DNA of 64,000 nt, from positions 419,574-483,573 of the forward strand of contig JH720338.1 of assembly GCA_000231825.2 (NCBI GenBank), given 5' to 3'. Numbering within the stretch: the first letter of the stretch is position 1; each line of letters begins with the position of its first letter. This stretch comes from Tetrahymena elliotti 4EA. Lineage: Eukaryota; Ciliophora; Oligohymenophorea; Hymenostomatida; Tetrahymenidae. The notes below the pieces were generated by a model. The model did not search any database and was not told the DNA's origin. It was given only the letters and a program-made list of their open reading frames with translations. Positions 1-64,000 of the stretch are shown here, in pieces. The position numbers and the translations under genes are program-made.

Positions 1-165
1 AAATAATTAAGTCATTATGAAATGTAATATTACATTTTAAACTCAGAAAAGTTTTAAAAGGAGTATACTGAAGAGTTCTTTGTAAGATGTTCATATGATG
101 AAAAAAATATGTCAAATTTAGATTCAAGGATTTTAGCATCTATTTAAAATTGCTATAAAATTTGA
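1..165 (+). CDS. 3' end of a ciliate-specific membrane-protein gene (partial)
   Basis: An open frame with TAA/TAG read as Gln runs from the window edge to TGA at 163-165. It encodes the last 54 residues, including the stretch YEMQYYILNSEKFQKEYTEE and ending in ILASIQNCYKI. I do not recognise the family by name. The same C-terminus recurs almost residue for residue at 3466-3619, at the end of a decayed gene whose better-preserved parts have two hydrophobic segments, so this is most likely the intact or less decayed upstream copy of a tandemly duplicated membrane protein. Only the tail is inside the window, so function and integrity cannot be judged. The similarity continues past the stop into the 3' flank. 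Confidence 0.7.
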
Positions 166-1424
166 AAAATAAATGTATCAAAGAGACATAGCAAAAATTA
201 AATTAAATTGCTAACTATTTAATCTGTTTAATTTTCTATATATTTTTGTTCCAAAAAATATTTTAAAATTTTCTTTTTTTTCAACAAAAGCTTTGTTATT
301 TTAATAAAAACCTCTTTTTTTCAAAAATAATGTATCAATCTATATTCTCAGAGAGTATCTTTTGGTTTTCTTAAAAAATTTAAACATTTACAAGTTGAAT
401 AAATTTTAATTTTAAAATTTTTTTGCCAAATGTGGATATGATGTCATATTCAATAATTAGGGTTTTTAAAATAAGGTTGTTTTTACCCATATATAAAATT
501 AAATCTAAAATAAGGTTGATTAAGCATTTACTTATTTAAAATCTTTCTGATAATAAATTTTACACACTTAACTTTACAAATTAGGCAAATATGATATCAT
601 TTTATTAGATGGAAACAAAGTTTATTTTTAAAAATGATTTTTTTTTTTTTGAAACTATCAAGCTTAATCTTCAAGAGAAATAGTGAATTTATTTTTCATT
701 GCTGTTTCAACTCAGAATAAATAGCCAAATTAATTTTTTAATCTTTTCTGGCAAATAAAATTTTTTAAAAATAAATCACTATTTTATCCAATAAACATTT
801 TTCACTTTTTTTAAAAATATTTTAAATATTAAACTACTTAAATTGATGAGTTTTATTAAAATGAAGACCAAAAATAATTAGGATATTTAACTAATGAAGG
901 TAGAAATGATAGAGTTGAGAAAGATAAATATGATAACTATTAAGATGTGATAATCACTGTGAAATTAAAATAGGAAAATAAAGAAGAGAGTTAATATATA
1001 TAAATAGCTTATAAAAGGTAAACTAATATCAAATTCATAAAAGAAAAGTAATTGTCAAGCAAAGCATATGTTTAATTCAAAAATGTAAAAAAACTAAAAA
1101 AAATGAGCATCTTAAAATCTCAAAGTTTTCTGATTCAAACTATGAATATCTAAAACTCATGGAATAAATAGATGGGTAATTAATAAGAATAAAGTAATTT
1201 ATTTAATAACCTATTTTTATTTTATTCTTTTATAAAAAGTTGATCTCATAAAACTTATTTCAAAAAATAACTTCATTGGTCAATAATTTTTTGATTGCTT
1301 TCCTCAATTAGGCTAATAACTTAAATTTTAGTGTTTATTTTTTTTATTAATCAAAGTAAAAAGTAGAACTCATAAGTAATTTGTAATTTTTTTTGAGAAA
1401 TTAAAACAAAAATTAAAAAAAAAA
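166..1424. other. AT-rich intergenic region
   Basis: I find no convincing coding frame here. About 301-382 resembles 3728-3800 and is the 3' flank shared by the two tandem gene copies. The last part, ending in an A-run just before the ATG at 1425, has the A-rich leader typical of ciliate genes. Confidence 0.6.
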
Positions 1425-3619
1425 ATGCTCTACTCAAAATTAGATTTATTCTCTTCAAAGTTTAGCTTTAATATTTATAATCAATACAGAAAAAGAGGAA
1501 CTTTATTTGGAACTATTCTTTCTTTCTTAATTATTATAGTTGCCAGCACATATTTAATTAATATGTTACAACTTTTCTTTACTAACTAAATAGAACCAAT
1601 TTTTAGAACTTAGAGTTTTATAACAGAAGACAAAATTAAAAAGTAACATGGTAGGATTTCGATTTGAAGAGGCCAGGATTCAGGAAATGAATAAACTTCT
1701 AAAAATAAAACATATTTAATGCATTTGGCTTATTTTTACTACAATAGTCTTACCTTTTCTAAATATATACCTCTAAATGTGATCAAATGCAATGATGAGA
1801 ACCTATTAGGTTTTAATTGTTTAGATGTATCAAACATTTCGAATTATACTTTGTCTCTTAGCACAAAAGGTGATATTATATCTTAAATTTAAGTATTAAC
1901 ATATGGCTGCTTAGATCTTGATAGCTTAAAAACTACTATTCCAGAAAATTGTGCTACTCAAAGTGAAATAGATGGCGTGATTAATGGTTTAAATTCTTTT
2001 TTAAGATTTAAACTATTTACTTCTTAATATAATGCAACATCTTAGCAGTATAAATCAACTATAGAAATGCAGTTGTTTACACATCAGCAAATTAAGATAT
2101 ATTGACATAATTCAAAACCTAAAGGTAAGCCACTCAAATTAAATAAGGACTTTTCGTTTAATCTATCTACATCTCAATTTTCTTCTCCAAAAGCATATGT
2201 TTAGTAAGACCAGGGATTTGATAGGGAATATGCTCTTAATAAGATTTAAGTGGGAGCATATAGTTAAGCGATGTTATTTCTCGATGAAATTGTTTAACAA
2301 ATTTAAGTAGAATATCCCACTTTACCTCAAATCTTTGCTTTGGTTAATAGTACTTTTACAATTTTAATGATTTTAGGAATTTTGGTAGATATTTTTCTCA
2401 AAAATCTATTGATAAAGAATTTTATATGCTTTTTTTAAAGAACCTTTATTAAGTTGATTATTTAAAATTAATGTCATAAAATTAAGGTCTTGAATCATCT
2501 AGCTCTACCAAAACAGTTGAATTGCAATCATAAATTAATAAGTAGAACTAAGAAAGAAAAGGAGATTAAGTTAACTCAGACAATGAAGATACTTAAAGTT
2601 AACCAATATTTGTATCTGCATTTACTAATAAGTAAAAATGCTTATTAGCAATTGATTAAACCTTTAATACAAATGAAATTAATTTGGATGATTAAGCTAG
2701 CAAATTAAATTAAACCTAAAAATATAAAGAAAAATATAAGTTTTAACTAGAAAAATATTCAAGAAATAAATACGAAAAATAAAATTTGAAATTCCATAAA
2801 TTTAAGCCAGATAAAAAAAAATAAAGCCCATAGATTAATAATTTTAACACTTAGGAATCTATAATTTAGGGATCTCCAACATATTAAATATATTAAATGA
2901 GCAATGATCTAAAAGATTAAAGCATAAGTTACTCTAATTGTATAAGTATAAGTTAAAAGCTTACTCCAAAAAATTAGAAACCTTTCATTTTTGTTAAAAA
3001 AAAATAAGAAAAATTTGGTGGAAATGAAAAATTGGAAAGAATGTCTAGTAAATATAGAAAAATATTAGATGAAATAAATAATCCTAAAATTTTTTATTAA
3101 TTTTAGAAAATTATGGAGAGAACGAAGTATTAATTTATAAATAGAATACTTAATTTCCTTAAAAATAAATAAAATGTTTAGGGAAAAAAGTAAAAAGAAC
3201 AATGAAAATATTTCTTTAAGAATACTTGAATAATAGATTAAAAAGGGTTTAAATATTTTAAATTTTGTTAAAGAAATTATATTCTTAAAGAAAGCTATTT
3301 CAAAGCTATTAACAAAAGACTAATAATTAGCAGCACTTCATTTTTTGGGTTTTTCTTCAAACTTCTTAAATCAAGATATCTTAAAATTTGACAGTAGTTT
3401 GCAAACAATAGGTAAAATTTAGCTTCAATTTTATTATATTAATACATTTTAAAAAAATAAAAAGAAAAAGAACTAAACCATTATGAAATGTAGTATAACA
3501 TTTTAAAGTCAGAAAAATTTTAAAAGGAGTTTACTGAAGATATCTTTGTAAGATGTACATAGGATGAAAATAATATCTCTAATTTAGATTCAAGGATTTT
3601 AGCATCTATTAAATCTTGA
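1425..3619 (+). pseudogene. Decayed tandem copy of a two-TM ciliate membrane protein
   Basis: It starts at an ATG after an A-run with MLYSKLDLFSSKFSFNIYNQ, then a hydrophobic segment near residues 30-55 (GTILSFLIIIVASTYLINML). A long extracellular-like region follows, then a second hydrophobic segment (LVNSTFTILMILGILVDIFL), a Gln/Lys-rich tail, and a C-terminus matching the gene fragment at 1-165. The frame is broken. In-frame TGA codons lie at 1665-1667 and 2103-2105. The frame shifts at a T-run near 2430-2436, again near 3195, and again in A-runs near 3450-3466. The three shifts sit in or near homopolymers and could be sequencing errors; the two TGA codons are harder to explain that way, and no plausible intron removes them. 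The function of the family is unknown to me. It could still be a live gene if the assembly is wrong. Confidence 0.65.
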
Positions 3620-3800
3620 TATAAAATTTGAAAATTATTTTGTTCCATAACATATTTTTAAATTTTATCTATTATTACTTAATAAAATTTTAGATATGTT
3701 GAGTAGGATAAAAGTGAGATTTTTTTTAATAAAAACCTTTTTTTTTCAAAAGTCATTTCTCAATATTTTGAGAGAGTTGTAAAGGTTTTCTTAAAAATAT
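3466..3800 (+). repeat. Copy 2 of duplicated gene 3' end plus flank (matches 1-382)
   Basis: The coding part (3466-3619) and the downstream flank, including the block at 3728-3800 with a T-run and a later GGTTTTCTTAAAAA-type stretch, parallel positions 1-165 and 301-382. Order and orientation are the same, so the duplicated unit is about 3.4-3.5 kb long and carried flanking DNA with the gene. Confidence 0.7.
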
Positions 3801-4709
3801 GTCCATTTTAAAAGTTTCATAAAATTTTCATTAAAATTTATGGATATTTTTTAATTAAGAGATAATAATTAAATATGACTCCATGATTTTTATTTTATAT
3901 GACTGAAAAAACCAATACAACTTTATCATATTCTTAAGAGCTCATATAAATTTTAATTCTAAAATTACGATTTTACAAAAATTTTTTTCTCATAATAAAG
4001 AGTGTTTCTATCATTATGTAATGCAGCTTAAAAATTTATAAGTTTTTTAATGCATTTAAGTTAATATTATTAATCCTGAGAGAATTTGGATTTAAAATAT
4101 CCTTTGAACAATCAAATGAAAATACTTTTTTTAATTTTTACCATAAATTAATTTTCTAAAATTATTGAAATATAATGATTTAAATAGAAATGTGTTGTTC
4201 TTATTTACTTCTCTACTCAAATTAGTAAATTAATCAAAAAAGTAAATTAAAAAGTAGTCTTATAAAATTAGTGTTTTCAAAACTTAATTTTTTTATAACA
4301 GAATTTTTCTTTCTAAATATCACATCTGAATAAAAATAATAAAATACTAAATACAATTACTTTTTTTATGAAATTTCATAGATGTTACAATAGAGCTACT
4401 TTTTATCAAAAGTAGAAGAGGAATACAATAAATGATGAAAAATAAACATGAAGAGATAAACTATTTTAAAATTAAATATTTTATTATTCATAATAAATTG
4501 TCCAACTCATTTCAACCAATTTTGAAATAATAATTAGGAATAAATCTATAATTTAAAGATAGAAAATTTATTTCCTATTAAAAAAATATATTTTTAGAAG
4601 AAATAATTAGTTTTTTTAAAGCTTATCCTTTTAGTATGAGGTTTTTATGGATTAAAAATTTAGCATAAATTTTGTTAAAATTTATAAAGTTATATATTAT
4701 TTGCTTTGA
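3620..4709. other. AT-rich intergenic region
   Basis: Apart from the duplicated flank up to about 3800 there is no coding frame I can support. It lies between the decayed membrane-protein gene and the two-cNBD gene and presumably holds the promoter and 5' leader of the latter. Confidence 0.55.
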
Positions 4710-7700
4710 ATGATTAATCATTCATATAGCTATCTAATTAAAAGTAGATTATACTTAAATAATCAATCAAACCTAAGTAGAATTAAAAATATTGATTCAA
4801 CAAACCATCGATAGTGCTTTCAAAATTTATAAAAGAGAATTATGTCAACAATTTAAAATGAAAGAATTGAATACTCTACTAGTCCTAAAGCATCTAGAAA
4901 AAACTTCTTTGAGTCCTTTAAAAATTCTGCATCTAAATTTAGTAAATAATAGATCTTTAATGATGAAAATGAAAAAGATAATATTGAATCAAGCTTATAA
5001 ATGATAAATCAGATTTAAGAACCAGCTGTAAAAATAAGTAAAGAAAATAGTTTATATTTTTCACAGGCAGTTTAATAGGTAAAAAGTTATTAAATAATGG
5101 AATCCTTTACTCAATTACTGAAATCATAGTAATTGCAATATTTATATTTTATTGAAATATATTCAGGTAGAGACATCATAAGCGAAGTAGAAGAATTAGA
5201 GTTAAGAGGAGTTAAAATAAATTTAAGAACAGTTAAATGATATTTAGGAAAGAAGTATACTAATTTAGAAGAGAAAAAAAAATTAAGTTGAAGATGATTT
5301 CATGAATGTGAGTAAAGAAAATATTAACTCGATGGTCATAAAAAGAGAAAGGCAATAAAAAATTCAAAATATTAATATAGTAGACATAAACGATCCTGAG
5401 CATCAAGAGGTAATTTTTTTTAAAATAGCAGCTTTTAAAGCTGATTATAATTAAAATTTTAGCTTAAATACTCCTAACTTTATTCTTACATAAAAGATTG
5501 TGATATAAATTCTAAAAGATAAGAACAAAACAATCAAGGATATAACCTTCTTAAAGAATGCAATATCAGATCTCTCTTTATTCTAAAAGAACCCTGATTT
5601 ACTAAATAAACACAATTTAACTCAAATTTTATTAAATGAGTTTAGCTACGAAAAATTCTAAAAACATGATGTCATTTTTAATTATGGTAAATTTTATTAA
5701 ATTTAACAGAAAGCTATTTTAATCTATTAATTACTAGGTTTTTATAAGACTAATTTGTTAACTCAAATTCTCTTAGTTATTTAATTCATTAAATTTATTT
5801 CATTCTTAATCTCAAGCAATACTCTAATTATTAACTAAAATTATGTCCAACCATTCAATTTTTTTTATTACTTATACATTGATTTCAATATAAAAACAAA
5901 AGGTTTTTAATGAATTGCTGATTAAAAAAGCAAAAAAAGTTTATTTTCTGAATTCCCAAATCATTTTAAAAATAAACAATGTTAATTTTTCAAAAAATGA
6001 ATGGATTTTAAATAATTTGGTTTAGATGAAAAAAAATAAAAATAAATTTTTAAAAATTATTAAGAATTTGAGTTTGAAATATCATTTTTTACTTATTTGA
6101 AACGAATGACCAACAAATAAATACTTTTCGATAAAATATTATCTTATTTTATAAATTGAAATTTAAAATTTAATATGAAGTTAAAATACATTATTATTAT
6201 TATTATTTTGTTATAATATTAAAGGTGATTTTGGATACACTTATTATATAGTTTTGAAAGGTAATTCTTATAAAAAAATTTAATTTTTAATTGAGTCTAT
6301 CTTTTTACTAATAAAAAGGGGCTGTATATTTGATGATTCCTAAGCTTACAAAAGATGATAATAGAGAAGAAAAAGATAAAAAAAAAAAGTAATTACATTT
6401 TAAATACTTATTTTAGCTAATATTTTATGATATAGAGGAGATATAAATCATTAAAGTTTGTCAAAAGCTTGCTCAAATACTTCTATAGCTTCTACAGGAT
6501 CTAAGGTATAAATAACAGATGCTAATAGCAATAGTATGTAAAAACAAAACAGCCTTTTAAAAAGAATTTAGTCATAAATATTTGAACCTGAGAAACAATA
6601 AGATAATAAATAACAAGATAGTAAATGGAAAGTTATTAAAAATAGCCTCAGTAAATTAAATAGTAGTGATATAGATACTCCTAAAAATTCAAAAATGAGT
6701 CTAGGAAAAATTAAAAATTTTGGCGCAACATAATTTGATGAGGAAGAAGATGAAACAGATTATTTAAAAAGGGTGTATGATGATATGAATTTGGTTAAAA
6801 CATTTTTAGCTGGAGAAGCTTTTGGAGAAATAGCTTTGATGACTAAACAAAGGAGGTAAATCTTAATTTTAAAGTGTTTATATTAAGTATCTGATAATTT
6901 GAATTATATATTGTTTAAGAATTTGTAAGTCAAAATATTTAAACAATTTAATGATTTAAAAAGTTTTTTTATTATCTTAAAAAATTTGATTTGATCATAA
7001 AAAATAGAACAGGTACTATGGTTTGTAAGGAAGATACTCATTTAATGACATTAACAAAAAATGGTTTTGATAAAATTCTTGGTTAATATCATGAACAAAT
7101 AAAAATATAAAGACTTGGATTTTTGAAGTCTTACAGCTTTTTTAATAATATTCCTAATTCAAACCTACTCTCAATTCTTTTGGATATAAAAATAGAAGTT
7201 TATCCCAAAAAAACTATTCTTTTTAATCAAGGAGATGAAGTGAATAACATATTTTTGGTTAAGAGAGGTGAAATTTAAATTTCAAGAATTATTTATGAAA
7301 ATCTGGCAGAAGAAAATTAAAATGAATTAAGTACAAATGAAAAGAAGAAGCTATATAATAATGAAAACATTTTAAATAAATACAATCATAGTAATAAACA
7401 AAAGAATGTAAAGTAGAGTTAGAGATAAATTTTAATTTCTAACTAAGGAAGCAACTCTCATATAGGTTGTGAAGATTTATCAGAACACATTCTAAATAAC
7501 TTGTAATCAAACAATTTATCTAAATACACTTTCTATCATTCAAATATTGTGGAAGTAATATCCTAAGAAGCTGAAGTTTACAAGCTGAATAAACATGTAA
7601 AATCTTAATTTTTTTAATGGTTTTATTTATTCTTTTGCTTAAGGAGAATAGAAAATTATCACAAAACATCAATCAAAAAATAAAAAATACAAACAAAAAT

Positions 7701-10271
7701 TCTAATTGCTTAAAATTTTATTTTTAAAATAATGAAATGATAAAATTTATCAAGAAATACTTAATTTCATTTTAGCCTTTTAAATTATAATTTGTTAATT
7801 ACTTATTCAAAACAAAATTATAATTTTAAACAATTTATGGGTTATTTAATTTTTTGAGTATGTACTCACTCACTTTGGATTTCAATTTTTAATTTAATAT
7901 TTTTCAAAACTAACTAAATAAAAATAGATATTTTTGAATAATTTGTATATGTTTAAATCTATTGAGGAGTTTGCAAAGTAGATCAAGGAGAAAAACTAAT
8001 ACTATGATTAGAGGTTATAAAAAGTGATCAAAGCTAAAGGCTCATCTGAAGTAAGTATGAAGAATTTAATAAAATAAATAGATAACAAAAAGATTGAATT
8101 AGAAGTAGAACAGTTAAACACAAGCAGAAACGGTCTTAATTTATCATATATGACTAATAACTCTTACGATCTTTAGCTTTCTCCTACTTCAAGTAAATCT
8201 GGGTAATTCAGTAACTACTATTAAAGGGATTTTCCTTTGGAGGATAATATATCTGAAAGATCAATAAGCAGATCTTAAAGATATTCAAGTGATGAATAAT
8301 CCTTTTCCATAAAAAATAACAATAACTTCCCTTTAAATAAAGAGTATTCTTAACCAAATTAAATCTAAAAATAGAATAGCTTTTAAAAAAATACTAATAC
8401 ATTTGATACCATTGACTTTAGTAGCTTTATTACTCATTAAAACTAAAGACCAAATAGCCAATTTTCTTCAAACAGAGGAAGCCTTTAGCAGAACCAACTT
8501 TCAGATCCAAGTGAAATCATACGATTTAGGATAAATTCAGTTTAAAACTTAAAGTCTATACATGGAGTAATATATACTTATTTTAAAAATTACTATCAAT
8601 TTATTATGAAATTTAATAATCTACTAAATCTTTTCATTGTTCTCACTTATAAAATAACTTCTTTTTTCTTCTTTTCTTTAAAGTTTTCTAATTTATATTT
8701 AAAAATTACAGAATGATTCAGTTCGATCTTCATATTACAATAGAGAATCCATTTTTTTGCCAGAGATTGAAAATAAAGATGGAGGAAATTCAAAGAGGTC
8801 AAGCTTTCTTGATACTACCCCTTAAAGATAAAGCTATAATGATCGTATATTAAACTAGTTATCAAATTTCAAGATTTAAAATAATACTGTAAATACCTCA
8901 AAATCCAGAACAAGTTCTCAGTTTAATTTACAAAATTAGTTTTACCAAATGAATAATACTCCATGTAGGTAAGAGTAGAGTGGTAAAATCAGCCATCGTT
9001 TTAATTAGAATTTTTAAAATAGTTCTTTTTCAAAATATGTGCTTAATCTGTAGAAATTACAAACATAAAATAACTAGCTAGAAAATAGTAATATTTTAAA
9101 TTCAAATCGCTCTAGATAAAACAGCTTCAATCAAATACAACTTTCACCAAGAGATAATCTTAATAATTCCTAATATATGAGTAGTCTAAGTTAATTTAAC
9201 ATCTAAGATGAATATAAGAAACACTCTCTTCAATCAAATAGTAATGACAATAATTAAGAAATTAAAAAATAAACAGAAGATGTGCATTCAACTCTCAGGA
9301 AATCAGATGCAATTCCTGCTGATATTTAATTTGCTTTAAATCAAGAAAATCCTCTCCTAAAATCTTAAAAAGTACTTCAACTGATGAAAAAATAAAGTAA
9401 GTAAAAATTTAAACTAAATTTAGATTTGGAGCTGAAAATCAAAAGGAAGTTTCTTTAAAATGCTATAAATAATTAATAAATAAAAGCATCTAGCAGCATG
9501 TTTCCTACTAAGTAAATAGAAAATATAAAAGACCTTAACATCAATTTATTTGGTGAATAGTCTAAGTACAATCATATAATATTAATGCAATAACTGAGTT
9601 AATTAGAAATAAGAAATCCTTTGGTAACTCCTTAAAATAATGAATAGCAATTTGAAGACTAAAAATATTTATTAAGTGAAAAAGAGTAGAGTTTTTTAAA
9701 TTATAAAAAAAGCTCATAAATACCTGCCTCCTTTGAAAGAGCTTAAACTAATCTAATCAAATATTTTCATGAAAAGCAGAAAGATAAAATGAAACCTTAA
9801 GAAGAAAATAATTCCTTTATTAAATAATATTCTCTCTTACCTTCGCCAATGAGACCAAAAATTAAATAAAAAGAAAAAATATAAAATGAAGGTGATCATC
9901 AAAATCTATAAGAAAATGACTAAAAAATGAAAAGTAGAGACAACTCTCCAAAATTACCTTTTATTTTTCAAAGTTAATCAACTCCTGCTTTATAGTCTTA
10001 ATATTTTGGATATCATAGACATGATGCAAGCAAAGTAATTTTGTAATAAAATAAATTGAGAGAGAAAAAAGAATAATCACAAGAGTGCAAAAATATCCAT
10101 ACAAGTTTAGCCAGATAAAATAAAAAGCACCTTAAAGGATTAGTTAAAATGTTACCTTAGCTTAATTCTGCTCCATCAAAAAAAGTAAAAAACATTAGAA
10201 ATAAGTTATAAAGCACTCAGCTTACTGATTTAAATACTACATCAATAAATAAATCTCAACATATTAAATGA
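4710..10271 (+). CDS. Large protein with two cyclic-nucleotide-binding domains, Q-rich tail
   Basis: Eight exons fit one frame: 4710-5078, 5167-5686, 6225-6260, 6319-6388, 6436-6855, 7008-7596, 7928-8566 and 8712-10271. They sum to 4203 nt (1400 aa). The first cNBD starts near residue 250 and shows IFNYGDFGYTYYIVLKG. After a charged insert of about 150 residues it has a phosphate-binding cassette, FLAGEAFGEIALMTKQRRTG, with the FGE, AL and Arg that contact cyclic nucleotide. The second cNBD follows directly (TILFNQGDEVNNIFLVKRGE) but has no recognisable cassette, so it is probably non-binding. The motif KNQYYDQRL and a long Ser/Gln/Asn-rich disordered tail complete the protein. No transmembrane segment is seen. 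This suggests a soluble cAMP/cGMP-responsive regulator; there is no kinase or GEF domain. The start at 4710 follows an in-frame TGA; the ATG at 4842 is an alternative. A paralogue lies at 20528-24708. Confidence 0.85.
6225..6260 (+). other. 36-nt microexon encoding the cNBD G-D-x-G core
   Basis: It is flanked by a 538-nt intron (5687-6224) and a 58-nt intron (6261-6318), both inserted after the first base of a Gly codon. The exon encodes (G)DFGYTYYIVLK(G), the strand-turn-strand core of the first cNBD. The paralogue on the minus strand has an exon of the same length and phase at 24042-24077. Confidence 0.85.
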
Positions 10272-11090
10272 AAATTTATTGGCTAATAACAACTTTTGTC
10301 TTTTGTATATTTTAAAAATAAAATAAAAATTTTTTATTTTATTGGTTACAATATTTTTTCATATATTATTAAATAAACAAAACTTTTATTAATATTTTCA
10401 GAAATATAAAATCATTTTTATTTAGATTATATCTAAAAAAATTTAGAAAAAGACGAAAAACATCATTTATTTTTTTAATTGGATGGTATTATTGATTATT
10501 CTTTACTGATTTTTAAAGTCACAAATTCTAATTAAGAAAAAGCTACAGATAAAGAAAATCTTATTTTTAAATCATAGAAATTAAAATATATAGGCATTAT
10601 TGATTATAAGAATGGAATATTGACAAAAAACTTGAATAAAAAGTTAAATAATATACCCACGCTAATGTAAAGCTAAATGTTTCAAAACAAAACCGTGAAA
10701 ATATCAACTTAGATTTAAATAAAATGTAATAGATTCATTTTTCTGATTGGCTCAAATTATCAACTTTCCCTCTCTCAAATGCTTCACTTTTGTTAAAAAT
10801 TTCTAATTTTGTATTAAAAAACTATTAAAATTTGTTTAATTATTTATTAGATATTTATAATTCGAATTAGTTGGTCACCAATTAATTTTAGAATAATATA
10901 TGTTATTTTATTAAAAAATACTTATTTAAAGAATTTTAAAAATGTAAATTTGACAAGCAATGATTGAAGTTAACATTAATTTCGCTGATTCATCTCATGA
11001 AAAAAAAGCAAAAATATAATTAACTAAATTTTCAAAGAAATTTATTAAAATTTTTAAGTAAAAAGAATCAGAGATAGCTAGTAATAAGAA
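10272..11090. other. Intergenic region holding the PIP-kinase remnant
   Basis: It lies between the two-cNBD gene and the SFT2-like gene, both on the + strand. Apart from the PIP-kinase-like fragment described separately, I see only AT-rich DNA. The ATG at 11091 is preceded by an A-rich leader. Confidence 0.5.
10419..10966 (+). pseudogene. Phosphatidylinositol-phosphate kinase C-terminal fragment
   Basis: With TAA/TAG as Gln, an open frame runs from about 10419 to TGA at 10964-10966. The readable part (about 10419-10720) contains LDGIIDYSLLIFKV and, some 35 residues later, KLKYIGIIDYKNGILTKNLN. In PIP kinases the equivalents are a (I/M)(M/I)DYSLL block and a later (Y/F)xGIID block followed by a Lys-rich stretch; order and spacing fit. 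Nothing upstream supplies the ATP-binding lobe, because the two-cNBD gene ends at 10271. After about 10720 the translation becomes low-complexity. I read it as a truncated remnant or a fragment carried in by rearrangement. It could be a real short gene with an unseen upstream exon, but there is little room for one. Confidence 0.5.
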
Positions 11091-11666
11091 ATGAAATTCT
11101 TTACATAAGGCTATTCAACAAACAATTAAAACTCAAGCAATAGATAAAATGAGCTTTACAATAATAGCTAAACTGCGGAAGATAGTTCTGGGTGGAACCT
11201 ATTTACAAATAATGCCATAAAAACATAATAATCTGATATTGATGGAGAAAATAATGGTTCACTTAATAGAAGATTTAGGAAGTTTAATGAAAAAATTAAA
11301 AACAAAAAATCAAACTTTTAAAATCATTTAAAGGGTAGTAAGAAGCAGAAAGTCTAAAATCATGAAAAGAAAAATGTTTATTTATTATTGTTTGGCATTG
11401 GTTTATTTTTTATTATGCAATCATTCACATACTTGTCCTCTTTTTTTTTAGACCCTACCAAATTTGCAAGTCTTTTTACTTTAGGAAGAATTTTCATTCT
11501 TTTAAGTATTTTTTTTTGCAGTCTTGGCAAGATTTTCTTTAAAAAAAATAGATAACATTCAATTATGTATTTTATTACTGTTTTTGGCACATTATACTTC
11601 TTAATCATTTAAATATCTGATTTAATTATTATCATCTTTTAAGCATTCATTTCAGGTAATTATTGA
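11091..11666 (+). CDS. SFT2-like vesicle transport membrane protein
   Basis: A single frame from ATG 11091 to TGA 11664-11666 gives 191 aa, within the usual size of the SFT2/Got1-like family, which acts in vesicle fusion with the Golgi. The first 85 residues are polar and Asn/Gln-rich, as in SFT2 proteins. The membrane part has a first hydrophobic span (LLLFGIGLFFIMQSFTYL), then the family hallmark DPTKFASLFTLGRIFILLS, a third span (MYFITVFGTLYFLII) and a short fourth. The chain ends soon after the fourth span, without the (L)SYIPxG end common in the family. A GT donor just before the stop (GGTAATTATTGATT) with an acceptor near 11690 could add a different C-terminus, but the spliced reading does not restore the family ending, so I kept the unspliced model. 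Confidence 0.75.
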
Positions 11667-12273
11667 TTTAATAAAAAAATATTTTTTAGATCACTCTTCA
11701 TAATAATATTATCAAATTCTATTAATTTTTTATATATCAATTTCATTCAATAAAATAAAAATTTTGCATGATCTTACCAAATTTGTCTTTTTTAAAGATT
11801 TTAATTTAAATTATTAAACATTTGTTTTTTAAGAATTAAATTTAAAATTTTTTTGTTTAAATATTTGATTATTAAGAATAATATAAATAAATAATTAAAT
11901 TGTTATCAAACTTTTTCTTTTTCGAATATACACAGTTTAGCATAATTCTGTTTAAGAAAAAAAACATTTTAGTGATTGAAAAGCTAAATATAAATTGCAA
12001 ATATTTTTATCAGGATTTAATGGTTTTTTAGATATTGTTTGAGAAAATTTTAGATATCAATATTTTGAAGAACTTAAAAGAAAATAAAGGGTGTATCTAT
12101 ATTTATTTACAACAAAAATAAAAGTTTAGATAAATTTTTATTAGTTTGATTTATATTAAATTTTACTTAACATTTATTATTTATTAGACTATTTTAATTA
12201 ATATTTATGATTACAAAATTTTTGCTAATTTTCTAACATTAGACATTATTTATTTTAGACAACTTAATTTTTT
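11667..12273. other. Intergenic region between convergent genes
   Basis: It separates the 3' ends of the SFT2-like gene (+) and the K+ channel gene (-), so it should hold two 3' untranslated regions. I see only AT-rich sequence with no clear coding frame. Confidence 0.55.
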
Positions 12274-15200
12274 TCATTTCCCCATATTTTTAAATCTAGA
12301 AGGTGAGTTAAATTAATTATATTGATTTGCTAATTAGTCATCTTAAGTTAAATTAGGACTTGAATGAGAATTATCATACTTTATTCTAGAAAATGAATAA
12401 TTTAATTTATTTTTAGGGGTATTTTTAGCTTATTTTCTCATTTGCAGATTACCAAAATTAAATGCCACATTTATAGTTCCTAATAATTTAACTTCAGCTT
12501 TTTACTTTATTTTATCCAAAATTTTTGATAGATTGTTATGAGGAAAGTAAAATCCATAATCTTTTCTCTACTCAAAGTTCATAACCCCAAAAAACTGTAG
12601 ATTCTATTGAGGTTGATTTATTAACTCCTATACAGTCTTTTACTAAAATGAATCTTGTTTTTCTAAATCTTTCCTATGACCACCACTTTTAGATGAATAA
12701 ATAGATTTGCTTTCATCGATATCTTTAGAGTCTTCTTTTTATTAGTAATAATTTATTAAATTAAATTTAAAATATTATCTTCTTATTTTTATAATTATAA
12801 ATATTAAAAATTTTTTTAGATAAAAATTTTCTATCTGATAAATTTGAAAAATATGGAGGATAAATAAATAAAATTAGAAGACAGGTTAAAATGGTAAATT
12901 ATTTTTGAAATGTTCATTTTAATTTCAAAAATATGAAGAAATATTAAATGTTATTTGTAAATCTAGGCTTAAAATCTTTATTATATTTTTGAATTTTTTT
13001 ATTCATACGAAAAATGAGAAGACCAAATTCAAGTCTTATCTTTTTAAGTTTTAAATAAATATTAATAATTGCAAAATTTTGAAATTAAATGAAAAGTTGA
13101 TGCAAGTTACTTGTACTCCTATTTTAAGTCCTACTTTTTTGAGAACCTTGGCTTGGCTGATAGACGTCATTCATATCGACATTAAGCAAATTCATATTAT
13201 TTTATTTTGACTATTCTTTTGGAGTACTTTTGTCTTATGTAGTTGATATGTTTTGGCTATTGTTGAGATAGAATATTATATTTTATGGTGTTAAATTAGG
13301 GCTTGATACTATTTGACTGGCTTAATTTGTAGAAGATTGAATTCCTAGATTTAAATTTGATCCTGTTTAAGGCTATTATAGATCAGTCATACTATTAAGC
13401 GATTTTTAACTAGAAATAGGATGCAAGCTTTACTGCTACCCTTAGTCCCTAAAAATCTGAAATTATTTTTGATAGTTATTCTGTATGCTAAATCTTCTTT
13501 GTTATTATTACTAGATTTGAATTGTACCTGTCTAAGATTATTACTTCTACAATATTTAATACTCTTATTATGGTTAGAATTAAACAGTTTTAGTAACTGA
13601 AGGAGTGTTTATATTTGGATTTAAACTACTAGGGGGAGCTTAATTATTATTTGCTGTCTGCTTTTACTAGCTATTAGATTTTAAACTATTCATATGGTCT
13701 ATTTAAAATGTAAAGTTATTATTCATATTACTTTTGACTTCTTCTAAATCTCGATCTAAGTCAGCATCTTCGTCTTCTGATTCATCTGATAAAAGTATTT
13801 CGTGTGAATCTGCACCTTATCTTAATTTTATTACAGGTGTTCTGGCAAAAAATTCTTAGTCAGTTTCGTTCATACTATCTTCAAAATATTCTAAAAAATC
13901 AGGTCTTTATTCAACCACAATATCCATTCTTATTTTACGTGCTAATAATCTCACATCAGGATTTATTTTTAAAGTATTTAACTTTATTTTTTTTCTACCA
14001 TAATTTGGTTCTCTTTATTAAAAGTAATTGTAATTATTTTTCTTTAATAAGAACTCATGGTCTAAGCTCAAATGAATTAAAGGGCAGTCTAGAATTGAAT
14101 GAGTGAATTAGTTACAGCTCAGGCACATTTAATCTATCTAATTTCCATATAACATCAAATTATCTCTTAATTTACAAAAATTTTCCTGTATTTGATAAAA
14201 AATAATTGAATTATTTAGATTAATAGTAATTTATAGTGCAATTAAAATGAAAATTACATAATCTGTTTAATAATCTTTAAGCAAGGAGACAATATCTTTG
14301 TTTGTAAGAGATACATAGTTACAACTAGTAATAGCTTGACAGGAGAACTATCTAGATTAGTTACTAAAAAATTCGCTATGCCCAAAGAAGCCACCATTCT
14401 TTTTTAAAACATGTACAACAAACAATTTAATCTAGTTTTAACCAAAAAAAATAAAATTACTCCAATTTTTGTGAGATAAAATTTTTTTTCTTTTTCATCA
14501 TCCAACTATTAAGTTACATAAAATTCTACTTCTCCCTTCAATAAAAAAATAATCTTTGAATCTGTTTATCCCTACTTAAATAAATTTTCTCCAGGTCCTA
14601 TGCTTTCTTCACACATTTTAAGTGAGAGTGCATTTATAAATTTTTCAGTAAAGTGAAAGCGAAATAATTTGCATTAATGAAGAATCTTCCCATAAAATTC
14701 CATAAAAACTTCATTTTAAATATTTTCTGGAACTCTTTTGAGAATCTAAGAGGCTTTATGAGAACCTTCTTGCTCCTATTAATTTTAATACTCCAGAATC
14801 TTAAATACCTTTAGTTAAACATTTCTGCTGATATTTCTATTTCTCATATACATACTAATATCAAATTTTATCTATCTTTAATTATAAAATAAATTTTTTT
14901 TAATTTTTTATTATTTTTTTTAAATCCTTAAAATTTTCTGAAAAATCAAATTAAAATAATAAATATTTTAGCATATTCATTGAATATGAATTTATCAGGG
15001 TTAATTTATATTAGGAAATTATATTAATTAGTACTTAAATGCTGCTTCCTTTAGAGCAATTTCTCTGACAATAGATCCGATTGTATTAATAGCATAACCG
15101 AAAACGCCACAACAAATGAGTGTAATAAAGATAACAAGGGTTTTTTCTGGTGTAGTACTTGGAGTAATATCTCCATAACCTACTGTATTCATTGTAATAA

Positions 15201-17351
15201 TAGCCCAATAAAGACTGTTAACATATCTCACAACCCAATCTTCATCTTAAAGTTCTTTGGCTTAAAGCCATGTGTGCTATTCACCATCTTGAATTTGTAG
15301 CTAAGCAACTAAGTGAAATACACAACCACAAAAATGAGCAATAACAATAACAAGGAAACCTAACTTAATTAACTCAAAAAGAGTTTAAAATCTTTATGAT
15401 ATCTAAAAGTGATCATCAAGAAAATCAATCAAATTATTCATTTATTAAATATGCAAAAATTGAATAAAATCTAACCACATGCTATCAACAGTTTAATTTG
15501 CAAGAATGCTGCTTGTAGCAGATAAGTCAATCCAAAATTTCCATTTTAAATAAGATTTAATAATCTACTTTCGATTCATTACAATTTAACCTTCTTAATA
15601 GTAACCAGTGTTAAATTTCAATAAAATTTCAATACTAAATACTACAGCAGGCAAAATTCTTAAAAAATACATCCAAAAACCTGATTACAATTTTAATTAA
15701 AATCCTGCTTTCATAGGAATAAAAAATAACTAAATTAATAATATAAGAAGGACTAATAGATGCCAAATGACTACAACTAAAGATGTTGGAGAAAATGTTT
15801 ATATCTTAGAAAATATTTTATCAATAGAAACTTAATTATTTTAATCTTCATTCTTAATATAATATGAGCTATCTCCAATAAGCTTAAAGTGCCAATATTT
15901 TAAAGATAAAAACTACTTTAAATTGATCTTAGATCTCATTTTCCTCCTAAATCGTGTAATGAAGAATAAAACATTTAAAAAATTAGGCTTCTTTTTTGTA
16001 TTTTCCTCAAGCGATGGTTTATGATTTAAAGACTTGAAATCGTTAGAAACATCTCTTTAATCTAAATTCTTTTATGCTTTCTTTTATCAATTAAATAAGA
16101 AAAAGCTTAATAGAAATAAACACTTTTAAGTAAATATTGATTAAACAACACCTTCTTTCAAAAATTAAATATTTGTAAATTTTAAGACTTTGATGTATTA
16201 GATTATTTATTAAAATAAATCAAATTGTTACATTTAATTCAATTATCATGTCTTCTGTGAATGGAGAGTTATCAAAAATAGAGTTCTTTTAAGTTTTTTT
16301 ATCTGTATTTTATGAAGAAGAGTTTTAATCATCATAATCATCTTCTTCTTCACTATCTCTTTACAATTTTAAAATACTTTAACATCTTAAAATTAATTTG
16401 AACATAAATTTACTTATCTTTATCATTTTTACTTCTATTTTCATCTTCATCCTCTTCAGACTCTGAATCTTTTTTTTATTTTTTACTTTTATCAAAATTG
16501 TTTGATAGTTATGTATTTTATTTTTTAGAGTTGACCTTTTTTGTACTTTATTTACATGAAAACTCTATTGATGGATGCTTTTAGTAGTTTGTTTCATCTT
16601 TTTTTATTCCTTTAAAATAGGCTTCTTCTGTGTTTAGTATTTCTGAAATCTTATCTGACAGGTTGAAAGGATTTGAAGTCAAGTCTAATTAAATAAAAAA
16701 TAAATTCCAACCATTCACTTAATATGGCAAATTGAAATGGGCTAATATAAAATTCAATTTAGAAAAAACTTATTTTTTTATTTATATGAACAAAATACCT
16801 CTACTTTGGGTCTATGAATTAAACTTTTATATAGTTTCCTTTCTATATATATTTTCTTCGGATTAATTATTTTGTAAGTTATCTGAATATTAGTCCTTTC
16901 TCAAGTTGATATTCCTAAAAGTAGAACCAATTTCTTATTCATCTAATTCAAAAAGTTTTCTCCTTTTATTTGCTCCATCAGCAGTAGAAATGTAACTGAT
17001 ATCATTATTCTTATCAATTGCATTAAAGGTCAGAATATTATTATTACTGATATCGTTGAAAGATACTTCCTTACTATCCTCTATTTGTCTTAAAAAATAC
17101 CCTTTTTAAAAATATATGTCAATAAATAATAATTTCATAGCAGATAAACAGTAGAAATAATAAAGTGCCTAAAATTTAAAAAACTCAAATGCTATTTTCA
17201 AGATTTTATAAAATCTTTTATTTTTACTTTAAGTTGAACTGGCACAATTCATGTCTGAAGCTTCGTCATTTTTTTCTTCATTCAAATTTGGGCTTTCATA
17301 ATTTTTATATTTACTGCTTGTATTTTTTCCTATTTTTTTCTTATCAATCAT
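12274..17351 (-). CDS. Voltage-gated K+ channel with cyclic-nucleotide-binding domain
   Basis: Eight exons fit one frame (5' to 3'): 17351-16799, 16684-16414, 16358-16232, 16080-15035, 14875-14461, 14398-14258, 14185-13111 and 12734-12274. They total 4089 nt (1362 aa). A long acidic cytosolic N-terminus precedes S1 (VVVIWHLLVLLILLIQLFF, near residue 420), S2, a weak S3-S4, S5 (LGFLVIVIAHFCGCVFHLVA), and a pore with the selectivity filter TVGYGD near residues 616-621. S6 follows, then a C-linker (ISRNVQLKVFKILEY) and a cNBD with FKQGQTDSKIIFLLKGEVEF. Its cassette is degenerate (GGFFGHSEFFSNQSRQFS), so ligand binding is doubtful. Next come a Cys/His cluster, CLSCNQFTHSILDCPLIH, and a Gln/Asn-rich tail with NFEQRKDYGFYFPHNN near the end. 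The architecture is EAG/CNG-like, as in the large K+ channel families of ciliates. The predicted role is repolarisation at the cell or ciliary membrane. Confidence 0.9.
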
Positions 17352-17746
17352 TACTACTTGATTATTCTACTTTGCTTAATTTTGTTAACAATAATATTGA
17401 ATATAAAGAATATTAACAAAAAATTTCTTTGAATTTAGTTAGATTGATAATGGTAAATTGTGATTTTTGATTGATTCCAATCTATTCTATTTGGGAAGTT
17501 AACAATAGTTAAATTATTATTATTAAAAATATGATGAATGAATAAATACTTTATTATCAATTTACTTAAAATTTAAATGTGCTTTACAAAATAAATTAAA
17601 CATCGAAATTCTTCTTTCAATTTTCCTACATTACTTAAACAAAAAACCACTAACATAATCATAAACATTTTTACATGTTACATTTAAAAATTTCATTTAT
17701 TTTTAATTTTATTTAATTTCTATTCAATGTTAATTAAATTCTAATT
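17352..17746. other. Short intergenic spacer (395 nt)
   Basis: It lies between the K+ channel start and the stop of the STPGR-repeat gene, both on the minus strand. The channel frame stays open for some distance upstream of its ATG, but I find no in-frame ATG there. Nothing else is recognised. Confidence 0.5.
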
Positions 17747-20170
17747 TCAAGACCCAAAATCCAAAAGTTAAGAGTGCTTCTTTTTAGAAAGTATTAAATA
17801 ATTAGGAATTTTTCCGATTGTACCACCAATATTATCTAGTTTTATTAATTAGATATTTAAATATAATTGTAATTTTAGCTAAGTTACAATGACCAGGACC
17901 AGGTTCGTAGGCATTCTTTTTATTGTAAAATCTTTCACTGGCTGTTATACCAAATCTATTATTACTTAATCTTCCAATAATATCATATGCTCCTGGACCA
18001 CTATTTGTAAACTCAGATCTGACAGGATTACTTCTAGGACCAGTAGTGTATGCGAATTTAGGTCTTTAAAATATAAGGGTCTCAGTCTATACATCATAAC
18101 TTTTTTATTTATTTAGTATTTTTGTAAAATATTGTTTATTAATTAGTTTTCTTTTGTATTTGAATGAAATGCTGTGAGTGATTATAAGATTTTTATATTG
18201 CAAATTAAAATAACATAAACTTGAAAGTAAAACTCTAATAAATATTAAAAATTAATCATTAATTTTTTACGCTCCTGGACCTGGGATGTCTACCTTATTT
18301 TTTTTCTAGATTCTTGCTCCCATTTTCCACTTTTTAAAAACATAAAAAATATTAAAATAAATTTAAATATTTTTATTTATTCACTTTAGGACCATCCCCA
18401 AACTATTTTTCATCTTCTTTATCAAAATCTATTAAAATAAAATCATTCAAATTAATATTTAAATCACTAGAAAATATGATTACATTCTCCAGGACCAGGG
18501 TTGTTTCCAGTCTATGATAAAGGTGGTCTATTGCTAAATCCAATTCTTTTTTAATGTGAAGTTTTAGGGAATCTTAATAAAAAATTAAAATAAATATTTT
18601 ACGTTGGTATGTAAATTTCTGATTTAGACTAATTAATAATAGGATAATAATAGTTGGGACCTGGTTTTTTCAAACTTTCTTTGTCTACCATACTATGCTT
18701 TTATTCAGTTCCAAAACGAGCTCCTAATTTTGATTTAAGCTTATCACCATCATAAGCTTTTGATTAATAAAATTTTGTAAATAAAAAAAGCAAAAACACC
18801 TGTCAATCTATATTTACTTCCAGGACCTGGGACATAATTTTCATAAGTTTTCAATGAATCATGTAATTTTTGGCCAAAAGAAAATCCATTTGATGAACTG
18901 CTTGATTTGATCATTTACTTTTTATTATCTGGAGGGAAAATACCTATCGATTTTAATTCGTAGTTTTATATTCATAAATAAAATTTAAAATTATTTCAAA
19001 CCTGGACCAGGGCTATCTGATGGTTAAATCCAATGCCTTTAACTTTTAGCAAATCTTATTATACAAATAAAATATTAATGTAGTAGATATCTAATATTTT
19101 TATATTTACGTTGGCCCATTATTTGTTTTACTAAATTAAATATTATATTCATCAGGACCAGGAACATCATTCATAATTGTTTTCATTCTTTCAGCAAATC
19201 CAAATCCATTTTTAGAAGTCCTTTATTTATAAAATATTTAAAAAATAGAATAAATTTTGCTACTTAATGTATTTTTACCTTGACATAACTGAACTAGATT
19301 AAGTTCTCCTCATTAAAGATTTTTTATCATTATATTGTCCATCATTGAATTCATTATTATTATTATTGTTGTTATTGTTATCATTATTATTGTTGTTGTT
19401 TACACTATTTTTATTGTTTCCAAATTAAGAGTAAGATCTCATTGTACTACCAAAATTGCTTTAAGTTTTAATCATTGTGTTAACGTTTTCTGGATAATAT
19501 GCATTTGGAGCTGGTGTATCTGAAACAACTTCCTATGTAATTCTATATCCAAATGAAAAAGTTGGCTACTTACTTTTAGAGCTTTCTACATTTGGCTTAG
19601 GATCATAACTTCCTGGACCTATAGTTCCAGGTTTCTATTATACTGGATGAGGCTTAGCTATTTTTATTGGGATCTACTTGTCAAGCTTTTTATTATCAAT
19701 AAATTCAAAATGAGTAAATTTCATATTTTTAGTTCATTTTTTACATGATTAAAATTAAATCCTTTTTCAAAGTATGCTGTTGGTCCTGGTATTCCATTCT
19801 TGTAATTGATTGAGCGCCTACTCTTTGCAAACCTAAATTTAAATTATATTATTAATTGCAAGCATTAAGTAATATTCTGTATTCAAAATTTTATTTTTTA
19901 TATTTTTCTTACTAAACTTCCTAAGATCTTGGCTTATTTTTAAAGTTAGGCATTTAATAATTGCCTGGACCAGGGAATTTTGCTGCTGCCTCATTTGCAA
20001 ATAGTTTAGCTTTTAATATTATGCAAAATTTGGAATGTATTTCCACAATATAATGTTAAGTTAATAAATTAAATTTCTCATAAATCAATAATTAAATCAG
20101 TGGCTAATTATTTACATCTCTAAGATGTTCCAAGAGACCAAGCACCATTAAATTCTAAGTAAGCAGACAT
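17747..20170 (-). CDS. SHIPPO/STPGR-repeat (ODF3-like) axonemal protein
   Basis: The minus strand carries about a dozen short exons. Most hold one or two copies of a Pro-Gly-Pro-Gly-x-Tyr motif: PGPGNY, GPTAY, GPGSY, VPGPDEYN, SPGPG, VPGPGSKY, KPGPNYYYP, NPGPGEY, IPGPGA, SGPGAYD and EPGPGHYN. This is the SHIPPO-1/STPGR repeat of sperm-tail and ciliary outer dense fibre 3-like proteins, which bind ciliary microtubules. The start is MSAYLEFNGAWSLGTSQR at 20170; the second and third exons are 20009-19913 and about 19833-19743. An Asn-run follows the middle repeats and is encoded by the AAT/AAC-rich stretch near 19350-19410. The last exon ends IGKIPNYLILSKKKHSQLLD with TGA at 17747-17749. Several introns fall right after PGPG, inside or beside the Tyr codon. 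I checked about half the junctions base by base; the rest are approximate. Confidence 0.85.
19349..19412. repeat. Trinucleotide (ATT/GTT) run coding for Asn on the minus strand
   Basis: An imperfect run of ATT, GTT and ATC triplets. Read on the minus strand in the STPGR gene frame it gives AAT, AAC and GAT, that is a tract of Asn with one Asp. It is an in-frame homopeptide expansion, probably variable in length between strains. Confidence 0.8.
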
Positions 20171-20527
20171 TTATATTAAATAGATATTTTTAAATTTTGC
20201 TATGCAGATATTTGCGTAATATGTTATATTTACTGTTTACTATTTATACTTTATAAATAATATTAATTTTATCAAAAAAAACTGCAAATTATAAATGATT
20301 CTATCTATTTTTTAATATTTTGATTTTTTTTTTTTGTAGAAACCAATAGTCATTCATAATAAATAAATAGATAGATAACTAATTCATACAGCAACAAATA
20401 ATACCAAATAAATTGCATTTTCATAAATAAAAGATTATATTTTATTAAATATAATTCTTAATATTTTTAAAATAATTATCAAATTATATAACATTTTAAA
20501 GTATAAATCAACCATTTCAATCATTTA
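20171..20527. other. Intergenic spacer (357 nt)
   Basis: It lies between the start of the STPGR-repeat gene and the stop of the second two-cNBD gene, both on the minus strand. It is AT-rich with a T-run near 20320-20335 and no coding signal I can support. Confidence 0.5.
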
Positions 20528-23500
20528 TCAGGAAGTCTTCATAATATTTATTTCACCTATGTAATCTAGAATGCTCTTTCTATTTTACCCCATTTCCTTT
20601 TCTTTAGATATTTTAGACAGTTTTTTAAATTAAATAAATCTTGATTTCTAACTCGGAGAATTTAAAGGCATACTTTACTCTAGCACTATATCAAAATTCT
20701 AAATTATATTAATACTTTCATTAGATTTATTTATACCAAAGCTAGAACAATCAGAGGTTTTCCTAAATTAAATCTCTTTATTTTCTAGATATTTTTTTAT
20801 TGGAGATTAACATAATTCTTATTTATTTAGGTTTTATAAATAGCATTCATCCTTAAAAATCACATTTTGCTACCAATTAATAGGTATATTCTACCTATTC
20901 TATAACTTTTCTTATTCTTAATTTTAAAAAATAAATTAAAATAAATATATTTAATAAAATAATTTAAGAAATTATTTTGTGATAATTTTCTATTAACAAC
21001 AAAATTTTAAATATTTTAATTTTTGGAAAAATTATTCTTAAAAAATTTTATTATTTCTAAAAGGTTTTATTTGATGGTTACTATTGATTTTTGATAGATA
21101 CTTACTCATTGAAGATCTAAATCTAGCCAAAAGTAGCACAAGAATAATCAAACCACATAAAATTAATCCACAATACAAAAAAAGAAGAAATCAAAATGAA
21201 AAAGAATTAATTAGCTTATTTTTTAAGTTGAAAAACTTTTCAAAGATTAAAAAAAATGTATTAAATGTTTACCAAACTTATTTAACTTTTAGCATGCATC
21301 AGCAATATTTTCTTGTCGCTTTTTATTAAAAAGCTCTTCAAAGAAATTATTTGGCGATATGTTTCTGGATCTTTAATAAAATTTTTACTTTTAGAGTTAC
21401 TCTGCAGACGTACAAGAGTTGTAAGAAACTGAATTATTTTTGTAATGAGTAGTAGTGTTTTTTTGTTTAAAGAAATTTACATTAGTTTTATTTTTTTACA
21501 TTTCATTTAGGTGTTTAAATCTTATAAGCTCTTATTAACTATACATTTCAAGAGTTTGTGAAGGTACATTTTAGAATAGTATTTGGTTTTATTTTTAAGG
21601 CAGGTGAGGTTTTGAAAATATTTTTTCTTTTTGAGTTGATTGATTAATTGAAAATAATGGATTTTCTGTTGATATTTTATCTTTACAGCTAGTAACTAAA
21701 CTTATTGAGTTTGTTGAAGAATTATGTCTTGACTTATAAAGTTGGTTTAGATAATCATTTAAATGGCTAGAAGGTTTAATCTTATTCTCTTATTAGTTTA
21801 TAATTGTTTTTAAAATGCTATTATTCTTGATGTAAGATATAGACCTATACATGTGTTAAAAATTAATTTTTTCTAAGCACTCCATTTTTTGTTTCATTTT
21901 TTCTGATTACTTCTAAACAGCTACTTATTTCTAATTTGAGCTAGTCTCATTAAGAAATTCTCTTGATTAAAGTTAAATGCTGTTAGAAAACTAAGATTTT
22001 TATTGAGAAGATAAGGTTTGTTGCTAGTTATTAAACTAGTATTAATTATTACAAAAATATCCTAGCCTTGAAGATAAACTTTTTTTATGATTAGTATTTA
22101 TAGGAGATTGTAAAGGTTCTTAATCTACTATTAGATTTTGTGAATTAGAATTAGCATTTTTTTAAAGTTTGCCTTTTTTTTGGATAGGAGAAAGAGGACA
22201 CATTTACCGACTTGAAAACATTGAAATTTCTTCTGTTTCATTACTTTTTTCTTAATCTGACTAATCATTTTGAGAATTAGAAGGTTAGTATAAAATTGAA
22301 GTGGTTTTTTTTAGAGACTATTTGAAGAGTGAGGTATTTTACATAGGTGAAGATTATAATATATTTTCTTCAATAAATGTGTTATTTTATCTGTTAGTTA
22401 GTACATTTGTTTTATTATTAATAAACTTAGAGGAAGAAAAGCTATTGTCGCTTATATTTCTTGTCGAATTTGAAGCAGGCTATCCAACTAAATAGTAAAT
22501 AAATATTATTAAATATATCTTTAAAAATATTTATTGAAAAGAAATAAATAAATTTATTTGCTTATTTGTTTACTGTTCTTTTAACTTTTTTCTGGGCTGA
22601 TTTCTTTGACTAAAACTAATCTCTCTTTAATTATATCTCTAGGATTTGTCAATGGTTGAATTCTTTTTTCTGAAACTTCCTCTATAACTTATTTACTTGT
22701 CACACTTATATTGCTTTATATTTTTTATAAGCTCTCTTATATGACTTCTGTGGCATTTTAAGCTCTCTGTGAGTGTAAATCATCTTTTTCAATACATTCT
22801 TAATTATTTTTATCTAATTACTTATTAACTTTAAGACTGTCTAAAAATTTCTATGAAAAATATGTGGTTTGAATTTTTGTTATGCTTTTAAAATAAATAT
22901 ACATCCTTGCTTAATATGTAAATAGTTGAAATAGGAGATATACATTTTGCAGAATTTTCTCTTTCGTTTTTTCCATTAAAAATTTCATCAACCCCACAGT
23001 AAGAATTAGGTCCTATTATTCTCAAACCAACCTACCTTATACTCTATGTAGAATTCTTAGTATTGTGAATTGAAGGAGCTTATATCAAGGCTTATTACTT
23101 TAACTCTTCATTTAAAAGAAAATTTCTTTATGTATTCTAAAAGCTAAATTTTTTGTATATTTCAACCTATGCAAAAAAATAATTTAATTAGAATTTAAAA
23201 TTATTTTTTTCTTCTTATTATTTATTACAAAAAACTCAATAATATTTACCTCTCCTTCAAGTATAAAAAATACATGATTAATAGGTTACCCCTCTTCAAA
23301 TAAAACTTTATTCTTAGAATATTTCATCACTTCGAAATCCATAAGGATACTCATTAATTTAGATTTAGGAATTCCACTAAAAAATGGAAATTATTTTAAA
23401 AATTTAACTTGTATAAGCTTTTATTTTCTCTGTAATTCACCAATAACCTTTTCAAAGCCTGATCTAGTCAATGTAATACAGTAACAATCCTCCTTGCAGA

Positions 23501-24708
23501 CCATGGTTGCAGTTCTTTTTTTTAATTGATTTAATTTTTAAAATAAATTTTTTGTAATAAGTAAGTAAGCAGAGTTATTTTTCATCTTTATATTTATTCT
23601 TTTAAACAAATAAATGAAAAAACTAAAATTTTAAGACATTTTTTTATTCGAAAACGAAAATAATATGAAATACTTTGTAATCTGCTTAATCAAATAATAT
23701 CCAATTATTTTATTCTTAGAAATCTTACCTATACTACTATGTTATAAGTGCTATATCTCCAAAACCCTCCCATTCCTTGAAGGTCTTGACTAGTTTAAAA
23801 GATGGAAATTTTTGTTGTATGTACTCTTCATCAGTTAAATCAAGCATTTTGTCCTCCATTTAAGGAGATTAATTTTGCTTAGAAATGTTTCTTTTCTTCC
23901 TTTTCCTCAGTTTTTTTATCAATATCTCTTCTACTTTTTATTAGAGCTTAGAAGTAGGAATAAGGCAATGCACTTAACCTAAGTAAAATAGAAATATTAT
24001 AATCTTTGAAATTGAGTTGAAAAAAAGAAATTTAATAATACCTTTTATGATCATGTAATAAGTATCTCCAATATCACCTACAAATATTAAAATAATTTCA
24101 AAATAAATTCCTCATACGATGTCTCAATAATTATAATAGAACTACTTTTTACCTTAATTGAATATTGTATCTCTGACTTCGAAACGCTATATTTTTAATT
24201 CCCTAAATAATTAAGTCACTAATGATTCTTCTTCAAAAATCATTGGATGATTTGCAAAAACGCCAATCTATCTTATAGCAGAGATAATAAATTCTTTTTC
24301 AGAAGAGCTCTTTACTTTTTTTTAAATAGCTGTGACTAATACCTAGTAAAAATTGCAATTTTGTAAATAAAAAAAATAAAAATCATTAAATTACATCTCT
24401 ATCTTCTTTAGAACTAAAATCTATTTATCCTTTATCAATAGTCTTTTGGTAATGCTCTTTAAAAATAAGCTGCTCTAATCTACTTAGTTTATTTGATTGT
24501 TACCCTAATTCTTAATCTTAATCTACTTAAGCTGGACTTTGAGTGTCATCGCTAAATAATTTAGAGTCATATCTACAAAATTTGCTCTGAGCTATTGAAT
24601 CTTACTTTATCCTATTTACAATATCCTTAAACAAAAATCATAAATTAGTCTAAAATAATACAAATAAAAGTAAAGAGTTAGTTAAAAATAGATTACTGAG
24701 TGGATCAT
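20528..24708 (-). CDS. Second protein with two cyclic-nucleotide-binding domains
   Basis: Ten exons fit one frame: 24708-24697, 24625-24395, 24342-24153, 24077-24042, 23978-23729, 23514-23250, 23166-22903, 22850-22574, 22487-21273 and about 20916-20528. They total 3129 nt (1042 aa). The first cNBD has TIFNQGDIGDTYYMIIKGQV and the cassette GFGDIALITQQYRTAT (Glu replaced by Asp, Arg kept), so it is likely able to bind. The second has KVLFEEGQPINHVFFILEGE but no clear cassette Arg. A Gln/Ser/Asn-rich tail of about 600 residues follows. It matches the protein at 4710-10271 in domain order, in a shared MVCKED block after the cassette, and in a 36-nt microexon of the same phase. The 12-nt first exon (MIHS) is tentative; the frame stays open further upstream. 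An earlier stop at 21106 is possible with a different acceptor, but the exon ending at 20528 has strong coding character. Confidence 0.8.
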
Positions 24709-26951
24709 CTATAAATATAATTTAATTAGAATATTTATTTTATAAAAGATTTTATAATAGACTTCTTTGTATTACTTACTATTAAATTGTGGCTAGTTAT
24801 CTAATAATTAAATTTTGTTCTACTTTTTATTTTTAGATAAATCAATCGTGAAACAAAATATATATTAAAAAATATACGGTTTTCAATAATTAAACAATTT
24901 TTATTGTTTTTTAGATAAGTAGAATTCTTATGATGACATTACTTTCAATTAAAACATAATAAACTATGAAAATAAAATGTTAACTTACTCTTAGTAAAAC
25001 TTTATCAATTCAAAACATAAAATCCATATTAACACTTTTATTTTTAATCAAATAATAATTCAATTGAAAATAACTTGTAAAAAAAAACTTACAAAAAAGT
25101 TAAATAAATAAAAAATGCTTGCACTTATCAAGAAAAAACATTTGGTTTTTTAAATTGAAAAATATTTTTGAGGTTAATAATTTTAAACTTAAATTAACTT
25201 TAAAGAATCAAGTAACCTAATTAATCTATATATTTCAGTTTTCACAATTTTCAGATTTGACCATAGATACTATTAATCAAATTTATTTATTCAATATACA
25301 TATTATTGCTAATAAAATACTACGCATATCAGCATTCTGAGATCAATTTAGTAGAATGAAATCTGTCAAAACATATATTAGTTATCAGTCTTATATTGAT
25401 CATATCATGTTGATTGTATTATATTTTGAATTTTTTTCTTACTTACTTAATTTTTTGGTAAAATTAAATCATTTTTTAAGTAGTATTTCATTTTTTAGCT
25501 TTACTTTTATCAAATTTAACTAAATAAAACAATTTATTTAATTAAAAAAATCAAAATGAATTAGTTTTAATTTTGTAAAAGATAAAAGGGATTTTACTCT
25601 AAACTAGTTTGTGACTAAACAGTTTATCTATATATGCAAAAGAAATGTTAAATGAATAAAGATTTAATAAAATTGTGAGGATATTAATCTATTTACTTAT
25701 TTATTTTATTTTTGTATTTTCAAGTTATTTGTCTAAAAGTCTGAAAAAGTTAAAAAAATTCAAGATAGAAATAAAAGGGTTTTAATATTTGTCTAAAAGT
25801 CTGAAAAAGTTAAAAAAATTCAAGATAGAAATAAAAGAGTTTTAATATGATATTTATTTTTAGAATTTTTTATGGGTCTTAAACAAAAAATAGGAAATTT
25901 GAATTCGATTTATTGATAAATATTTCGAGAGGAAAAAGAGAGAGAAATAAAAAAAAGTTAATAAGACTAATCTTTATTTTGATATAAAAACTTTCTTTAG
26001 AAATATATTTTTCATAAAATTGATTAGTGATATTGTTTATAATATTTCTCTAAATTAATTGAAAAATTCAAACAGGTTTCTAGCTGCAGCAAAATGATAA
26101 AGATTACTAATATAATCAAATATCAAGCTTCAAAAAGTAATTTGAATATACAAAATGAAAAAAAAAAACATTTAAACATTATTTTAAGTAAATTATTAAC
26201 TATTCTGTAATGATTGTAAAGTTTTAATTCAAATTCTCCAAATTAGAACAACCAATTTTATTGACTATTTTCCTATTGTTATTAGATTTTAATTGCTGAA
26301 TTAATATACGTCATAATTCAAATATTTTATTTGTTTTATGCATGCATCTTCTTTAATACCCTTATTATATTTACACTAGTTTCAATATCTTAATTAATAT
26401 CTTTAAATACGCAACATAATATGTCTGACATTATTTTCTCTAAGTGAGGCATGAAGCTTTCTACAAAATATTTATTTTAATAAGTTCATTAATACAGAAT
26501 AAAATCAATATATTGACAAAATATATTTTTTAGTTAAAAGAGAGACGTCAAAGATAAAAAAATATATTCCAAATGAAAAAATGAAATTAAAATCCAAAGA
26601 TTAATAAAGTAATTCATCAAATAAATTTTTACAATTAAATATTGCCAAAAAAAGGTATTTTGTTTTGAAATCAATAATCTCTCTTTTCTGCTTACAGATT
26701 TTAGATTTTCTTATCATCACAATTACAATATGTTTCTACTACTTTGATAAATTAAAAATAAATTTGCAATTTCATTAAAATATTAACAGTCTTTTAGTTT
26801 TTATAACCAATGTCTTCAATCAAAATAAAAGGAAAGCAAAGTAATAATAAATATCTGGATTCAAAAGCTTCATCTTTGAATTTAAAAAAATACTAAATTA
26901 AAATAATCATAAGATTTGATAAATTATAAAACAATCAGAAAAGCTAGAAAT
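24709..26951. other. Long AT-rich spacer between divergent genes
   Basis: About 2.2 kb between the start of the second two-cNBD gene (-) and the coiled-coil gene (+), so both promoters should lie here. The first 200 bases could still contain 5' exons of the cNBD gene; an ATG on the minus strand at 24939 opens MSSQEFYLSKKQQ but reaches TGA without a usable donor. A 60-bp tandem duplication lies at 25726-25848. No RNA gene or conserved motif was recognised. Confidence 0.55.
25726..25848. repeat. Two-copy 60-bp tandem repeat
   Basis: Two adjacent 60-bp units (25726-25785 and 25786-25845) are identical except for one G/A difference (AAAAGGGTT versus AAAAGAGTT). The unit begins with TATTTGTCTAAAAGTCTGAA and contains an A-run. 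It lies in non-coding DNA. The near identity suggests a recent duplication. Confidence 0.95.
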
Positions 26952-28355
26952 ATGGGTGAGTGTTGCTCAAAAAGTACAGTAACTAAAACTGAATAAGAAG
27001 CTTAAGAAAGTTTAAGACCAATAAGTATGGATAGTCATTTAAAATTAACTTAAGCTCCTTCAGTTACATTAAATGAAAATCAAATAGAAGAAGTCTTGAC
27101 TCGCTTTAGCCAATTCCCACTATCAAAAAGTAAGATTAACCAACAAAATAAGCTTACGAAAGTTGAATGTCCTTCCCATAAAGGTAAGTATTTAGATAGA
27201 TTATAGCTAAGTGACTACAGTTTGAAGTGCTTTTAGTGTACCTAAGAATAATATTTGAACCAGGATAATTTGATATAATTAAATGATATTTTTTAGATGG
27301 AAGATAAGGATTATCTTAAGAATTTCTTAAAAATCAAAGTATCTTAAATTAACTAGAAGAACTCAAAATGGTATGGAAAAGAAAAAGAAAATTCTGAATT
27401 AAATATGTAAATACTTACTGATATGAAAGATAAGATCAACTAAGAAATTGATAGATAAATTTAAGAAATAAAGGAAAGCAGCGAAATCCTACAGTAAAGA
27501 AGATCCACTTTAAGCTAAATGAAAGAAAACTGCAATAATTTAGATAAATGTAAGTAGTATCTATCAAGGCAATAGACTGCAGAAGAAATGTAACAAAATA
27601 TCTTAATTCTTTAATAAAAATAGAAAGAAAGCAACAAATAGTTTGAATTAGAATTTTAAATGTACAATGATATTCTTAAAAATTAAGTGGATAAATAGAA
27701 TAATATCTTAAGAAATTCTATCCCTTAAATTAAAAATGTTATTGAGAGGGTTCAAAGAGAGTTATAAACTAACCACACTAATTTATTTAACTTAATTACT
27801 GGCGTTGAATAATTCAGAAAGGATAATTCTCATCTTGGTGAGTATCAAATAAATGTTAATGAGCAAGGGTTTATTCAGATGTAAGCTAATAATTAAAATA
27901 GCTACTTTTATTAGATAAATTACAATCTAAATGATGGTAAAAAATATGAAATTTTAATGGATATTGCAAGAAATGACTTTTCAAATACTATCGAATTATT
28001 TTTATTGCCTTCATCTGATTTAAACAAATAATAGAAAGAATCTAAGCTCTTTTTCTCCTATAGAAAAGAAATAAATGATATCAATCCTAATTCTTAAACC
28101 AATCAAATTTAAGGCTAAACTATTCTAAGATGCAAAGAATAGAAAATATAAAATTTAAAGTTATAAATTGATCTAAAAAATAACATTTATAGATGTCAAT
28201 TTGGAAATAACAAGAATATTATTACAAATTCAGCTTATTTCAAAAATAATGAAAAATATTTTTTCTCAATTTATACTTTGGTGGAAAAACTTTAAGTAGA
28301 AATCAGTTTAAAGTATATGAAAGAAGTTGAAAATTTTGAAGATTGGTAATCATGA
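26952..28355 (+). CDS. Acylated coiled-coil protein with B-box-like Cys/His motif
   Basis: An intronless frame from ATG 26952 to TGA 28353-28355 encodes 467 aa. The N-terminus MGECCSKS fits dual acylation: Gly2 for N-myristoylation with Ser at position 6 and a neighbouring Cys pair for palmitoylation, suggesting membrane attachment. Around residues 75-100 a CPSH...CFQC pattern, followed by a Leu/Ile-rich stretch, resembles the B-box-like zinc motif found in many ciliate coiled-coil proteins. Residues about 135-280 are heptad-like and rich in Gln, Glu and Lys. The C-terminal 180 residues (from about GEYQINVNEQGFIQMQANNQ) look globular and beta-rich but match nothing I know. A role as a membrane-tethered scaffold is inference only. 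Confidence 0.75.
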
Positions 28356-28817
28356 AATAAAATTATTTCAAAAAAGAATAATATCAACAATATTTTTTTC
28401 TTTCTTTTTATTTGATATTAGATATGTGATTTATTTGTAATTTCGTTTTTTATTTTTGGATGTCATGTTTTTTTTAATTAACTTCTTCAAACTTGCTCAC
28501 AAAAATAAATAACTTCTTTATTTATTTCATTTAAGAAAAATTTCTACTTTTTTTGATTCAATATAGTCATAATAAATCATATAATCAAATGACTTCTCCA
28601 TTAAAAAACATTCAGTTTATTTAATATTGATATTTTGGTTATTTTTAGATAAAAATACTTTAAAATTTTAATGAAAACATTAATTTTAATTAAAGAAAAA
28701 CAAATTCATTTGTTTTGTAAATATCATAAATAATTTAATAAATTAAATGCTTATTTTAAGCTTAAGTTCTAAAATAAAAAAGAAATAAATTTGATTAGAA
28801 TCCTACAAGGTTATTTT
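28356..28817. other. Intergenic region between convergent genes
   Basis: AT-rich DNA between the stop of the coiled-coil gene (+) and the stop of the giant secreted-protein gene (-). It presumably holds both 3' untranslated regions; no coding frame is seen. Confidence 0.6.
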
Positions 28818-31800
28818 TCAACAGTAAACATAGTCATCATCAGTATACTTTTAAAGAACTTTTGCTAACTTTGAATTATACTCATTTATTTATTAGTAAT
28901 ATCCACATTAATCTAAATCTTTTAATTAAAAAAATTATTCTATTAATTTTAAAATTTTTAGAATTTTTAAAATATTAATTAAAATTACTTGCGTTTTTTT
29001 TAGTTGCGAAAGATATTAATTTCACTTCTTTCGATAAATGTAAAGGAACTTTGTAAGGAGAAAAAGCAGATGTAGTAAAGTAGCCATAGTAAGTAGTTTC
29101 CTCTCTTAGAAAATCAATAAAAACTGAAGAGTTACCCGATGTATCTGATACTACATTAATACAATTTTCTTAGTAAACTTGTTAATTAGTTGCACTCAAG
29201 CAATTAGCTATTTAATAAGGCTGTATATTTGTTTAAATTTCTTCCACAAATATTGCAAATATATTAGACTAAACTTAAGTTTTTAACGTTATTGTAACAT
29301 CATACACATTTTAATTAATTAAAGAAGGAGATAATAAGAAGTATGGAATTTAAACAGGCATTTCTTGAATTTAAATGAAATTAGCTTTTTCAAAGGAAGG
29401 AATAAATCTATCAAGTTAGCTGATTATTTAATTCTACCTCTATTAGAGCAAGTTTTAAGGATCATATGATCCCCATATATCTGGAATGATTAATACTTAC
29501 TTGGTATGGAGATATCCAAAAGAAGGAGTATTTTAATTGTTTGCATCAAAAGAAGATAATATAATAATATTTTTTGTGCTTATCCTAAGAATCGAAGAGA
29601 GACCAAAAATTAAAGTTTAGTTGTTCACTATTTTAGAAAATGACAAAAACAAAGAGCAAGGTTAGGAAATATCACTTGTGTTGAAATACTACTTATGAAT
29701 TTTAGAATAACCCATAGCATTTTAAGCCATAAAGTATATAATATAATTTTATTAAGCTTAGAGATTTGTGATGATAATTTATTGCATATTTTCAATCAAT
29801 AATAGATTGAATTAGTTTGTAAATACATATCCAATATTAACAGAGGATTTATAATAGCTATTTAAAAAATTTTATGTATCTGGCTCAATTTATTCCTAAC
29901 CTAGAGTCACTATGTAATTTATTTTGCATGACTGATCAGTAAATAGCTTTAAATAGTATGTTATTAAATGAATTAATTACTAAAAAATGAAAATAAGTAA
30001 ATATTTACAATAAACTTTGCCGTTGTTTAGCTGATGCTATCTTAAACTACTTTCATAATTTGTGGATTATATTGAGGAGCACTTTGAAATATTATAGGCT
30101 TACCAACAAGCTATGAATAATTATAATCAGGAGTAAAAGTCAATAATTGTATCCTGGCTACATTACTGTTATAATAAGGGGAGTAAGAAAACACCAGATA
30201 AAACTCATCTGAAGGATAGAATTTATAAAAGCTCTATAAATCTTAATTTGATGCTTATATCCTAAGCTTTAAAGGAATCGGTTAAGGAATTTTTGTGCCA
30301 TTATAGCTTAATTAGAACTGATATTCAGTTTAATTATTTATTATTATTTTAGGATTCTAAAAGACTAATTTATTCACAAAATCTGAAGAATAAAATTGAT
30401 CCTCTTAGTTGATTTCCAAGCTAAGATATCTATTTTATAAATTTATTTATATTAATGTTGTTCATTATTTGTCTTTCAAGTTTTTCCCAAAAAATTTATC
30501 TCAATAGAGCTATTGGATGAAAAAATGTTTATGTTTGGTTTTAATTTTTTGTTTAGCTTAAAAATAAATAACTTTTATATTTTTTCAAATAAAAAATAAT
30601 TTATTTGATAAATAAGCCTAATTAAGAGTAAGAAAAAAAAAATCTTTTTAAATATAATTTTGTTTTTTTGTAAAAATTTAGACAATTTTTAATTTCTAGA
30701 TAAAATTAAGTTTAAGTTGAAGAAAGTATGAAAATTAAAAAGTTACGTTGGTTGGGCTGGTAAAGAAGACATTGAGATGCTTATAAAGAAAGGATAACCT
30801 TGAGTATTTATATCTAAATTATCTAGATTAAGAGTAATTACTGGTCTAGTAGCTTGATCACTAGATAATTAAATATTTAAATCTGGTATGTTTATAAAAT
30901 TATCAAATTGAGAGTCCTAAGATTATTAAAATCTGAGTACAAAGTATTCAAACTTTGATGTTAATTGATAATCAAAAGTAAAGTACAAGAAGAAAGATTA
31001 AATCAAGTTATTTTAAAAGTCTACGAACGATATTTAGTTAGGAGTAACTTATACTTATGAAGAATCAATAGGTGTTAATGTTAATTAGTGTAAAATAACT
31101 GGTGTAATTACTAAATTATATGCAGGGGCTGATAGCATTATTTTATATTCATATTTTAATCCCCTATACAGTACAGCTGGTCCACCTACTTAAATAGATA
31201 AGGAAAATGCATTTTAAAAGACAATAGAATGGGAGTAGTATTTTGGATGAAGTATTCTCTAATTAACATCTGAACATTTAATTTAGCTGCTTGGATAATC
31301 CATTATCTTTACAGAAAATTCATTAATTTAAATAGAAGGGAATTAAGAGCTTGGATTTATTAAATTTTTTATGACTAACTAGAATGATGAAGAAGAAATT
31401 GTTAAGAAACTAAGCTTTAAGGCTATAGAAGTATTTGATGAATCTATGCTAGTAAAACTATAACACTAACCTGAATTAGCTGATATTTAATTTTAATTTA
31501 CCTAAATAAAGCATTCGATATTTTAGAGATATTTAATCTTTTATTCACGAGGTAAAGTGATTATTAGCAAATAACTTTAATTTGTATTGACTATTTATAA
31601 AAAATTATCTGAATATTCAATAGTGAATATATAATCTGTAATTTGATTAAATAGAAGAGACTATGGCTAAATGCTTGAAATGATGATAAAATGTGGAGTT
31701 TCATTTGTTATTTGATATTGAAGCTGCTTTAATATGTTTAAGTATAGTATTTAAAAATTAGAAATAGAATCAAATACTTTTAATTCAAAATTCTAAGGCA

Positions 31801-34800
31801 AATACATTTAGGGATTGATAATATTTTTTATAATTAAATAATTCCAAGAATTCTAAATGTTTTGGTTTTGTGATATATCTAATGTAAACTATATTGTATT
31901 TTAAGAATAGAGCTAGCTTTGTTAACTACTTATTGGTGATATCCTTGTTACTTACATATCTTAAATTAACTATTCAATCATCAGCATTGAGTATATCTTT
32001 TGATCTGGCTAGTAGTAATCTATAAAATATTCAATGCTTTGTTCATATTTGTTCATATTTCCAAAGTTATCAGGGAATTTTAAAGTCATAATTACTTGAT
32101 TTTGAGATAATTTAAACATATTTTTAATATTCTCATTATTTTAGCATAGCTTAAATACATAATATGCCCTTTAATTAGGCTAACTTGGTATGTTCTAAGA
32201 GAGAATAAATGAATCACTAAAGATCTAAGCATCAATTGAAGTGTTTATACTTTATATTGGATAAAATTAGATTGTTTGCTATAGCCTTTGGCTCAAATTT
32301 ACAGTACTAGAGCCATAATACTAATATAGTTAATCTTATTCATAGAGCTTTACAGAATAAAAAACTGGGCTAGGATTGTAAGAAGGATTCATTAATATGG
32401 CTGATATTTGAAAAGTTGACTACGAAGGTATAAAAGCAGTTTAAACTTCTAAGGTATAACTCTCTTCAAATAAAGAATATTGTAATAAGCAGGTATCGGA
32501 TAAAATTTATGGAGAAGAGCAAGCAATTTGAGTAGAAATTCCACTTTATTATGAATAATAGCTATAGTCTTATCCTAGAATAATTACTAATTTAGAGTTT
32601 TTTGAAATATCAAAATTACCAAATATTTAAAATTTATACATTGATTCTATTTAGTATATAGGATAATCAACTTAAACAACAAAATTAATAGGCCTGATGT
32701 AAATTTAAGTGATCAAAGGGTACCCAATACTAGCCTTAGAATAAGGTTAATTGACATTTAAATATTGAGAGTTATAATAAATAGCTAAAGAGAAGTATTG
32801 TGATTATTTTACTAAAGAAACATCTATACTTGGGTTCGAAATATTATTAAGAATTATGGTATATATACTTGTAGGAGATAAAAGTAAATCTTAAAGTTGA
32901 ACATTAGCAATATTATATCCTCCAACTGAACAACTTGATTAGTCTTAGAAACCTTCTAGAGAGCAAGAAAACCCAGCAAGTTAATAAAGACTTTTGAATG
33001 TCAAAGTTGGTAAAATAATTTATATAATTCCAAAGCTGGGGAGATATTAATTTAACTAAAATTAAATTTTATATTGAACATTTTAAGCTCTTGCCACAGT
33101 AGAGTTGTACTGTAAGTTGGTATTTGAAATCAAAGTGTTGTAGTCGTTACGGTAATTCAATAAGTTAAAAACATAGGAAGTGTCTTGTTTTCTATTAATG
33201 TAAGTAAAAGCCTTTATCTATAAAACACCTTAAGGAATTGTGAAAAAAGGATTTATAAGATTTCTTATGGTTATTGTCACTATTGAATTCATATTTTAAA
33301 CAGCTAATGGTTACACAAATATTATACTACCCAAACTAAAAACATAAACATTTGATCCTTCTGGGCTATTCACTCCTGAGAAGTCATTAATGTGTTTTGG
33401 AATAAAGCCTTTTTTTAAATAATAAATTTAATATTTATAATTTTAATCATTTTTTGAATGAATTGAATGAAATTATTTATTTAATTTTTAGTTTTACCTG
33501 AAGGAAAAATAAAGGCAACGTAATCTTAAGTCTTTAAATTTTATGCACCTAGTGTGAATGTGAAGGTATAAGAACTATAGCCTAAAGTTGTGGTTGATCC
33601 AGTCTAAGTAGCTATTGTAGGATTAGTATTAGAGACTACTTATAGAGATGAAGTTAAATCAGGCATTAAAGGTGAAGGCATGTATAAATAAGATCTATTT
33701 ATAGCTTAGTCATAAACATTTGATCTAAGACCACTATTCAGAATAGATACAACAGGATTTAAATAGTTAAAAACTAATTCAACTGCTACTTTTATTAAAC
33801 CATAGATATTTACATCAAGAGATTGAATACCAATAAAAATTAAGTCTATTTTTGTGTTAGGGCTTATTTATTCATAATTTAAAACTCTTATTCTACTTGT
33901 TGAGTCGGCTTTCTTAGCAATCTGGAGGAAACATTAAATTCCTTTTCCTTATGTAAATGTAAGACCTGCTTTGCTGACACAATCTATTTATTATCCATCT
34001 TAAAGCCCGGTCCCTATATCCTATTATTTTTTAAAATAAATAATAAACAAAAAATTAACAAAAAATTCCTATTACTGTAGAATAACCAGAACCTTTTTAA
34101 ACACCTGATGGTATCCATTCAAAAAGAATATGAATTTCTGAATAAATAGTTGAATCTGATCTAAGATAGCCTTAGGGAATAGGGACACTAGATGTAACAA
34201 AAATGAGTTCATTTAAGTTTGCACTTTTATAGAATGAACAATTTTGTAATTAAATTTATTTGAAAAAATCATTTACGTTTTTGCGTCTAATCCATTTAGG
34301 AATTGCATAGTATTTCTATCAAACTAAACTCCGATTGTTCTTGAAAAGAAAACTTAGACCTCCTCAATTGGATTTATTGTATTAATTTAACATAAATTTA
34401 CTTTAATCTGATAATGCTAACTTGGATATTTAGGTGATTAAAATTATTCTGCCTATGTCTATATATAGAAGAAGTTAGGTTAGAGAGATAAGAAATACCC
34501 AGATGACAGAACAATTTCAATTTAAGATTTTCCTTCAACCTGTTTTAACTAACACTTGTCTAGTTTCATATTAACTTAGTTGTTGTAAATTTAACATCCT
34601 TGTATAAACATAATTGGAGGGTACAAGAAACTATCTTCAATTTATAGAACTATCCTATTGATATTTGGGTTAGGAGAACTTTACTAGATAACACCATAGA
34701 ATCTAGCTTCTCCCTAGAAAATAGACTTTGCTTGATGGAATGCATATTTATTCCAATAAATTCCTGCATAATAAGGAACCTTATCATTAGAAACATAAAG

Positions 34801-37800
34801 CTATGTTGTTGCCATTGTCTGATAAAATCTGCTTGGGCTGATAACGTTACATGACTGAACACAACCGTAAACAATAAGATTATCAGTTAAACCTGGAGGA
34901 ACACCCTATGGAGGGAAATTAGAATCTACTATGAGTTTAAAGTAAACAGATAAAACTAGACTTGAAAAAGAAGGCTAATAATTAGCTCCGTTTGATGATA
35001 TGTAGAGAGCATCTCCAGTAGAAGAAATAGAGCACTCTAAAATAAGTGGGAATGGATTTGGATTAGGTGTAAGAAGAGTAGCGTTACAATAACTTTAGTC
35101 AATAAAACCCTAAATTACTTTTGGTTTCCAAACAACAAAGTCAGTTATGTAGGAGTCTTACCAGATATTTGAAACTATGAGCTAGGCAATATTTTAGAAA
35201 TTTCCTTTTAAATAAGTATTCTAGGTTTGTGTATTAAAAATAGAGGCAGATATTCCTTAAGTATAGGGAACATAAGGATTAAAAATAATCTTATATGCTT
35301 ACGAAATCAAAGATGTTTGTCCATCATATATTTCAACATATATATAATTATCCTAAGATAAACTAGATAAACTAATGCCATTTTAAATATTATTTAAAGA
35401 AAAACTATATGTTTGTCCAGGATTAATTGGAGTTGAAGGATTAAATATTATTGATCTATCATTTAAAATTTAGCATAATCCCTAAGGTGTATTACAGGAT
35501 TGTATATGAACATGATTATCTGGGTACGTTATCAAAATATCTTTATTGGCTGGAACAGCATTTACAAATACTATCTAAAATGCATGATTGGCCATCATAT
35601 AAACAATATTTGTACTAGGAATCATCGGAGATACCTGAAGATCATATTAGATACCTATAAAATGAAAAAGATTATTAAGAAAATTATTCAAAATAAATAT
35701 GTTGTTAATCTAAAAAAATAATGAAAAATATCAAAAGTAGAGAAGAAAGAATAGCAACCGTTTGAAGGAAATGGTTAAGTTGTATAGTAGTTTTTTGAAT
35801 GATATAGTATGCATCTGTGATCATTTTCTTCTATGTTACCTTAGTTTTCTCTGCATTAAGTCATGATTTGCAAGTAGATTCCAATTGTAGTTTGCATAGA
35901 AGGATTCTAAATATTACTTATCCAGAAAGAAATTAAAGTTGATGGGTTAACATTTTATTTGAAAGGTATCCTTATTTGGTTTGATTCTAAGTTACATTAT
36001 AATTGAGATGAAGGAGAGATTACTTAAGGAGAAGATGTTTCTTAACATTAAATTTGCTACTTTTATTATTAAAATCCAAGATAAGGTGTAAAAATTTAAT
36101 TTATTTCATCATTCATTTCGAATATTATTCTTATTTCATCTCCTGTAGATACCTTATAGTTAAGAGTAAATTGAAACTTCATACCTCTGGAATTTTAAGA
36201 GGAATAACAATTTATAACACTTAATTTAAAGCTGTTATCTTATCTCACCTATGGTTCGTATTCAATATAGCTACTTTCTAATAGTAAATTGGTTGCAGAA
36301 TCTTTTATATTTATAACTACATTTTTTAGCACACCTCTAATTGGATATTAAACACCTTTTATTTTAATTCAATTTTTTATTTATTAAAAATTTTTCCATC
36401 AAAAATTACCTTCTGAATAATTTGGTTAAGCTCTAACTGATGTGAATAAAACATAATAATCTGTATTCTAAGGTATATTATAAGTAGGGAATGTTTGCAA
36501 TTATAAAATGTTCAGAGCTATACTATTACTTCCCTCATTTACTTAAACTGGCCATGATTGATAATATCTGTTTTTTTAATATTTAAATTTGACTTAATAA
36601 AAATTAAAATAATTACTTCATATAATTGATTATGTTTGGACCTTAAGCAAACTACCATTATGCACTCGTTTAGTCAAAAACTAATTCAATGTAATTATTT
36701 CCATTTATTAGAGTTGTTAGGCTGGGAGATAATTGTAAGTATAAAGGATTAAATTCTTAAGTGAAGTAAGTGACTAAATAAGTTGGAGTTATTTTAAGAA
36801 GTAACAAACTTGATGAAATTATAGGTGTATTGAATATAGCTATACCAACTACTGAGCTGCTTTAAACAATTAAGCTTGATGAAATTTTTAAATTACCAAG
36901 AATCTAAATAGATAATAGATTGATATTTTAACCAGATATCATGTTATCTAAAAGAAGTCTTATAGTGACTTTAGTGTTAATAGGAATATCACCAAACGAA
37001 TAAATTTAAATTATATTAGTAGCATCTATATATACTGCCCTTATTGATGAATAAATAGGATTTACATTAAAATTGTTAACGAGCTTTATACAATTAAGCT
37101 AACTTTTGTAAAAATGCAACTATGGAGGTAAGCTGATATTTATTATGCCTTACTATGGAATAAAAGGAGTTAAAAAATTGATTTCATAAAGATTCTGACT
37201 TCCAACATTTTATATTCCTTAAATCCTATTTAGATTTTTTAAAGATAAATCTGTAATTGCACTAAGAGTATTTCTAGTCGGATTATTTGTATAGAATAGA
37301 GTTTAAGAAACAGAAAAATCTGTGATCCAAACCAAAGAAAATCCCCATTAAGCTTGATAATTCTAACTCTTATAAGAGCTTCCCAAATTGAAAAAGGCAG
37401 GTTTAGTAATTGACTGTAAAGGAGTTAACATGATCAGATTAATTATTGGAAAGTAGACAACTTAGCAGTTAGGTATTATTAAACTAGAAAGTATTTACTA
37501 AAGATTAAGAATGCCATCTAAAGTATTATCATACTTAAGTAAAATTTAATTCGTTACTAGTAGATTTGTATTAAAAATTGATATTGACATACCAAGCAAA
37601 TTTGTTTGAATTTAATTGTTAATATTATTGTATAAAACAAAATCTGTATTTTGAAGTGTTAGAGAAAGTGTAGAATCCTTCACATAGTCATGATTTAAAA
37701 GCCTTTTTTTGTATAAATTTTATGAAATTTGCTCTGTTACAAAAGAACTGACTCTTTTCTTTATTATCAAAAAAGTGTAATCAATAGTGTTTAAAAGAGT

Positions 37801-40800
37801 GGAAGGATTTAAAACCATTCCTATGTTTAAAGTGTACAGAGTACCAGTCAAAATATTTCCAACATTTGATATGATTATTCTAATTTAGTCAAATTGATTT
37901 GTATATTATCCTATTTAAAGGATACAACTTGGAACAACACCAATTTAAATATTAGGAGTTAAAATACAATTATATGATTAACCACTTGTAAAAGAACCCA
38001 AGTTATCATTTTGATACACCTGTGCAATACCCAAATCTTAGAGATAGTAATTACCTTCTATATGTAAAGCTAATTAAACTTCTTCATTTACACTTTGAAC
38101 AATATCTTTTGTTACTGAAAAATTTATTTATATTACATCATAAAATGTTGCTGTCGTAGTAGCATGCTTAATAGTAATTGTGTCAAATCTTGTTAATAAA
38201 AATAATTAAAATGCTTGCTACTGTATGATAGCATTTGTTGCAGAATCCCTTATATTAAAAAATATAAGCTCTTATCCATTATTACTATTATTCTACAATT
38301 GTATTTAGCTATTTTAAACTACCTCTTATATTTTTAAAGAATATTATTAATTAGTATTTAAACCACCAACAGGACTTTAGACTTAGTAGCTATTTGTAGC
38401 ACTGTTATACTAACATGAGCAAAAGATAGCTTTATTTAATGAAAAAAATTAAAAATAAAATTAATTACATATCATAAAAATAAGTTTTAAATTTATTAAT
38501 ATTAAAAAATTTATACTTAAACCAAGGTCTGAAGATGCTAGGACTGGAGAGAAGGAGCACATTATTCCATTAGCGTTATTGACTTGTACTAAATTACTAG
38601 TAGCGATTTCAAAATAGTTGGTACTAAATGTTAAAGACAATAAAGGGTTGAAATAAATATAGAACACTAAAGATGAAGTGATATCTTAGAAAAATAATTA
38701 AGTAAATGCTGTTTCATAGTATCCAAATATATATTTTTACTAAAGAAAATCAAGCTCTGTATAAATTTTTGCAACAGAATCAAACTAGTTTATGATATAT
38801 GTTTAAGAACTAGAAGAGTCATCAAGATAATCACTAGTTTATAACTAGAAAGTGTACTAAACATTGTTTGATATTACATGACCTTATATAAAGATAGAGA
38901 AACCTTGAGCAGTATTGAAGCTACTAACATTTAATACATCTACAGTGTCAGCTGCTATAATATGACAACTTTAAAAGTTATTGAGATATGAAGAAGCTGT
39001 TAAGGTTGTTATCCAGCAACTTTCTAAATTAGAAAATCCAGAGTTTATAACTAAATGCAGTTTTTTGATCTTTCTTTAAAGTAAAGTAATTGTGTTTGTG
39101 TTAATTGTAAATTAAATTTCACAAACTGCTCTTTAGTTAAGAGCTGCTATAATTTCGTTATCAAGACTGAAAGGATTTGAAATGTCTATTAAAAATGGTG
39201 TAGAAAACTAAAATATGTTAAATGCTATATTTGGGCTTAAGTTTAATTAAGTAGTATATGTTAATTAATGAGATAAAGGAGGAGTTTATCTCTATAAATT
39301 ATTTCCTTAATAAAAACTTGCTAGTACTTAAGGATTAATACCATAATCAGGCTGTTAGTATGTAAAAGGATTGATGACACTTTTAAATAATAAATTCATT
39401 TATTATGACTAATTAATTTATGGAGCACTTATATATATACTATTTGTACTACTATTTATCCAAAGAATGTTAAGATTAGTTTGAGTACCTCCTTAAGATT
39501 ATTATATTATGATGCTATTAATTAAATTAGATGCTAAAATTCCATTAATAAACTAAAGTCTGATTTTATATCCACTATATTAATTCATATCATAGTAATT
39601 ACTATTTATTGGGTAGTTTAACACAAACACGGGATAATCACTAATTTATCCTTAAATTAAATTATTAGGAGTATCAAAATTAAAAGGTCCTATTGCTATA
39701 ATAGCAGGATTTGGAGTTACCCCATCTACAACGAGTAATTACTATACTTTCAAAAAATAAAGTGTAGTGTCATTCAAATAAACATTTATCAATAAATTCA
39801 TATTCCACCACTGCAAAACATATTTAGCAGGCAGCTACATATCATCAATAGCTATTGAAAATTAAGTATTTGCCTTGACAGAGTTAAACTATTCAATTCT
39901 TATTTGTAATTTTCCATCTTCACTAGGACCAATAATACATCTTGGACTTAAAATTCTTGTTATTATTTGTTAAAAGGTAGTGCTTAATTAACAATTTATT
40001 GTATCTCCTATTTTTAAATATTTTTAGTTTTAAAATAATGAAAAGTAGATGAGTGATACCACTATCATCTATCTATAAAATATTTTTGTTAAATTTGTCA
40101 AATTAAATGAGTTGAGGGAAACACTTAAATGTTTATTAATTTAATTAGATTTTTAATTTGATCAAAATTTGAAGAGTACAAATAACTAAATTGTACTATT
40201 TTAAAAGATTTAATTAAGAATTAAGACTGATATTACCTGGATTTTGTGTAGGAAAAGCCTATAAAATAGTTAATTCTGGAAAAGTTAAAGTTATAAAGCT
40301 AGTTGGATACCCGTCTGGAAGAGCAGGAGTTAGAGTAAATTAAATAAATAAACTTGTAGTTTGTTGTTATAATCCTGAAGTATAATAAAGACTATTCAAC
40401 TCTATTTATTATATTCCTTGATCATAATAATGTAGTAAGCGAGTATAAAAAAGTAAATTTTAATTTAATTATCTTGCAAACATCCAAACTTCTCTATAAG
40501 TATTAACTGTATCTTTTTAGAACCCAATTATTTTATTGTTATTCATAGTTGAAATGATAAATTCATATTTAACATTTGGTTATAACTAAAGTTAAACTTT
40601 ATTAAATAAAATTTCAAAAGCAGGAGAGCCACTAGGATCAAATATTGAAGCAGAACATAAGAATGTATTATAAGACATTTATTTAATTGGGTCATATTAA
40701 CGTAAAGTGCATCTAATTGAAACCTAAGAAGCATCTACAGTCTTTCCAGCAAACACTCTCATATGCTAAGTTATTGGTATAGCAGTCTAAAAGTTGATAA

Positions 40801-43800
40801 AAAATCTCTCAGAAGTATTAGGAAGAGTGTATATTTTTGGAACAAAAGGATAAATCTTCATATAACTATAGCTTAAAAATTACTTAGTAGAAGATGAGTC
40901 TACAGTTTATATTGTTTATGTGAATAAATTTTAAACTGATATTTGATTAACTATGTCTGATGTATAAGAATAATAAAATGTCAAAGTAAAATCTATGTTA
41001 TTTGAAGCACTATTTTAAACACTAAAATATACATTGATGGTATTTTAAGTTTACAAATCAGAAACAGTCCTATAAATCCTAAATTTTAATTTAAAAAATA
41101 TTGAAATAAAATTTGATTTAAAAATTTTGTTTAATTACCAAAGTCTATGGTTAATAGCATTTGAACCATCATAATAACACACCAAGTCAGGTATTGATTA
41201 CTATTCAACCTTATTTTTATAATACAGATATAATTATAAACATAATATTTCTTTTTAATTAAATTAGCCTCAAATAACTCTGATTGAAAAAAAAAATATT
41301 AATTTAATTAAATATTTCAAAAAACTCTTATTAAATTTTTTCTTTTTAAGTTGAGTCTATAATTTTTAATATTAAATGTTTTTAATTTTTTCATTTAAAA
41401 AAAATTGTTGAAGAAATATTTAAAATTTCTTTAAAAAGTAGAAAATTGAACTGATTTATGCTGACATATTTAAAATAAAAAAAATTTTATTCTAAAAAAA
41501 TGATTTCTGTTTAAAAAATAATAAACTACCACAACAAAGCAAGCATTCTTAGCTAATGTAACTTATGTTTTGGCAAAAGTTATCAGTATTCTTCCTTTAT
41601 TTACAGGAATCACAAAAGTATTCAAAAGGAATGTAGCTGCACATATTTGTGTCTGTAATCCAACGTTTAGAGTTAAGAATACATTTGTAACTTTAAAGAG
41701 AGTACTTTAAGCAAAGTTGAAGTTTGCTGATGGGAAAAGCTACTGAAATTGATGTGTCATAATACCTTATGTTCCATCAAATACGAAGATATCTAATTCA
41801 AAGTTAGCAAATGTAAAAGGTTTAGCTGGCATCATTAATTAAGGAGAACCTTTAAATACCGTAATTTGTGTTGGATTTTATCCCACTTGACATACTATTA
41901 GAAGAGATTAGACTGAATATACCCTATTTTACAAAAATATTGGGGAATTACAAAAATCTAATGTTGGAACTGGTCCTATTTATGGTAATCTGACATAGAT
42001 ATAGGGCCAATTAAAGAATTGAGAATTAACATCAACAGCAAATCTTACAAGTGGCTACTCATTTACATATCTAGAATTATAGAAAGTTGGTGGGTCAATA
42101 CCAAACGTGCCTGCTTTTAAAGTACTTTGGGGTAGGATATTTACTAATATAGTTTATTAGTAAACATTTGCATATCCACCTACTCCTTGGTAGTCACTAT
42201 ATATTGAAGGGCTTGTTAATTTTATCAAGACCCCTAAATTATTCTATGCTAATGGATTTATAATCTCGGGAATATAGCAAGAAATAGAACTGAATTATGC
42301 AGCATCAATATATAGTAATACAGAAGCTTAGTATAAACCAGTTGGTATTCTTCTATAGCAATTCTGGGGTTACAAAGGATTTCCCACTACCATTTTTTTA
42401 ACAGTAATAAAAATTAAATAAGATAATTGCTTAATTTTTTAAATAAATTTTGAAAACAAATATTTTAATTTTTTACGTGGTATTGAGCAAAGACATGATA
42501 TCTTTTATGATTCTTTTGTAGAATCAGTAGCATAAATAAAATTTGTAACATATGTAGGAAAAACTAATTAAAGAACTTAGTTATAGGCTATGCCTATATT
42601 TTAATTCAGATTATTTAATTAGAATTAATATTCTGTAGTATACTGCTATTCTAAAGTTAAAGATTTAAAGCTTGGTGTATTTCCTATTTGAAGATTATCA
42701 TTGGTATAGGAAAAAACATTTTCCATCAGTAAAACTGTACTCGGTGATAGCGTAGGGTTAAAGCATCTTTACTAATATGCATGGAATCTTGACCAAACAT
42801 AACTTTGGGTATTAGTTGGAGCAAAAGTTTAGTTAATAAGAGTAATTTATATTTCCCATAGTTTATTTTTGTAATTTAGAATATTCCCCATTTCATTAAA
42901 TTACTCAAAGAACTCTATATATATCATAGGATATCCATTAGTACTGTACACTATACTACAAGTAACTTCTTCTTCAGGGTTAAATGGAGATACAGGTTGC
43001 TTGATTCTTCCTGTAATATCTATTGTACAGGCAGTTTATGTTCTATCAAGTTCTAATCCAAAAAGATATATATACCAGTAACCCCAATATTGTCTATTTG
43101 TATTTATTGGAGAAATACAAGCTTAAGCACAAGAACATGTCATGCAATATGATGCATTTGTACAATCCCCTCCAATATACATATCTAAATTAGTTTAAAA
43201 ATTTATAGTTATCTAAATATTATCTTAAACTCCTAAATTATTATTTGTAATTTTTGATATTTTATATAGTGTTCCTATATTTAAACTTTAATTTATGAAG
43301 CCTTGATTATTAGGTGCAGTAAGCATAGGAAACTAGTAATCAGGTGTATGAGTTAATATAGAGTAATACATAAGATGGCCTTAAGAGGTGCTAGGTAAGT
43401 AAGCAGCTGTATTTGCATAATAAGCAAAAATAACACTTATTGAGTTTGTTGGACTATATTAAGAATTGGTGTGTTAGATTCTGATTTTCAAGCCTACATT
43501 TTTCTGTGGAAGAGAAGTACCTTGAGAATTCATAAAAGGATAATTAATTATTGAGTCAAAGTTACTAATCTTAAGTCTTGTAGCTATTCCTCCTGAAATT
43601 ACATTTGTTTCTATTGAACATTAAACTTATTCTCCAATATGATCAGATGTATTAAGTATAGATAGTCCACTCATAACTGTGCAAGATGTGGCTCCATTAT
43701 TAAATATAGTATTAGTTTGTGTAGTACCTTTAAGATAATATGAAAAGTATTAGACCTTAGATTTTTTCATCAAAAACAGAGAAAAAATTTATTTTACCTT

Positions 43801-46800
43801 AAAATTCTAAAGAAATTATATTGCCAAAAAAGGGAGTAAATAGAGTTAAAAGTGAAGAAATATCAATTTTCACTAGTGTCTGAGAAGGTTAATTCTATTG
43901 TATTGTCAGGAAATCAAAATATTATATTTTTACATTTGGTGTTGATAGTAACTAAGCATTTGCAATTGATTAAGCATCTGATAACTGATAAGTCAATACA
44001 TCATAAGACCCAGACATAAAATGATTCACTTTTTAATTAAAATTTTAATTTATAATTACATTATTTAAATTCTTCACAAAATAAGCTAATGAAAAAATCA
44101 TCAAGTGTTAGTTAAATTAAAAAGTAAAAATTAATTACCAACTACATTATATCTGTAATGATCACACTTCATTGAACCAAGATTAAATATTTTTGTAGAG
44201 CTTTCAGATGCTTAAAATAATCTATAGGCGTAAACATATTTGACCATAGTTGTTGGTGTAGGAAAAACTTGTAAATAAAAGATATCTCTAATATATTGAT
44301 CAGGTGCAAAAAAGCAAATATTTGGATCACTTTAATCAGCTAAAACAATCTAAATAAGGCTTGATTAAGTTGTAGATTAGATAGATTAATTTGTAGTAAA
44401 TTTAAGGCTATTAATTTGCTACATGGCAGAAGATGGGATAAGAGCAGATGGTGGTAAATTATTAGGTGTACTTTAAACTAAACTAATCACGCCTAAGAAT
44501 GAATAATCTCCCTTAAATTCATTCCCATAGGGATATTAAAAGTTTTAGTTTCCACCATAAGCTTTTACTACAATTAAGAAATCAATCGGTGTAGCTAAGC
44601 CTGCTACAGTTCCAGTAGGGTTTTAAACCATCAATCTAAATATTTCTGGTTGGTTAGGAGTGTAAGCAAATCCAAAAGCATGAACTCTAATAGGTTTACC
44701 AAATTAAGTGATTTGGCCTTCTTCTATGAAGCATTTTATTGGAAATTGGCAACCAGAGGTAGTAGGACCTTTTTATTATAAAAATAATTTGATAATTTTA
44801 GTTTTTAAGTTAAATTTTTTACTTCCCAAATTTAAATTGCAATCAGGAGAAGAGTTTGGTGTGGGTATGCCCTTTGAACAAGGAAAAGATGATCCTGTCT
44901 ATAGACCGTGCATAGTTGTTGTAGTATAAATTTAGTTTTTAAGTTAATCAACAGTAAGAAATTCAAAAACTAACCCCTTAATATCTGACCTATCAAAAGT
45001 AAGAGTGAACTCTAAAACATTGATAGCTCCTTTAAAGTTATTAGCTGAAGTAATTGATCCAACTTCAATTCCTCTATGAGGAGGAGTGATTGGTTAATCT
45101 AAATCATACATTAATTAAATATATTACTAGAAAAGTGAAAAACTTACTTTGAGTTGAATAAAAAGCTGAAAAGAAATCAGAATGTAGAAAATAAGAATTC
45201 CCTCCATTGATAACTAACTCATATTTAATTGAATAGGCTCCATCATCGCCAATATAAAAAAATCCATCTTTTTCTAAATTATTTGGGTCTACAGCTGAAA
45301 CATAAAGGTAAATATTTGATCCCAGAGGTTAAGCTTCAATAAACTCAACTATGATTTGTAAATTTGTGGGATCATTTGTACATCTAACCCTCATATTATT
45401 TACATAACAAACCAAGCCATCAATAATTAAATCATTTTTAGTACTAGGTGTTGGTATTTAAATTCCTTAATTATAATGTACTATTATTTAATGTGAAGTT
45501 AGCCATGTTGTTGCTGGTATGTTTATTGGACTTTCTACCTCTACTTTTATTGGAATTCTTTGAGTTCTACTATATGCCACAAATTCATCAAAATATCTAT
45601 AATTTTTAAAATTGGTAGGAATAGTAAGAAATTTTGTGAAAGATTTTGGATATGTTTAAATTTATTAAATATCTTGTTAATATCCTTTTTAATATAATTT
45701 ACTGTTAGTGAATGTAGTCAAATAAAGTGGGGACTGAAGGATAAACTGCTGCTTTGTCTGCAGTTATAGTCAGTCCACCTGTCATTTGCTTATTATCACT
45801 AAAGCAAACGTAATCATCTGAAACTCTTGGATTTAATACAATTGCTGGATCAGAATACCAAGAATAGAATTTTAAATCAAAGTTATTATATGGAATAACC
45901 TAGGTTGCTGCAACTATTTATGGATTAACCATTGTTAAGGAGAGTGTTTCGAATGAGAGATTAAGTGTACCATCACCTGAAAATTTTAATTTATGAGTAT
46001 AAGGTGGGAGAAAAAAAGTATGAAACACATACCTATAAAATATGGGAGGTTGGGAGAATTTTGTACAGTAATCCAAATAATTTTGTTTGTGGAATCTATT
46101 TCACATCTTTAGATTTAGACTTAAGATGTTGAAGATTCTTTGCAATTAGAATCTGTTTAAATTAAAATATAAAATACTTATAAATATTATTATTTTATGA
46201 TAAAATTACATTTAAATGAGAAAGCAGAAGAACTTGGAAAAATTATGGCTAATTTTTTTACAATTGCCCAATAAGGAGCAATAATAGTAAAGATATAGTC
46301 CATATTTATATTTTAATAGGGAACAATGTTTCCTTTACTTACTATTTACATACTAACACTTGAACTTACCTAAGTAAGAAGCTGTGGGAAGCTATCAAAA
46401 TAATTTATTTTTTCTGTCATTCTCCTTGAGCTATAGTAAGCAAATCCTATCACAACTCTCTGTGCAGCATTTTCTAATTTAGTATAAGGAGTAAAAAATG
46501 CATTGTTAAACCATACTAAATTTGTAGGATTAAGGTTTCCAGACTATGATGGAAAGACTAGTATATATCCATTATTAACAAGTATTGCACAGTTAGATTT
46601 AAACGGAGTAGGTGCCACATTATTATATTAGCAACTAACTAGAGAGGTAGGTTAATTCAGATATAATGGAAAATTCAATCTCAACAAATACACATCTTAG
46701 TTTGCAAATTATAATTACAAAGTAGGTTATGCTCTAAAATGTATAGTTTGCACTAGTTTATGGCAAACAGTGTTTTAGCTATCTCCTAAATCAAAATCTC

Positions 46801-49800
46801 CATTTAATCCTGTCACATCGTTCATCCCTAATTAAAAAAATTTTTTTTAGCTTCATTTTTAAAAAATTTTAAAATAATAATATCATCGAATATAAAAATA
46901 TTTCAGAATTATTTATATTTTTTTAGGCTATTCAGAAAATTGATATAATTTTTTCAATAAATTGTTTAAATCTTTTCATTTTTAAAAGTTATTTATTAAG
47001 AATAATTACTCTCAAAACAATTAGTTTAAATTTATTTTAATTACCAGGATTTAAAATTGGAATAGCATTTATTTCATGCCTGTAATGAGTTTTAGCTTCT
47101 GATATAATATCATAAGTATATACCTGGATTGGAATAGAAAGCTAGCTATTCACAGGTATATTGGGATTCTAAATTGATATTGCAATTTAAATAAAATCGC
47201 TGCTAGTGACCTAACTTGATAATTGAGAACAAATAAATTTCAAATTTTGCTTTAAAGGTCTGTAACCTTTAAAAAACCTGCAAGTCATACTAAAATTAAC
47301 TGTAGATAAACTTAAAGAAGCATCAACTAGATCATATTAAACAATATCTGAATCTTACAAACTAGAATACCCTCCGTTTTCATCAAACAAATTTTTGGAA
47401 TCAAGAGAAATAACTGGAAACTCTAGAATAATCTAATCTGTAACTTTAATGGTGACTTAAGGCTAAATCTTGAGCAATATTAAATTCCATTCACCAGGGA
47501 TATTAATCAAACTTTAGATAAGTATTTATTGGAAATCACTTGAATATATTTTTATATAAATTTAGTCTATTGTTTTATAATCACCTAAACCCTATGGATC
47601 ACAAGCAAGAGATATTCTAAATGTACCTGGATTTAATCCAAATCGTATACCTTCCTAATTGATACCATTCACTGTTGTAAGAACAAGCTCATATCTTTCA
47701 TTTTTATTTAATATCTCATTAGGTAGCATGACTATCCTCAAACTATTTTTAGTATTTGATGTATTAACTTCTTGAATACTAGTTATCAAGCAACCTATCT
47801 TTTTCCCTATATTAGTTTTACTTTCAAATCCACATACATATTTATCATTTTTATTGTAAGGAAACCCTCCTTAACTTTTTCTATTTACTGAATATCTTTT
47901 AAATATTTAAAATTAGTAATTAGATCTTTGAAATCATTTAATAAAAGATACCTGAACAAATCTATCTAAAATTTGCCTTAATTTCCTAATACATCATCAT
48001 CTATTTTTAAATGTATTTTCAAAGGTCCTTTAAAATTACTTCTCAAAATATCTTGCTATATATCAACATTATTACTTTCTTATTTTACTATTAATAAAAA
48101 TTGTGAAAACAAATTTAACCTATAAAAAAATATACTCATGCTCTCATACTAAGACATTACAATCATTGTATTTGGTTCATTTAAGATTTAATCTATCAAG
48201 TAACCTGTTGTTAAAGTGCTTGCACTAAAACCTGTACTCAAAGTTGTTATTTAAAGACTTTGAGTTGTTATTTGTGCTGTAGGAAGATCAACTTTTCCAG
48301 TAATTATAATGTTTGAGTTAGCTTAAACTTAATTTATATTGCTTATAACCCATTAGTTATTATTTTAAACACTACACCCAAACGAACCACTATTTAATAA
48401 GTAATTAGATTATAACTTTGATCCACTTTATACAGAACTCTCGCAATGACTATAAATTACTGGAAAATCAGTTGGAAACTAAACTACAATAGAGCCACCA
48501 GTAGGGATAAAATGAGTAGTTGTAAACTTAAGCTAAACAAGAGTCTAAATTGAGTTAATCAAAGGTGATTAACTGTTCATTAAATTCAAAGATACATTAG
48601 TTAAAGTACCAATGAGCATTTTCCATTAATTTGCTGTTATTTAATTTACTACTCTTCCTTAATACAAAGTACCTTACCAAACGTATACATAGTAAATTGT
48701 ATTAGACTAAGGGACAGAAATAGGCAATTAGCTGACTTTTAAAAATTAAAAGATAGGTTAATTTAAAATTTAATTATTGTTTCCTTCTTTTAATGTAATT
48801 TGAATTTAAAAATAATGGTTAAGTAATTACTAATTGAGTCATTTATATTTGAGAAAGTTAATGCTGGTACTTATTTAGTGACATAAACTAATATATTAGC
48901 ATCAGGGAAAGATAAGCATAATAAAAATTATGACACATCACATCCTAAGAAGTTCAAAGTAGGAGAAATAGTAGAAGGTAGCTAAACATAATAAATATCT
49001 TAATTAGAGAATGCTGTAGTATAGTAAACTCTATTTGAAATCATAGCAACATTCGTACTTCCCACACTAGAAGGATTACTAAAAATATTTCCTACATATG
49101 GATTAGTTAAATCTGGATTTGGTGTTGATACTTGCATATTTAAAAATACATTAAAATAATCAAGATTCAAATTAGAGATAATTGATCCATTTGACTGATC
49201 TATTATCAATACTTCAATTTAAAAAGTAATATCAACAACTGGATTTGATGGATTCACAATGTTTGTTATAAAAACAAACAATTCTTAATCTTGTAAAATA
49301 CTGTCAAAATTTATTATTTCTACTCTAATACTATCAGTATCATAATCTTGAGGCTTTAGTCTACATTTGAGTTGCTTACCAATCTCTGCTTGAATAGTAC
49401 TAATTACATAAAATTTAGAAAAATTAAAATAATTAATTGAATTAAGGAAAGAATATTACTTTTAAGGCTAAGAAAAATTACAAGCCACTAAGGTATCAAC
49501 CAATGGATCGTAATTTAATCCTAAATTCGAGTTAAATAAAGCAGTTCCAGCTTAATTAAAGGTAGGAAATACCAAGTAAATTCTACCTCCTCCAGAAAAT
49601 TTAACAATTTTTTATGGAAATTTAGCATGAAATAGTATCAAGTTATACTAACTTGGGGAGCTACAGTAAGATTTTACATAGAAGAATATTAACTTTTAAG
49701 GATTGACTTTGGTGTATTTTGTAGATAAATTGTTGTTGCCAAACTAATCAATTAGCTTCATTTAAATTTAGTAAATATTTGCTATTGATGGATGCTAAAT

Positions 49801-52800
49801 ACCATCTAAAGGGCTTATATATTCTGTTGATATTAATAGAGTATTTGGATTAGTGTTGATTACAATAGCTGGATTTGTTTATGGATAAACTTCTACAATA
49901 AGCTAAGGAGAATATGATGTTACTTTACAATAAACTCTAAGTTAATTAATTTAGCAGTACATAGGTACATTTTAAGTAATTCCATTTGGAATAGTAAAAC
50001 CAATATCAAATTAAATTTCTATTGTTTTTAATGCAGCTACAATAGTAGGTGACTACTAAAATTAAATAATAAATGGACCAACATAATTGATAGGGGGATA
50101 TTCATTTTATTTATAAAAGTTATCAATAATATTAATTTTTTAAAGTGAATTTATATTATTTGTAATTGGGTTGTCTGCATTTTTAACATCAGTAATAGAG
50201 TCAATAGGATTACTATTTTAATCCAGAGTATAAATATCGCAACTAGGATTTATTGGGTTTTATACTGGATCTGTGAGCAATCTTAATGTTATTGTTAGTT
50301 GCACTCCAGAATTAATCTTTTTAAAACCAGTGATTTTGAATGAATTTGTAGAATCATCTTTGGTGCACTAAATAGGAAAATAAGATAAACTCTAAAATTA
50401 AGGTGATTTAAGCTCACAATAAAGTAAATATCTACTAGTTTAAACTGTTACTCCATTGTAAAAGAATATTTAAATAGATCCTTAATCTGGTATATAATTT
50501 TTTGTAATAAATGATACTGTAAAATACTCTTCTGTATTTTTAATTATGTATTATCCAAGATTTGTAATTTTAAAATTAGCTGTATTTATTAAATCACTCC
50601 CAAATTTTATGTAGAAAGATGCTTTTTTTATTACTCTTTAGCTAAATAAGGCATAAAAGTTTACTGTAAAACTACCTTAAAAAGGAGGAGCCTAAATAAT
50701 ACCTAGAGGGATATCTGTAAGCTAATTGTAAATAGGGGGATTTAACATTATTGGTTGAGCTTTTTTTTCAAGTATAATAAAACCATTTCCTGATGGAGCT
50801 CTTGGTAAATAGTAGCAGGTACTTGTACCACATGAAAAAATATTAGGGATAGATGCATACTTAAATGAAGAAGAGAAGTAGTACAATACTGTATCTACTG
50901 GATTCAATGTATAAGAAATACTCAAAGATGGTAAGCTATTAATGATAGCACTACTTTATAAAACACTTACTTCATAATTTATACCTGATCCACCAGGCTA
51001 AGATTAGGGGAATAAATTCCATTTCTTATTTATTTGGTATAACTGAACATATTAAGTAGTCATACCAGGTGTTATTTAATTAATTGAGAATGTGAGATCT
51101 AAGATATTATCAGGTTCAATATTTAATGGTATTTCACTTATTACAAAGCTTATACTTGTACCAGAGGGTATAGATTCAAATCCATATATCTAAACTCTAT
51201 CTTCAAATAAATCGCATCTAATATTAACTCCTGTCAACCCTTGTATATAGCATGAAAAATTTTATATTGATGTCTGGCTATTTGACAAAACAATATCAAC
51301 ACCACTATTGAAGCTTAAAACAAAAATATAATTTGTTGGACTTCCATTCATAATCAAATCAACAGGACAACTAAAAGATATTTCAATAACTAGCATCTCC
51401 TGTTATTCTAAAGCGAGAGGGTTAATAATAGCATTAGATAACTAGAATGAATCAGGAACCCACTCTCCATAAAATATTTCTAGAGGGGATGCTACTGGAT
51501 TATCTGAGTTGAAAGTTTAAACTGTAAATTCGTATCTTTACAATATTGTATTTACTAGAATACCCTCTTGCTCTCCTAAATTTGAAAAATAAAAAAAAAT
51601 TAATTAATAAAATTAGAGAATGAAAAACTCAAATATTTTTATATTAAATATTAAAAAGATAAAAAATAATTAATTACCAGGTATTGCTCCCTCTGTAGTA
51701 ATAATAATAGGTATTTCACTTTAGAAGAATGCATAGTTTGATGGTGTATATATTGTAATTATTGATTTTGCTGTTTATGCATTATTAATAACACAGCTTG
51801 TTGCCATAACTCTTTCATAGAAGAGACATTTTAAAATCCCATTTTAGGATGTTACAGGCTATTAAACTTAAGGAGTAATAGTTATAACTATTTTTCCAAG
51901 AGTTGAGCTAGTAGTAGGTGGTAATTACACATTTAAAAATAATAATATCTCAATAGGGCCTCTTTCCCCAGCTTTTAGTTTTGCTACTTTTCTCATTGGA
52001 TGAGCTCTAAATATCTTCGAAGTCCCCTCTTTATTAAAATTTTTAATTATATATTAACAAATTAAGTGCTAACATAAAATATATACTTTAAGACCCAATC
52101 TAAGTATTTATTAAAGAATAATCTACAATCTAGTTTGATCCACTAAGTTTAGATAATATTGTAAAGCTATATTAACCTTTTTTTAATATTTTAAAGATTT
52201 TTTAATTTTTTTTGTTAAAATTTAAAATAATATTGATTTGAAAATGAAAATACTCTAAATTATTTGCTCAAATATTTACCTTAAATTGAAGGTGAAATAA
52301 TAGGTAGCTCAATTATTATCTTATTATAAGGTAGTAACTTGGTGAATGTTGAAGCTATAAAGTTACTTCCCTAGAGCTCACAAGTATATTGTGATGGGTG
52401 ATCATCTTAAATTAGCACTATAGCACATGTATTTGAAGTAATTTACCATTATGAATCAAATTAAATTTATATGTAACCATCATTTAGTCCATGCTCAGTC
52501 TGAATAGTTAGATAATATACAGGGATACCAAAAGATATCAAAGATTTATCTACTGTTGTTTCAAGTTAAGCAAAAATATTTCCTGGTTAAATTTATATTT
52601 ACCCATCAAATTATATTGTTTCTACAGCTAAATTCGTGTTATATTTAAGAAGATCAATTTAAAAACCCATAAAATAACCAGAGTAATTCGGATTTATCAT
52701 ATTTATTACATCTACTTAAACAAGACCAGATAAGGGCTTAGTTAGCACTAGACATTCAATAATTCTTCCCATGTATAAATTGCTAATTACTTTTTCACAT

Positions 52801-53629
52801 GTGTTATCTTCTATTCTAACTAAAGCTTAACTGCTTGTGAAATGCTCAGGAAAAATGATTCTGATAGAATGACCACTTTAGTAAATTCCAACCAGCTAGA
52901 ATCTTTTGTTTTTTTTTAAATTTCAGTCAACAAAATTAGCTTTTATTTTTAATCAATTTAAATCATTACTTGAAGGAATAACTTGCCCCTGATGAAATTT
53001 TCAGCCATGAAATGGGAGTAACTTAAGCAGATAGCATTTAAACTAATTAGTATTTAAAATAATAGTATAAAAGATTATTGTATAATATATTATTTATATT
53101 AATAATTACTTGGAGGATCAGCAAAAGACTACTTTCCAAAACTAGTTTGACATATTACTTGATTTTAGACATTATTTATACATAATTCGAAGTCTGAGCT
53201 TTGATCATAATTTGTAGGATTGTTCACCTAACCAAATATTATTGAATTTCCATTTTGTGTTAGTAGTGATCCATCAAAATTAAATACAACTGTGTTAGAA
53301 AACTAGTTAATTTAGCAATCTATATCTTAATAGTTATTTGTTCCCTAAATTTATGAATAAATTTAACATTAGTTAAATAGGCTTGGTAGAATAATCTCTT
53401 TAGGAAACTTTAAGCTCACATTTAATTCTGATTTATCTAGCAAAGATACTATTTTAAATTCTTCTTTTTGGCTTTAAAATGAAAAATCTACTTAGTAAAA
53501 GGTTTATTGACCTTTTGCTGAATTTAAAGGAACTACTGATTAAGTAGAAGGATCAGAAAATTCTTAAATTGTTTTGGAATTAATCAGCCAAACAAATGTA
53601 TTTAAGAGTAAAACTATTACTCTAAACAT
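28818..53629 (-). CDS. Giant secreted repeat protein, intron-rich
   Basis: The gene starts at 53629 with a signal peptide, MFRVIVLLLNTFVWLINS, and I follow it to TGA at 28818-28820, where the chain ends QKYTDDDYVYC. There are about 20 or more introns, many starting GTAAT. Exon 1 is 53629-53110 and exon 2 starts at 53042. Some gaps that look intergenic (41100-41560, 46830-47040) are introns with matching phase. The protein, probably above 7000 aa, consists of divergent beta-rich units with a core like SGHSIRIIFPEHF, DGYIQIQFDSQW or NKGRILITF followed by a pair of Cys. I see no membrane anchor at the C-terminus, so it may be secreted or held at the surface by partners. No enzyme motif is visible and the repeat family is not one I can name. 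Splitting into two genes cannot be fully excluded, but I found no internal start with a signal peptide and no clear stop. Confidence 0.75.
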
Positions 53630-54560
53630 GAAAAACTGCTTTATATTGAAATTCTTAATTGACAATAAAATGAATTTATGTAAAAGTGTGTTTGCTCAGG
53701 AATATACTGTTGGATATTTGCTTAAGAGTATCTTTTGAAATCTAAAGTAAATTAAAATTTGTTTTTTTGATAAAAAGAAATCTAATAATAATTTACTATT
53801 TTGAATTGAAAATTATGGGAGGATAATAATGAAATTACAAAAAAAAATAAATGTTATGAATACCAGAATTTTAATCAATTCAATTATTAGAATCATGATA
53901 ACCACAAAATAAAAACATTATTATTTTATAAAGAGTCTTTTAAATGATTATGTTTTTTGAAATAAATCCAATTAAAATTGGATAAATCTAAAGTTTTAAA
54001 TTTATAAATGGCATTTTACAGTTAAGTATTTTAATTTTATTGAAATTATTTTATTTTTACTTATTTTTTTATTTTAAAATATGAATTAATATTTATTTAT
54101 TTTCTAACTTAAATTGTGCATGTTTGTGCTTCTTTAAAAATAAAGATTTATTTGTAACTTCCAAAAATAATAAATTAAAAAATAATTGAAATAATCAAAA
54201 GAAGAAAACAAATTAACAAAATTATTTTTAAATGAATAGAAAAATATTTGACTCTTTTAAAAATTTTTAGAAGATTATCTCTTTAGACTTAAATTATGGA
54301 TATTTATTATTTGTTTTTATTCTACTAAAATAAATAATCACTCTTTTAATATGATTTTATAATTTATAAAATATTATGTACAATATAAAAATATTAAAAG
54401 GTATTTGTTAAATGTAATATTTAAATAGATTTTATTTTATTAATTCATTTAATTTTTGCAACTTTTGCGTCTTTTTTTTATGCCAAATTTTAAATGGCTT
54501 ATTATGTTTATTATGAGCTTACATTTTCCATAATAGTATTATTTAAAACATTTATTTCTT
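53630..54560. other. Intergenic region upstream of the giant gene
   Basis: About 930 nt of AT-rich DNA between the start of the giant secreted-protein gene and the stop of the calcium-channel gene, both on the minus strand. It should hold the promoter of the first and the 3' end of the second. I see no coding frame. Confidence 0.6.
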
Positions 54561-57500
54561 TCATATGATTACCATATTTAACCAACTTTTTTTAATTTTA
54601 TTTTATGTTAAGATAAAAATATTTGTAATAAAATTTACTTAATTCTAAAGCTCTTCTAATTCTTTTTAGTCTCTTAAAATTTTTTTTTCATCATCAACTA
54701 AAACACTGGCTCTTTGTATTGGGAACCAAGTATAATCAAGTTGAGTTAACTTTTCTTTAATATATGATTCAACACCTGTATATTCTGTGCTCTTTCTTTC
54801 TTCTAAGTAAGCAAGATAGAACATATAATTCCATATATAATGATCATTTTTAATATGCTATTAAAATCCTTAGTCACTTTTTCTATCAAAAAGCTCCCTT
54901 TTTATTTTAATTAGACTTAAACATAATAAAACATAAAAATAAATATTACCTTGAATTTCCACAAATAAAGCACATTTCATTTACATCAATATGCTTTTAT
55001 GCTTATGTATCTCTCAGCTGCTTAAATTTGCAAATAATAATGCCAGAAAACATTTTAGTAAGAAAAATTGAAATCAAAATATAGCAAAGATTATCAAATA
55101 AAAATCTTCTGTAATCATAATCATCTTTTCATTAAATTAAAATAATATTTAAAAATTTTTTTAAAATTAAAATAATAAAATAATTATATACTTGTATCTT
55201 ATGGCTTAACTCTGTTCAGAAAGCCTCCTAATCCTCCAACATATTTATAGTGTTAATCTAAAGACTCAAAAAAACATAGGTAGAGGCTGTCACATCTATC
55301 CTTGTAAGAGTCATTAAAAACTAAATACCCAAAGACAGCAAAGAAATACATAAATAGCAAAATCAAAATAAAGGTCAAAATAAGCCCTATCTTTGGATCA
55401 TAGATTGACTTTAATACATTTCTCAAAGTTGGATATCTCAAAAAACATTCAGTCAGATGGAAAGCAAAAAAGAAAGGATGCCAAAATGTTGCTAAGATAG
55501 CCAGTAAACCAAATGATAAATAATATATAATTTCTAGATTAATTAGTAGCTTTAAAATTGTTGTTATTACAACAATTATGTAAACCAGCATCTTGATAAA
55601 GAAACCTGTTTATCATCAAATTAAATTTATTTTCAATTAAAAAGGGATAAAATATTTTTTTACCTGAGCTTTTATCAATAAAGGATTCACTACTGACCCA
55701 TGCTTATTTTAGGTATAAAGGTCCTCTTTTGACTAAAAAGAAAACCATAATAAACATGGAGCAAAACACCATAATAAAACCAAAAAGAGCAAAAAGATCT
55801 CTTGTACCTTAAACTGTAAGGTATTTATCTGTTAAGCCAAGTAGAGGATTCATAGTTCTCATATCCCAACGAGTATCAGATGAAATTTCAGGCTCTAAAT
55901 TAGAAGGTTTATTTTCATCAACATTTAATTCTGAATAACTTATAATGATAAAAATATTTAAAGTAACTGTTATGATATATGCTATTTCTCTCCACATATC
56001 TACATAATTGGCAAAAATACTAACAATTTTATTTCTATTAAAGAAGAGACTCAATTTCTCCTCATGCTTGCATATATCTATAACTTTCTTATGCTAATCT
56101 ATAACAGCTAATTTAAAAGAAAATAATTTAATTTTTTTTTGATAAACCAATAATTTTACTTTATATTTTTGTATGAATAGAGTCTCTAATGACATTTTCT
56201 TAAAATTAAGATTTAATATCCTCTGGAAGGAAGTGGCAGTAAGGATATTTAATAAATCTAACCTTTTCTATTTGATTATTTCTAACTATTTCAATAGATG
56301 CAGAGTTTCTTTTGAAAAACTAAATCCCTTCTCTAAAATATTTTGTTTCTGTTTCATCTTAATAGTACTTTGTAGATTTAGCAATATTTATTTTTTGTGT
56401 TATTACCTTAACTTGCTAATACATCCAACTCAAAATAGCATACAAGAATTTTGTTAATTTTCCAATAATGTTTTACTCTATGTCAAAGATACTCTAATAA
56501 TAGAAATAATAATTTAAATGAAAAAAATTTATTAAATTAAATGAATACGTTTTTATTTTCTTTAAAATCTTTTTGTATCTCACTTAGTTCATTTATTGTT
56601 TACAAATCAAGATCTTAATTAATATTTCTAGTTTTATCTGAGGAATTTGAACTAAATATATTTATTGATTTTAATTAATTTTTTAATAATTTTTATTTTA
56701 TTTACGGTAATTCAATATAGCGGCTGATTAAAAAGAAAATATAAAATCCTGTTTCTAAAATAAGTTCATAATATTTCCTCTATTGCAATGAAGTAAATTT
56801 AGGTGGTTCAGTTTATGCCTTTTTTAAATAAAAATTAGTTATTTAATTTCAATAATTTTTTTTTACATGACCTAATGCTTATTTAACATAAGTATCTGAA
56901 TACATCTTTTTGTACCTTTTAAATATTGCTGTAATATTATTTTTTAAAGTTAATAATGGTAAAGATCTCATAATTCTTTTGATGACTTCTGCGTCATGAT
57001 TAAATTCTAACAAACTGTTAATAACAATCATAATTTTATATTTAAGATTTTGTAATTGCCATTTTTCAAGTTAATCAATATAATTTTCCTGAATATTAGG
57101 GTACCTATTATCATTCTAATATAAGCGATCAAAATTATGAATAGTTTTGTTTTAGAGTTAATTAATTAAATATTGTGATTGATAATTTTCAATTTAAACT
57201 GTCTCTTTTCTTGATAGAACTACCAAACTATTTTAGTTATTTTTTTTAAATCTATGAGATTCATCTCTTTAAAATAATTAACTTTTAAAATTATGATAAG
57301 TATTGTGATCTTAATCATATTAACCTTAATCAGACTTAAATATTTTTATTTCTGTATTTAAAACTTAATAAGCTATTTCAAGGAACTTAGAATCTATTAT
57401 TTTTTCTTAGTTTTCATGGCAAGGCCCCTATACAAAGCAAGTTAATAAGTCTAAACATCTAATCATATTTTTAAAGTTTTATTTTTTAAGCTTCAGTTGA

Positions 57501-60500
57501 TCCAACAACTATTTGTAATTAAAATTTTGTTTTTTACTATTTATTACAGCGTAAAATTGAAATTTTTTATTTAAGCAAAAAAAGTATCAAAAAATAAATA
57601 GATTTTATTTTATATTTTTTTAAAAGTTTTTAGATTAATTTGAAATATATTATGGAACTTTTATCAAAAAATAAAATGATAAAACTAAATGGTATTATTA
57701 AGATAGCAAATATTACTATTATTATTATTTTATTTTTACCTAACAAAAAAGAAGTAAACCTTTCTATCTTCTAAAAATTCAAATGATAGTATTCTTTTAA
57801 GTTTTATCAAATTTGGGATGGTAGATAATAAAAACAATAAAATAAAAGAGAGGTTAAAAGGCTTTAATTTTATTTTTATTTAACTTGAAATTAAACAAAT
57901 TTTTTATTGATATATAGATAAACCTATTAAAAATTTTCAGTTCAAAAAAATGTATTAAATTTATGAAAAATTTTACTTCGACAATAATGGTGATTATATC
58001 ATATGAATTTCTGTTTTGAGATTAAAATCTTAAATAGTTTTAAAGAGGGAGGTAGTGGCCTTCACAAAAGAGTTACAGGAGTTTTAAGAGAGAAATTAAT
58101 AATTCCTATTTAAAAATATCCTATTAACTGTTTTCTAACTTCTCATCTTGGTTATTTTCTTATTTTTATTCTTGATTTTCTATTATTTTATCAGTAGGAC
58201 TTTGGAAATTAAATTTTGGAGATTCATCTCCTTTCTTATTTACTTTTCTTTGATTGAGTCCAGGACTAGAAGGTTGAGATGTTGATTTATTTTTTTTAGG
58301 TCTATTTATATTTTCCATTTGTTTTTCTAGCACTAATTTAGCTGCTTAAGAACTCTCCTATTCAAGTTTGTTAATTTCTTTTAGCTTTTCTATCTGCTCC
58401 TGTAAAATAGCAAAGAATGTTTGAAATATAATTTCACTTTTAGGATGATTAATAAAAAAATTATAAATTGTTTTTTAAACTTTGTTGTTGCCTCCTTATA
58501 ATAGTTTATTCATAAAATTGAATAAATTTAGCAAAATTTCATTATCTTCCTAAGGATTTTCTTTAATATCTGAAATTAAAGTCAGAACCATGACAGCTGC
58601 ATCAAGCTAATCAAAAGTATTCTACATCTCAATCAATTTTTGGTCATTATCTTATAAATCTAAAATCTTTTCAAGGAGCTTCAAAATTTTTTTAATATTT
58701 GTAATTTGTATTTTATTCACAATACCATTTTTTACAAAATTTATCAATTTTTTAAGGAAATCTTTGAAGTTAATTTTTCTATCATAAATATTTTCTACAT
58801 TGATCAAAGCCTAAGCTAAACAAGAAAGCTCATTTTCTTTTTACTCATGCAAAATTGAACTTTTGCAGCATATATTTAAAAATATTTACCAATTTTATGA
58901 TGAAATCCATTATAAACTACTATCTACAAAGTCTAATTTTAAGCTACCTTCGTACTAAAAATTCTATTTCATAATATTATTATTAGATAATTTATTAATT
59001 TGATACTATATTTAAATATTGTCAAAAAAACATGAATCAGCATAATATAAAAAATTTAATAATTCCTTTCATCAAAAAATTAATATGCTCAAATAAATTA
59101 ACTTACTTCATCTTTGTTACAAATTTTTCTCTTAGCTGGTGAAGGAATAACTTAGCTGTCAATATTCCTAAATTGGGTCAGAAAATCTTGCTCGCCAATA
59201 ACTTTAAAAGTATTCTATTCGTTTAAAATTAAGTTTAAAAAAATTTTAATAAATTGAATTGAATTTTTTTACTCTAATGAAATTCATGATTTAACCTAAT
59301 TGATGACTTGTACATCTTTAATGAACAAAAACTCTTCTAGCTACTAAGGTTTACACCATTTCATGAAATAGCAAAATATCTTCTCTTTCTTTTATTTCTT
59401 CTATTTCTTCACCATTCTTAGCTAATGCTTTTAAGTAGGCAATGCTAAATTCTATAAAACCCTCACAAAAATATTCTAAATATCTTTCTATATTAAAATC
59501 TTCTTTATCTAAAGGAGCTTATCTGAATCTTTGTATCTCTATCCTTATAAAAGTTATGATTGCATTTAATTCTCTCAATAAACTTTCTAAATGAGGCTTT
59601 ATTTTAATATTAAAAAAATGTTGATAGGTTGATGATAGTATTTCTTATTTAGCTTTTAGTTTTTTATTCTAAAGTACACTTTCATCATTTAATAAAAAAT
59701 AAAGGAAATGAACAATTTGATACGCTTGAAGGATTTAAATAGGCTTTTCTTATTAAGATAAGAGCTTGAGGCTTAATAAGTGAAAAACCTTCTTCTTGTG
59801 TTTTTACCAAATATAAGACGGATTTATCATAAAGAGAACGTTCTTATAAATGAGAATCTTAAAATAAACGATTATCTTACTTTTAATCTTAAAACATGTA
59901 GGGGATATTGATAGGTGATTATGAAAGAAAATCGTCTTCTTTTAAGAGAAAGCTAAAAATATAATCCAAAGAAAACAATCTTTTAATTTTATTAATATTT
60001 AAGTTATATCCTTCATCTCCTTCTATAGATTGAATAAATATATCTAAAAGCATAGCATGATAATAAAAAGGGGAATCTAGCATAAAATTTTTCTTATTAA
60101 AATTAAAATCACTACTGTTTTTAAGATCCTCTTCTTTTTTGATAAAGTGATTTAAACTTTAATCAATTTCATCTTCAAAATATTAAGGTTGTATCTATAA
60201 ATCAAAATTTAACAGTTATTTTTCATCTAACTAACCATATAATAGATAACTTGTTTCTTGAGCTTCATCTTTTTCTAAGTATTCTGAAGGCATAAACCAT
60301 CTAAAAACTCTTATTTAATTTTCTATTAAATTTTGAGTAACTATTTAATGTTAGTTTTTGCAGGATTAAATGATTTTCAAAATTTAAATGAATCTATTTG
60401 ATAATAAGATAAATATTACTCAAAAAAATTATAAATATAAATTAAATGATTTCAGTTACCTCGGCTACCTGCCAAACTAATTAATTGCTGTTTTTATTTG

Positions 60501-63500
60501 ATTTAGCAAAGACTCTGGAAAAGATGAGCATAAAGCTTTGTTGTTAAAGTAAATTGCATTAAGTAAATCAAATTAACCAAAGTCGATAGAAATTTCATCA
60601 AAAAAAAGACTCAAATATTCTGGCTTTGCAAGAATTTTTTAATTTTCCTCTACATTATAGCAAAAATGAATTAAGATTGAGTACAAATATCTTAAGAGTT
60701 AAACAATCTTAGTCTTGGATTCGGGAGAAACATTCTACTATTTCACGAATTTCACCATTTGATTTTGAGAATTTTTAATCAATTATATGATAGGATTATG
60801 TCCTTTTAATAAATTAAATTATATCAATATTACTATTTAAACATCTATTTTTGAAATGTTTGATTGCACGAAGATAATTAATTAAAAATCATATAATTCA
60901 AAATGTATTGAAAACATAAATTAAATAAAATAAAAATATACATACCTTGTAAGAACATAAAAATTTTTTGTCTTGTCTTGTCTAATTCTTGATTACACTC
61001 TTAATGTATTTGCTCAATAAAGTAGGGATTAGTTTGCTTAGATAACTAATTTTAGTATTCTTTGAAAAATTTAGAAATAATCAAAATTCCATTCTCATTA
61101 GCTCTTGTAGATGAGAAAAATAGAGAATCAATATTCTGTAAAATTTTAATTATTTCTGTTAATTCTTATATTTTATCACTTCCAGCTTACGATTATTAAA
61201 AATAACTATGCAGCCAAATTTCTGATCTTTCTGTCAACAGCCTTAGCTTATGGATTTGGATTTAAAGGAACTATTCAAAAAATAAAATTATTTCTAAGAA
61301 TTTACTAATTTAGATTACCTTAAAAGGTAGAATGTCTTACTTCTAGAAAAGTACCTCCAGATTTTTGAGATACTAAAAGAGTTACTCAGTTTATGTTGAC
61401 TGATTTAAAATGACTTCTAAAATTTTATCTTCAAGTACACAATCATTAGTGAAATAGAAAGTAGTTAAAAGTGAAGGTAAAATCTCTGAAGATATCTATA
61501 AATTTGTTTAAAAATTAAAATCAATTTATTTAAAGTTATGAAAATTTACAATGCTATCTTTTTTCCCTGTGATCAAAGTATCGAGATCAGGAATATAAAA
61601 TTCATTTTGGTTTGTATAAACTTCAAATTTTTTAGACTTGTTCCTTTTTTATTTCTATGCTTAAAGTTGTCCTTTCCATAGTTTCTCAAGTTATTTGTTA
61701 ATTATATTCTTTTTTTCTAGTGGTTTGTATAAAATATCTAAGAATTCTATTCCTGTTTTACAAACATTAGGAATAGCAGTGCTTAAATCATCCTAAATCA
61801 CTTATTCTAAAGTTGTTTAATACTCTTCGTAATCATTAATATTTTAGAATTTGTCAGATTTTCCTATTTTAAAAAGTAATATAAATCTATTTATATAAAT
61901 AATTATTTTTTGAAATTATTAAAACATTAAATCATGATTTTAGTAATATCTATTGCTACACTTTAAATTTAATTAAAAAATTGTTTCAATCATTTAACTT
62001 ATTGAAAAAGTGTTATTTATTATCATTTAAAAAAAAGCTAAATATGCTTTAAATTAATGTATCATTTTTTGGATTTTTAATTTTTAGAAGTTGAAAAAAA
62101 TGTTTATTTTTTTTATTTTTATGGTGATAGTAAAAATGATTTCTTGAAAACAATAGATTAAATTAAAGCAATAAATGTTTTAAAAAGAAGAAATACCTAA
62201 TTTATCAAACCATCCAAGAAAATTAGAAATAAGGAAGTCCATTCTATGGCTTTAACAGAATAGAAGTATTTCACATATTTCAAGCTTTGTGCTGATCTCA
62301 ATTTGTAATTTCTTACCATCTTTATTTTGCTCTACGTCTCCTTACTTAATCATTTACATCAAACTTATTAACCCTCCTACTAGTGGGTTGGAAGAGAAAA
62401 CATTTTCATTGAACTGAAGGATTTCCTCTTCTATGATTTTTCTTTTTTTGTAAGTGATACCCATAAATTTTCCGACATATTTAAAAGTTTACTAAGTGTA
62501 TTTAGTAGTTTTTTCAACCATTTCAGCTGCTGCTTCTCTCAACTAATTAATTTTTTATAAATAGATAAGTAATAGATAAAATAAAAATTTGTTTACTTTT
62601 TTTTATAATCCTTTAATACTAGCTATAAGTTTATTTTCTTGAATTAGATTCATCTATTTTTCATATCTTTCTTCTCTTTTTTTACTCAAAGATATTGATA
62701 TATTGTAGTTTTGATAATCATACTCAAATAATTTAACTAGGTTGCTTATTATAAATGTGTATTAGTCACTTTTTTATAAAATTGTAAGCACATTGAGTTT
62801 GATCATAGTTACAAGCATTTTTACTATGTTAAATGTTAAAGCACTAGATAATCTATTTTCCATTTAATAATACTCAGCTATATTTTCAAGTGGAGCAGTG
62901 TATTTACTCTAATTTAATATTCCCCTAATCCTACTACTATTTTAATTTTCTTAATTTTGGAAGTTAAGCTTAGACTGTATTTCTTCATATTTTGCTAATA
63001 TACATTTGATTTCATTCTCTAAATACTCAATAGAAAATGTTAACAACTTTGAAAAAGATTCTCTCTTAGACTCAAAGGTGTTATCATTATTTGCATTTTA
63101 AAAATTCATTAAATCAGTTGTTGAGTAAATAGATGGTAATTATTCCTAACCAATATGCTTAAAGTTAGAATAAACTCTGCACATTTAGGGAGTATTTCCT
63201 TAATTAAGTGGTTCCTAGTCTATATAAAGACTCAAAGCTAAATTACAAAATGCACTTCTAACTTATTCATGCAATTAATTGGATTAAATCTATTAAGTTA
63301 TAAACTCAAAAGGGAATATCTACATCATCTTGTTACTCCATAAATAATTACGACCCAAGCACAAATCTGAGAAAAACTCTATTTATTAAATTAAATATTG
63401 AAGTTTTGAATTTATTTCTACATCTTCATTTTGTCCAATTAAATTTTCATCTAAAGCAATACATCTTTTATCTGAGAATTTTACAATCATTTATTGTTCT

Positions 63501-64000
63501 TCATTCAACTTCATCTCAATTAATAACTACTATTCAAAACCTGGTATATTATCTAAGAATTTATACATAATTTCCTGATTAACCGAAACACCTTTGCCTT
63601 TGTAAGAGCATATTGTCCTAAAAAATTTTAAAATATTTGGATTTCTTTTGTCTTAGCTGTCTATTGCCAAATTAACAAAAAAAACTAAAATATTATCTAG
63701 TTTTAGAGTTTCTTCAATGCTCTGAGCATTTTCATTTTATATTATTGCTTAAGGACTCAATATATGTTCACTATTTCTTCCTATAGCCAAGCTAGCTTAA
63801 TTACTCATGACATCATTAAAAAATAGCTAATTTCTATTTAAGTTACCATAGACAACACCTTTCTAATTGTTATTATTTCTATATAAAATTAAAGTTAAAA
63901 AATTTGAAATTTTAATTAAAATATTTAATAAATTTTATTTTTAAGGATTACCTTCTTTTTCTTTCAGCTATTCTGATATCATCACATAAATCATTAATAA
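54561..64000 (-). CDS. IP3-receptor/ryanodine-receptor family Ca2+ channel (5' end outside window)
   Basis: The window holds the C-terminal part of an intracellular Ca2+-release channel; the ligand-binding/MIR end lies beyond 64000. Near 63540-63660 LKFFRTICSYKGKGVSVNQE matches the end of the first RIH region. RIH-type helical sequence continues to about 58800, then a Ser/Pro-rich linker. CLDLLTCFVQGPCHENQ at about 57400-57470 is a RIH-associated hallmark. Membrane segments run from about 56050 (VDMWREIAYIITVTLNIFII) to 55250; FHLTECFLRYPTLRNVLKS marks the S4-S5/S5 region. The pore reads YVGGLGGFLNR where IP3 and ryanodine receptors have GGGVGD/GGGIGD. After S6 come CFICG...HIKNDH (the C2H2 zinc site of the family) and EYTGVESYIKE...WFPIQRA. 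The last stop is TGA at 54561-54563. Many introns interrupt the gene; the junctions between 55000 and 55300 were checked, most others were not. The predicted role is Ca2+ release from stores. Confidence 0.88.

Follow-up and report, generated by a model that had tools for sequence, protein, structure and literature searches.

A 24.8-kb gene of the ciliate Tetrahymena elliotti encodes a giant protein of divergent repeat units with a secretory start, and we hold it to be reasonably probable that this protein forms a chain of Ig-like beads outside the cell, without a membrane anchor, and serves as a coat or matrix scaffold. The original prediction of a single giant gene for a repeat protein is upheld by the gene models, the ortholog of a second Tetrahymena species, co-linear paralogs in the same genome and a profile of the repeat unit; the secretory start that it proposed is supported as well. 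According to the explanation we favor, the product would be a secreted, unanchored and very long chain of Ig-like beta-sandwiches, many of them carrying a cysteine pair, which ends in a short hydrophilic tail. Exported through the ER, the chain would most likely form a flexible or semi-rigid rod with a contour of roughly 150-200 nm if extended (estimated from 40-45 beads of ~4 nm each), and it would become part of a layer at the cell surface or outside the cell through contacts with other components or with itself; the paralogs would be parallel versions of this rod. Because neither an enzyme family nor a C-terminal membrane part was found in the protein, it would most likely act by its shape and by binding, for instance as a coat, a matrix or a spacer that is kept in place by partners or by its own chains.

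The window, i.e. the whole stretch of 64,000 nucleotides that was analyzed, corresponds to positions 419574-483573 of contig C46 in the 90-Mb assembly. Its G+C content is 20-29% (2-kb steps), and TGA alone serves as stop codon. This is the ciliate code: no open reading frame of at least 150 amino acids is listed for the window under translation table 11, and the merged coding sequence of the giant gene contains 381 TAA and 129 TAG codons for glutamine and no in-frame TGA. The limits of the gene had been predicted exactly to the base, with the strand left unstated; it is the minus strand, with the ATG at 53629 and the TGA at 28818-28820 (Table 1). Two ab initio models start at 53629 and end at 28820-28821, one with 44 exons and 7,027 amino acids, the other with 51 exons and 6,892 amino acids; a third model, guided by the T. 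malaccensis protein and with preset ends, comprises 31 exons and 6,908 amino acids and reaches 28963. The hand-merged model used here consists of 33 predicted exons and encodes 7,230 amino acids (818 kDa, pI 5.35) without internal stops. Exon boundaries are predicted throughout, and exon calls vary from model to model. The G+C content is 27.8% in predicted exons versus 14.0% in the introns, which are short and AT-rich. Furthermore, the merged model keeps stretches that are missing from the annotated model of the ortholog: 52028-51972 was retained because the paralogs have such stretches, and ~47874-47301 because, in our judgement, its frame resembles a repeat unit. A first model with 60 exons was over-split, self-training having inflated the exon number, and overran both ends; it was corrected with the T. 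malaccensis ortholog.

Table 1. Coordinates of the giant gene and its features in the window.
Feature	Position	Strand	Remarks
Whole gene, ATG to TGA	28818..53629	minus	~33 predicted coding exons, ~7,230 amino acids
Signal-peptide-like N-terminus, first 18 codons	53576..53629	minus	Cleavage point estimated by eye
Example motif of the original prediction, DGYIQIQFDSQWQITSNTC, located at residues 339-357	52425..52481	minus	Position from merged exon model
Single repeat unit (residues 880-1027 including flanks)	50152..50595	minus	Folded with 32 alignment rows
Repeat unit with the best score (residues 5010-5157 including flanks)	35811..36254	minus	Carries sub-threshold DUF2808 match
Two consecutive units, residues 5940-6240	32261..33163	minus	Folded as tandem with 9 rows
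C-terminal region, probe by which paralogs were first found	28990..29931	minus	
Final predicted exon, coding for a short hydrophilic tail with TDDDYVYC at its end	28821..28912	minus	From gene models

The sole relative obtained from three protein-database searches is the hypothetical protein ABPG74_013423 of Tetrahymena malaccensis (7,948 amino acids), with 81.5% identity to the giant protein over 6,884 aligned positions. This ortholog was the one relative among 1,257 candidates of the first search; the second gave none among 3,110, and the third only the query itself among 590. The searches covered 5.8 billion proteins within a limited length range and at limited sensitivity, and relatives at 25-30% identity could easily escape them. 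Residues 1-6918 of ABPG74_013423 align to the window from 53629 to 28963, and residues 6920-7948 align to a separate stretch, 24718-20531; hence, two genes seem to have been joined in the public model.

Within the genome of T. elliotti, the giant gene belongs to a family of eight loci on four contigs, five of which have been modelled (the giant gene included) and extend over roughly 15-26 kb each. The number eight is a lower bound, because the search scores the best candidates only; the C-terminal probe yielded four places (itself included), two probes of the N-terminal third 8 and 5 rows, and the C-terminal-third probe 13 rows. By our estimate, at least eight such loci make up ~0.2% of the 90-Mb somatic genome. 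The identity to the giant protein is 29.6% for C38a, 29.4% for C38b, 24.7% for C25a and 24.0% for C25b, the last of which is devoid of a central stretch of ~2,400 residues. C38a and C38b are located ~14 kb apart on the same strand, share 59.8% identity over 6,688 positions and are co-linear throughout; C25a adjoins C25b, with 38.8% identity between them. A third C25 locus (~437-417 kb) is known from matches only. The same holds for two C108 loci, ~28 kb apart and 96.7% identical over a sampled 3.2 kb, which either arose by tandem duplication not long ago or are duplicated in the assembly only. Inside C25a we observed a gap of 100 N (C25:571713-571812), whose flanking stretches, offset by 6,019 bases, agree at 5,883 of 5,919 compared positions; these near-identical stretches are probably a false assembly duplication.

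The conservation of order in this family bears on the question of whether the region holds at least two adjacent secreted genes mistaken for one, a case which the original prediction had named as speaking against it. Such a reading could appeal to the public annotation of the ortholog, which is unreliable owing to its fusion to the downstream gene, and to exon calls that disagree between models and are all predicted. However, the annotated protein of the ortholog spans the whole region, and the order is kept over the length of C38a and C38b, in five blocks of C25a and in three of C25b; with earlier models of both proteins, co-linearity with C38a comprised three blocks, residues 136-6892 versus 10-6893. 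Because co-linear paralogs exist in the same genome, we assume a single gene, composed of predicted exons, and consider separate genes very improbable.

The divergent repeat units are real. A unit profile of 122 positions, grown from 15 seed units and with the consensus YTFQFTLNNSIPSGDSIQIIFPTQF...C...C...IQISNFNQINSNSQITIIISLIINPS, detects 20 units in the giant protein (domain E < 0.05), whereas 36 control sequences, reversed or shuffled, gave no match. The same HMM finds 19 units each in the ortholog, C38a and C38b, 17 in C25a and 11 in C25b, and a second HMM, for which only paralog units were used, recovers 20 units in the giant protein versus two across all 36 controls together. When segments were compared with the profile of the unit, 20 places likewise emerged, a result that is not independent because the profile includes the protein's own units. 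In addition, 46 tiles of the chain were compared profile against profile: 21 of 990 pairs reach a probability of at least 60, versus 0 of 990 with reversed targets. These links exceed chance, and they involve 17 tiles; homology of every 150-residue tile is not upheld, as 29 of the 46 have no partner at this probability. An alternating super-repeat of two unit types, suspected from matches spaced at ~300 residues, was also set aside; such pairs aligned poorly, and for this reason the tandem chosen for folding consisted of two scoring units.

Together, the 20 units account for 34% of the chain. Identity between units and the folded one is mostly 12-26%. That the remaining two thirds consist of the same kind of bead we infer from spacing alone. 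The giant protein contains 108 cysteines, and 40 of the 107 neighboring pairs lie 6-24 residues apart (random expectation: mean 24.6, maximum 36 in 1,000 draws); many of the pairs come back at 124-191 residues. One cluster of five cysteines within 16 residues (3027-3042, at ~43 kb on the minus strand, CTNASYCMTCSCAQAC region) is kept in T. malaccensis and only partly or not at all in the paralogs.

What is the fold of these units? The original prediction proposed a repeat fold of its own, which has become less likely with the AlphaFold2 models of two places in the chain. A single unit is predicted as an eight-stranded Ig-like beta-sandwich (pLDDT 71.9, pTM 0.70), i.e. with the two packed antiparallel sheets and the 7-9 strands by which this fold is recognized, and a tandem of two units was modelled with pLDDT 67.2 and pTM 0.49. 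Among the fold neighbors of the unit are adhesin and pilin domains of bacteria, with matches of middling quality. Judging from models and neighbors together, the predicted unit probably is an Ig-like beta-sandwich and not a fold of its own. It would share this fold with domains of the MSCRAMM and pilin type from Gram-positive bacteria (CNA 1amx, ClfA 5jq6, shaft pilin 7woi), but with only 8-13% identity; in addition, the ciliate gene has introns, a recurrent cysteine pair and no cell-wall anchor, and no LPxTG sorting signal occurs in the 7,230 residues. The top Foldseek matches of the tandem are leg domains of integrin alpha (9iuj, E 3.9e-6), which are likewise successive beta-sandwiches. These matches, however, show TM-scores of 0.23-0.37 by query length, an rmsd of 9.8-18 A and 6-10% identity. 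No C-terminal membrane segment of the integrin alpha type is present in the giant protein, whose C-terminus is hydrophilic, and a Pfam scan of ten ORF pieces contains no beta-propeller family.

At the sequence level, the proposed lack of a recognized family holds for the pieces covered by our Pfam-A scan (2025 copy), namely ten ORF pieces and 32 single units. Nothing exceeded the cut-off among the ORF pieces (lowest E-value: DUF4645, 16.4 bits versus 27) or among the units (best: DUF2808, 21.3 bits versus 25.3), and the match of units to a known domain family that would have told against the prediction was thus not obtained for any of the 32. DUF2808 is a cyanobacterial Pfam family of unknown function. 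The best-scoring unit aligns to it along nearly its whole length (residues 14-123 of the 148-residue piece against positions 14-120 of the 146-position profile, E 3e-4), but the score remains below the cut-off and is confined to one of 32 units; we regard it as a lead to a possible distant kinship. A search of PDB sequences with the unit profile returned two matches up to E 1, the better one (0.44) to a peptidoglycan-bound protein.

A signal-peptide-like start, as predicted, is recognizable by eye in the giant protein, and similarly in the T. malaccensis ortholog, C38a, C38b, C25a and C25b, i.e. in six of six proteins. The accompanying claim that there is no transmembrane anchor stands for the C-terminus: in none of the five modelled genes did we find a C-terminal hydrophobic segment that could serve as membrane or GPI anchor, and the C-termini are hydrophilic. 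It does not stand without qualification for the interior, where three 19-residue windows of the giant protein have Kyte-Doolittle means of 1.77-1.98 and exceed the customary threshold of 1.6. The ortholog conserves two of the three; the paralogs have shorter or more polar stretches at these sites.

A different line of evidence comes from N-glycosylation motifs. In the Asn-rich giant protein, 43 NxS/T sequons are observed versus a mean of 100.9 and a minimum of 78 in 300 shuffles, and NxT occurs 8 times versus 44 for the reversed TxN. Since NxS/T is rarer than the reversed motif in all six sixths of the chain, the depletion extends to both sides of the hydrophobic windows. It is found in all five genes, with pooled counts of 217 versus 464 reversed motifs (binomial P 1.5e-21, a value that is too strong because the genes are related). 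Ten other ORFs of the window, which as raw frames provide a rough control, contain 47 versus 46 when pooled. According to PMC5562741, sequons are nearly eliminated at buried sites of secretory proteins, gained at exposed ones and rare at interfaces. The depletion thus suggests passage of the entire chain through the lumen of the ER, and perhaps also a largely packed surface. From these sequence features we infer secretion, a lumenal location over the full length and the absence of an anchor. Counting sequons in this way offers a cheap screen of Asn-rich proteomes for giant proteins of the lumen.

The same features would also fit a cargo of mucocysts, the regulated secretory organelles, which is released in an expanding gel and does not form a standing coat. 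A secretory start and an anchor-free C-terminus suit lumenal cargo, and so does the depletion of N-glycosylation motifs, in view of what is reported in PMC5562741 on buried and interface sequons. In the ten ORF pieces, on the other hand, Pfam indicates neither crystallin nor any other cargo domain. Dibasic pairs number only 14 in 7,230 residues, so that no obvious processing pattern is apparent; such domains and such a pattern are features of mucocyst cargo. We consider this alternative unlikely.

Bacteria and animals are already known to have giant proteins of this general kind, either chains of Ig-like beads or components of the matrix (PMC4083281, PMC8544517). The bacterial adhesin MpAFP (1.5 MDa) has the architecture proposed for the ciliate protein, with Ig-like beads of similar size (104 residues) strung in great number, but its ~120 repeats are described as identical (PMC4083281), whereas the ciliate units are highly divergent and their order is kept between paralogs. 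DIG-1 of C. elegans is likewise a giant eukaryotic protein of the extracellular matrix, a likeness by description alone (PMC8544517). Furthermore, giant extracellular proteins of Apilactobacillus with 3,000-8,000 amino acids and beta-solenoids are described in PMC12863079. For the ciliate family itself, no description was found in the titles and abstract beginnings of the papers listed per literature search (at most 20 out of up to 2,844), subscription journals and supplements lying outside this scope.

Another alternative sees the protein in recognition or adhesion at cilia or during mating, where a membrane partner would hold it and the paralogs would provide several specificities. In agreement with this are the several adhesion domains among the fold neighbors, the divergence of the paralogs (24-60% identity) and a mention of secreted mating-essential factors of T. 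thermophila in PMC10901506. The mating-type complex described there, however, consists of membrane proteins of 92-212 kDa with several transmembrane helices, some of them with a cysteine-rich GFR domain; the giant protein has no transmembrane-rich C-terminal part, and Pfam reveals no GFR-type domain in the ten ORF pieces. In addition, the secreted mating activity is attributed to shed membrane vesicles (PMC12029339), and we found no link between the giant gene and mating. A role of this kind appears distinctly unlikely.

Returning to the coat or matrix scaffold, a more specific and rather doubtful version can be envisaged: at least eight parallel genes would encode secreted, unanchored rods of Ig-like beads (~0.8 MDa in the present case) that assemble side by side, with faces that lack N-glycans owing to their packing within the assembly, and the cysteine in the C-terminal tail of some members might be a joining point. 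C38b (TDDDYGYC) and C38a (TGKQFGYC) possess this cysteine near the end; C25a and C25b end without one. If this version is true, the family would provide the ciliate surface with a structural layer, or the cilia with a coat. Such a layer could have escaped notice since ciliate genes of 25 kb are split or fused by gene finders. Should the proteins belong to a surface or secreted layer at all, they would be its main building blocks, in a genus whose model species permits knock-out and imaging.

The surroundings of the giant gene merit a brief description. Between it and the stretch at 20531-24718 (minus), which matches the cNMP-binding tail (PF00027) of the T. malaccensis record ABPG74_013423, a 479-residue open frame (26916-28355, plus) shows no Pfam match at E 0.01. 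Further into the window, 7006-7479 (plus) is 34% identical to a stretch of the cNMP-binding tail, and 12917-14425 (minus) has a sub-threshold cNMP match. The next gene upstream lies on the same strand, with a RIH_assoc match at 57782-58972 (E 2e-14, 53.8 bits versus a cut-off of 28.5) and ORFs down to ~54.6 kb; from its sequence it looks like a channel of the ryanodine/IP3-receptor type. Hydrophobic stretches are visible by eye between the RIH_assoc part of this gene and the giant gene.
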